A program made the position numbers and the translations under genes. The notes under the pieces were generated by a model. It did no database searches and was not told where the DNA came from. It saw only the letters and a program-made list of their open reading frames with translations. This document shows, one piece after another, positions 1 to 40,983 of a stretch of DNA of 40,983 nt. Where the stretch lies: positions 1 through 40,983 of IMG/VR virus record IMGVR_UViG_3300044956_000299; one strand, written 5' to 3'. How positions within the stretch are numbered: the stretch's first letter is position 1; every line of letters begins with the position of its first letter. Source of the DNA: a virus.

Positions 1-178
1 TTGGAGGCCCCGAGACGCTCGAAGCTGTACTTCATGATGTTCACCGGCGTGCGCACGAACGGGAGGATCAGGCGCAGCACCGGATGGTTGACCACCATCT
101 TCTGCAATTCGCCGCCAATTCCGTCCAACTCCGTGGTGAAGGTGCGGTAGCGCGCCTCCTGCAGGGCCACCTCGCGCA
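1..178. repeat. Terminal overlap of circular contig, left copy
   Basis: Bases 1-178 match 40806-40983 with a single difference (A at 128, G at 40933). The overlap lies inside one reading frame that stays open across the join, so it marks the contig closing on itself (unit length about 40,805 bp) rather than a phage end. The difference changes a leucine codon TTG to CTG and is silent. Confidence 0.9.
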
Positions 179-3100
179 CGGCGTCGCTCGGGTCGTCGAT
201 GATCCGAGCCATCTCCTCGACGAGGTCGTCCCCCTTGAGGCCCTTCTTGCTGGCCTCGCGGAACGCTTGGGCGTGAAGCTGCCCACGGTAGTGCATCGTC
301 TTGAAGATTTCGTCGGCGGTCATGAGTGCCTTGCCCGGCACCCGCACCAGAGACCCGAAGATGTCCATGGCCCGTCCAGCGAAGCTGTTGGGGTCGAGCT
401 TCCAGTTCTCGGCGGTGAGGGCCGGGTTGATGCCGGCGTCCAGCTTCCCGGTGCTCATGGCATCGACCACAGGGGTGTTGCTGGCGAAGGTGCGCCACGC
501 GTTGCCCAGGTCCGGTCCGGCGGCTCCGATGGTGCTGGCGGCGCCTCGGAAGTCCCCACGCACCGCTTGGCCTGCGGAGCGCATGAGGGCCTCGCGGCCC
601 CGCGCGGTGACCCGCACAGCATCGCGGATGCCGGCCATCATGCCCATCATCTGAGCACCCACCTCGCCGAACGTCGTGCGATCCTTGGACCTGGTCAGCG
701 CGCCCACGGCGGCAGACACGGTCTTCTCGGACACGCCCGACACGGCCACGAGGAGGTTCGACGTGGCGTTGACGGTGTGGGTGATGGGGCCGGACAGCAG
801 GCCGTTGATGAAGATTTCGAGGAAGCCGTCTGCCGTCTTGGCCAGCATGGACTTCTGCGAGGCCTTCGCCATCTGCTCGGGCGAGAGGGTGGCCAGCCGC
901 GCCAGCTCCTTGACGTTCATGTCGAGGCCGCCGAGGCTTTCGATGATCTCCATCGCCTCGCGGAACATGGAGTCCGGGGTCTTGGCGGTGAGACGCAGGG
1001 AGCGCAGGCCGCGTGCTACCTCGGACTTCGTACCCTTGACGTAGGCCATGGCGGTGGCCGTGATGCGCATCTGCTTGTGGGCAGCCACGATCAGGGCCGG
1101 CAGGGACATGCCACCCCCGCCGTTCTGTATGGCCTGCACCAGCTCCAGCGACCGCTTCGCGCTGGCCAGCTCGAACACGCGGGCCGCCATCAGGCGCGGG
1201 GCCAGTGCGGCCACGTCCTCGTTCAGCTCCTTGAGGGCCTTGGGGGTCATCCCCATGGAGTCGGCGAGCTGGTAGACGGCGGCATCACCCATGCGGGCGG
1301 AGCCAACCCGAGCGGCCGCGCCGGAGAATCGCTCCTCCAGTTGGCGCATTAGCAGCGCGGTGTCCTCGTCGGTGTCAACGTACTTCCAGTTGATCCACGA
1401 GGCCGCCTCGTCGGCTGCGGCCAGAACGTCGCCGCGCACCAGTGCCTCCACCATCCGCTGCGCTTGCGTCTCGGTGACGCGGGGTTGGCGGTTGGGGGCG
1501 GAGGAGACGGAGGCCTTGACCTCCAGCCCATCCGCGTCTCGGAAGAAGTGGGCAGCGTCGGCCGCATCCACGTCGTCGAGGTAGTTCTTGAAGGCGGAGA
1601 CCTTGGCGGCATCCGGGGTCTTCGCGGCCTTGGCGGCTGAGGCACGTTTCGCCAGACGCATCACGCCCGAGGCCCCGGCCAAGCCGGCCAGTGCTCCGAG
1701 GAATGCCCCTTCGACACCGTTCTGCTCGTAGCCCACCAGAGCGCCGGCACCACCACCCGCGACGTGCGCGAGCAGTGCCGGGCTGGCGAAGCCGCCTTGG
1801 CGGCCACCGAGGCCACCCGCCTCTCCTTCGGAGCGGGCCAGGGCCACCTCGACTGCCTGCTGCACGCGGCCGGCACGCTGGGCGGCCTCGGCTGCGATGC
1901 GGGCGGCGTCCGACTCAGAGGTCGGCCAGCCGCGCCACGGCCCTTCGCCGGGCAGTTCCCCGCCTTCGCGCAGGATGCGGCGCTCGGTGTCAGTGAATGC
2001 CCCGGTGCCGCGGTTGACCACTTCGAGGTCCGAGCGGCCCGGCGGGGGCAGCACGCCATCGGCGATCAGCCGCTCCTCCGCTTCCTTGGCCAGGTCAGCG
2101 TAGTTGCGCAGGAGGATCTGGTCATCGGCGCTGCGCAGGGCACCGGGCTTGCGGAGCAGCACGTCGATCAGTCCGGCCACGTTCACCTCTGAGGGGGTGA
2201 ATCGGGTTCCGGTGACCAGCACGTCGCTGGCGGCCTCTTCCCACGCACTGGCGCGGCGGTTGCCGATGACCACCTCCGCGTCCAGCTCGGCGACCGTGCG
2301 AGGCGGCTCAGGTACCTTGGTGAGCGCAGCGTCCCCGGAGGCTGCCGCTTCCACTTCGAGCCTCTTGGCGGCACCGGCGGCCTGAGCTGCCTGCGCTTCC
2401 TTGACGGCGCGAGCCACGGCCTCGGCGGCCTTCTTCTCGGCCTCCGCAGCCTTGGCGGCAATCTCCGCCGCCTTGCCCTCGCGGGCGGCACGGGCGGACT
2501 GCGCGGCGGCCCGCTCCTTCGCCTCGGCCCCCGCCTTCGCAGTGGCGGCCTTGCGAGCTTCGATCTCTTCGAGGGCGGCACGGATGCGGTCGGTCTCGCG
2601 CGTGGCTGCCTCTTCCTCCGCGCCGCGGGCGGCCACGACCTTCTGCGCGATCTCCTCCGGGACGTCCTTGCCCTTGGCCTGCCAGTAGCGGCGCAGGGTC
2701 TTCCACGAGGCGAAGATGCCCTCAGCGATGCCGCCGAGGAACATGCCCTCCACGGCCGTGCGGGCGCGGGATTCCAGCTTCGAGTTGGGGTCTCGGTCGG
2801 CCCACCACCGCAGCACGTCCGCCATGGCCGAAGGGTTGTCCTTCGTCCACTCGGCGAGCATGTCGGTCAGGCGGGCCTCCTCGGCCTCGAACGCGGCGAA
2901 GTCGGTAGCCGCGCCTGCGACCATGCCCTTCGCTGCGACGGACTTCGAGAAGGCGCCGGCAGACCCGAGGACCTTGTAGGTCCCGAGGAAGGGGACAACG
3001 AACTGGCCGATGCCTCGGGCCACGCGGCCCACGCCGGACTCGTTGTCCGCCACGATGGCACGCTTCGACTGCTTGAAGGCCTGCCCTGCCGGCCCGCCCC

Positions 3101-3446
3101 CGAAGGGGCCTTGCTGGGCGGTGCGCTCTGCCTCGGCCGCCGCTTGGCCGGTGAGGTACTCACGGGCGGTGAGGAACGCACTCTCCAGCGCGGCGGCGGA
3201 GTCGTCCCACAGGGACACGATCCCGCCCACCGCGTCGAGGGGTGCCCCGACCACGGCGCGTGCGGTCTCGCGGACCACGCCGGGTCCCTTCTTCTCCGGG
3301 GCGGCGGGGGCCGGCTCGGGCGCTGCGGGGGCGGTGATGGGGGACTGCGCCAGCTCGGTCTCCAGAGAGTCCAGCAGCTTGCGGTCGGTGTCCCGCATCC
3401 GCTTCGCGCGTTCCTGCAGGTATTCGTGGTCGAGGGTGTCGTTCAT
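1..3446 (-). CDS. Large internal virion (ejectosome) protein, gp16-like, N-terminal part; continues at 39734-40805
   Basis: This is the start of the largest gene. Joined to 39734-40805 it encodes about 1,505 residues (T7 gp16 has 1,318). Position after the gp14- and gp15-like genes argues for the core protein that is ejected and helps carry DNA across the envelope. The ATG at 3446 overlaps the upstream stop as ATGA. Visible parts: a proline/alanine-rich linker near residues 35-50; an alanine-, glutamate- and lysine-rich predicted coiled coil at about 255-370; a glycine-rich hydrophobic stretch at about 560-600 that could insert in membrane; then long helical sequence. I see no lytic transglycosylase motif at the N-terminus, where T7 gp16 has one. 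Assignment rests on position, size and composition more than on recognisable motifs. Confidence 0.85.
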   Translation of the reverse strand, partial: MNDTLDHEYLQERAKRMRDTDRKLLDSLETELAQSPITAPAAPEPAPAAPEKKGPGVVRETARAVVGAPLDAVGGIVSLWDDSAAALESAFLTAREYLTGQAAAEAERTAQQGPFGGGPAGQAFKQSKRAIVADNESGVGRVARGIGQFVVPFLGTYKVLGSAGAFSKSVAAKGMVAGAATDFAAFEAEEARLTDMLAEWTKDNPSAMADVLRWWADRDPNSKLESRARTAVEGMFLGGIAEGIFASWKTLRRYWQAKGKDVPEEIAQKVVAARGAEEEAATRETDRIRAALEEIEARKAATAKAGAEAKERAAAQSARAAREGKAAEIAAKAAEAEKKAAEAVARAVKEAQAAQAAGAAKRLEVEAAASGDAALTKVPEPPRTVAELDAEVVIGNRRASAWEEAASDVLVTGTRFTPSEVNVAGLIDVLLRKPGALRSADDQILLRNYADLAKEAEERLIADGVLPPPGRSDLEVVNRGTGAFTDTERRILREGGELPGEGPWRGWPTSESDAARIAAEAAQRAGRVQQAVEVALARSEGEAGGLGGRQGGFASPALLAHVAGGGAGALVGYEQNGVEGAFLGALAGLAGASGVMRLAKRASAAKAAKTPDAAKVSAFKNYLDDVDAADAAHFFRDADGLEVKASVSSAPNRQPRVTETQAQRMVEALVRGDVLAAADEAASWINWKYVDTDEDTALLMRQLEERFSGAAARVGSARMGDAAVYQLADSMGMTPKALKELNEDVAALAPRLMAARVFELASAKRSLELVQAIQNGGGGMSLPALIVAAHKQMRITATAMAYVKGTKSEVARGLRSLRLTAKTPDSMFREAMEIIESLGGLDMNVKELARLATLSPEQMAKASQKSMLAKTADGFLEIFINGLLSGPITHTVNATSNLLVAVSGVSEKTVSAAVGALTRSKDRTTFGEVGAQMMGMMAGIRDAVRVTARGREALMRSAGQAVRGDFRGAASTIGAAGPDLGNAWRTFASNTPVVDAMSTGKLDAGINPALTAENWKLDPNSFAGRAMDIFGSLVRVPGKALMTADEIFKTMHYRGQLHAQAFREASKKGLKGDDLVEEMARIIDDPSDAVREVALQEARYRTFTTELDGIGGELQKMVVNHPVLRLILPFVRTPVNIMKYSFERLGAS

Positions 3447-5161
3447 CGTTGGATGTGCTGAGGGTTCTTCTGGAAGTAGCGAACCTGGCGCTCGGCCTCC
3501 TGAGCCGTGATCTCGCCGCGACGTGCGCGGGCGATGGCGTCCTCCGGTGAGCGGGAGGTGATGGAGGGCGGCTTGGAGCCAGCATTGGCCCCGGATGCGC
3601 GTAGGGGTGCCACTTGGTTGTCGAACATGGAGAGGGCCTGCTTGGCGGCGGAGTCGATGTAGGCGTCCCGCTTGGCAGGGTCAGGCATGCCCAAGGAGTC
3701 CTCAACGGCCTGCATGAAGTAGTTTTCGGCGGCGACGCGCGCCAGCCGGTACTTGTTCTTCTGCTCGCCGTCCAGCTCGGAGAAGGGGTCGTTGATGCCG
3801 GAGTCGAGGTTCTTGAGGGTGTTCAGGTGCCCCTGCACGCGTGCTCCCTTGACGTACTCCTCAGAGAGCTTGCGGTGGCGGTCCTCGCCCTGCCGAGTGC
3901 GGTCCTGCCACGACTGCCACTTCTCCACCAGCATGTTCTGCAGGGACAGCGGCAGCTCGGCAGCGACCACGTCCTTCCACTTCGTGGCCCCGGAGTAGAT
4001 GCCCATCACGAGGTCGCGGGCGCGCAGACGCTCCTCCTCGGTCTCGACCTTGGCCTCCACCCGCTTGAGGCGGTCTGCGTGCTTGTAGACGTCGTCAGCG
4101 TTGAAGAGGCCGGGGTTCGCACGCACGATGGCCTCGAAGGCGACGCGCGCCTTGTTCAGGTCACCACCGGCGAATGCCTCGGTGTAGATCGGGGCGAGCA
4201 TGTCCTCGCGGCGTTGCTCGCGCTCCGCCTTGAGGCGCAACAGCTCCTGCCGGCGTTGATCCGCTTGCACCCGCTCGGCCATCTGCTGGCCCTCGTCGAT
4301 GGCCTTCTTGAACTCGGGGATGCGGTACATGGACGGGGTGCCGTCCGCCCGGTCGGCCTTGAGGGCCTCGAAGGCTTCGGGAACTCCGCGGTTGCCGTAG
4401 AGGTTGGCGGTGGCCAGCAGCATCGCGTTGAAGCGCGCACCGGTCACGCCTACCGACTTGGCGTGCTGGTACAGGGTCTGCAGAGCAATAGCGTCGGGAA
4501 CGTCGGCACCTTCCTTCGCGCGTGCGACGCGGGCGAGGTACTCGTCCTCGGTCTCGTCAGAGGCGCGCTGGATGTTCTGAGCGCCCTTCGACAGGAACTG
4601 CTCGAAGGTCTTGTCGATGAGGGCCTGCGTGTCCTCCTCGGCCTTGGCGATCACCTGCTCGCGCTGGCGATCTGCGAACAGCGTGCGGAGCCGGTCAGCC
4701 TTCGCGGCGAACGCGGTGTCGTAGGCGGCCTTGAAGGGTCCGTCTACCATGCCGCGCGTCTTTAACTTGTAGACCTGCTGAATGTACCCCTCGGAACTCA
4801 TACCAATGTCTTGCCCGGCAAGGACGCCCTGCAGCATCTCTTCGCCATCGGCGTCTCCAGCCAGCGCGGCATCGGCCCGCTGGTAGCCCTCCGCCCATGC
4901 AGCACTGGCTTTTTCGTTCTTTGACATGCCGGCTTGCCGAGCCGCCGCGCCGGCTTCTCGGTCCCGTTTATCAAGCCGTTCGACAACGGTGTCGGCCGCC
5001 TTTCCGAAAGAGACTAGACCAGAGATGTACTCGGCGATAGACCTGTCCTCGCCTACAATTCGCTGAATTTGGCGGGCGGCAACTACGGGGGCTTCCCCCT
5101 GCGCCATAAGGGGGTTTCCTAAGCGCATGCCTCCTTTGCGCTGCGTCTGCGGTCTAGCCAT
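3443..5161 (-). CDS. Internal virion protein, gp15-like
   Basis: A 572-residue, strongly helical, charged protein without membrane segments (T7 gp15 has 747). It sits between the gp14-like and gp16-like genes, the invariant place of the second ejection protein, which in T7 forms a periplasmic tube with gp16. The N-terminus is rich in basic residues and glutamine; the centre is arginine- and glutamate-rich, suited to long helices. The ATG at 5161 shares a base with the upstream TAA (TAATG), and its TGA overlaps the next start (ATGA), so the three core genes are translationally coupled. Identification is by context and composition; it is shorter than the T7 protein. Confidence 0.8.
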   Translation of the reverse strand: MARPQTQRKGGMRLGNPLMAQGEAPVVAARQIQRIVGEDRSIAEYISGLVSFGKAADTVVERLDKRDREAGAAARQAGMSKNEKASAAWAEGYQRADAALAGDADGEEMLQGVLAGQDIGMSSEGYIQQVYKLKTRGMVDGPFKAAYDTAFAAKADRLRTLFADRQREQVIAKAEEDTQALIDKTFEQFLSKGAQNIQRASDETEDEYLARVARAKEGADVPDAIALQTLYQHAKSVGVTGARFNAMLLATANLYGNRGVPEAFEALKADRADGTPSMYRIPEFKKAIDEGQQMAERVQADQRRQELLRLKAEREQRREDMLAPIYTEAFAGGDLNKARVAFEAIVRANPGLFNADDVYKHADRLKRVEAKVETEEERLRARDLVMGIYSGATKWKDVVAAELPLSLQNMLVEKWQSWQDRTRQGEDRHRKLSEEYVKGARVQGHLNTLKNLDSGINDPFSELDGEQKNKYRLARVAAENYFMQAVEDSLGMPDPAKRDAYIDSAAKQALSMFDNQVAPLRASGANAGSKPPSITSRSPEDAIARARRGEITAQEAERQVRYFQKNPQHIQR

Positions 5162-5781
5162 TATGTGCTTCCGTAGATGCGGTTGATGTTGCCTTGGACT
5201 CCGCCAGCGTCGCCGATGAGCCGACCACCACCACCATCAATGCGGAAACGAGAAGAGAATCCGCTTGACCAATTACCTATGGAAGTGCCCACCCGCCCCG
5301 CCCCTGACGACAGTGACGCGCTGCTTGCAACAGTGCTGGAGATACCACCCAAGAGGCCAAGAACTGATGGGCGCTGAATGCCGGCCAGTTGCTGCGTGGC
5401 GTTTTCGTAGGTGGCGAGCTTCTGGCGTTTGATTTGATTTATCCCTTTGCGAAGGTTCGACTGCATGGACGATATGTCGTCCCCTTCGTTGAACAGAGAT
5501 TCGCCACGGATTCGCATCTGCGTGTTACCAACCACGCCAGAGTCGGCGAAAACCGCCGCAAGACGCCCACGCTCCGCGATGCCCTGCCTGGCGCGCAAGC
5601 TTGCCTTCTCGGCGACGGCCTGCTGCATTTCAATGGCCTGCAGATCGAGGTCTTCGTAGGCGAGCTGCGTGTTACGGGCTAAGTGCTCGCGCTGCCGGCG
5701 CGCCGCCTTGCGGGCAGCGCCGAAGGCCTCTATCTGCGCGGCAATCTGGAAAGCGCCCAAGACTGCCTGAGAAGTGGACAT
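5161..5781 (-). CDS. Internal virion protein, gp14-like
   Basis: A 206-residue protein, close to T7 gp14 (196). It begins with a short alanine-rich hydrophobic helix (SQAVLGAFQIAAQIEAFGAA), continues with a glutamine-rich amphipathic helical region, and ends in a glycine- and serine-rich tail. Alanine/glutamine-rich helical organisation is typical of gp14, which inserts in the outer membrane during DNA ejection in T7. The start lies 3 bases after the stop of the gp13-like gene, and the TAA overlaps the next ATG. No catalytic motif is visible. Confidence 0.8.
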   Translation of the reverse strand: MSTSQAVLGAFQIAAQIEAFGAARKAARRQREHLARNTQLAYEDLDLQAIEMQQAVAEKASLRARQGIAERGRLAAVFADSGVVGNTQMRIRGESLFNEGDDISSMQSNLRKGINQIKRQKLATYENATQQLAGIQRPSVLGLLGGISSTVASSASLSSGAGRVGTSIGNWSSGFSSRFRIDGGGGRLIGDAGGVQGNINRIYGST

Positions 5782-5784
5782 GGG

Positions 5785-6279
5785 TCAGGACTCGAATGGG
5801 TAGAAAAACTCTCCGGTTTTTGGGTGCCGGAGGATGGACTTCGGCCGCCTGTCGAGACGGAAGCCGAAGTGCTCTATGAAGGTGTGGGACTGGACGGCCT
5901 TGTTCCACACCGTGTTCCAGAAGACCCGGCGCTCGCCGGCGCTGTTGTGGCGGTGGCACTCCATCAGGGAGTAGATCACCTTGCCGGCGCGCACCAGGTC
6001 TCGCGGCCGCAGCCCTTCACGGGCCACGAACCACGGCTGGAGCAGGATGTCATTCTCCACGTCCGAGGACTCGGCCAGCCCCGCCAGTACCCAAACCCGC
6101 CCGGTCCCGTCCACCAGTGCCCACGAACGCGAGCCGCTCCAGTGCAGAGCTTCGAGGACGGCGGCCAGAGGGTCTCTCCAGCCGGCCGCCTTGCACTCGT
6201 TGACGTCTGCGGCGCGCATGTTCTCCCCGAACTCGCCGAGGCGGGTCATGGAGAGCTGAAACGGATCGACAGCACGCAT
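5785..6279 (-). CDS. gp13-like virion or assembly protein, GNAT-type fold likely
   Basis: A 164-residue protein directly after tail tubular protein B, where T7 carries gene 13. The layout, with an N-terminal segment DVNECKAAG, a central strand region WALVDGTGRVWVLAGLA and a C-terminal WNKAVQSHTFIEHFGFRL, resembles the acetyltransferase-like fold of gp13 proteins (DUF2833 type). In T7, gp13 is needed for virion assembly. The ATG at 6279 overlaps the upstream TGA by one base and follows GGAGG at a good distance, which decides against an upstream in-frame ATG at 6318 inside the tail gene. Enzymatic activity is not implied. Confidence 0.7.
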   Translation of the reverse strand: MRAVDPFQLSMTRLGEFGENMRAADVNECKAAGWRDPLAAVLEALHWSGSRSWALVDGTGRVWVLAGLAESSDVENDILLQPWFVAREGLRPRDLVRAGKVIYSLMECHRHNSAGERRVFWNTVWNKAVQSHTFIEHFGFRLDRRPKSILRHPKTGEFFYPFES

Positions 6280-8357
6280 CACATCCTCCGGGATCGTGGA
6301 ACGTAGTAGCCCTCCCACTCGGCCGACTGCACCGCGAAGGGGAGGTAGGACTTGGACTTGAGCCGGATGCGGGCCGTGCGGCTGTTGCCGAACACCGGGA
6401 ACCGGAACCGGTCTCGCACGAGGCTAGAGCTGCCGAGCGTGTAGTTGCCCAGCGACTTCGCCGTGAACACCGAACGGCCCGTGGTCTGCCCCGGCCGGAT
6501 CACCTCAGCTTCGAGGAACCCGGTGAGGTTGGTGAGCACCGAGAAGTAGCGCAGTTGCAGGCGCCCATCCAGCGTGGCGGCGTTCTGCTGGTTGCGCACG
6601 AACTGCTCGCTGAACTCGAACACGGACTCGTAGGGCACGCCGAACACCATGCCGGCGCCGGAGTAGTCCCCCTGCACCCGCGCGAGCGTGCTCGTGACCA
6701 TCGTCACCGCCGGGCTGTCACCTTCGAGGGCCGGGAAGTTGGGGTCGATGCACACCCCAACGACCACGTCGAGGCCGGTGTCCACGGGGTACGGGAGGGT
6801 CCACGAGGTGGTCTGCGACGCGGAGTCGTAGACGCCTGCCGTGGTGGTCCAGCGGCGGTCTAGGTGGATCTTGATGCCGTTGCCAGCATCGTCCTCCAGA
6901 TCGAACACCGACTCTTGGAACTCCATGTACTCCAAGAACAGCTTGGTGCCACGACGGACCACAAGCATCAGCTTGGTGCCGTAGAAGCCCGCACCCTCCA
7001 CCGCGTCCCCCGCCCCGAGGGCGATGTTGAATCGGGACCACGAGGACTGCAGCTTGCGTTGGGTCGAAGGGTCCCAATAGAACTTGTAGACGTACATGGA
7101 GCCGGCGAGGTTCGCGTTGCCGGTGCGGACCAACAGCAGGTCCTCGTTGGGGCTGGCGATCAGCTCGCGGGCGGGGCCGGGCATGTAGGCGGGAACCTGG
7201 GCCGTAATGTCCGGAGCTTGGTTCGTGGAGCTGTCGGGGTCGACGTAGTATTCCCGCACCCCGATGTAGCCACCACGGGGCACCGCGAAGAACACGGTGG
7301 CGCCCGAGCCAACCGGGCGGGTGCTCGTGATGGTCTCGAACTCCGTGGTCTGGACGATGCGGGCGGTCTTCGGGGAGAGCACCTCACCGCCGTCCAGCTC
7401 GAACTGCACCCGGTCCCCGAAGAGCACGAGGGCGCCCTGCAAGGACACCGCGTGGCGCAGGATGGCCACACGCGGGTGGGCCACCGTGAGGTCGATGGGG
7501 TCCTCATCGGACACCAGCGTCGAGGTCTTGGCGAACAGGTTGAAGGGATCGCCGGCGCGCGTGAGGACCACGTTGTCGCCGGAGAGGAACCCGAGGCGGT
7601 TGCGGTAGAAGAACAGCTCGCTGATCTTGCGACCCACGAACGAGGGGTCGGGGTTGGAGACGTCGTCCCCCACCAGCCGGTCGGCCCAGATGTTCTGCGT
7701 GAAGATGAAGGAGTTGGCCCCGTTGCGAACCAGCCGGTAGGGCATGGTGGCCGGGTTGAGCTTGTAGGTGATGCCCGGCTTGACGTGCTCCACCCACACC
7801 GTGCCGTTCGAGCGGACGTAGTAGTCGTCGAAGGACGAGGTGTTGTCGCCGGCAATCTGGCGAATCTGGCCAGAGGAGCTACCGGCGGCCGGGAGGTCCG
7901 AGAACCGCTGCACGGTGGCCGAGAGGGAGCCAGGGACGGTGGCGGGATCCGTGGTCACCGTGACCTGACGGTTCACCACGAAGGTGTAGTCGGCCACGGT
8001 GAGCATCAGGATGTCGTCGCGCGGGCTGGTGGCGGAGCTGATGTAACCCCAACCAGCCGGGGCAGAGACCGTGGCCTCTGCGCCGGTGTCCGCGTTGAAC
8101 ACCCGGATGGTCCCGTTGTGGGCCACAGCCACCCAGCGATCCCCGGATCCCCGGTCGATGAAGTGGCAGTAGATGTTGGCCACGGGGGCGTTGATCAGCT
8201 CCGCGATGTGGTGCACCGGGGGCCGCTTGGTGAGTCCCGCTGCCAGCGCCGAGTAGCAATCCTCCTGCACCTCGCACTGCGAGAGGTCGCGGGACGCCGG
8301 GGGCTGCTGGCTCACTCCGTTGTAGAGGTTGGCGATGGTCTGCGTGACGAGGGACAT
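6279..8357 (-). CDS. Tail tubular protein B (nozzle), gp12-like
   Basis: A 692-residue protein (T7 gp12 has 794). The N-terminus has the family's hallmark: LYNGVSQQPPASR at about residues 11-23 followed by a cysteine-containing segment and KRPPVHHIAEL. Most of the rest is beta-rich, as expected for the propeller-like nozzle, which is a hexamer closing the tail tip and carrying the fibres. The start lies 3 bases after tail tubular A and the stop overlaps the gp13-like start, so it belongs to the tail operon. The identification is secure. Confidence 0.96.
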   Translation of the reverse strand: MSLVTQTIANLYNGVSQQPPASRDLSQCEVQEDCYSALAAGLTKRPPVHHIAELINAPVANIYCHFIDRGSGDRWVAVAHNGTIRVFNADTGAEATVSAPAGWGYISSATSPRDDILMLTVADYTFVVNRQVTVTTDPATVPGSLSATVQRFSDLPAAGSSSGQIRQIAGDNTSSFDDYYVRSNGTVWVEHVKPGITYKLNPATMPYRLVRNGANSFIFTQNIWADRLVGDDVSNPDPSFVGRKISELFFYRNRLGFLSGDNVVLTRAGDPFNLFAKTSTLVSDEDPIDLTVAHPRVAILRHAVSLQGALVLFGDRVQFELDGGEVLSPKTARIVQTTEFETITSTRPVGSGATVFFAVPRGGYIGVREYYVDPDSSTNQAPDITAQVPAYMPGPARELIASPNEDLLLVRTGNANLAGSMYVYKFYWDPSTQRKLQSSWSRFNIALGAGDAVEGAGFYGTKLMLVVRRGTKLFLEYMEFQESVFDLEDDAGNGIKIHLDRRWTTTAGVYDSASQTTSWTLPYPVDTGLDVVVGVCIDPNFPALEGDSPAVTMVTSTLARVQGDYSGAGMVFGVPYESVFEFSEQFVRNQQNAATLDGRLQLRYFSVLTNLTGFLEAEVIRPGQTTGRSVFTAKSLGNYTLGSSSLVRDRFRFPVFGNSRTARIRLKSKSYLPFAVQSAEWEGYYVPRSRRM

Positions 8358-8360
8358 GGG

Positions 8361-8975
8361 TTACCTGATGTAGCGGTTGCCGATGATGGCGTACTCGGAG
8401 GAGCGATCCCTCTTGGTCACCATGCTCGGGTTGTCGTAGAGGAAGTTCACCTGACGATGGGAGCCGTCCTCGCGCAGGAAGTCCACCCGCGCCCGAGCCA
8501 CGTCCTCTTGCGAGAGCTGGTGCAGCGCCGTGGAACCCACCCGCGACTTCTGGAACTTCTCGCCCGCGAGGGCCTTGATGTAGTTGCGGGCGTACTCGGG
8601 GAGGTCGTCCCAAGGGAGGAAGTAGACCAGCCGAACCTCGACCGCCTTCTCGAACACGGAGGTCTGATTGCGGCGGTCGTACAGCTTCCCGTTGCGGACG
8701 ACAACGTCCCGGCCATCGCGTGCGGTCGCCCGCACGGAGAGCCAGTTCGCCCCAACCGAAATCTCGCCGTTCGAGTCGAGCAGCAGCTCCTGTTCGTCCT
8801 CGGTGTTGAAGTGCCAGCCCTTCATCTGAATCTGGCGGGAGAGTTGCCGCAGATCGTCCTGCGCGGAGGCCACGTCGATGAGGCCGGTGTCTTCGAGGTT
8901 GTTCACCGGCCCCTCCCCGATGAGGGAGAGGAGCCAGTTCACAGCGTCGAGTTCGGAGGTGCGGAGTTCAGACAT
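8361..8975 (-). CDS. Tail tubular protein A (gatekeeper), gp11-like
   Basis: A 204-residue protein (T7 gp11 has 196). It opens with SELDAVNWLLSLIGEGPVNNL, the characteristic start of this family, and keeps the conserved GWHFNTE and LPEYARNYI segments. Twelve copies form the ring between portal and nozzle. It is followed after 3 bases by tail tubular B. Upstream it follows the tailspike gene by 12 bases instead of the capsid gene, as in T7; that insertion is the unusual part. Confidence 0.96.
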   Translation of the reverse strand: MSELRTSELDAVNWLLSLIGEGPVNNLEDTGLIDVASAQDDLRQLSRQIQMKGWHFNTEDEQELLLDSNGEISVGANWLSVRATARDGRDVVVRNGKLYDRRNQTSVFEKAVEVRLVYFLPWDDLPEYARNYIKALAGEKFQKSRVGSTALHQLSQEDVARARVDFLREDGSHRQVNFLYDNPSMVTKRDRSSEYAIIGNRYIR

Positions 8976-8987
8976 GGTGAGTTTCAG

Positions 8988-11294
8988 TTAGCTGCCGTGG
9001 ACGGTCCAGCGAAGAACGACGTTGTTGGTGCCGGAGGCCGGGGCCGCCCCGTAGGTGACGGTGATGTTCGTCGCATCCCACGAGACGTGGAACGGACCGC
9101 GAGCGTCTGCCGAACCCGCGTTCACCTGAGCACCGGCGGGAGTGGTCCCCAGCCCGTGCGGAATGGTGAACACCGTCTGCGCGCCGGTGCCGTTCTGCGT
9201 CGAGGTTCCGTGCCGCGTGCCGACGATGGCCCAATCCGTGCCGATGGCGTTCCCGGTTCCCGTGGTCAGGCGCCGGTAGCCAACGATGCCCCCAAGGGTG
9301 GAGTCGGTGTTGAGCCACAGGTCGCCGGTGATCCCCGCGAGGACGGTGCTGCCGCCCGGAGAGCCGGCCACGGCCCGGCCGCTGGCGTGCGTCACCTGAC
9401 CATACGTTGCGGAAGTGGGGTCGCTGTCCTCCCACAGGATTCGAGCGGTCGGATCTAAGGCGCCGTTGGGGAAGCCGATGCCTCGGTTCGTGGCGCCGTT
9501 GAACCCGCCGTTGTTGTGGGTGAACCCCGAGCCGGGCTGCATGATGTAGGTGTTGCCCGCATACACCACGCGCCCGTTGCCGCCGCCACGGATGATCTGG
9601 TGGCAATTGCGGAACGTGTTTCCGACGAAGAAGAAAGGCCCATCCCAGTTGAAGGTGTTGGCCACCGATCCGAACTGGGTCGTCGTCAGCGTCCACGTTC
9701 CGTTCGCGTTGTGCTGCGAGTTCTCCAGGTACGGGTCGAGGTCGAAGAAGTTGCCTTCGAGCAGGAACATGCCCCGACGAACGGCGCCGGACTCCAAGTC
9801 GACGGCGTACTGAGCGATGCGGAAGAAGCGGTTACCGCGAACGTTCACCTCGAACACGCCAGCCGATGCACTCGGCAGGATGCCCCGGCTCCACCCCTCG
9901 ATGTTGTTGTTGAGGATGTCCACACTGTCAATGAATCCGGTGAGAACGATGGCGTTTCCGGAATTGATGGTGGTGAACGACGCCCAGGTGGAGGTCAGGT
10001 CGGTCCATCCGCCGGAAGCGAACGACCGCTGCAGCGCGGGGGCCGAGCGGTTGAACCCAAACTCGGTGTAGTTGTTCGTCGGCTTGGCCAGCGTCTGGGC
10101 GATGATGTTCCCGGTGATGCGAATTCCACGGGCACCCACGCTCTTGGAGGCCGCCTGGTTGCTCGCGTATTGCGTGACTTCCGGGCGCGCGATGGTGGGG
10201 GTGCCGCCGATCACACGCAGAGTGGCGGACGTGGCGCGGTTCCCGACGAAGATGCCGTGCTGTACGTTGCCGAAGCCGGGCCAGCAGGCGGCCTGGAACA
10301 CGTCCAGAATGGTGTTGTCGGAGATGTTGACGTTGATGTGGTCCGACCGGCCTTCCGGGTCTTCGTGGTTCAGGTAGATGCCGTATCCCTTCACGCGGCG
10401 GCACACGTTGTTGGACACGGTGCTGTTGCGCGCCCCGAGCATCTTGATGCCGAACGAGTCTTCGCAGTAGTTGCCGGAGATGACGTGCCCTTCTGGCGGG
10501 GGGTTGAACTGCGCGCCGGTGACGTGGACGGCGATGGCGTCGTCGTTGCAGTGGCGGATGTGGTTGCCGAGGACCGAGGTGCGGTAGCAGGACGCCAGGT
10601 TGATTGCGTCCCGCGCGCAGTACAGAACGCGGCATTCGTTCACGCTGACGTCCCCGCAATACAGGGCCGTCAGGGCCATCATCCGGCAGTACTGGGACTC
10701 GACACGACTCAGCGCCACCTGTGCAACGCGGCGGATGTCCACATGCCGGTTGCTGTCGCCGCCCAGCGATTGGTTGGCCTGCCACGTCCCGACCATCGTG
10801 AAGGCGTTGAGAACGACCCAAGAGCCGGGCGTCGGGTCGATGCCGGGGTCGTTCAGGTTCACGAGAAGGACGCGCGTGTTGTCCTGCTGAATGAGCCGGG
10901 TGATCCCCATCCCGCTGCCGGTGATGGCCAGACGAACGGCGGCGGTGGTGGTCAGGTTGATTGCGTTGACTTGGTAGTCGCCGGGGCCGAGGGCGATTTC
11001 GCAGACGCCGCCGGTGGCCGTGAAGATCGCCGAGAATGCGGCAGAGTTCTGCGCGGCGGTGGCCGAGGTGCCTCCGCCGAACTCCTCCAGCCGGAACCGG
11101 GGAACCGTGAGAGCGTAGTCGATGACCACGGTCTGCCCGGCCGGAGGCGGGGACGCCAGACGAAGCATGTGGCGGCCGTCGGGCTGGGTGAACGACGTCC
11201 CGGAACCGTTGACCAGTACGGACAGCACGGTGCCGGCGCCGGGTACCGGGAAGTCGGTGGCGACCCCGTTGCCGTAGGTGGTGTAGAGAGGCAT
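8988..11294 (-). CDS. Tailspike, parallel beta-helix (pectate-lyase-like) receptor-binding protein
   Basis: A 768-residue protein. Residues 1-70 form a short virion-binding region (FPVPGAG, VLVNGSG, PPPAGQTVVIDY) resembling fibre heads. From about 90 to 560 come many short turns of the right-handed beta-helix type (ALYCGDVSVNECRVLYCARD, NVNISDNTILDVF), ending with beta-rich sequence. Such spikes bind and often cut surface polysaccharide; catalytic residues cannot be assigned by eye. The ATG at 11294 follows GAGGA at a suitable distance, and a U-tract terminator lies just upstream. A spike between capsid and tail tubular A is unusual in T7-like genomes, so it may be an exchangeable cassette. 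The phage also has a fibre at 38431-39678. Confidence 0.85.
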   Translation of the reverse strand: MPLYTTYGNGVATDFPVPGAGTVLSVLVNGSGTSFTQPDGRHMLRLASPPPAGQTVVIDYALTVPRFRLEEFGGGTSATAAQNSAAFSAIFTATGGVCEIALGPGDYQVNAINLTTTAAVRLAITGSGMGITRLIQQDNTRVLLVNLNDPGIDPTPGSWVVLNAFTMVGTWQANQSLGGDSNRHVDIRRVAQVALSRVESQYCRMMALTALYCGDVSVNECRVLYCARDAINLASCYRTSVLGNHIRHCNDDAIAVHVTGAQFNPPPEGHVISGNYCEDSFGIKMLGARNSTVSNNVCRRVKGYGIYLNHEDPEGRSDHINVNISDNTILDVFQAACWPGFGNVQHGIFVGNRATSATLRVIGGTPTIARPEVTQYASNQAASKSVGARGIRITGNIIAQTLAKPTNNYTEFGFNRSAPALQRSFASGGWTDLTSTWASFTTINSGNAIVLTGFIDSVDILNNNIEGWSRGILPSASAGVFEVNVRGNRFFRIAQYAVDLESGAVRRGMFLLEGNFFDLDPYLENSQHNANGTWTLTTTQFGSVANTFNWDGPFFFVGNTFRNCHQIIRGGGNGRVVYAGNTYIMQPGSGFTHNNGGFNGATNRGIGFPNGALDPTARILWEDSDPTSATYGQVTHASGRAVAGSPGGSTVLAGITGDLWLNTDSTLGGIVGYRRLTTGTGNAIGTDWAIVGTRHGTSTQNGTGAQTVFTIPHGLGTTPAGAQVNAGSADARGPFHVSWDATNITVTYGAAPASGTNNVVLRWTVHGS

Positions 11295-11307
11295 ACAGCG
11301 GTCCTCG

Positions 11308-11338
11308 AAAAAAAGGGGACGAGATTGCTCTCGCCCCC
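11308..11338 (-). terminator. Rho-independent-type terminator before the tailspike
   Basis: Read on the minus strand, a 9-bp stem (11330-11338 with 11315-11323, one G-U pair, 6-base loop) is followed by seven T residues (11314-11308). The G-U pair is stable only in the minus transcript, fitting leftward transcription. It ends messages from the capsid region; the tailspike ribosome site begins right after the T run. Confidence 0.85.
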
Positions 11339-11366
11339 TTGAGGTGGTGAAGATGGTGTGTGCGAC

Positions 11367-11627
11367 TTAGGTCGCGGTGCTCGTGCGCGGAGCGTCGAAC
11401 GGAATCAGGCGATTGCCTGCGGTGGCCGGGAGGCCGCCCGCGCCTTGGAAGATGTCGCGGATCAGGATGGCGAGGTCGCCCCGGATTGCGGCGACCCGGC
11501 GCCGGCCTGCGGCATCCGTCCAGCGCAGGTTCCCGTCCGCGTGGAGCGTGACGGGGTTCTGCGTGGCGAGCGCCGCACCTGCGGACGTCTGGCCCTGAAT
11601 GCGGCCGGTGTAGATGACTGCGGACAT
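11367..11627 (-). CDS. Small protein after the capsid, probably virion-associated
   Basis: An 86-residue protein of unknown function. It has a beta-rich N-terminus (SAVIYTGRIQG), a central ADGNLRWTDAAGRRRVAAIRGD and a helical segment DLAILIRDIFQG. It sits alone between two hairpins (11654-11679 and 11308-11338), directly after the major capsid gene, a place where phages often keep head decoration or fibre-linked proteins; that role is only inferred. The ATG has GGAG seven bases upstream in a leader (GGAGCCACACCATG) identical to the one before the methyltransferase gene at 30586. Confidence 0.7.
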   Translation of the reverse strand: MSAVIYTGRIQGQTSAGAALATQNPVTLHADGNLRWTDAAGRRRVAAIRGDLAILIRDIFQGAGGLPATAGNRLIPFDAPRTSTAT

Positions 11628-11653
11628 GGTGTGGCTCCAGAGGGTCGGGGAAT

Positions 11654-11679
11654 GGGGGAGGGTCGGATACCCCTCCCCC
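11654..11679 (-). terminator. Strong hairpin after the capsid gene
   Basis: A perfect 9-bp GC stem (11654-11662 with 11671-11679) with an 8-base loop starts 17 bases past the capsid stop. There is no U run, so a simple bacterial terminator is less likely. Its position matches the phage terminator after T7 gene 10, or it may protect the 3' end of the capsid message. Confidence 0.6.
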
Positions 11680-11696
11680 TACTGCGTAGTCTCCGA

Positions 11697-12623
11697 TTAG
11701 GAGGCGCGCAGCTCCACCGAGGACTCGGGGCGCAGGATGCCGTGACCCGCAGCGTAGGACGCCACGATCAGCGTGCCCTGCCGGCGGATTTCGTACTCCA
11801 TCTCCACCTTGAGGTCCAGCAGCTTCACGGTGCCGGCGGCCGACTTGTGGAACACGATGCCGGTCGTGGGCGTGAAGTTGCCTTGGTAGGCGGTGGGACC
11901 CGTGGCGATGTTGGTGCTCGGGATGTGGTTCGACTTGTCGATGGACACACCGGCGACCTTCAGCACCTTGCCGTCCGCGTAGACGCCCGAGCCACCCCAA
12001 TCACGGTTGATGACGTTGGTGGTCTGCACGAGCAGGTAGTACTGCGCGGGGCGCAGCATGGCGTAGCGGTCATCCGTCGGGATGTCCTTCTCGTCCAGAA
12101 TCTGGGCACCGTTGAAGATGCCAGCGGCGAGAGTGGCGCCATCGGTCGGGAAGTTCGCGTTCGTGAGCTGGCCACCACCGAAGCCGCCGGTGACGGTCGC
12201 AGCCGAGCGGGCCGCGTTGATGAGAACCTGAGCCAGGTTCCGGTCCATGGCATACGCGAGCGCGCGGCCCGACTCCTTCGAGTAGATCGAGCGAACCTCG
12301 TAGTGGGTCTTCGCCTCGTCGATGCGAGCGAGGAACGCCGAGGACACGAGCAGGTCGTCGATGAGGATGACGCGCTCGTTCGTCGCGGAGGTCTGGCCGA
12401 GGATTTCGTTACCAGCCGTGTGGTAGGCAGCGGTCAGCTTCCAAGTCGCGGGGAACGCGGCGGAACGACCGGAGTTGATGTTGCGGACCATCGTGCGGTC
12501 CATGAAGCGGTTGGCCTCTTCGAAGGCGGCCATCACCTCGCCGCCGTAGACCTTGAGGAACAAGGCATCGGTGGCGCCGGACAAGTTGACCTGGCCGAAG
12601 TTGAGTACGGTTGCGTTGGGCAT
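11697..12623 (-). CDS. Major capsid protein
   Basis: A 308-residue protein (T7 gp10A has 345). It follows the scaffold gene and precedes a strong hairpin, as T7 gene 10 does. Features expected of the HK97-fold podovirus capsid are visible: an N-arm with ALFLKVYGGEVMAAFEEA, a long spine-helix region around residues 90-140 (FLARIDEAKTHYEVRSIYSKE) and a beta-rich C-terminal half (YAMLRPAQYYLLVQ). The ATG has AAAGG about 9 bases upstream. The 256-bp leader contains a promoter-like site and a structured element, consistent with high expression. I see no frameshifted longer form like T7 gp10B. Confidence 0.93.
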   Translation of the reverse strand: MPNATVLNFGQVNLSGATDALFLKVYGGEVMAAFEEANRFMDRTMVRNINSGRSAAFPATWKLTAAYHTAGNEILGQTSATNERVILIDDLLVSSAFLARIDEAKTHYEVRSIYSKESGRALAYAMDRNLAQVLINAARSAATVTGGFGGGQLTNANFPTDGATLAAGIFNGAQILDEKDIPTDDRYAMLRPAQYYLLVQTTNVINRDWGGSGVYADGKVLKVAGVSIDKSNHIPSTNIATGPTAYQGNFTPTTGIVFHKSAAGTVKLLDLKVEMEYEIRRQGTLIVASYAAGHGILRPESSVELRAS

Positions 12624-12671
12624 TGCGATCTGCCTTTGAGTGAATGAAGGGAGGGAGCCTCGCCATCACAC

Positions 12672-12693
12672 ACGCGGGTCTACGTTCAGGGTT
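12672..12693 (-). promoter_or_regulatory. Possible phage RNA polymerase promoter for the capsid gene
   Basis: On the minus strand the site reads ACCCTGAACGTA followed by GACCCGCG. It shares ACCCTNAANGTA with the clear site before the polymerase gene (27911-27932) but lacks its CCTACTGGA part. It lies about 50 bases before the capsid start. Weaker than the other sites. Confidence 0.4.
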
Positions 12694-12759
12694 GTCCGCC
12701 GCAGCGGGCCGTGACGGGTGTCACGCGTAGAAGGAGGGAGTGCTACGGGGTGCGCAAAG

Positions 12760-12824
12760 GCACCTTGGTGATCCGGCGAGGGAGGCCTCGCACGCGCATG
12801 TTGGCGCCCGGATCACCGAGGTTG
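12760..12824 (-). ncRNA. Three-way-junction inverted repeat before the capsid gene
   Basis: A perfect 10-bp stem (12767-12776 with 12808-12817), extended imperfectly by about 8 bp outward, encloses two smaller hairpins: 12777-12781 with 12786-12790 (4-base loop) and 12794-12797 with 12804-12807 (6-base loop). The result is a compact branched fold in the scaffold-capsid leader. It could be an RNase processing site, a transcription attenuator or an RNA-stability element. No known RNA family is recognised. Confidence 0.5.
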
Positions 12825-12879
12825 CCCTCGGGTTGCAATTTCGGAGGCCCGGCTTGCAACGGGCCGGGGACGTTCTGTG

Positions 12880-13650
12880 CTACAGGGTGCTGGCCATGAT
12901 CCGCGCCTCGACCTGCTTGCGGTAGGCGGGGTCCTTTCCGTACCTGGGGTCCCGGATGGCAGCACTCTGCTCCGCGATGGAGGCGAAGGGGGCGACCGCG
13001 CCGCCAGTGGAGGTCCGGCTGCCTGAGATGGTGCGGGCCGGGAGGGCGCCGTTCTCCTGCTGGTAGCGAAGCACGAGGTTCTGGATCGCCAGCTTGGCGC
13101 TCACCTCGTCCTTCTCCAGCGCAGAGTGGTACACCTCCTTCTCGGCCTCGGACATGGACGCGGCGGCCCACTGCTGCACGGCCTTGAAGTTGTCCTCGCC
13201 GCCAGCAAGAGCGTACAGGTCCTGCACGGTCTGCTCGGCGAGCGCGACCTGCCCGGCCACGAAGGCGTCGATCTCGGCCTGCGAGTAGCCCTTGGCCTGC
13301 AGGGCCTTCATGGACTCCTCGGACAGCTTGCCGTTCTCGGCCACCTCGTCGGACAGCTTGTCCACGTCCACGGTGGGCGGGGGCTGCTTGCCGTCCTCGG
13401 CCTTCGGCTCAGGCCTGGCGGGGTCGTCCTTCTTGCCCAGCTTGGCCTCCAGCTCCGCGTAGGCCTTGGCCAGCTCCTCGACGGATTTGAACTTGTCGGG
13501 GAGGCCGGGGGTCGGCGTGGATTGCTGCACGGAAGCCGGGGCCAGCTGGTCCGGGGCCTGGCCCCCGGCGGCCACGAACTTTGCCACCATTGCGGCGTCG
13601 TGCTCGGGCGTGCCGGGGGCAGTGGCCTGCTGCTGAGTGGGATCGCTCAT
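12880..13650 (-). CDS. Capsid assembly scaffolding protein, gp9-like
   Basis: A 256-residue acidic protein (T7 gp9 has 307) between portal and capsid genes. The N-terminal half is disordered and proline-rich (STPTPGLPDKFKS), followed by charged helices (VEELAKAYAELEAKLGKK) and a helical C-terminal region with a basic end that would contact capsid protein. Low complexity, acidity and position are diagnostic of podovirus scaffolds, which are lost before or at packaging. The ATG lies 2 bases after the previous stop. The gene is followed by a long structured leader. Confidence 0.88.
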   Translation of the reverse strand: MSDPTQQQATAPGTPEHDAAMVAKFVAAGGQAPDQLAPASVQQSTPTPGLPDKFKSVEELAKAYAELEAKLGKKDDPARPEPKAEDGKQPPPTVDVDKLSDEVAENGKLSEESMKALQAKGYSQAEIDAFVAGQVALAEQTVQDLYALAGGEDNFKAVQQWAAASMSEAEKEVYHSALEKDEVSAKLAIQNLVLRYQQENGALPARTISGSRTSTGGAVAPFASIAEQSAAIRDPRYGKDPAYRKQVEARIMASTL

Positions 13651-13652
13651 GG

Positions 13653-13898
13653 TCAGCAGTTGCGGACAATGGTGCCGTCAGCCATCACGAAGGTGCCCTG
13701 CGCGGCGTTGCCGGGGTAGGGCGGAAGGGCGGAGGGGTCCTCCACCGGGGGAACCGGCGGGGCGCCTTCGGGGTCGTTCTGGCTGGGCGGACGGTCTTCC
13801 AGCGCACCCATCGTGGGGATGGCGGGCGCCGGCTTGTCGGACGCAACCGGAATGGCGGCATCCTCGGTGCTGAACTGCGGGTCGGTCTTCTTTACCAC
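13653..13898 (-). CDS. Small proline-rich protein between portal and scaffold
   Basis: An 81-residue, largely disordered protein (prolines and acidic residues throughout, MGALEDRPPSQNDPEG) ending in the more ordered GTFVMADGTIVRNC. It starts with GTG at 13898, supported by GGAG seven bases upstream. It stands 12 bases after the portal stop and 2 bases before the scaffold start, so it is co-expressed with head genes. Function unknown. Confidence 0.65.
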   Translation of the reverse strand: MVKKTDPQFSTEDAAIPVASDKPAPAIPTMGALEDRPPSQNDPEGAPPVPPVEDPSALPPYPGNAAQGTFVMADGTIVRNC

Positions 13899-13910
13899 TG
13901 GGAATCTCCG

Positions 13911-15461
13911 TTATGCCGGCGGGGCCGCTTGGGCACCACCGGCTGTGATGGATTGCTCCGCTGCAGCGCCCAACATGGCGGCACCAGCAGCGGCGTCTTG
14001 TTCCTCTTCCACCTCGTCTTGGGTCTTCACGAGACCGTCCGCGACGATGTTGAGGCCAGCCGCAAGGCGCGACATGAACTCGGAGGGGTTGGTGCTCTGC
14101 ACAAGGACTTCGGGACCGTAGGTCTCTTGGACCAAGGACGCGAAGGTGCGCAGGCGGGTAATGTCGTTGCCTCGTCCGAGAGCCTCGGCACCCGTGACGA
14201 TGGTGGGGGCAGCGAGGTCGGACGGCAGCTTCGGCAGTCGGCCCGCAGCCTCCAGACGGCCCATGCTCGCCTGAACGACCGGAATCTGCAGGTCGTAGGC
14301 TAGGGTCGAGTACAGCCCGCCAAGCTGGGTCTCCAGCTCGTCAGCCATGTACCGAATCTCCTCGGCCGTCACCCGCTCACCGTTGCGCTGGATGGCGCTG
14401 TTGAGCAGGAAGGCGTGAGCCAGGGCTTCTTCGATCTTGAGGGCCACGGACTCCACGAACGCGAGGTCGGGAATCTTGTCGAGCTGGGCGGCCGTGAGGT
14501 CGTCCTTGGTCCCGTAGAGCACGGAGCCAGAGGCAGCGGTGCGGATGTCGTCGATGGTAAGCGTGCTGCCCGGATTGAGCAGCAGCAGCATCCACGAAGC
14601 CGCTAGGGCGCCGTTGACGATGGACTCGCGCAGGGCCTCCAGAGACTTGAGGTCGCCGATGTAGTCCTCAACGTAGCCCCGGCTGTAGGAGCTGCCCGCC
14701 TCCTCCATGAGGCGCGGGAACATCCACGGGGAACGGTCGGCGGGCTTGTTGCCCACGGACCCTTCGATGACGACACCCTCAACCTCTTGGTGCCAGATCA
14801 CACGCTTACCGGTCCAGCGAATGTGGGTGTAGACGTCGACGGTCTTGTCTACCTTGCCGCGACACTCGGCCGCCTGCGGGACTCCGTTGGCGACCAGTTG
14901 GTCGACCACGTCATCCTCCAGCTCTGCCCACGCCAGCTTCTCCTGCACGATGGCCTCCAGCAGGCGCCCCGAGGGGCTGCGCAGGAGGACATAATGGGTG
15001 AGGGGGAACAGGCGGGGGCGACCAGACGACGGCCAGAACATGCCGAACTGGCCGGCGACGAGCAGGTGCTTGAGTGCCTCGACCATCACGCCACGGTAGG
15101 CGGAGGCTTCGAGGTCGGCGACGGTGATGCGCTCCGCACGGGCAAGACCGGCGGACACTTCGCCTTCGGACGCGCCGGCCTGCTCGCGCACTTCCTCGGA
15201 AAGGGTCAGCTTGTGGAATGGGGTGCCCGGAGGGAACAGCGTGAGGGCGATGCGGGCCGCGAGGTTGTTGACGCCACGGGCACCGAAGGACTGATAGGGG
15301 GTGGGTAGCTCGGAGGTCGGGGTGTGACCGTCCGGAACGATGAGCGAGGGGATGGTGAGGGCCGCCGCCGCACGCGCCCGCCGGAGGTACGGCAGGCGGT
15401 CGTGGTCGAGCTGGGCGTAGCGAGCCTTCGCAGTCCCCTCCGTTGCGGAGGGGGCGCTCAT
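13911..15461 (-). CDS. Portal (head-tail connector) protein, gp8-like
   Basis: A 516-residue protein (T7 gp8 has 536). Family features: an N-terminal RARAAAALTIPSLIVPDGHTP segment, then QSFGARGVNNLAARIALTLFPPGTPFHKL, and a C-terminal half with ERVTAEEIRYMADELETQLGG. Twelve copies form the ring through which DNA is packaged and leaves. It starts 3 bases after the previous stop and ends in an alanine/glutamate-rich tail. The identification is secure; it opens the structural module. Confidence 0.95.
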   Translation of the reverse strand: MSAPSATEGTAKARYAQLDHDRLPYLRRARAAAALTIPSLIVPDGHTPTSELPTPYQSFGARGVNNLAARIALTLFPPGTPFHKLTLSEEVREQAGASEGEVSAGLARAERITVADLEASAYRGVMVEALKHLLVAGQFGMFWPSSGRPRLFPLTHYVLLRSPSGRLLEAIVQEKLAWAELEDDVVDQLVANGVPQAAECRGKVDKTVDVYTHIRWTGKRVIWHQEVEGVVIEGSVGNKPADRSPWMFPRLMEEAGSSYSRGYVEDYIGDLKSLEALRESIVNGALAASWMLLLLNPGSTLTIDDIRTAASGSVLYGTKDDLTAAQLDKIPDLAFVESVALKIEEALAHAFLLNSAIQRNGERVTAEEIRYMADELETQLGGLYSTLAYDLQIPVVQASMGRLEAAGRLPKLPSDLAAPTIVTGAEALGRGNDITRLRTFASLVQETYGPEVLVQSTNPSEFMSRLAAGLNIVADGLVKTQDEVEEEQDAAAGAAMLGAAAEQSITAGGAQAAPPA

Positions 15462-15464
15462 GCG

Positions 15465-15719
15465 TTACATCCCCAGAGTTGGGGGTGCGGTTCCGCCAGG
15501 TGCGGCGGAGAAGTCTTGGTCGAGGCGGAGCTTGAAGCGGTTGCGCCTCTTCATCTCCTCGCGGCTCATCCCGTACTCTTCGGGATTGGCGAGGGACTGC
15601 GCGGGGGCTTCGGCGCGGCGGGGGAGAGCGGTAGGTTCGGGGGCGTTCGGCCCCTTGCCACCCACCCCGAATACGCGCCCGATGGAGCGGAAGACGGACT
15701 TGGTACACATGGAGGTCAC
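15465..15719 (-). CDS. Small basic protein before the portal gene
   Basis: An 84-residue protein of unknown function. The N-terminus is basic with one cysteine (MCTKSVFRSIGRVFGVGGKG), followed by a proline/alanine linker and a charged helix (NPEEYGMSREEMKRRNRFKLRLDQD). A GTG at 15719 overlaps the upstream TGA as GTGA, the coupling used by several genes here; an ATG at 15710 is the alternative start. Neither has a strong ribosome site. Position suggests a virion accessory protein. Confidence 0.65.
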   Translation of the reverse strand: MTSMCTKSVFRSIGRVFGVGGKGPNAPEPTALPRRAEAPAQSLANPEEYGMSREEMKRRNRFKLRLDQDFSAAPGGTAPPTLGM

Positions 15720-15940
15720 TTGGTGGTTGATGGGTTGGCGTCACGCGCCTTCTGCTCCCTGCGGGCTACGACGCCGCGCAGGAGGGAGATGACCCGCTGT
15801 TCACCGATGCGAGAGCTGATGTCTCTCTCACCGAAGGACAGGTCACCCGGAAGACGGTTGGGGATGAGTACCTCCAGAGCTTCCACCACCCGAGAGTCGA
15901 GGTGGGTGTGGAGAAGCCTCTGTGCTTCTTCGCTTGTCAT
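15716..15940 (-). CDS. Small helical protein of unknown function
   Basis: A 74-residue charged protein with two predicted helices (SEEAQRLLHTHLDSRVVEALEVL and ISSRIGEQRVISLLRGVVARREQK). GGAG stands six bases before its ATG. It is the first gene after the tRNA-like element and overlaps the next gene by 4 bases. No motif is recognised. It could be a minor head or replication accessory protein. Confidence 0.7.
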   Translation of the reverse strand: MTSEEAQRLLHTHLDSRVVEALEVLIPNRLPGDLSFGERDISSRIGEQRVISLLRGVVARREQKARDANPSTTK

Positions 15941-15959
15941 TGCGTGCTCCGCAGGGAGG

Positions 15960-16028
15960 AGTGGTGAGGGAGACTCGAACTCCCATTTCCGGACTATCTC
16001 CGGGGTCCTTACGTTAGACGATCACCAC
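15960..16028 (-). tRNA. Degenerate tRNA-like element, isotype undetermined
   Basis: On the minus strand, GTGGTGA at 16028-16022 pairs perfectly with TCACCAC at 15967-15961. A perfect T arm (GGGAG, TTCGAGT, CTCCC) follows the canonical pattern, and a D stem (GTCT with GGAC) is recognisable. Defects: the D loop (AACGTAA) lacks the GG pair, and the anticodon arm is two bases short, so either a 5-base loop (GATAG) between CCGGA and TCCGG or a 4-bp stem with a 7-base loop lacking U33. CCT instead of CCA follows the discriminator. It fits a decayed phage tRNA gene or a tRNA mimic. A normal decoding role is doubtful. Confidence 0.6.
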
Positions 16029-16045
16029 GGGTCCAGAAGAACTTC

Positions 16046-16228
16046 TTAGGCCTTGGAAGCTGGACGCACAATTAGGCCCCGCGCCCCCTTCAATGCCGCA
16101 GCGGCCTTCTCGGGCACAGCGTAGGTCAGGCACAGCCAGCGGACGAAGGCGGCTTGCGAGGCCTCGTCCAGCCGCACCGTCCACGTCCCGTCGTCGTCCT
16201 TGTGCAGCTCGGGTGCGTTACCGGGCAT
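16046..16228 (-). CDS. Small protein of unknown function
   Basis: A 60-residue protein with a beta-type start (DDDGTWTVRLDEASQAAFVRWL) and a basic helical end (EKAAAALKGARGLIVRPASKA). It overlaps the end of the DUF3310-type gene by 11 bases, so it is translated in the same operon, and is followed by the tRNA-like element 17 bases downstream. No motif recognised. Confidence 0.65.
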   Translation of the reverse strand: MPGNAPELHKDDDGTWTVRLDEASQAAFVRWLCLTYAVPEKAAAALKGARGLIVRPASKA

Positions 16229-16532
16229 CGCCTTGCGCCTCCTCGATCAGGAAGTCGATGTAGTGCTTGGCCTTGCGCAGGTCGTCGATCCATCCCTTGT
16301 CGCGCCACCGAGTGATGTACTTCACCACGTTGCCCTCGCAGTACCCGAGATTGTTCTGGCGGATGTAGTCGATGGGTTGGATGGCGTTCTTGCGGTAGTG
16401 GTCTCCGCCGACTTGGGTGGCCGTGGGCGGCGGGGTTTCGGGGTACTTCGAACAGTTACTCGTGCGGACACAGCCGTAGTCATTGCACGAGTCCAAGCAC
16501 TTCGCCCTCAGTTCTCCGATGGGGGTTGCCAT
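16218..16532 (-). CDS. DUF3310-type protein, T7 gp1.7 C-terminal-like
   Basis: A 104-residue protein. An N-terminal cysteine cluster (CLDSCNDYGCVRTSNC) could hold a metal. The rest is the DUF3310 signature: GGDHYRKNAIQPIDYI, LGYCEGNVVKYITRWRDKG and DLRKAKHYIDFLIEE. This domain forms the C-terminal part of T7 gp1.7, a nucleotide kinase, and occurs in many phages near nucleotide-metabolism genes. Whether this short form is catalytic is unknown. The ATG at 16532 lies inside the end of the exonuclease gene, with AGGAG nine bases upstream. Confidence 0.88.
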   Translation of the reverse strand: MATPIGELRAKCLDSCNDYGCVRTSNCSKYPETPPPTATQVGGDHYRKNAIQPIDYIRQNNLGYCEGNVVKYITRWRDKGWIDDLRKAKHYIDFLIEEAQGDAR

Positions 16533-17293
16533 AGCTTCACTTCTCCTGTCTGGTCGTTGTAGTAGCCCTTCCGGAGGATGAACGCCACGCGCGCCTGCAC
16601 GAGCGCATCGTCCTCCGTCAGGCCCTTCGCTTCGTATGCCGACACCACCAGCGGCCACCACGCATTCGGTGGGTACCACGCACCGTCCGGTGTGGTGAGC
16701 AGCTTCGCCGCCTTCACCGGGCCGATGCCGGGGCAGCCGGAGTAGTTGTCCACCGGGTCGCCCGTGAGGGTCTGCAGGGCGTGCAGGCGCAGCCCGGCCT
16801 CCTCATCCACCCGCCCGAGAATCCCCCGGATCGGGTCGTAGAAGTTGCCGGGAATCTGGCGCAGGTCCTTGTCGCCGGACACCAGCACCGTCTCCCACCC
16901 GCGCTCGGGGGCCGAGGTGGCGAGCAGGCCGAGCAGGTCGTCCGCCTCCAGCAGCGGCCGCTCCATGCACTCGAAGCGGGACCGGTAGTGGTCCTTCACC
17001 GCCGCGAGCTGCAGAGGCTTCGGCACGCGGCCGGCCTTGTACGTTGGCAGGAGCCGCACCCGGAACCCTTCGGCCGAGGGGCACGAGAGGCACACGATGG
17101 TGCGGCTGGCCTTCACCTTGGCGGCTGCGTCGAGCACGGACTCCTCTGCTGCTCGGATGGTGTCCGCCAGGTCTGAGGTCTGAACGGCCACCGGCGCCTC
17201 CGCGTCAGGCCACCGAAAGCTCTCCTGCCCGGTCGCCGCTGCTGTGTAGGCGTAGATGTCGGCGTCGATCAGCGCGAGCCGCCGCGACGCCAT
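16508..17293 (-). CDS. 5'-3' exonuclease, T7 gp6-like
   Basis: A 261-residue FEN/PIN-type nuclease (T7 gp6 has 300). Metal-binding acidic motifs are visible in order: LIDADIYAY near residue 10, LLEADDLLGLLA near 120, VSGDKDLRQIPG near 145 and TGDPVDNYSGCPGIGPVKAAKLL near 185, the last being the helix-three-turn-helix that grips DNA. It removes RNA primers and supplies nucleotides by degrading host DNA. It starts one base after the stop of a small membrane-protein gene. Confidence 0.95.
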   Translation of the reverse strand: MASRRLALIDADIYAYTAAATGQESFRWPDAEAPVAVQTSDLADTIRAAEESVLDAAAKVKASRTIVCLSCPSAEGFRVRLLPTYKAGRVPKPLQLAAVKDHYRSRFECMERPLLEADDLLGLLATSAPERGWETVLVSGDKDLRQIPGNFYDPIRGILGRVDEEAGLRLHALQTLTGDPVDNYSGCPGIGPVKAAKLLTTPDGAWYPPNAWWPLVVSAYEAKGLTEDDALVQARVAFILRKGYYNDQTGEVKLWQPPSEN

Positions 17294-17294
17294 G

Positions 17295-17597
17295 TCAGTC
17301 CAGCCCGACGCAGACGGCCTTGGTAGGACCTATCACGGCGTTCAGCATGGTATTGCCGTAGAAGGCCGCCCACTCGGAGAGGGTGTAAGTGCGCGCATGG
17401 ATGAACGACTGGCCTTTGTAGGCCTGACCCACTGCCTCGAAGACGACCACGAAGAAAGCCAGCGAGAACTCGAAAGTCATCACCACGGCCGCGATGGCTA
17501 GGCCGAACGGCAGCAGCAACAGCACGAGCAGCAAGGCCGTCAGGACGGCGAACAGGCGAACGGCTCGGGACGGGTGGTTCGTTTGGGGTGTGATCAC
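17295..17597 (-). CDS. Small membrane protein in the holin cluster
   Basis: A 100-residue protein starting with GTG at 17597, which overlaps the preceding TGA (GTGA) and has GGAG upstream. After a short basic N-terminus, residues about 13-55 are almost entirely hydrophobic (ALLLVLLLLPFGLAIAAVVM, then FSLAFFVVVFEAVG), enough for two membrane helices; a mixed C-terminal region follows. It lies with three other small genes between DNA polymerase and exonuclease. A lysis-accessory or superinfection role is possible; no family is recognised. Confidence 0.65.
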   Translation of the reverse strand: MITPQTNHPSRAVRLFAVLTALLLVLLLLPFGLAIAAVVMTFEFSLAFFVVVFEAVGQAYKGQSFIHARTYTLSEWAAFYGNTMLNAVIGPTKAVCVGLD

Positions 17598-17692
17598 AGG
17601 GCAGCTCCGATGACGGTGATGATTGCGGAGAAGCCGATGTAGGTGAGGATGATCCCCAACGCCACAGCAGCTACTTGCTTGGAGAAGTTCAT
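17594..17692 (-). CDS. 32-residue single-pass membrane peptide
   Basis: The ATG at 17692 overlaps the previous stop as ATGA, and the TGA overlaps the next GTG start as GTGA, so a 33-codon frame fits exactly between two genes. The product has a short polar start (MNFSKQV) and one uninterrupted hydrophobic span (AALGII-like, then LTYIGFSAIITVIGAAL). The exact coupling at both ends and the membrane character support a real gene despite its size. It may be a pinholin, antiholin or membrane regulator. Confidence 0.6.
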   Translation of the reverse strand: MNFSKQVAAVALGIILTYIGFSAIITVIGAAL

Positions 17693-17895
17693 GCGGGGTG
17701 GTCCGGAATGGTTGGCCTCTTCGGCGGTTGTTGGGCGAGCTGCCTCTCAGCCTGCTCGGCCCTGCGGGTCTCTTCGTAGTAGTCCGCCACCGCCGTGCGG
17801 GCAATGTCACGGGCACGGATGGTGTCGTGCCCCCGGCCTAGGGCGTGCAGGTAGGCCGGGAGCCACACTTGGTTGACGATTTCGATGCGGGTCAT
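17689..17895 (-). CDS. Small helical protein next to the holin
   Basis: A 68-residue soluble protein: an aromatic N-terminus (MTRIEIVNQVWLPAYLHALG), a charged helix (ARTAVADYYEETRRAEQAER) and a proline-rich end. The ATG overlaps the holin stop as ATGA, and its own stop overlaps the start of the 32-residue membrane peptide. It is thus coupled to the membrane-protein cluster. Function unknown. Confidence 0.65.
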   Translation of the reverse strand: MTRIEIVNQVWLPAYLHALGRGHDTIRARDIARTAVADYYEETRRAEQAERQLAQQPPKRPTIPDHPA

Positions 17896-18308
17896 GCCTT
17901 CCCCTTCACACGCTCATAGGTCCGGAAGCCGCCGAGGCCGAGGATGCCGCCGAGGATGGTCATGAGGTCCACCATGTCGAGCGGGGGCAGCGGGGGCACC
18001 GTGGTGCCAGCCACGGTCACCATCCACGGCAGGAGCGGACGGAGCAGGAACGAGTAGCCGATGGCCAGTACGCACACCCAACCCACGGCCGGGCGCCAGC
18101 CACCACGGAACAGGTCCGGGCTGGCGGCCTCGGTCTTGTTCACGTCGATCTGTGCCAGCGCCACCGACTTCTCGGCGTCGAGCACGGCCAGCTCCCCCTT
18201 CTGCGCCAGCTCCAGCATGCGCTGCTGCGCCTCGTAGCGCAGCTTGGGGTCGGGGATGATCTTGTCGAGGAGTCCAGCCCCGATGCGGAGGATGTCAAGC
18301 ACTGCCAC
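17892..18308 (-). CDS. Holin, 3-transmembrane family
   Basis: A 138-residue protein. An amphipathic N-terminal half (RYEAQQRMLELAQKGELAVLDAEKSVALAQIDVNKTEA) precedes the family's signature GGWRPAVGWVCVLAIGYSFLL, a second hydrophobic segment and a third around DLMTILGGILGLGGFRTYER. Holins of this type hole the inner membrane to release the muralytic enzyme. It starts with GTG at 18308, overlapping the previous gene by 14 bases. Its place between DNA polymerase and exonuclease, far from the amidase and terminase genes, is unlike T7. Confidence 0.9.
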   Translation of the reverse strand: MAVLDILRIGAGLLDKIIPDPKLRYEAQQRMLELAQKGELAVLDAEKSVALAQIDVNKTEAASPDLFRGGWRPAVGWVCVLAIGYSFLLRPLLPWMVTVAGTTVPPLPPLDMVDLMTILGGILGLGGFRTYERVKGKA

Positions 18309-18489
18309 GATTGGTTTCTCCTTCGGCGCCCTGCGGGCGGAGGTTGTAGTAGCGGCGGATGCCGGCGGGAGTGATGACCCACAGGCGCCCCATGTTTCCT
18401 GCGGGCGCCATGGCGGTGATCTCCCCGGCGGAGGCGAGCATGGCGATCTCGACCGCGTGGGATCGGGAGAGGTTGCCCTTCACGGGCAT
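18295..18489 (-). CDS. Small winged-helix-like protein
   Basis: A 64-residue protein from the ATG at 18489 (a GTG at 18483 has the better spacing from GGGAGGG). The sequence has two helices (LSRSHAVEIAMLASAGEITAM), then a strand-turn-strand and basic helix (GRLWVITPAGIRRYYNLR), which suggests a winged-helix DNA-binding fold. A longer frame upstream would overlap the DNA polymerase end by 122 bases and is less likely. It could be a small regulator. Function unknown. Confidence 0.55.
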   Translation of the reverse strand: MPVKGNLSRSHAVEIAMLASAGEITAMAPAGNMGRLWVITPAGIRRYYNLRPQGAEGETNRGSA

Positions 18490-18517
18490 CCCTCCCGCCC
18501 ACGCGGCTGAGAGAACC

Positions 18518-20350
18518 TCAGTGAGTTTCTGCCCAAGTACGTCCGACTTGGGAGTTTCCGGCGAGGGGGCATCGGAATCCGAGCTTCTCGCCAGCGGCGG
18601 CAATAGCAGCAGGGGCCTCTCGGCCGATGGTCTCGACATGCTCCTCCTTGGTTTCGATCTGCCACTCGTCGTGGACGTTGAGGACGAACTCGTAATCCCT
18701 GCCGGGCACCAGCCCGAGGGCCTGCAGCTTCTCGTCGAGGATGACGAGGGCCACCTTCATCGCCACCGCGCCCGCGCTCTGGAAGAGGGCGTTCACGGCG
18801 GAATGCGGGGAACGGCAGGGGATCACCCGACCGTCCATTCCACGCAGCCGGCCCTTGGTCTTGGCCGTGGTCTGCACCAGCGATACGAGCCGGCCGAGCG
18901 CGGGTAACGCACGGAGGAACGCATTCTTCGCAGCCTGCCCTCTCTTCGCCTGCCCGTGCTTCCCGGTCAGGATGAGGCCGAGCTTCTCTGCACCGCCGCC
19001 GTACAGCCACGCGTAGAACCAAGTCTTCGCGGTGTCCCGGTTCGTGATGCCGAGGGCGTGCATGTTCAGCGTGTGCATGTCCGTGCCCTCGGACTTCTTT
19101 CCTTCGAGCACGGTCTTGATGTAGGCCCCGCCGTCGTAGCGCGCCATGAAGTGGGCCATGACCCGCAGCTCCAGCGCATCCGCATCGCAGCCCACCCACA
19201 CCCAACCGGGACGGGCGCGGAACAGGGCGCGGCACTCCTCGCCTAGCGGGCTGCCAACCTTCGGCACCTGCGCGAGGTTGGGCTTCTGATGAGACATGCG
19301 CCCGGTGACGGTACCCACCGAGGTGACGCGGCCGTAGATCACGCCGGTCTTGACGTGCTTGAGCCACGCCTCTTCGCCCTCAGCCAGCTGGCCGCACCGC
19401 TTCTCCAGCAGGAGGAACCGGGCGAGCAGCTTGGCCTCGGGGTACGGCAGAGCGCCGATCACTTCGTCGTCCAGCTTCGGCTCACCGGTCTCGGTGAACT
19501 CCGTGGGCTGCCACCCGTGGCGCCGCTTCAGCATCATGGCGATGTGGTGGCGGCTACCTGGGTTGAACTCCACCAGCTTCACCTTGCGCAGCGGGGCGTC
19601 CTTGACGTACCCGAACTTGGCATGGTCGCGCCGGGGCACGAAGGGGGCCGTGCCGTCCGGCAGGTAGAAGGGAGGAAACACCTCGCGCAGTTGGCGGCGC
19701 ACCTCCTCACGCTCGGCCGAGACTCTGGCATACAGGGCCGCCGCTCCGGCCTCGTCGAACGCCACGCCCCGCTCCTGCTGGCGAATGAGGATCGCCTCGA
19801 CTCCCTGCTCCACCCCGCACACGAGCTGGTCCCATGAGGAGTGGGCCATCAGCCGACGCAGCAGGGCCTCGGTGACTGCGAGGTCCTGCAGGCAGTAGTC
19901 CTCCATCTCCTGCGACCACCGCTCCCACCCGCCCCGGTAGTCCCCCTTGTAGCACCCGAGGCGGTGGCCCCACGCTTCGAGGGAGTGGCGGCCGATGAGG
20001 TAGCCGGGCATCTTGCCGAGGGCCGTGAGACGGAAGTCGTGCTGCTTGATCTCCGGCCAGAAGGCTCGAGCCAGCACGAGGGAGTCGGTGGTCTGGCTGC
20101 GCGGGATGGTCAGATGCGGGTACAGCTTGGCGATCACCCGCAGGTCGTAGCCGATTCCGTTGTGGAACGTGACCCGGTCCCCGTCCATGAGAAGCTGGCA
20201 CAGGAACTGGAGACCGCGTTCGATGCTATTCTCGTGCTCGTTGTGGCGGTAGACCCGCACCTCGCCCGTGTCCAAGTTGCGCATGGCGAAGATGTGGATG
20301 CGGGTCACTTCAGACAACAGGCCATTGGTCTCAAGGTCGGCGACCCACAT
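18518..20350 (-). CDS. DNA polymerase, family A with 3'-5' exonuclease, T7 gp5-like
   Basis: A 610-residue replicative polymerase (T7 gp5 has 704). Exonuclease motif I is at the very start (MWVADLETNG, D5 and E7), then VTFHNGIGYDLR and YCLQDLAVTEALL. Polymerase motifs follow: CDADALELRVMAHFMARYDGG (motif A), RDTAKTWFYAWLYGGG (motif B with arginine, lysine and tyrosine) and NVHDEWQIE (motif C). It resembles T7 gp5 end to end, with shorter linkers. The ATG at 20350 has AGGAGGT upstream; starting there puts exonuclease motif I at its usual position, so the longer in-frame start is rejected. A host thioredoxin partner is possible but not visible. Confidence 0.97.
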   Translation of the reverse strand: MWVADLETNGLLSEVTRIHIFAMRNLDTGEVRVYRHNEHENSIERGLQFLCQLLMDGDRVTFHNGIGYDLRVIAKLYPHLTIPRSQTTDSLVLARAFWPEIKQHDFRLTALGKMPGYLIGRHSLEAWGHRLGCYKGDYRGGWERWSQEMEDYCLQDLAVTEALLRRLMAHSSWDQLVCGVEQGVEAILIRQQERGVAFDEAGAAALYARVSAEREEVRRQLREVFPPFYLPDGTAPFVPRRDHAKFGYVKDAPLRKVKLVEFNPGSRHHIAMMLKRRHGWQPTEFTETGEPKLDDEVIGALPYPEAKLLARFLLLEKRCGQLAEGEEAWLKHVKTGVIYGRVTSVGTVTGRMSHQKPNLAQVPKVGSPLGEECRALFRARPGWVWVGCDADALELRVMAHFMARYDGGAYIKTVLEGKKSEGTDMHTLNMHALGITNRDTAKTWFYAWLYGGGAEKLGLILTGKHGQAKRGQAAKNAFLRALPALGRLVSLVQTTAKTKGRLRGMDGRVIPCRSPHSAVNALFQSAGAVAMKVALVILDEKLQALGLVPGRDYEFVLNVHDEWQIETKEEHVETIGREAPAAIAAAGEKLGFRCPLAGNSQVGRTWAETH

Positions 20351-20372
20351 ACCCCACCTCCTCACGTTGGTT

Positions 20373-20636
20373 TCATGCTTCTCCCCGCACCTCGATGGCA
20401 CCGAGGCCGTGCATGTCGAGCAGCCCCACGATCTCCTTCGAGAACTGCTCCATACCCATCCCGCCGAGCAGGGCTGCGTACCTATCCAGTGCCTTCTCGT
20501 AGGACAGCAGGGCCGAGAACATCACGATTGCCTCCGGGATCGGCATGGAGAACAAACCGTCTAACTTCTCGGCGTGTGCGGCGAGGAGGCCCTGCAGCGT
20601 TTCGCTTGCCTCCAGCTCAGAAGTCAGACGCAGCAT
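20373..20636 (-). CDS. Small protein between helicase and polymerase
   Basis: An 87-residue, mostly helical protein (SELEASETLQGLLAAHAEKL, EAIVMFSALLSYEKALDRYAALLGGMG) of unknown function. It starts inside the last 20 bases of the helicase gene, after GGGAGG, and is followed 22 bases later by DNA polymerase. T7 has small genes at the corresponding place (4.1 to 4.7), but no specific relation is claimed. Confidence 0.65.
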   Translation of the reverse strand: MLRLTSELEASETLQGLLAAHAEKLDGLFSMPIPEAIVMFSALLSYEKALDRYAALLGGMGMEQFSKEIVGLLDMHGLGAIEVRGEA

Positions 20637-22239
20637 CGGGTCCTCCCGGTTTGAATTCGCCAGCCACTTCGATGCGGCCGGTCTCGCGGTTGTAGAGCAG
20701 GGTGTCCGCCGTACCGGTCTCGCCGGTAAAGCGGTTCTTCAAGACGCGCACCTGCAACAGGGAGGACTCAGCGCCCTCGGCCTGCTGGTTGCGCTCCAGC
20801 GCGATCACCAGGTCCGACAGTTGCGCAATGGAGTGAGAGCCACGCAGGTCAGACAGGCGAACCTGTCCGCCCTCCTCGTGCGCCTTGCCCTCGCCACGCC
20901 GCAGGTGGGACACCAGCAACATGCCGGCCCCCGTCTCTTCCACAAGGGAGCGCAGGTTGGTCATGGTCACGTCGATGGCCTTGCGCTCGTCGGCTGTCTC
21001 CTGTCCGGACACCACGATGGACAGGTGGTCGAGCACCACGAACTGCACGCCGCACCCCTTGATCATGTACCGGACCTTGTTGATGAGGCGGTCGCTGGCC
21101 ATGGAACCGAAGTGGTCGTAGAGGTACAGGCGGCCACTGCCGGCCACCCGTTCCCACGAACCCCGGTGCTCCTGCAACTCCTCGTTCGAGAGCAGGTGCA
21201 GCGGGCGGTTCGCTTCAATGCTCATGAGGCCGAGCATCGTGCGGCGCACCGACTCCTCCAGTGCCACGATGCCGACTGTGGCGCCGTGGGTCATGAGCAG
21301 GTGGTGAGCCAGCTCACGGCACATCGTGGACTTGCCGATGCCGGTGCCGGCCGTGACGGTCACCAGCTCCCCCTGCCGCAGCCCGTGCGTGATGCGCTGC
21401 AGGGCGGGGTATGGGTAGGGCACCGAGGCGCGGGACACCTCCGTGAACACGATGTCCTCGGTGGTGGTGCCGGCCACGATTCCGTCCGGCCTGTAGGGGG
21501 CGGCCCGCCAGATCGCGTCGATCAGCTCGCGCTCGCGGTTGGCGCGCAGCATGTCGTTGGCGTCCTTGAGCGGGAGGCGGGCGATGTACGCCCGGCCGGG
21601 GGTCAGCAGTTGGGCGCACGCTTCCGCCGCCTTCTGACCCGGCTCGTCCATGTCGAACATCAGGACGACCTTCTCGAACGACTCAAGGTACTCCAGCGCA
21701 TTCTGGAAACACTTGGCCGCCCCCTGCGCGCCATTGGGGATGGAGCACACGGGCCACTTGTTGCCCTGCGCCTGCGACACCGACAGTGCGTCGATCTCGC
21801 CCTCCGTCACCACCAACATCTTGCCGCCAGGTTGCCACAGCCACATGCCGTAGAGCGGGGCCAACACGCCGCGCACCGAGAACTGCTTGCCAGCCTTCCG
21901 GATCTTCTGGCCGATCAACTGGCCGTGGCGGTTGTAGTGGTTGGCGATGTGCAGCTTGCCCTTCTCGTCCTCGCCTACCTCATACCCCCACTTCTCGCAG
22001 GTGTCCGCCCGCAGGCAGCGGGATTCGATGGGCACCACACTGCCGAACAGCTTGGCCCACGAGGAATCGGGGGCCTGCTCTTCGAGGTCGTCGGTAGTCT
22101 GCACGTCGTCTCCCTTCTCATAGCGTCCACAGCCAAAGCAGTAGGCGTGGCCATCCGAGTAGCGCGCGAGGTTGTCGCGGCTACCACAGGACGGGCACGG
22201 CTCTTTCCGAACGAACGAGGAGCCGGCCCGTTCGTGCAT
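20617..22239 (-). CDS. Primase-helicase, T7 gp4-like
   Basis: A 540-residue bifunctional enzyme (T7 gp4A has 566). An N-terminal zinc ribbon (C15, C18, C34, C37), TOPRIM primase motifs (VVTEGEIDALS with E146; DMDEPG at 196-201) and a RecA-type helicase with Walker A GTGIGKST at 298-305, plus later VQFVVLDHLSIVVSG, are all visible. It unwinds the fork and makes primers. The ATG at 22239 overlaps the previous TGA (TGATG) and begins just before the zinc ribbon; an ATG further upstream lies inside the previous gene and is rejected. Confidence 0.97.
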   Translation of the reverse strand: MHERAGSSFVRKEPCPSCGSRDNLARYSDGHAYCFGCGRYEKGDDVQTTDDLEEQAPDSSWAKLFGSVVPIESRCLRADTCEKWGYEVGEDEKGKLHIANHYNRHGQLIGQKIRKAGKQFSVRGVLAPLYGMWLWQPGGKMLVVTEGEIDALSVSQAQGNKWPVCSIPNGAQGAAKCFQNALEYLESFEKVVLMFDMDEPGQKAAEACAQLLTPGRAYIARLPLKDANDMLRANRERELIDAIWRAAPYRPDGIVAGTTTEDIVFTEVSRASVPYPYPALQRITHGLRQGELVTVTAGTGIGKSTMCRELAHHLLMTHGATVGIVALEESVRRTMLGLMSIEANRPLHLLSNEELQEHRGSWERVAGSGRLYLYDHFGSMASDRLINKVRYMIKGCGVQFVVLDHLSIVVSGQETADERKAIDVTMTNLRSLVEETGAGMLLVSHLRRGEGKAHEEGGQVRLSDLRGSHSIAQLSDLVIALERNQQAEGAESSLLQVRVLKNRFTGETGTADTLLYNRETGRIEVAGEFKPGGPDAASDF

Positions 22240-22508
22240 CAGGCGGCCTGCCTCGGGACGTAGACGTCGCCGTTGGAGGGGGCGATGGACCACCGGCCAT
22301 ACTGGTTGCCGTCGATGTCGGTGTGCGTCTCGCAATCGACGATCACGTCCGCTGCCCGCAGCTCGGCGATGCGGGCCGTGAGGTTGGGGATGCCGGCGTG
22401 CATCGCGGTGAGGCGGGTGACACCGCCGTCACGCTTCATCAGCTCGAACACGCGGGCGGCCTTCGGGGTGATGGGCGTGTCGACGACTACGAACTTGGGC
22501 TTGCGCAT
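22239..22508 (-). CDS. Small helix-turn-helix-like protein before the primase-helicase
   Basis: An 89-residue protein with GGVTRLTAMHAGIPNLTARIAELRAADVIV, the spacing of a winged helix-turn-helix, followed by a strand region (DGNQYGRWSIAP). It could bind DNA or the origin. It is the first gene after a phage-type promoter (22534-22555), with GGAGGA before its ATG, and is translationally coupled to the primase-helicase. Similar small proteins occur in many phages, but its function is not known. Confidence 0.7.
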   Translation of the reverse strand: MRKPKFVVVDTPITPKAARVFELMKRDGGVTRLTAMHAGIPNLTARIAELRAADVIVDCETHTDIDGNQYGRWSIAPSNGDVYVPRQAA

Positions 22509-22533
22509 TGCTGTTCCTCCAGTTGAAGTGACG

Positions 22534-22555
22534 TCCAGTAGGTACTACTAGGTGA
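22534..22555 (-). promoter_or_regulatory. Phage RNA polymerase promoter, replication operon
   Basis: Minus-strand reading gives TCACCTAGTAGTACC then TACTGGA. It shares TACCTACTGGA with the site before the polymerase gene and CCTACTGGA with 25418-25439. It lies 26 bases before the HTH gene and overlaps the amidase stop codon (22548-22550). Confidence 0.7.
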
Positions 22556-23042
22556 TGCTGCTGGTCTGCGGCTTGGCGGACTCCCACCACTTTTTTACGT
22601 CGAAGCTCGGGCAGCCCTTGAGCCACTCGTTGGGCGAGATGACTCCGTCACCGTTGCGATCAGGGGACAGGTCCCGGTGCCCGACCACCTGGGCTCCGGG
22701 GAACTGTCGGGTCAGGGCGGTGACCACTAGGCGGAGGGTGTCGATCTGCTCGCGCGTGCGGTTGTCCCGCACCTTGCTTTGCGCATCCACCCCGCCCACC
22801 CAACACACGGCCACCGAGTTGTTGTTGAACCCGACAGCGTGCGCCCCCGGCATGTTGAGCGGACGCCCGCGTTCGACGGTGCCGTCGCGCCGGATCACGA
22901 AGTGGTAGCCAATGCGCAGGAACCCGCGCTCGCGGTGCCAGCGTTCGATCTCGGTGACCCCAATGTCCGTTGTCGGGCCAGTGGCCGAGCAGTGGATCAC
23001 GATGTACTTCACCGCCTCGGGCGGCATTGGTCGGAAACTCAT
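22548..23042 (-). CDS. N-acetylmuramoyl-L-alanine amidase, T7 lysozyme-like (gp3.5)
   Basis: A 164-residue zinc amidase. Zinc and catalytic residues are H17 (IVIHCSAT), Y46 (GYHF), H122 (GHRDLSP) and C144 (GCPSFD); the first three have the same numbers as in T7 lysozyme. Between H122 and C144 lies DRNGDGVISPNE (128-139), a textbook EF-hand calcium loop absent from T7 lysozyme but known in related phage amidases. It cuts peptidoglycan; in T7 it also restrains the phage RNA polymerase, which is plausible here given the gene order. The ATG at 23042 overlaps the endonuclease stop as ATGA. Confidence 0.95.
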   Translation of the reverse strand: MSFRPMPPEAVKYIVIHCSATGPTTDIGVTEIERWHRERGFLRIGYHFVIRRDGTVERGRPLNMPGAHAVGFNNNSVAVCWVGGVDAQSKVRDNRTREQIDTLRLVVTALTRQFPGAQVVGHRDLSPDRNGDGVISPNEWLKGCPSFDVKKWWESAKPQTSSIT

Positions 23043-23431
23043 GACGAGCACCAGTGGGAAGGGACCGTCTTCGCCCACCACAGAAACCCGTTCCTCTCAC
23101 ACCACCCTGCGTAGGTGGTCAGAGAGCCCTTGGTGATGGGCGCGTGGGGTCGGTCGAAGACCAGCCGTATGTCTGCCGCCGGGTTCTGCTGCTTCACGAG
23201 CAGGAGCTTGCGGCGGTCGGTTGCGGTGAATCGCCCCTTCACTTCCACCAGCACCCCGTTGGGGAGGCGGAAGTCGGGGCGGTACTTGTGGACCTTGTCG
23301 TCCCGGTACGAGAGAGTGTGCTGCTCGTAGGCGAACTGCACGCCCTCGCGGGACAGGTCCTCAGCCACCCGCGCCTCGGACATGCTGCGGTATCCGAGTG
23401 AGCGGGCGCGGGCGGAGGTGCGGGCGGTCAC
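23039..23431 (-). CDS. Endonuclease I (Holliday junction resolvase), T7 gp3-like
   Basis: A 130-residue nuclease (T7 gp3 has 149). The active-site set is present: E19 (SEARVAEDL), D53 (YRPDFRLPNG), E63 and K65 (VEVKG), followed by the conserved DIRLVFDR and KGSLTTYAGWCERNGF. It resolves branched DNA and helps degrade the host chromosome. It starts with GTG overlapping the SSB stop (GTGA) and ends overlapping the amidase start, within the T7-order block SSB, endonuclease, amidase. Confidence 0.96.
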   Translation of the reverse strand: MTARTSARARSLGYRSMSEARVAEDLSREGVQFAYEQHTLSYRDDKVHKYRPDFRLPNGVLVEVKGRFTATDRRKLLLVKQQNPAADIRLVFDRPHAPITKGSLTTYAGWCERNGFLWWAKTVPSHWCSS

Positions 23432-24138
23432 AGCGGGATGTCGTCGCTGTCTTCGCCGCCGGGTGCGAAGTCGCTGGACCCCTGCTCGGCGGGCGTGGCC
23501 ACGAAGCCATCCTCGGCCGAGCCGAAGTCGTCAGCACTGGCACCGCCGCCGCCGAACTGGACGAGCTTGCGGACCTGCGCGCCGAGGAGCTTGGCGGTCA
23601 TGCCCGCCGTCTTCTGCCCTTCGATGAGGTAGCTTTGCAGCTCGATCTTCAAGCACACGATGGAGCCACGGCCGAGCTTGAGGCCGGCGACGTCCTTGAT
23701 CTCCTTCGGCGGGTTGCCGGCGTCGAAGATCGGGATGGACTTGAGAGTCCACGGGGTGCCGTCCTTCTTCGTGCCCTCGGCGAGCCGCCCGATGTTCATC
23801 ACGAACTTGCCGGTCTCCTCGGCGGTGTCCTTGTCCAGCTCGGCCGGCACCTTGGAGTCAGCCTGCTCCAACTGCTTGAGCAGTGCCTTGAGCTTGCCGG
23901 AGTCCTTGCCACCTTCGGCGATCTTCTTCTCCAGCTCCGCCTTCTCGTGAGTGAAGCAAGCCTGCTCGTAGTCGTGCAGCTCGGCCAGCAGCTTTGCCTG
24001 CTCGGAGTTGCTCGGGTCGAGGCGGACCTTGACGTTGAAGCGCAGCTTGGAGTCCGCCTTGTCCTTGAACCGGGCGGGCTTGTCGAGCTGCGCGAACAGC
24101 AGTTCAACGGGGCAGGTGACGATGGTCTTGCTGATCAT
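23428..24138 (-). CDS. Single-stranded DNA-binding protein, T7 gp2.5-like
   Basis: A 236-residue protein (T7 gp2.5 has 232). It has the OB-type core expected for the family (KLRFNVKVRLDP, GRGSIVCLKIELQSYLIEGQKTAGMTAKLLGAQV), a lysine/glutamate helix insert (residues about 65-100) and a glycine linker leading to an acidic tail EDSDDIPL that docks polymerase and helicase in relatives. It lies 18 bases after the PP-loop gene and is coupled to endonuclease I. Confidence 0.9.
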   Translation of the reverse strand: MISKTIVTCPVELLFAQLDKPARFKDKADSKLRFNVKVRLDPSNSEQAKLLAELHDYEQACFTHEKAELEKKIAEGGKDSGKLKALLKQLEQADSKVPAELDKDTAEETGKFVMNIGRLAEGTKKDGTPWTLKSIPIFDAGNPPKEIKDVAGLKLGRGSIVCLKIELQSYLIEGQKTAGMTAKLLGAQVRKLVQFGGGGASADDFGSAEDGFVATPAEQGSSDFAPGGEDSDDIPL

Positions 24139-24156
24139 GATGTGTCCTATGTTTGG

Positions 24157-24909
24157 TTAGAGGCCGCAGCCGAAGACCGCGCTACATCCAGATTCGTCCA
24201 CAACATCTTCGGAGTGGTCCTTCCCGTGGTGTGCCCACATGAGAACTCCGTAGATGCCTACTGCGTTGAATCGCTTGGGTCGGAACATCGGCTTGCCGAT
24301 CTCGACTTCGAGGCGGGAAACCTTGTCAGCTTCCTCAGGGCGCAGCCGCAGGAAGTCTTGCCGGTTGGCGTTGACACAGGGGTTGCACTCCAACGAGCGA
24401 TGCGGGAGCGGAGCGAACCCGGCCCGATAGAGCAAAGCGTCTCGGTCGGAGTCTGTGTGTTGGAATAGCGGATGCCAGAGCACGCGCCCGCCGTGGTGCT
24501 CCGAATCCGGGATGAACTCCGGCGTGTTGGCTCGCGCCCGGCTCTCGGCCCTCCGCTTACCCACCATCACCACCCACTCGGCCTCCGGGTCTGCGTCGTC
24601 GATCCACTGCAGGAACGGGAGTCCCTTGAGGTGGGCCGTGCAGAACTGCTGGCCGTTGCCGGGCCACCCCTTCTTCGTTCGCACCAGCTCCGCCATTCCG
24701 AGACTGCGAACCCTGACCGGCCTGAACCCGCAGCGCGCGGCGTACTCCTCACACTCCACAATTCGGGACTCCCACTGCGGAGCTGCCCATCCCGTATCGC
24801 AGTACACGGAATAGACGGGGCACTCATCCACCAGCCGAGCCTCGTGCGCCCATTGCATCATGGCGACGCTGTCATTTCCGTAACTGCAAGACAGGACGTA
24901 GGCTTTCAC
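24157..24909 (-). CDS. PP-loop ATPase, PAPS reductase-like
   Basis: A 250-residue member of the adenine-nucleotide alpha-hydrolase (PAPS reductase) superfamily. The PP-loop is SCSYGNDSVAMM at 7-18, followed by VYSVYCDTGW. The typical reductase segment QQFCTAHLKGLPF holds C90. Further cysteines form a CxxC (C175, C178) and a C-terminal pair (C242, C248), a pattern that could hold an Fe-S cluster, as in DndC- or thiolation-type enzymes. Phage members are often labelled PAPS reductase without proof. It lies in an operon with two small genes and SSB, with a GTG start overlapping the previous stop (GTGA). Nucleic-acid thiolation is a hypothesis. Confidence 0.85.
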   Translation of the reverse strand: MKAYVLSCSYGNDSVAMMQWAHEARLVDECPVYSVYCDTGWAAPQWESRIVECEEYAARCGFRPVRVRSLGMAELVRTKKGWPGNGQQFCTAHLKGLPFLQWIDDADPEAEWVVMVGKRRAESRARANTPEFIPDSEHHGGRVLWHPLFQHTDSDRDALLYRAGFAPLPHRSLECNPCVNANRQDFLRLRPEEADKVSRLEVEIGKPMFRPKRFNAVGIYGVLMWAHHGKDHSEDVVDESGCSAVFGCGL

Positions 24910-25118
24910 GACAGCAACTCCTTGGCTGTGGCGTTGGGATCGTTGTGGCCGAACTCGGTGAGCAGGCCGGTAAGGTGTCCCTCGCTACCGCCGTGCGCGA
25001 GGTACTCGTCTCGTCGAGAGGCGGCGGAGCGCGCATCGACGAACGTGCTTCCATCGGGAAGGAAGCGGGCGGCCTGGGCGAGGCGGATGCCAAGCCACTC
25101 GTAGGGTGGGTAGGTCAT
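24906..25118 (-). CDS. Small protein before the PP-loop gene
   Basis: A 70-residue protein (MTYPPYEWLGIRLAQAARFL, then ARSAASRRDEYLAHGGSEGH) of unknown function. The ATG overlaps the previous stop as ATGA and its stop overlaps the GTG of the PP-loop gene, so the three genes form one coupled unit. GGAGG lies seven bases before the start. Confidence 0.7.
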   Translation of the reverse strand: MTYPPYEWLGIRLAQAARFLPDGSTFVDARSAASRRDEYLAHGGSEGHLTGLLTEFGHNDPNATAKELLS

Positions 25119-25399
25119 CGCACCTCCTCCTGCAGGTACTGCTTGATGGCGCGCACGGTGGAGCCGGGCGCCTCCATGCCGGTCACCGCCTCCGACAGGG
25201 AGTCGAGGATGCGGCGCTCGGTCTGCGTCATCAGCTCGGACACAGGGATGTGGAAGCGCGCAGCCACCAGCCACAGGAGTACGGCCGCCCCCGCCACCTG
25301 CTCGGCAGGCGGGAGGGTCTGCAGCGAATCCAACGCGCGGAAGGCAGCGCGTGCTGCGCTGTCCTTGCCAACCATTGCAAGGCTGTCCTTCAGGTTCAT
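25115..25399 (-). CDS. Small helical protein, first gene after a phage promoter
   Basis: A 94-residue protein, helical throughout, with a fairly hydrophobic centre (EQVAGAAVLLWLVAARFHIPVSELM) that resembles a compact helical core more than a membrane span. It is the first gene behind the promoter at 25418-25439 and just after RNA polymerase, with GGAGGA before the ATG. Small proteins acting on host or phage transcription often sit here in T7-like phages, but no function can be read from the sequence. Confidence 0.7.
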   Translation of the reverse strand: MNLKDSLAMVGKDSAARAAFRALDSLQTLPPAEQVAGAAVLLWLVAARFHIPVSELMTQTERRILDSLSEAVTGMEAPGSTVRAIKQYLQEEVR

Positions 25400-25417
25400 G
25401 ATGTCCTCCGTTGAAAA

Positions 25418-25439
25418 TCCAGTAGGTCCACTTGGGTAT
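25418..25439 (-). promoter_or_regulatory. Phage RNA polymerase promoter after the polymerase gene
   Basis: Minus-strand reading gives ATACCCAAGTGG then ACCTACTGGA. It agrees with the site before the polymerase gene at about 18 of 22 positions and lies just 18 bases before the ATG of the 94-aa gene. Confidence 0.75.
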
Positions 25440-25442
25440 CAC

Positions 25443-25460
25443 GCTTCCACTTGCGGAAGC
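25443..25460 (-). other. Hairpin just after the RNA polymerase stop
   Basis: GCTTCC (25443-25448) pairs with GGAAGC (25455-25460), 6-base loop, two bases past the polymerase TAG and right before the next promoter. There is no U run. It could protect the 3' end or separate the two transcription units. Confidence 0.4.
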
Positions 25461-25462
25461 CG

Positions 25463-27889
25463 CTAGGCAAAGAAATAGTCCGAGGCCTTGACTCCTTCCA
25501 AGTCCAGCGAGCCACGCTGCGGAACAGCCGGAAGAGCCTGAGCTACCTCCTCGGGAAGCTGCTCCCGGAGGTCGTCTCGGAACTTCTCCAGCAGGTCCGG
25601 CGTGTACATGCGGACAAACTCCTCGCGCAGCACCACATGCATGAGATCCACGTTACCGGCGTGGACACCATACGAGTCGTGAACCCCCACGAAGTCCACC
25701 ACTCCCTCGCGCTGCAGGGAGTTGACGGTGGCCACGAGGTGCGCCGCATCCAACGAGTGAATGAAATTCGGAGCCACGCCGCTGGCCTGCCGGCGCTTCG
25801 CCAGCTTCGTGTCCATCACTCGCAGCGTCAGCTCGACCCGCGCACCGGCCAGCGTGGTGACGAGGCGGTCAGCCACCATGTCACGGTAGGCCTGCACCAC
25901 CACGAACCCGGACGGCGTGCGCCAGTAGATCGGCAGGTCTGCGCGGGCCGCGACCTTGGCGCACTCCTGCAACCACGTCATCACATCCCGAGCCGCAACC
26001 ACCACCCCGCAGATGGCTTCGTAATTCTTCTTGGCCAGATAGTTGCACGCGTCGTACCACCGCTTGACCCCTGGCAGCAGGTCGTTGCCCTCGTCGCGGC
26101 GAGTCTGCACCTCCTGCGCGAGCTGGCGTGCCATGCCATACGAGGTCACGGCATAGGGCACGGTCATGGTGTTCCTCTTCACCAGCGAGCGGTCGATCTT
26201 CCCGACCCACGCCGCTGCCAGATCACGCAACTCCTCGTCCGCCAGGTCCATCTCCACCAGCTTCGAGGTAGCTTGCGCCACCTGCGTGTAGATGTCAGAG
26301 GGCCGGTCCGCCGGGACGAGGTTCACCGCAGCGCCACCGATGGGGTCACGCAGCAGGGCGGACAGGTGCTGCAGTCCGTTGCACGATCCGTCCATCGAAA
26401 CGATGGTGTGCGACAGGAACTCCGAGGCCGGCTCGCCAGACAGGACGTGCGCTGCCAGTTGTGCGTACTCGACGGCCGCAGACAGGAACACATACGGGGC
26501 GTCCGCCTTCCGCCACAGCCCACCCTCCGGACCGAGCGGGTCCATGCCGGCGGCGATGATCTCCCGGCGGTTCTCGTTGACCCACTGCACCCGCTCGTCG
26601 AACGGGACCTTGTCCACGCCGAACGAATTGGCGAGGTGGACGGCCAGCCAGTAGGCGCCGTTCTCCCCGAGCGGGCGGCCGTGTGCGAACTGCAACAAAC
26701 CCTTGGCCACGTCGTCCCCCTGAGGGTTCAAGGGCTGCGCCTTGTAGTACATGCGGCCACGCCAATCGGCCACGACAGGGAAGTAGATGGAGGGTGCTTC
26801 GGCCACCTTCTCCGCCGTCGCCACCTTCTGCGCGAGCACGGCCCGGTGCTGCTGCGCACGCGCACGCATGGAGTAGGCGTCCTGCATGGCGCGCTTCCAC
26901 ATGCGCACCTCCTCGACCTGCTCGGGCGTGCGCTTGTCCGCCGGCACGTCGATGCCAGCCGGGCGCGCCGGGTCGTTGACCTGCACGAGCGGGGTGTCGT
27001 CGTACTTGAGCACCTGCAGCACCCGGCGGTTGATGCGGTAGGCCGTGTACTGCAGGGTGTTGGCAGCGGCCAGCACCTCGGGCATGTCCTGCTGGTCGAG
27101 GTCACCGAGCACGGTGCCGGGTGGGGACTTCACGAGCAGGTAGCGGTGGTTCAGGTAGCCACCGTCTCGCACGTCGGTCCACTGCAGGGGCGGCACCACC
27201 ATGGGGTAGTGCTGCGGGCGCTGCACCTCGCAGGCGGCATGAGCTTGGGCCAGCCACTGCGCAGCGTCGGCGGCGAACCGCACGACATAGTGCTGGTCCC
27301 GGCCCGGCGAGGCAGCCAGCACCATCTCGATGATACCGGCGTGGGCTTGTACCAGCTCCAGCAGGAACGTGCCAACGCGGCCGCGCTCCCTCGGACCCCA
27401 CTTAACCTCACGCAGGCCGGCCCACCGGGACTTGCCGCGCATGACCAGCCACCGGCTGGCCTTGCCTTGAACGTGGTGGCGGCCGCGCATCATGTGGTCG
27501 TAGGCGTCCGGCCGCTCGCGTCGAAGCTGCTCGTAGTTGACGTGCATCTCAAGCGTCGAGCCGAGCCGCATGGCGGCGGCGGTCAGTCCCTCCTCCAGCG
27601 AGGCGGCGTCGATGCCCGCACGCAGCGCAGCGAAGGCCAGCACCTCCGGCTCGAACTGGTCGAGGAACTGCAGCACGGTCACCGCCCGCCCGGCACGGCC
27701 AGCCTTGGCCGAGTCGATGGCTGCGTTGATGCCGTCCACCATCGCGTCGAGCGACCGCTTGATGAGGGTGATGCCGGGGTGGACGTTGCTCAGTCCTTCG
27801 GCCAGTCGGGCACGGTAGTTCTCCACGCTGGCCGTGATGGCGTCCTTCTCCAGTTGATTCTCAAGTTCCACAAGCTCGTCGTAGGTCAT
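25463..27889 (-). CDS. Phage DNA-directed RNA polymerase, single-subunit T7-like
   Basis: An 808-residue enzyme (T7 gp1 has 883). The catalytic set is visible: VVADWRGRMYYKAQPLNPQG near residue 370; the aspartate of SMDGSCNGLQHLSALLRD near 499 (T7 D537); lysine and tyrosine in VKRNTMTVPYAVTSYG near 572 and 580 (T7 K631, Y639); and HDSYG near 736 (T7 D812). The C-terminus ends in YFFA, like the FAFA of T7 that closes the active site. It transcribes middle and late genes. The ATG at 27889 with AAGGA upstream, 22 bases after a phage-type promoter, is preferred over an in-frame ATG at 27979 that would lie beyond that promoter. Confidence 0.98.
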   Translation of the reverse strand: MTYDELVELENQLEKDAITASVENYRARLAEGLSNVHPGITLIKRSLDAMVDGINAAIDSAKAGRAGRAVTVLQFLDQFEPEVLAFAALRAGIDAASLEEGLTAAAMRLGSTLEMHVNYEQLRRERPDAYDHMMRGRHHVQGKASRWLVMRGKSRWAGLREVKWGPRERGRVGTFLLELVQAHAGIIEMVLAASPGRDQHYVVRFAADAAQWLAQAHAACEVQRPQHYPMVVPPLQWTDVRDGGYLNHRYLLVKSPPGTVLGDLDQQDMPEVLAAANTLQYTAYRINRRVLQVLKYDDTPLVQVNDPARPAGIDVPADKRTPEQVEEVRMWKRAMQDAYSMRARAQQHRAVLAQKVATAEKVAEAPSIYFPVVADWRGRMYYKAQPLNPQGDDVAKGLLQFAHGRPLGENGAYWLAVHLANSFGVDKVPFDERVQWVNENRREIIAAGMDPLGPEGGLWRKADAPYVFLSAAVEYAQLAAHVLSGEPASEFLSHTIVSMDGSCNGLQHLSALLRDPIGGAAVNLVPADRPSDIYTQVAQATSKLVEMDLADEELRDLAAAWVGKIDRSLVKRNTMTVPYAVTSYGMARQLAQEVQTRRDEGNDLLPGVKRWYDACNYLAKKNYEAICGVVVAARDVMTWLQECAKVAARADLPIYWRTPSGFVVVQAYRDMVADRLVTTLAGARVELTLRVMDTKLAKRRQASGVAPNFIHSLDAAHLVATVNSLQREGVVDFVGVHDSYGVHAGNVDLMHVVLREEFVRMYTPDLLEKFRDDLREQLPEEVAQALPAVPQRGSLDLEGVKASDYFFA

Positions 27890-27910
27890 GGTTGGCGTCC
27901 TTGTTCGCAA

Positions 27911-27932
27911 TCCAGTAGGTACATTTAGGGTC
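27911..27932 (-). promoter_or_regulatory. Phage RNA polymerase promoter before its own gene
   Basis: Minus-strand reading gives GACCCTAAATG then TACCTACTGGA, 22 bases before the polymerase ATG. It is the best example of a family of similar intergenic sites (also 22534, 25418, 33748, 33775) and would give autocatalytic expression. Confidence 0.75.
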
Positions 27933-27946
27933 TTACGGAAACGGAA
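27932..27946. repeat. 15-bp repeat, copy 1 (polymerase leader)
   Basis: CTTACGGAAACGGAA occurs here, directly upstream of the polymerase promoter, and again at 35575-35589 upstream of the large terminase, in the same orientation. The remaining intergenic sequence to 28079 shows no gene and is a candidate place for an attachment site next to the integrase. Confidence 0.6.
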
Positions 27947-28079
27947 TGGAACAGACGTGCGCAGCCACACGCCGGGCACAACTGCTCGGCCTGCGGCTAC
28001 TAGCGCGGGGGTCTGTTCTCTACAAGGGCAGCGCGCCAGCCTAGACCTGGCCCGCAGCGCCGCCAGTTGGAGCAGAAAG

Positions 28080-29129
28080 CTAAGTCACATCAAGGTCTTG
28101 CGTGGTCGGAAGCGTGGTCACAGACCCAGGCACACCGCCTTCCAGCACCGAGAGGGCCGAGGTCAGCCGGGAGTCCACGGCGTGGGCGTAGCGCATGGTG
28201 GTCTGGATGGACGAGTGCCCCATCAGAGCCGCCACGGTCCGCACGTCCAGCCCCCCGGCCAGCAGGCGGGTGGCATAGGTGTGGCGCAGGGTGTGGAGGA
28301 CGACGTCCTGCCAGCCCATTGTCTCGCACAGCAGGCGCCACTCCCGCTGCATGTCCCGAGCCGGGCGAGGGAACAGCCGGCCCCCGCCACCCGCCATGCG
28401 CTCGGCCAGAATGGTCGAGGCGCGCTGCGTGAGGGGCATCCACCTGCGCCGCCCCGACTTCGTGTCCCACAGGGAGACCCGCTTGGCCACGAGGTCGACG
28501 TTGGCGGAGGTGAGGGACAGCAGTTCGCCCAACCGCATGCCGGTGTCCAGCAGCACGAACACCTCGTCGGCCAGCGGCCCCGGATCGACGGTGAGCATGG
28601 TCTCCACCTGCTGCAACTCGCCAGCGTTGAGGAAGCGCAGCCGGCCCTCCGGCTCCCGCATCCGGGGCACCTTCGGCACCCGCGCGAGGACCGGCGGGGA
28701 CTCGGCGGCGGCCAGCCGCAGCACGGTGCGCAGCACGTTGTAGCGGCGGTTCACCGTGGCCGGTCCGGCCCCCGCGTCCAGCATCTGCCCGGCTGCCTCG
28801 GACAACGAGGCCTCCGAGAGGGACGCGAGGGGCGTGGAGGGCGGCAGGTGGCGCAGCAGGGCAGCCCAGTGGGCGCGCACGTTCTCGCCAGCCTTGAGGT
28901 TGCGGAAGTGGATGGACCACGCCCGGTCGAAGTAGCCCCCGAGGGTACGCAGGTGCGGCGGCACGGCCTTGTTGGCCACCGTCTCGGTGCCCTTCCACAG
29001 CCCCACCTCCTTCTCCTTGAGCCGCAGCTCGGCCAGCTTGCGGTCGCTGGTGCCGGTGCTCTCACGGATGCGCTGGCCCTCGTGGTACAAGTCGATGTGC
29101 CAGACCCCGCCCCGCAGTTTCAGTCCCAT
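28080..29129 (-). CDS. int: Tyrosine recombinase (integrase)
   Basis: A 349-residue integrase with all catalytic residues: R199 ([12 protein letters not shown]), K224 in the beta-hairpin ([11 protein letters not shown]), H279 and R282 ([13 protein letters not shown]), H305 ([13 protein letters not shown]) and the nucleophile Y314. The N-terminus has an arm-type DNA-binding start ([21 protein letters not shown]) and a core-binding helical domain at about 65-150. The ATG has GAGGAGA upstream. It sits just before RNA polymerase, as in the integrase-bearing T7-like phages of marine bacteria. It implies site-specific integration into the host. No excisionase or repressor was recognised. Confidence 0.97.
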
Positions 29130-29200
29130 CTCAGTCTCCTCGGATCACGCGTGCCATCTCTGTGAGCCTGCCTACTTGCTCACTGAGCGCCGTGACCTCT

Positions 29201-29410
29201 TTAAGACAACACGGTGGCCCGCACCTCGACCCCGGTGAACCGGTCCGGCGGCTCCGAAACCTGGGCCGCGAAGGCCTCGGCCACCCGCCGGGCGTGGGTG
29301 TCGGAGTCCTGATGCACATGAACCTTGACGGTGACGGTCTTGGCCGACACCTCCCGACCATGCACGAGGTACTGCACGCGCACGCGCGCCTTGCCGGTCA
29401 GAAGGGGCAC
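29201..29410 (-). CDS. Small early protein, beta-alpha fold
   Basis: A 69-residue protein starting with GTG at 29410, chosen because GGAGG lies seven bases upstream, while the longer ATG frame would overlap two genes. The pattern RVRVQYLVHGREVSAKTVTVKVHV, then a helix DTHARRVAEAFAAQV and a final strand FTGVEVRATVLS, suggests a small alpha/beta domain. It overlaps the previous gene by 13 bases. Function unknown. The 71 bases that follow to the integrase show no start-supported gene. Confidence 0.6.
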   Translation of the reverse strand: MPLLTGKARVRVQYLVHGREVSAKTVTVKVHVHQDSDTHARRVAEAFAAQVSEPPDRFTGVEVRATVLS

Positions 29411-29547
29411 GGCTGGCCCTCCGGGTAGCTGCGCTTGGCCTGCTTCGGCCGCGCCGGTGCCTTGCGGACGATGCGCTGCCCATCGGGACCCCACGAGTCC
29501 TTGAAGGGCCACGCAGGGGGCGCGGGCTGTGGCTTGGGGTTGGTCAT
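29398..29547 (-). CDS. Very small early protein, proline-rich
   Basis: A 49-residue basic protein (MTNPKPQPAPPAWPFKDSWG, then KAPARPKQAKRSYPEGQPCPF), two bases after the previous stop. GGAGG-type purines lie just upstream of the ATG. Short, disordered and basic, it may bind a host protein, as small early phage proteins often do. No motif is recognised. Confidence 0.55.
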   Translation of the reverse strand: MTNPKPQPAPPAWPFKDSWGPDGQRIVRKAPARPKQAKRSYPEGQPCPF

Positions 29548-29549
29548 GC

Positions 29550-29834
29550 TCAGGCCTCCCTCTCTGCGATACGCATGGCGCCCTCCAGCGTGCTGCTGCA
29601 GCCCACCTTGAGCCAATTGTGGGTGTACACGAAGAAGGGCCTCTTGTTGGTGGTGCTCGTCCACCGGCTCGTATCGCGGTACGGCTGGTGGGTGATGAAC
29701 AGGAACCGGCGCCCCCGCTGCCCGTGGCATATGTCGGTCCACTCGACCACGGGGCAGCGGACGCGCTCGGCTGCCGGTGTGCGGGCGAGCACGAACACGG
29801 GGCGCTTGGGCTTGGTGCTGGTGGTGTCGACCAT
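29550..29834 (-). CDS. Early protein of unknown function next to the methyltransferase
   Basis: A 94-residue protein with a basic, disordered start, then a likely folded part (VEWTDICHGQRGRRFLFITHQ, KRPFFVYTHNWLKVGCSSTLEG) rich in aromatics. Its ATG shares a base with the methyltransferase stop (TGATG), so the two are coupled. No family is recognised. Confidence 0.65.
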   Translation of the reverse strand: MVDTTSTKPKRPVFVLARTPAAERVRCPVVEWTDICHGQRGRRFLFITHQPYRDTSRWTSTTNKRPFFVYTHNWLKVGCSSTLEGAMRIAEREA

Positions 29835-30586
29835 CACGCGGCCTCCGGCAGGCATTCGACGCGCAGACCATCGAGCATGACGTGCAGGTCCACGAGGGCG
29901 GCGTGGCAGGCCTGAGCCAGCCCCACCGGGGTCATGCTGCGCAGCTCCTTGGTCCGCTCGGACTTGCCGCCGAGTTTCTGCAGCCACGACCCCTGCGCGC
30001 ATACCCGCACCGGCCCGCCGTTCTCCTGCGAGAGGGACCGGAACATGGCCGCGTCGAAGCACCCCCACAGCCCGGTCTTCTTCGTGTACCGCTCGGTCTC
30101 CGGGTTGTCGGCGAGGTGGGCGAACTGGTACGGGTCGACGTAGACGCGGGGCTTGCCGAGCGCGGGGCGCAGCTTGGGGATGCGACCCACCGAGTTCTCC
30201 AGCATCCAGCGGTTCGGTGCCAGCGCAGTGGCGATCCGCACGCACGCGTCCAGCACGGCCAGCGCGCGGTCCGTGGTGCCGTCCGCGTCCTTGGCAGGCC
30301 AGTACTGCGCACCGGACACAGAGAAGTCGGTGCAAGGCGGCGCAGCGAGGACCGCGTACACCTCCGCGCGCTGCGGGTCGGCGCCGGGGGTGTAGGCCAC
30401 CGCGTAGCGCGCGTACTTGACCACGTCCGAGGGCGTGAGCTTGGTCACGTCGTCGCCGCGCTTCAGGTCGTAGAGCAGGACCGTGTGGCCGGCACGCTGC
30501 CAAGGGAGGGTCCAGCGGCCCGAGTAGTCGCAGAGGGAGACGATGACACGGGCCGCGTTGGGACCCTTGCCGGTGATGATCTTCAT
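29834..30586 (-). CDS. C5-cytosine DNA methyltransferase-like protein
   Basis: A 250-residue protein with C5-methyltransferase hallmarks: a SAM-binding start IVSLCDYSGRWTLPW (15-29) followed by VLLYDLK; the catalytic loop AAPPCTDFSVSG with C85; and MLENSVGR (E130, N131), the counterpart of motif VI. It then has YTKKTGLWGCFD. It is shorter than bacterial enzymes and lacks an obvious target-recognition domain, as in a known phage subfamily. A likely role is protecting phage DNA from restriction. The ATG follows AAGGAG in the leader GGAGCCACACCATG, the same as before the 11367-11627 gene. Activity is not proven. Confidence 0.85.
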   Translation of the reverse strand: MKIITGKGPNAARVIVSLCDYSGRWTLPWQRAGHTVLLYDLKRGDDVTKLTPSDVVKYARYAVAYTPGADPQRAEVYAVLAAPPCTDFSVSGAQYWPAKDADGTTDRALAVLDACVRIATALAPNRWMLENSVGRIPKLRPALGKPRVYVDPYQFAHLADNPETERYTKKTGLWGCFDAAMFRSLSQENGGPVRVCAQGSWLQKLGGKSERTKELRSMTPVGLAQACHAALVDLHVMLDGLRVECLPEAA

Positions 30587-30613
30587 GGTGTGGCTCCTTG
30601 AGGTTGCGGAAGC

Positions 30614-30639
30614 GGGACCCGACGGGCGTGCCGGGTCCC
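30614..30639 (-). other. Hairpin between two early genes
   Basis: GGGACCCG (30614-30621) pairs perfectly with CGGGTCCC (30632-30639), 10-base loop, in the 69-bp gap before the methyltransferase. No U run. It may be a terminator or processing site for the preceding early genes. Confidence 0.45.
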
Positions 30640-30655
30640 TGATTAGGCCAGGTTT

Positions 30656-31129
30656 TCAGGCAGACACAGGGATGCCGAGGTAGGCACAAGCGTCGTCGCG
30701 GTCGAGCAGGCGGGTACCTTCGCCCGAGTAGACGAGAACCATGCCGAGCAGGGCGCCGTACCGCATGAGTACAGCGGCCCCCGCTCTTGCATCCATGCGG
30801 TTGTCGTAGTGGGAGGCCGCGCCGTCACGGGCATCCAGCACCTTGAACGCCAGCACCAGGCGTGCCGCGCACGAGGACTCCGGGATGGTCGTGATGAAGA
30901 CCGTACCCGGTTCCATGCGGTCGAGGGCGAAGTTGCGGTAGTCGCCCCGCGCCGGGTCGAAGAGGGTCACGAACTGCTCGCCCGTGCTCACGGTCCACAC
31001 CGGCCCCTCGGGCACGCCGCAGCGTGGCTCCGGGCGGTCGTCTCTGGGCTTCGTGTACTCGAAGCGGATCATGCTGCGGTTGAGGGCGGCTGCGTTGATG
31101 GCGTCGGCGATAGCTGCGATGTTGCTCAT
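30656..31129 (-). CDS. Early protein, possible WYL/SH3-like fold
   Basis: A 157-residue protein. The stretch MIRFEYTKPRDDRPEPR, then FVTLFDPARGDYRNFALDRMEPGTVF, resembles the barrel of WYL-type domains (strand, variable loop, strand ending in a conserved FALDRM-like motif), which bind ligands or nucleic acid. The C-terminal half is a mixed helical region. The ATG at 31129 with GAGGA upstream is preferred over an upstream in-frame ATG. Such proteins in early regions may act on host transcription or defence. The fold call is by pattern only. Confidence 0.6.
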   Translation of the reverse strand: MSNIAAIADAINAAALNRSMIRFEYTKPRDDRPEPRCGVPEGPVWTVSTGEQFVTLFDPARGDYRNFALDRMEPGTVFITTIPESSCAARLVLAFKVLDARDGAASHYDNRMDARAGAAVLMRYGALLGMVLVYSGEGTRLLDRDDACAYLGIPVSA

Positions 31130-31163
31130 GGTCTGTTCCTCGATGTGTGCTTCGTTGGACTGC

Positions 31164-31415
31164 TCAGAGATTGCCGGAGCCGGTGTGGAGGGCCTCAAAC
31201 GCAGTGAGGGCGCCACCCACGACGGTGCGCACCCACGCGGGGTCGGCGTCGCTGTTGAACGTCATGGTGAACGCCGGCCTACCCACAGACATGACGGAAT
31301 GCGACTCCACGCTGACGCGGATGACGGACCCATCGGCCCAAGCGTCCACGTTGAGGGGGAGCGTGCGGGCCATCCGGATGATGGCCTCGATGGTCTTTTT
31401 GGCTCGCGTGCTCAT
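31164..31415 (-). CDS. Small early protein
   Basis: An 83-residue protein: a helix (STRAKKTIEAIIRMARTL), a beta section (SVIRVSVESHSVMSVGRPAFTMTFNSD) and a final helix. GGAGG precedes the ATG at 31415, which lies just before the stop of the preceding gene. Function unknown. It is part of a run of small early genes with ribosome sites but few overlaps. Confidence 0.65.
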   Translation of the reverse strand: MSTRAKKTIEAIIRMARTLPLNVDAWADGSVIRVSVESHSVMSVGRPAFTMTFNSDADPAWVRTVVGGALTAFEALHTGSGNL

Positions 31416-31417
31416 GG

Positions 31418-31672
31418 TCAGGCCTCCACGGTTTCGTTCAGGATGCCGCACCACAGGGTGCGGGGCGTGCCGTCGTCAGAGGGCAGCATGGCGACGGCCT
31501 CGGATGCCACGGCGGGCGCGGGCGGGCGCCCCTCCGCGTGGGTGCAGACCCACACCGTCCACGGGCCACCGGCCTCCCGGCGCCCGACGAAGACGCGCAT
31601 GGTTTCGCGCTCGGCGATGCAGCGGTCGCGGGCTTGCGCGAGCGCCGCGTTGAAGAGGGTTTTCGAGAGCAT
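31418..31672 (-). CDS. Small early protein
   Basis: An 84-residue protein with a helical start (LSKTLFNAALAQARDRCIAERE) and a beta part (TMRVFVGRREAGGPWTVWVCTHAEG). The ATG at 31672 has AGAGG upstream; an in-frame GTG at 31687 is possible and would overlap the previous stop (GTGA). No family is recognised. Confidence 0.65.
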   Translation of the reverse strand: MLSKTLFNAALAQARDRCIAERETMRVFVGRREAGGPWTVWVCTHAEGRPPAPAVASEAVAMLPSDDGTPRTLWCGILNETVEA

Positions 31673-31683
31673 GGCGGCGCCTC

Positions 31684-32118
31684 TCACGCGAACAGGATGG
31701 AGACCGGGACGCTGCGCATCTCGTCGTTGAATTGCTGCAACAGCCCGCGCGCATACAGCCGCTTGTCGGCCGCGCGGCGGGCGATGACTTCAGCAGCCTC
31801 GGCGTGCTCCCACGCGTGCTCAGGCTGGACCACGCGTGTGCATTCAGCGGCTCGCGCTTCCTCGCGCTTCGCCGCATCCTCCAGCAAGGCGGCTTCGAGG
31901 CGCAGAAGGGCCGCGCGTATGCCGCTGCAGTCCTGCGCCACCTTCAGGGCCGCAGCGGCCTTCGAGGCCTTCGCGCTACGTCGCAGGGTGCGTGCGGTCT
32001 GCTTAGTGATGCCCCCGCGCCGGATGATGCGGGCGGCTGCGAGGGAGTCGGCGGTTTCAATGGCCACGCGGCGGGCGCCGGTGGTGGCATCCTGCAGGTG
32101 CTTCGTGTAGACGGTCAT
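31684..32118 (-). CDS. Early helical basic protein
   Basis: A 144-residue, alanine- and arginine-rich protein. After a short beta start (MTVYTKHLQDATTGARRVAI) come long helices with a likely coiled coil (SAKASKAAAALKVAQDC, RLEAALLEDAAKREEARAAE) and AAEVIARRAADKRLYARGLLQQ. It may bind nucleic acid or a host protein. No motif is recognised. Upstream lies a 101-bp gap with a small hairpin (32161-32165 with 32175-32179). Confidence 0.65.
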   Translation of the reverse strand: MTVYTKHLQDATTGARRVAIETADSLAAARIIRRGGITKQTARTLRRSAKASKAAAALKVAQDCSGIRAALLRLEAALLEDAAKREEARAAECTRVVQPEHAWEHAEAAEVIARRAADKRLYARGLLQQFNDEMRSVPVSILFA

Positions 32119-32219
32119 GGCGTCACTCCGAGGTTCGTAATGCGGCGCGAGGGCCGCGAGGGGCTAGGGTGCCCAGCCCTTCCGTACCTGCGCACCCTCG
32201 CGGATGCGCAAGCGGAAGG

Positions 32220-32999
32220 TTACCGGCGCGCGGCTTCGAAGCGCGATGCCAGCGAACCGTGGACGGCGATACGGATGGAGCCGCGCCCCTTACCACCCGT
32301 GCCGCTGCAGACCCCGCATTCGATGCACGTTAGCTTGTGACCAGCCTCGTCCGATGCGGGGCAGACCGATTCGCGGCCGACCGGCGCAGCATCGGCGGCT
32401 CCATGCACTCGAAAGGTTCGCCAGCCCAAAGCCTGCGCCTCTTCGGCCTCCGCGACAGTGTCGCACGATGCCATGCACAGGCTGCGAACGATGATCGGAT
32501 CGTTGCGCGAGTCGCAATGCTCGGCCGCAGAACGGGCGCGGGCTTCGAGGGTGCGCCATGCGTGCGTGTACCCAGTCCAGCCCGCTGCGTGACCGGTCAG
32601 GCGCAGAAGCACGCCCGCAGGCAGGGCCGCAGGGTCGCCATAGGCGCCGAGTCGGACGTGACGCCCCGCAAGGGTTTGGATCAGGATCCGCTGCGACGCG
32701 ATTGGGTAGGCGCCCTTTTGCCAAGCCTTAAACACGGACAACGGCCCTTGGAACGGAGTCACATAGCAAGCGCCGCCGTTGCCGCGACGATGCTTGCAGT
32801 CGCCGCATACGGACGAGTCGGCGCCGGTCTTGACTGCGTCATGGGGCGCCATGTCAGCAGGGAGAATCCAGACCTGCGCCATGTTCCCAGTCTTGGGATT
32901 GTCCGACTGCAGGGTCAGTATGGCCACGATGGGCGCTTGGTTGAGCATGGAGGGTCCTTGGTAGACGACGAAGCCCCGAGGGGCGGCGGATGCAGTCAT
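32220..32999 (-). CDS. First early gene; cysteine-containing phage protein
   Basis: A 259-residue protein of unknown function. The centre has SVCGDCKHRRGNGGACYV (C65, C68, C78) followed by GPLSVFKAW and LAGRHVRLGAYGDPAALP, a layout I recognise from conserved phage proteins of unknown role. The C-terminus holds a second cysteine set (CIECGVCSGTGGKGRG) like a zinc knuckle. The ATG at 32999 with AAAGGA upstream is chosen; a longer in-frame start at 33290 would cross repeat-rich sequence and is rejected. As the first gene after the junction it should be expressed at once. Binding to a host target is possible. Confidence 0.75.
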   Translation of the reverse strand: MTASAAPRGFVVYQGPSMLNQAPIVAILTLQSDNPKTGNMAQVWILPADMAPHDAVKTGADSSVCGDCKHRRGNGGACYVTPFQGPLSVFKAWQKGAYPIASQRILIQTLAGRHVRLGAYGDPAALPAGVLLRLTGHAAGWTGYTHAWRTLEARARSAAEHCDSRNDPIIVRSLCMASCDTVAEAEEAQALGWRTFRVHGAADAAPVGRESVCPASDEAGHKLTCIECGVCSGTGGKGRGSIRIAVHGSLASRFEAARR

Positions 33000-33180
33000 G
33001 GTGCGGATTCCTTTCGTTTGCGTTAGTGGGATGATCAGGCCGGATGCCCTTGCCCCTTCCTGATGCAGCCCGCGTGCCAGCAGAGTGACGGCAGGGGCGT
33101 GGCCTTGGCTAAGTATCGGTTCCGTAAGCGGAATGTTTCCGGAAGGGTCGGGAGGGGCGTAGGTGGCACGGATGGGCCAA

Positions 33181-33240
33181 AGTGACGAAAAGGGGCAGGT
33201 GAGTGACAAAAAAGGGCAGGTAGTGACGCAAATTGGCAAA
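33181..33240. repeat. Three 20-21-bp direct repeats upstream of the early genes
   Basis: AGTGAC starts at 33181, 33202 and 33222. The first two units continue as A-rich then GGGCAGGT; the third diverges after AGTGACGCAAA. Spacing of two helical turns suggests protein binding, for example a repressor or replication protein. Confidence 0.65.
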
Positions 33241-33265
33241 AAGGGTAAGCGCGGCAGGTACCGTG

Positions 33266-33379
33266 CCCCGCACGCCCCGCGCCGTACCAATCAGGCGCCC
33301 CGCACGCCCCGCACGCCCCGCACGCCCCGCACGCCCCGCGCCGTACCAATCAGGCGCCCTGCGCGCCCTGCGCGCCCTG
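33266..33379. repeat. 9-bp tandem repeats flanked by 35-bp direct repeats
   Basis: A 35-bp sequence at 33266-33300 recurs at 33325-33359, offset by 59 bp. Between and around them the 9-mer CGCACGCCC repeats four to five times, then a variant (GCGCGCCCT) about three times to 33379. The array is likely to vary in copy number. Confidence 0.8.
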
Positions 33380-33747
33380 CATCAGGCAACGCAGCCCGTG
33401 ACGGATCAAAGGCTTAGGGCCGTGCGTGCCCATCCTGTGCCCATCTGGCGAACCGGACACACCCGCGCGCGTGACGCGAGAGCGCGCGTGCGCCAGGCGT
33501 GGGCGTGCGCCTGGGTGTGCGTGCGCGCGTGGGGGCACGGGGGGGACGACGGCGTGACGATGCGCGGGGAGACACCAAGAAAATTTGCGGTGCAAACATT
33601 TGGAACCTGGGGGTGGATTCTGAGCTGCCCCCCATAGGACCCTTAACTACCCTTCAGTGCCCCCTTATTCCCCCTTCTTGCCTTCTACTTACTCCTCAAT
33701 CTCTTCCCCCATATACCCCTTTCAGTCCCCTTCATTGTCCCTATGAG

Positions 33748-33769
33748 GCCCTTAGTTACACTTAGGGTC
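33748..33769 (-). promoter_or_regulatory. Phage RNA polymerase promoter near the genome end, downstream
   Basis: Minus-strand reading gives GACCCTAAGTGTAAC then TAAGGGC. The first half matches the polymerase-gene promoter in all but one of twelve positions; the second half differs. It lies 28 bp past the large terminase stop. Confidence 0.65.
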
Positions 33770-33774
33770 CATAT

Positions 33775-33796
33775 GTCCATAGGTCCCTATAGGGTC
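33775..33796 (-). promoter_or_regulatory. Phage RNA polymerase promoter directly after the large terminase
   Basis: Minus-strand reading gives GACCCTATAGGG then ACCTATGGAC, one base past the terminase stop. Together with 33748-33769 it forms a tandem pair 27 bp apart. Its position matches the right-end promoter of T7 (used in replication and packaging). Confidence 0.65.
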
Positions 33797-33797
33797 C

Positions 33798-35540
33798 CTA
33801 CATGGACCACTTCCTGTGCCCGATCCTGTTGGTCTTCCCCTTCGGAGGGTGGACTCTCCCACCTCTCCAAGCTCCTGCGTCTTCCCGGAAGCGGCGGAGG
33901 GCTGCCTCCACAGCCGCCTCCTTGTGCTTGGTCTCGATCTTCTCTTGGTCGATGGCCATGAGGTCGACGAGCTTCTTCACAGCGGAGGCAAGGGCTTCTA
34001 GTCGGTCATCCCGTCTCAGTGCCCCTCGGTCCTTGGTGATGCGGGTAAGCTGGCGGAACAGTTGGCTGTCTACGTCTTCAACGAGGAGGTCATCTCTGGC
34101 CACCTGCTCTGCCACGATGAGGCGGTGCTGGTTGAGGACGGGTTCGAGTGTGTCGATGATCCTCAGCTCCTTCTGGCCGGTGGAGTGCTCCTCCTCCAGT
34201 CTGCAGGGGTGCTTGCGGAAGAGGGTGGGTGCCAGCAGCTTGAGGAACATCCCGTCCCCGAAGTTGCTCTCCACCCACACCTCGTTCACCTTGTACTCCT
34301 TGGCTACATCAGCCAATCCCTCCAGCGTCGTGTCTCCGTAGCCGTCCCGGTAGCCCCCAGACTTGAGGAGGTAGAGCTGGCCGGCGTTGAAGGCCACCAC
34401 GGCGAAGGCTGTCTCGTCCTTGCCTCGGCCGGAGGGGTCGATCCACATCACCCTTCGGGAGGGAGAAACAAAGTCCTTGGAGACGTACATGGGCTTGTGC
34501 CACCTGTCTCCCTTGAAGCCCACAGAGGGCAGAGACTCGTGAGCCTGCTCCAGCCCTGACGCCCACTGTACCCTTACGGGGACCAGCTCGGCCCTTGGGT
34601 CGATGGCCATCACGATGAGGTCCGAGATGCGCAGGGGGTGCTTGAGGGCGTCCGAGGCGCGGGTGTCGAGCATGAACTGCAGCGCGAACCCCGAGCGGCC
34701 GTAGGACTGCTCCCGTTCTCTCAGGTCCTCGTCGGAGAACCGGGACGGCTCGGTCGAGCGCCCAGCGATGGCCGGGTGCATCTCGACCGCCTCCCGGATC
34801 ATCGGGGAGCAGGTGTGCCCGTAGTGGGCCAGCCACTCAGGCGTGGGGTACCGGGCGGGCCACACCCGCACCGTGTAGCCCCGCTCAGGCAGGGCGTTGT
34901 ACAGGCTCTCCTCGCACTGCGGGGTGCCGAGGTAGACCACCTCCCCGCCCGGCACGAGCACGGCGTCGAACTCCTTGACCAGCTCCCCGAGGCGGTCCCT
35001 CTGGAGCTGGGTGAGGGAGTTCTTGGGGGTCTCCACGTCGTCGGCGACGATGATGGTCGCCCGGCCACCGGTCATCTGGCCTGTGATGCCCACCGAGCGC
35101 ACCGAGGGGGCCTGGTGGGGGCTGGAGGGGCCGACGTCAAAGGCGATGGCGGAGTCCCGTTGCCCGTCGTCCACACGCGGCTTGAGGTGCTGCAGGAAGG
35201 GCACCCGCTCGATCAGGGTGCGGCAGAAGATGGAGAAGGCGTCGGCGCGGTCCTTGGAGGCCGAGACGACCAGCACACGCTCCTCGGGGTTCTTCCGGAG
35301 CCTCCAGAGGACGTAGGCGGCCGTGAGCCAGCTCTTGCCCACCCCCCGGAAGGCCTCGACCACCCGGCGGGAGGGGCCGTGGGCGAGGAAGTGGGCCACA
35401 TCGTTCTGGATGGCGGTGGGTGGGGGGAGTCCCAGCTCCCCCCAAAGGGCCGCCACGAAGTTGCGGAAGTCGTAGTCCAGCATGTCGACCTCGGAGCCAT
35501 CCTCCAAGGTGATGCGGTAGTCGGTCAGCGGTTCGGTCAT
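33798..35540 (-). CDS. Terminase large subunit, T7 gp19-like
   Basis: A 580-residue packaging motor (T7 gp19 has 586). The ATPase has Walker A FRGVGKS (64-70), VVSASKDRAD and Walker B IIVADDVE (163-170), then GTPQCEESLYNALPERGY. The nuclease domain shows WIDPSGRGKDETAFA, WVESNFGDGMF and DDRLEAL. The conserved DIVGP-like stretch FDVGPSSPHQAPSVRSVGITGQ is nearly identical to T7. The ATG at 35540 fits the T7 N-terminus; a longer in-frame start at 35621 lies in a region without coding support. The gene stands 176 bp after the reductase and is the last late gene. Confidence 0.97.
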   Translation of the reverse strand: MTEPLTDYRITLEDGSEVDMLDYDFRNFVAALWGELGLPPPTAIQNDVAHFLAHGPSRRVVEAFRGVGKSWLTAAYVLWRLRKNPEERVLVVSASKDRADAFSIFCRTLIERVPFLQHLKPRVDDGQRDSAIAFDVGPSSPHQAPSVRSVGITGQMTGGRATIIVADDVETPKNSLTQLQRDRLGELVKEFDAVLVPGGEVVYLGTPQCEESLYNALPERGYTVRVWPARYPTPEWLAHYGHTCSPMIREAVEMHPAIAGRSTEPSRFSDEDLREREQSYGRSGFALQFMLDTRASDALKHPLRISDLIVMAIDPRAELVPVRVQWASGLEQAHESLPSVGFKGDRWHKPMYVSKDFVSPSRRVMWIDPSGRGKDETAFAVVAFNAGQLYLLKSGGYRDGYGDTTLEGLADVAKEYKVNEVWVESNFGDGMFLKLLAPTLFRKHPCRLEEEHSTGQKELRIIDTLEPVLNQHRLIVAEQVARDDLLVEDVDSQLFRQLTRITKDRGALRRDDRLEALASAVKKLVDLMAIDQEKIETKHKEAAVEAALRRFREDAGAWRGGRVHPPKGKTNRIGHRKWSM

Positions 35541-35574
35541 GGATGGGGCTGCGGCTGCGCCAGAAGGCGCGTGG

Positions 35575-35589
35575 CTTACGGAAACGGAA
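35575..35589. repeat. 15-bp repeat, copy 2 (large terminase leader)
   Basis: CTTACGGAAACGGAA is identical to 27932-27946 and in the same orientation. The surrounding 176-bp gap between reductase and large terminase has no supported gene. Confidence 0.6.
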
Positions 35590-35675
35590 GCGGATGGGTG
35601 CAGGTAGCCAGAGGCCCCCAAAACGCGTTGTAGAGCGTCTCAGGGGCCTTGGCGGCGGTTTGTTCACAAATCGGG

Positions 35676-35715
35676 CTTGTCCACGCGTAGTGAACACTCA
35701 CGTTTTGTGGACAGG
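35676..35715. other. Inverted repeat after the reductase gene
   Basis: CTTGTCCAC (35676-35684) pairs with GTGGACAGG (35707-35715) with one G-T pair; the 22-base loop contains AGTG/CACT. It begins right after the reductase stop at 35717. There is no clear U run. It may end or process the reductase message, or bind a protein as DNA. Confidence 0.5.
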
Positions 35716-35716
35716 G

Positions 35717-37339
35717 TCAGATGCCGCAGACGCCCCCCTTGCAGGAGTCGTTCTCCTCGAACTCCACCCCGGTGGCCCCCTTGGCCTCGTGGTAGTCCAC
35801 GGCGGTCAGGGGCTGGCCCCCACGGGACCCGTCGGGGTAGGCGGTGAACCCACGCAGCCGGGGGGCGTACTTGGCCAGTACCTGGGCGAACTCCGAGACC
35901 CGGTCCTCGTTGTTCCACTCCGTGCCCCACGCGGGCAGGTTGATAGTCGAGGAGATGGCCATGTCGACGTAGTCCTGCACGTCGGCTTGGAACTTGACCC
36001 GGCGCTCGAAGTCCTTGGCCATCTCGGAGGCGGTGTCGATCTTCGAGGGGTCGATCCCGTGGGTCTGGATCAGGGTCTCGGCCACCTCGTCGATGACGTA
36101 CTTGTAGACCCACTGCGTGCCGGTCTTGAGGTACCGGCGCTTGTAGGCCACGGCGTACAGGGGTTCGATTCCTGTGGTGGTGCCCGCGAGGATTCCGATG
36201 GTCCCGGTGGGCGCGATGGCCCGGTAGGCCACGGGGTGGGAGATGCTCAGGCGGTCGCAGAGGTAGTTGGCACCCGACTCGCTGGCCAGCTTGTAGGTGT
36301 TCAGCCAAGTGTGCAGCTCGGGCGTCACCTCGTACTTGCAGCCCCGCTTGAGGAGCCACTCGTGCATCCCCATCAGCCCCAGCCCCAGCCGGCGGTTCTT
36401 CTCCCGCACGGTGTAGACCTTCTCGTAGGGCAGCTCGGCGCGCATCGTGCCGCACACCAGGAACTGCGAGGCCAGAATGGCGACGTTGTACAGCTCCGCG
36501 ATGCTGTCGATGCTGCCGAGGTTGATGCTGCCGAGGTTGCACACGTCCGAGTCGTCCTCGGAGGTCACCTCGGTGCAGGCATTGCGCAGCGTCTCATTCT
36601 GCTTCGAGCCGAAGTTGAAGCTGAACCCCGGCTCCCCGGTCTGCATCGCCTGCCGGCAGTTCTTCAGGAAGGTCCCGTTCGTAGGCCCTGCACGGAGCCA
36701 CTCGTCGTCGTAGTTCAGACTGACGTTGGTCATGTCCAGCGGGGCTGCGTGGTTGAAGTTCTCCTGCTTCGCATCCCAATGCGAGACCTCCTTCGTGATG
36801 GACTGGTCGGCCCAGTTCTTCGCCACCAGCAGCTTCTCGGCGTCGGCGTGCTTCCAGTTCAGGCTGGCGTAGATCGCGGACCTGCGGGCGCCCCCCTGCA
36901 TCACATTCCTGCCGATCTCGTTGATCGAGTGCATGAGGGGGATGGGGCCGGAGGCGAGGCCGCCGGTGCGGGACAGCGCGGAGCCTTCACCGCGCAGGGC
37001 GGTGTAGTCGATCCCGATGCCGCCGCCGGTCATGAGGCAGGACATCGCGCGCTGCGCCAGTGCCGACCACTCCTCGCGGGTATCGTGATCCGCGCGCAGG
37101 AGGTAGCAGTTGTTGTAGAACCTGGCCGGGCGGCCCGCGTAGTAGAGGTAGCGTCCGCCGGGGATGAACTTCATCTCGGCGATGTACTTCTCCAGCTGGT
37201 CACAGTCGTCGCCGTGCATCAGTCCTCGGCACACCGAGTCGACCACCCGCTTCGCAAGCGCAGGCCAGGAGTCGCTGGGACCCTGTGCGTACTTGATGCG
37301 GAAGATGGACTCGCCGAGGGAGCTGCGGAATTGGTGCAT
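35717..37339 (-). CDS. Ribonucleotide reductase, class II-type (adenosylcobalamin-dependent)
   Basis: A 540-residue enzyme making deoxyribonucleotides. Motifs in order: NNCYL (C78), MTGGGIGIDYTALRGEGS (103-120), QGGARRSA (148-155), NACTEV with the N253-C255-E257 catalytic triad, CNLGSIN (C267, the redox partner), and a C-terminal cysteine pair CKGGVC (533-538) for re-reduction. QGGARRSA and the absence of a small-subunit (NrdB) or NrdD partner point to the B12-dependent class, as in some T7-like cyanophages. It lies between small and large terminase genes, an odd place for a metabolic gene. The host would have to supply cobalamin. Confidence 0.92.
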   Translation of the reverse strand: MHQFRSSLGESIFRIKYAQGPSDSWPALAKRVVDSVCRGLMHGDDCDQLEKYIAEMKFIPGGRYLYYAGRPARFYNNCYLLRADHDTREEWSALAQRAMSCLMTGGGIGIDYTALRGEGSALSRTGGLASGPIPLMHSINEIGRNVMQGGARRSAIYASLNWKHADAEKLLVAKNWADQSITKEVSHWDAKQENFNHAAPLDMTNVSLNYDDEWLRAGPTNGTFLKNCRQAMQTGEPGFSFNFGSKQNETLRNACTEVTSEDDSDVCNLGSINLGSIDSIAELYNVAILASQFLVCGTMRAELPYEKVYTVREKNRRLGLGLMGMHEWLLKRGCKYEVTPELHTWLNTYKLASESGANYLCDRLSISHPVAYRAIAPTGTIGILAGTTTGIEPLYAVAYKRRYLKTGTQWVYKYVIDEVAETLIQTHGIDPSKIDTASEMAKDFERRVKFQADVQDYVDMAISSTINLPAWGTEWNNEDRVSEFAQVLAKYAPRLRGFTAYPDGSRGGQPLTAVDYHEAKGATGVEFEENDSCKGGVCGI

Positions 37340-37372
37340 GGGTGTGGCTTTCGGGTGGGAGCGTTGCCGGCG

Positions 37373-37657
37373 TCAGCCAGCCCGCTCCTTCGGGTTGATC
37401 TCGTTGGGCTGGATGGGCAGCGCGAGGACCTTGGCGGCCACGGCTTGCACCTTGGGGTTCTTCTCGACCAAGACCTTGACGCCTTGGGATTCGATGAACT
37501 GGCGGATGACGTTCAGGGTGGCCGGCTTGGGGGTCACCCGGACCACCTCGCCTTCGCGGGTGGTCTCGGTCTCCCCATTAGTCAGCACGTCATCGAACAC
37601 GTCCACCAGCTTGTCGAGGAGGGCCTCGACGTTCTTGGTGGTGCGGCGCTCGGTCAT
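37373..37657 (-). CDS. Terminase small subunit, gp18-like
   Basis: A 94-residue protein (T7 gp18 has 89). A helical start (ERRTTKNVEALLDKLVDVFDDVL) and an end with NVIRQFIESQGVKVLVEKNP and a flexible tail fit small podovirus terminases that recognise DNA for packaging. It lies in the late region upstream of the large terminase, separated by the reductase. The ATG overlaps the previous stop (TGATG). Identification is by size, pattern and place. Confidence 0.8.
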   Translation of the reverse strand: MTERRTTKNVEALLDKLVDVFDDVLTNGETETTREGEVVRVTPKPATLNVIRQFIESQGVKVLVEKNPKVQAVAAKVLALPIQPNEINPKERAG

Positions 37658-37845
37658 CAGTCAGGCTCCCCGGCCTCGACCCACTGCATGTAGCTCATGC
37701 TCGGCTTGTTGCCGTCCATGGCCTGCTTCTCGGCCCACATCAGGTAGCGGTTGCGGCGCTCGGAGTCCACGAGCTGCTGGACCTTGGAAGTGGATCCGGG
37801 GGTGTTCTTCTTGTCGACACTCATGAGTTTTCGGAGCTTGTACAT
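37657..37845 (-). CDS. Small basic late protein
   Basis: A 62-residue protein (MYKLRKLMSVDKKNTPGSTS, then SERRNRYLMWAEKQAMDG) of unknown function. The ATG overlaps the metallopeptidase stop and its own TGA overlaps the terminase start, so it is coupled on both sides. Late small basic proteins at this point may help packaging. No motif recognised. Confidence 0.65.
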   Translation of the reverse strand: MYKLRKLMSVDKKNTPGSTSKVQQLVDSERRNRYLMWAEKQAMDGNKPSMSYMQWVEAGEPD

Positions 37846-38246
37846 CAGCGGTGTTCCTTGCGGGAGACTCTGGCCAGCTTGGAGAGCCAAGGGCCGAGCT
37901 TGGGGTTGGAGATGAGTAGGTCGGACCAGCCACGGCCGGCCAGAGTGGCTGCCTGCTCGTCGATGCTCACGGACTCGGACTCCAAGTCGAATGGTCCGTA
38001 AGCGTGAGCGATGGCGTGCTGCAGCTCGTGAGTGACCGTGTCGAGAAGCTCGGAGACAGGTTGGTTCGGGTCGATGAAGATGGTGAGGTCGCCGTAGACC
38101 GTGAGGCCGCAGGCGTCCCCGTCAGGATCTTTGGAGGCCGGAGGGGCCTCGAAGCGCAGCGCCCACCGCTTGCCGGCAAGGGCAAGTCGGCGGGGTGCGG
38201 TGGACAGCAGTTGGTCAGTGCTTGGGATCGCTGGAGCGAGGGACAT
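37845..38246 (-). CDS. Putative zinc metallopeptidase (HExxH) in the late region
   Basis: A 133-residue protein with a clear zincin motif: DTVTHELQHAIAHAYG holds HELQH at 73-77 (two histidines and a glutamate), and SIDEQAATLAG (E97) could give the third zinc ligand. The N-terminal half is beta-type (DACGLTVYGDLTIFIDPNQP), as in the small single-domain peptidase-like proteins of other phages. No signal peptide or membrane segment is visible, so it acts in the cytoplasm or virion. It overlaps the holin-like gene by 32 bases and lies where T7 has gene 18 and neighbours. The substrate is unknown. Confidence 0.7.
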   Translation of the reverse strand: MSLAPAIPSTDQLLSTAPRRLALAGKRWALRFEAPPASKDPDGDACGLTVYGDLTIFIDPNQPVSELLDTVTHELQHAIAHAYGPFDLESESVSIDEQAATLAGRGWSDLLISNPKLGPWLSKLARVSRKEHR

Positions 38247-38424
38247 ACAGGTCGGCGCGAATCTGGCGGACTTCGGAGCGAAGTTCAGCGACCGCTGCGG
38301 TCAGGTGCTGAATGTCGCTGCGCAGGGTGTAGGTGGTGACCACCGAGGCAGCCACGGCCAACAGCCCGGCCGCTGCCAGCTTGGGGAGAGCGGAGATGCC
38401 AAGAGCAGTGAGGTCGATGTTCAT
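38215..38424 (-). CDS. Small single-pass membrane protein, holin-like by position
   Basis: A 69-residue protein: one hydrophobic segment at about 9-33 (ALPKLAAAGLLAVAASVVTT) followed by a charged coiled-coil-like tail (HLTAAVAELRSEVRQIRADL). Size and place directly after the tail fibre match the class II holin of T7 (gp17.5, 67 residues), but the long coiled tail is different and could also suit a spanin or antiholin. The genome has another holin at 17892-18308, so the role is uncertain. Confidence 0.65.
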   Translation of the reverse strand: MNIDLTALGISALPKLAAAGLLAVAASVVTTYTLRSDIQHLTAAVAELRSEVRQIRADLYVPRSSDPKH

Positions 38425-38430
38425 AGGCGA

Positions 38431-39678
38431 TCAGGTCTTGATGATCTTGCGGACTGCCAAGTAAGGCTGCATAACGTTGGCCGCCGCGTTCCCGCCCGTG
38501 TTCTGGTTGGTGGCCGTGGCGTTGGCGGTGTTGACTTCGGCCGTGGTCGAAGTCCGGTTAACGATGTCGCTGACCACACTGCTAGAACCAGCAATGCCGG
38601 CGTCCGTGGTCATGGCGTGCAGGTGGGGGTTCTGAACGTGGGTGTGCAGCAGCAGCTCGGTGGACGACATGGCGTGCGCTTCTTGGCCGCCCACGTCTCC
38701 GAGAGTGCGGGGGGTGAGCGCATGCGTCAGCGTGAACGATCCGGTGCCGGTGATGGTCACAGCGGTACCGTTCTGCGCGTTCGCCAAGGTGGTCGCCAAG
38801 CGAATCGACGTGCTGGAGACCCGAATGACGAAATAGCTGCCGTTGCTGACCCCAGTGAATCCGCTCACCGCAGACACGGTGACTTCCATTCCGGTGATCC
38901 ACTTGTCGGCGTTGCTTGCCACCGGAACGGCATTGCTGGATGCGGTTCCTGAGACCGTATCTACCAAGGTCCCGGTGCCTTGCCCGAGCGAAACTCGGCC
39001 ACGAAAGTCCGGCAGGTTGAACGTGGTGCTGCCGTCGCCACTCCCGTATGCGGTTCCGATGGCCGAGAACAGGGCGGAATAGGTGGTGCGACTCACCGCA
39101 CTGCCGTTGCAATCCAGATAGCCGGAAGGCGGTGCGGCCAATCCGGCCCAATCCAATACGGTTCCGACAGGAATCTGGGAGGGTGCCAGTTCCAAGACGG
39201 CAACGCGGGAGTCTAGAGCCGCATCGGCGCTGTACAAGGTATCGACGTCGCCCTGCAGTTCGAGAAGAGCTGCTTGAACGTTGGTAGACGCCAAGTTGCC
39301 CGCAGCAACGACCGCCACCAGCCCTGCAGACGCCGGCGCGCCACCCACGATGGCCAGCTCGGCCTCGTCGAGGGCCTCCTGTGCCACGAAGAAGGCTTGG
39401 TTGACGTCGAAGTCGAGCTGTTGTTCGCCCAGCTTCGAGCCGTCTTGGTAGTTCGTGAGGCGCGCCACCTGCGAGCTGTTGCGTCGGATGACGATGGTGC
39501 CCGGCGCAGGGACGGCGGTGAACTGGATGGAGGACGCGGTGGGGAAGGTGTAGGCGGCCCCTTGGGTTTGGAGGGCGCCATTCACCAGCACCTCGACGTG
39601 GGCGCGCACGAGGTACGGGAACGGGATCGTGTAGGGGCCGACTCCGGCGGAAGGATAGGAGGTCTGTGCGAGTGCCAT
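38431..39678 (-). CDS. Tail fibre with T7-type head and collar domain
   Basis: A 415-residue fibre. The N-terminal ~140 residues are the T7 fibre-type tail-binding domain (YTIPFPYLVRAHVEVLVNG, then GTIVIRRNSS, LDFDVNQAFFVAQEALDEAE). After a short helical linker comes a phage tail collar domain (PVGTVLDWAGLAAPPSGYL, then DGSTTFNLPDFRGRVSLGQG), followed by a beta-rich tip ending in AANVMQPYLAVRKIIKT. It binds the host receptor. A hairpin with a T-rich run precedes it, as before the tailspike. It is shorter than T7 gp17 (553). With the tailspike it gives two receptor-binding proteins. Confidence 0.92.
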   Translation of the reverse strand: MALAQTSYPSAGVGPYTIPFPYLVRAHVEVLVNGALQTQGAAYTFPTASSIQFTAVPAPGTIVIRRNSSQVARLTNYQDGSKLGEQQLDFDVNQAFFVAQEALDEAELAIVGGAPASAGLVAVVAAGNLASTNVQAALLELQGDVDTLYSADAALDSRVAVLELAPSQIPVGTVLDWAGLAAPPSGYLDCNGSAVSRTTYSALFSAIGTAYGSGDGSTTFNLPDFRGRVSLGQGTGTLVDTVSGTASSNAVPVASNADKWITGMEVTVSAVSGFTGVSNGSYFVIRVSSTSIRLATTLANAQNGTAVTITGTGSFTLTHALTPRTLGDVGGQEAHAMSSTELLLHTHVQNPHLHAMTTDAGIAGSSSVVSDIVNRTSTTAEVNTANATATNQNTGGNAAANVMQPYLAVRKIIKT

Positions 39679-39686
39679 GGGTGCTC

Positions 39687-39722
39687 GAAAATAGGAACCC
39701 CTCCGGTGGTCAGGCGGAGGGG
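39687..39722 (-). terminator. Terminator before the tail fibre gene
   Basis: On the minus strand CCCCTCCG (39722-39715) pairs with CGGAGGGG (39705-39698), 9-base loop, then TTCCTATTTT. It lies between the gp16-like stop (39734) and the fibre ATG (39678), which follows within about 10 bases of the T-rich run. Confidence 0.8.
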
Positions 39723-39733
39723 CGGGGGAGGAA

Positions 39734-40983
39734 CTACTCCGCTGGGGTGTCCAGCGGGACCACAGGGCGCCCGATGAGGGCGTTCAGCGCATTCTCCCGG
39801 TTGCCCAGGAACCGCTTTTGCACGGCGGCGTTCTGCTGGATCAGCATGCGCCTGCCTGCGTTGACGTAGGTCTGGTAGACCTTCTCGATCATCAACTGCT
39901 TCGAGGTCTTGTAGACCCCGGAGCCGTCCTCGGGGGCGTTCTGGTAGGCCGGGGAGGCCACCAGATCGTCGAGACGCTCCTGCAGGTTCTTGCCACCGAC
40001 GCGCACCTTCTGCCCGATGTTCACGAGCATCTCGTCGTACTCCTTCGGCGTCAGCTCCACGCCCACGCCGCGCGAGCGGTCGAGGGTGCGGGTGGGCCGC
40101 TGGAGGTCGATGTCGAGGCGCGCGATCTCCTGCGCTGCCGGAGAGCGGTCTTCCTGCGCCAGCCGGACCGGAGAGAGCCAATCGGGACCGAGGCCCTCCC
40201 GGTACAGCACGGGGCGCCCGAAGACGTCGCGGTGCGGGGGGATGTCCTCGTTCAGCGGCCAGTACCGCGCGGCCGCACGATTGAGCACCCCACGCGCCTC
40301 CTTCATCTCCGGGTCGATCTCGCGGCTTGCGGTTGCGAGAGCGGAAGAGAACGGCACGGCAGCGGCCACGGTGCTGGCAATGAACCGCTCGGCCTTGTCC
40401 GGCTGCCCGGACGAGACCGCGTCGAAGAAGCCGGCCAGACCTTCGAGGTAGGTGCGGGAGGTCACGTTGCGGGCGATGGTGGCCATCAGCCCCGCAGCGG
40501 TCAGCTCGGCCTCCCCGGCGTCCTGCTGACCCATGAGGTTGCCTGCGTCAGCGATCATGCCGAGGACGGACCCGAGCGGCTCCATGCGGCTGTAGTCGAT
40601 CCAGGTGTCCGTGCCGGGAACCCGGATGGAGTAGGGCGGACGGCGTGCCAGCTCCTCGGCGGTCTTCTGCTTCTCCAATCCTCCGGTGAGGTTCCCACCC
40701 GCCTGCAGCGTGAGGTACGCTGAGGCGATGAGGCCGGTGGTGGAGAGCTTGCCGAGGGCCAGCTCGCGCCGAGCGCCACCTGCAGCGAGGTCCTGCCACA
40801 GCTCCTTGGAGGCCCCGAGACGCTCGAAGCTGTACTTCATGATGTTCACCGGCGTGCGCACGAACGGGAGGATCAGGCGCAGCACCGGATGGTTGACCAC
40901 CATCTTCTGCAATTCGCCGCCAATTCCGTCCAGCTCCGTGGTGAAGGTGCGGTAGCGCGCCTCCTGCAGGGCCACCTCGCGCA
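39734..40983 (-). CDS. Large internal virion (ejectosome) protein, gp16-like, C-terminal part
   Basis: This is the end of the gene that starts at 3446; 40806-40983 repeats 1-178. The C-terminal ~400 residues contain MVVNHPVLRLILPFVRTPVNIM, a segment that is hydrophobic and proline-containing, and later mixed helical sequence ending in ALIGRPVVPLDTPAE. Similar 'PF.RTP.N' stretches occur near the C-terminus of large podovirus ejection proteins. The stop is followed by a terminator and the tail fibre gene. An internal ATG at 40975 is not a real start. Confidence 0.85.
   Translation of the reverse strand, partial: REVALQEARYRTFTTELDGIGGELQKMVVNHPVLRLILPFVRTPVNIMKYSFERLGASKELWQDLAAGGARRELALGKLSTTGLIASAYLTLQAGGNLTGGLEKQKTAEELARRPPYSIRVPGTDTWIDYSRMEPLGSVLGMIADAGNLMGQQDAGEAELTAAGLMATIARNVTSRTYLEGLAGFFDAVSSGQPDKAERFIASTVAAAVPFSSALATASREIDPEMKEARGVLNRAAARYWPLNEDIPPHRDVFGRPVLYREGLGPDWLSPVRLAQEDRSPAAQEIARLDIDLQRPTRTLDRSRGVGVELTPKEYDEMLVNIGQKVRVGGKNLQERLDDLVASPAYQNAPEDGSGVYKTSKQLMIEKVYQTYVNAGRRMLIQQNAAVQKRFLGNRENALNALIGRPVVPLDTPAE
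40806..40983. repeat. Terminal overlap of circular contig, right copy
   Basis: Identical to 1-178 except G at 40933 in place of A at 128. The silent codon difference could be population variation or a read error. It should be counted once when the map is closed. Confidence 0.9.

Follow-up and report, generated by a model that had tools for sequence, protein, structure and literature searches.

How a phage with a self-amplifying RNA polymerase stays quiet is a long-open question, and the locus described here raises it in a pointed form. A preliminary description of the virus contig IMGVR_UViG_3300044956_000299 (positions 1 to 40,983; "the window" hereafter means this whole stretch of 40,983 nucleotides) had reported a complete tyrosine integrase gene directly before the RNA polymerase gene of a T7-like genome with no visible repressor, and had asked how lysogeny would be chosen and kept. 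The question is real, and it is sharper than was originally put, because the relatives carry a MarR-like gene and this phage is without it.

The phage genome and its integrase

The two ends of the record (positions 1-178 and 40806-40983) overlap directly over 178 bp with 177 of 178 positions identical, a gp16-like reading frame continues across them, and a contig from another sample (L266) spans the junction. The overlap and the spanning contig together make the genome appear complete and circularly permuted. Since L266 runs through the junction, the ends of the record are an assembly cut and not genome ends; the physical end region is probably the stretch around 33265-33381, where tandem GC-rich 9-mers form two blocks within 782 apparently non-coding nucleotides between the terminase and the early genes.

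The genes follow the T7 order, from RNA polymerase (RNAP), gp2.5, endonuclease, amidase, primase/helicase, DNA polymerase and exonuclease to portal, scaffold, capsid, tail tubes, internal virion proteins and terminase. The genome thus combines a single-subunit RNAP gene with T7 gene order on one strand, as is characteristic of the Autographiviridae, and the T7-like setting was correctly recognized. Three other genes on the minus strand were recorded: a ribonucleotide reductase large-subunit gene (35717-37339; 540 aa) in an unusual place between the terminase and tail genes, a PAPS-reductase-like gene shortly after RNAP (24157-24909), and an early gene (29834-30586) that matches the phage DNA methyltransferase family phrog_757 and, like cytosine methyltransferases, contains a PPC motif.

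The features of the integrase region are listed in Table 1. The integrase matches PF00589 (E value 1.1e-24; 87.6 bits against a cut-off of 27.1) and a PHROG integrase family (4.5e-53), and its GC content at third codon positions (0.92) is similar to that of the neighboring genes. The six catalytic residues that had been named, R199, K224, H279, R282, H305 and Y314, align with the equivalent residues of seven cultured T7-like integrases. In an alignment of 29 sequences, five of the catalytic residues were invariant, while the position of H279 was occupied by histidine in 25 and by tyrosine in 4. The AlphaFold2 model (pLDDT 88.7) has three strands (residues 3-24) and a helix (30-46) at the N terminus, core-binding helices (58-143) and then the catalytic domain, and its Foldseek matches include Tn1549 Int, lambda Int and P2/HP1 Int. 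At the level of the predicted fold, the protein thus appears to have the arm-binding and core-binding domains of a lambda-type heterobivalent integrase, together with the R-K-H-R-H-Y set in the catalytic fold of a tyrosine recombinase. The RNAP gene begins 190 nt further on, on the same strand and with no gene between, at a start codon at 27889 preceded by AAGGA, so that the position directly before RNAP is also borne out. Whether the gene encodes a working-type (heterobivalent) integrase of the temperate branch of T7-like phages, with its attachment site attP in the gap before RNAP, we consider an evenly balanced proposition.

Table 1. Features of the integrase-RNA polymerase region and related sites in the window
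Feature	Position	Strand	Details
Promoter-motif match	22532..22555	-	Upstream of the 22239-22508 ORF
Putative T7-type phage promoter	25416..25437	-	26 nt after the RNAP stop
T7-type single-subunit RNA polymerase (gp1-like), 808 aa	25463..27889	-	PF00940 8.5e-114; phrog_414 8e-220
Putative T7-type phage promoter upstream of RNAP	27909..27932	-	CCCTAAATGTACCTACTGGATT; recurs after RNAP
Predicted attP region, integrase stop to phage-type promoter	27934..28079	-	Placed by position
Strong hairpin, possible terminator or RNase III site after the integrase gene	27949..28018	-	-43 kcal/mol; z -6.4
Weak candidate recombination core	28031..28055	-	GCGGGCCAG-GTCTAGG-CTGGCGCGC; 8/9 inverted repeat around 7 nt
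Tyrosine integrase gene, 349 aa	28080..29129	-	ATG; AGGAG Shine-Dalgarno
Co-directional early gene block upstream of integrase	29201..33015	-	Without MarR-like gene
WYL-domain ORF without helix-turn-helix, only regulator-like gene found	30656..31129	-	PF13280 3.6e-7; 30.5 bits (cut-off 21.8)
Promoter-motif match	33750..33769	-	Near the likely genome end

The integrase-polymerase pair in other T7-like phages

An RNAP gene lies downstream on the same strand in many relatives of the integrase among viral contigs and in all cultured T7-like relatives examined; the cultured phages with the pair are BB8, LUZ100, S2B, RHEph01, Pasto, HTVC019P and P-SSP7. An integrase precedes RNAP in 17 of 21 neighbors by primase, counted where RNAP was present with at least 1.8 kb upstream of it. 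The pair has already been reported in T7-like phages (PMC10134795, PMC8631192); it is an established arrangement, and the finding as first stated is of low novelty. The view that integrase-bearing T7-like phages are mainly marine is out of date, as the cultured ones infect Rhizobium, Agrobacterium, Caulobacter, Bordetella and Pseudomonas (PMC10134795, PMC8631192, PMC7073063), and T7-like prophages were found in many high-GC bacteria.

The pair could in principle be an assembly chimera, or the recombinase could serve another purpose such as the resolution of concatemers. Two contigs of metagenome 3300044957, L186 and L266, match positions 17570-23362 and 34151-40983 plus 1-4678 at 99.5% and 99.9-100% identity and come from a separate assembly of this phage species, but both fall short of 23.4-34.1 kb, so that the integrase region is represented in a single assembly only. 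However, this gene order is shared by dozens of phages and contigs of independent origin, and T7-like phages need no recombinase to resolve concatemers, which they do during packaging. Either explanation is highly improbable. By its integrase, which lies next to RNAP as in temperate T7-like phages of the Pasto, vTRX32-1 and LUZ100 type, the phage is a real and ordinary member of the temperate-type T7-like phages.

Layout of integrated relatives

The preliminary description had suggested a search of bacterial genomes for prophages with this pair. An RNAP profile was searched against bacterial and archaeal species genomes, and the best 80 of 157 matching loci were kept. These RNAP loci often had no integrase upstream but had a tRNA gene within a few hundred bases. 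We then took 16 bacterial genomes that contain T7-like RNAP prophages and searched them for integrases. In 11 of them, a same-strand integrase gene lies 38.0-43.5 kb downstream of RNAP on the same contig, a distance typical of a phage length. In three of the other five genomes, the contig stops less than 41 kb from RNAP. The chance of such a placement was roughly estimated, at about 10 integrases per 5 Mb, to be less than 1% per genome.

Direct repeats (attL and attR) delimit nine prophages of 39.0-44.9 kb. In three of the nine, the repeats are short (13-17 bp), and the assignment of these three draws additionally on position and, in two cases, on the tRNA. Joining the flanks restores an intact tRNA in seven of the nine prophages. 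Five of these seven tRNAs are tRNA-Leu(UAG), and their repeats have TTTAGGTT of the anticodon loop in common; a published Rhizobium integration site is CAGATTTAGGTT (PMC8631192). In all nine prophages, the identified phage genes begin with RNAP, which starts within about 1.1 kb of attL, and end with the integrase gene; this order places attP between the integrase gene and RNAP.

Integrated relatives of the predicted kind thus exist, but only distant ones were recovered, with RNAP at most about 39% identical to that of this phage; the searches of bacterial genomes returned no host and no close integrated relative. In a Litchfieldella prophage (L097, L169), the host tRNA-Leu(UAG) is split with no tRNA left at either end, and the phage's own tRNA-Leu(UAG) adjoins the integrase gene, resembling the replacement tRNA of the Rhizobium phages (PMC8631192). 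In a Vampirovibrionales metagenome-assembled genome, two T7-like RNAP loci (L094, L129) have runs of three and two consecutive MarR-like genes upstream.

Predicted attachment site and promoter-like motifs

Since an att repeat lies between the integrase gene and RNAP in nine of nine prophages, the corresponding gap of this phage should, by analogy, hold attP. The inverted repeat that we considered as a recombination core was rejected: 119 of 2000 shuffled sequences did as well, and the candidate is not significant. A comparison of the gap with 398 Pseudomonadota genomes returned no attB; the matches, distributed over 301 genomes, were no more than expected by chance. One 23/24 match, which recurred in three related genomes, apparently falls in a single conserved coding gene and was judged to be due to chance. 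A tRNA-like element between the exonuclease and portal genes (15958-16028, minus strand; tRNA-Tyr(ata) by ARAGORN) has perfect acceptor and T arms, but its anticodon arm is odd; the element was rejected as attP, being 12 kb from the integrase gene and without an Rfam tRNA match at E values up to 5.

The strong hairpin of the gap sits between the candidate core and the promoter motif upstream of RNAP. Most relatives tested also have hairpins in this gap; however, random 190-nt stretches of this genome reach a z of -5.25, and the hairpins are therefore not specific evidence.

RNAP is flanked by two putative phage promoters. For the long form of the motif, shuffled sequences gave an expectation of 0, and the longer-motif searches were significant, but the motifs had been built from the sites themselves; in the 20-mer test, the pair flanking RNAP matches at 17 of 20 positions only, which equals the best shuffled control. 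A first scan with a strict 16-of-20 rule returned mainly tandem repeats and was discarded. In six of the nine prophages, the segment between attL and RNAP has its best repeat 5-59 nt after RNAP. The corresponding distance is +26 in this phage, +42 in S2B, +49 in RHEph01 and +36 in BB8. No sigma-70 promoters were predicted in 27.8-33.8 kb.

Integration as a possible off switch

The position of attP and the promoters flanking RNAP suggest how integration could silence the phage, as integration would leave RNAP with a self-dependent promoter only. During infection, the host RNA polymerase would read the early operon through the integrase gene into the RNAP gene and start the lytic cascade. Recombination of attP in the short gap with a host attB would then produce a prophage that begins with RNAP and closes with the early genes and the integrase gene. 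RNAP, separated from the early operon and placed behind a promoter that the phage RNAP alone could use, would fall silent, and excision would reconnect it with the early operon and re-arm the phage. The relatives would add a MarR-like regulator to this cut, while the present phage would depend on the cut alone or on a regulator that escaped recognition. That integration itself is the off switch in temperate T7-like phages, and that a phage without the MarR-like gene could persist as a prophage without a repressor, we propose tentatively, as a possible but somewhat unlikely mechanism. The integrase is intact and the layout recurs in nine prophages; from these sequence comparisons we infer where attP lies in this phage and how the phage may be controlled.

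At the right ends of all 11 integrated relatives, a MarR-like gene lies immediately before the integrase gene, and most free relatives have one there too. An iterated HMM search of all six frames found no MarR-like gene in this genome, and the early genes scanned had no match to MarR-like or Pfam helix-turn-helix families. Within that scope, the earlier impression of no visible repressor holds, with the WYL-domain ORF as the sole regulator-like gene, and it is the absence of the MarR-like gene that makes this phage unusual among its kind.

A temperate phage in which another regulator, such as the WYL protein or an unrecognized small early protein, has taken the place of the MarR-like protein would account for this absence. 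WYL domains are known from bacterial transcription regulators, and the ORF lies in the early region with a PF13280 match above the cut-off. However, it lacks a helix-turn-helix, a search of viral contigs found no relatives of it, and its AlphaFold2 model was uninformative (pLDDT 36); we regard such a replacement as improbable.

The phage may instead be essentially lytic, the integrase being a relic or used for rare, transient integration only, because the MarR-like lysogeny regulator was lost. Genomes with the integrase-RNAP pair and without the MarR-like gene are scattered over the integrase tree, which suggests repeated loss of the gene. The gene is absent in 13 of 56 free genomes versus none of 11 integrated ones, so that a link between its loss and a lack of integration is suggestive only (Fisher p 0.07). 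Bordetella phage vB_BbrP_BB8, also without the gene, is reported to be strictly lytic, with an integrase that its authors called a relic (PMC7073063), and the T7-like cyanophages P-SSP7 and S-TIP37 have been shown experimentally to integrate without forming stable lysogens (PMC8776855). On the other hand, this phage's integrase gene is entirely intact and its codon use is normal, and P-SSP7 is non-lysogenic despite its MarR-like gene, which means that the gene is no simple predictor of lysogeny. We give an essentially lytic life a substantial, though minority, chance. For a temperate life speak the intact integrase, the 11 of 16 genomes with an integrase at phage length and the nine mapped prophages; against it stand the failure to find attB, a host or a close integrated relative and the missing MarR-like gene.

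With integration as the proposed off switch, the interest of the locus comes from the comparative layout and a testable idea of the lock, not from the integrase-RNAP pair itself. The shared layout, with polymerase first, integrase last and mostly a promoter-like repeat between attL and the polymerase, makes it testable how such a phage stays quiet: either severing the polymerase from the early operon is enough, or a MarR-like protein is required. The phage is a deeply diverged, MarR-less addition to the temperate-type T7-like phages, and it warns that an integrase gene alone is insufficient to call a phage temperate.

Comparison with known systems

The closest cultured RNAP (36% identity) is that of LUZ100 (OP329100; PMC10134795). 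Like the present phage, LUZ100 has the integrase gene followed by a terminator (T4), a phage promoter and RNAP, and its annotated phage promoters before and after RNAP correspond to the motif pair found here; unlike the present phage, it has a MarR-like gene and a tRNA-Leu beside the integrase gene. In the Rhizobium phages vTRX32-1, RHEph01 and relatives (Paadamvirus), for which integration at a 12-bp tRNA-Leu site has been published (PMC8631192), the integrase gene is also directly before RNAP, but the integrase is only about 29% identical to that of this phage, and the integrase gene of RHEph01 is accompanied by a MarR-like gene and by a replacement tRNA-Leu. Agrobacterium phage Pasto and Pelagibacter phage HTVC019P, which are reported to integrate and lysogenize (PMC10134795), share the T7-like order with the integrase gene upstream of RNAP, whereas they have a MarR-like regulator upstream of the integrase gene.

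BB8 matches the present phage in having the integrase gene before RNAP, no MarR-like gene and promoter-like repeats flanking RNAP, although its integrase sequence is not specially close. In P-SSP7 and S-TIP37, attP lies downstream of the integrase gene, like the attP predicted here; the MarR-like gene of P-SSP7 has no counterpart in this phage. A parallel to the proposed lock is the integration-dependent immunity of mycobacteriophages, in which integration itself changes the state of a control gene (PMC4557955). In those phages, the attachment site is reported to lie within the repressor gene (PMC9635641, PMC4557955), whereas the cut proposed here would fall between the early operon and the polymerase.
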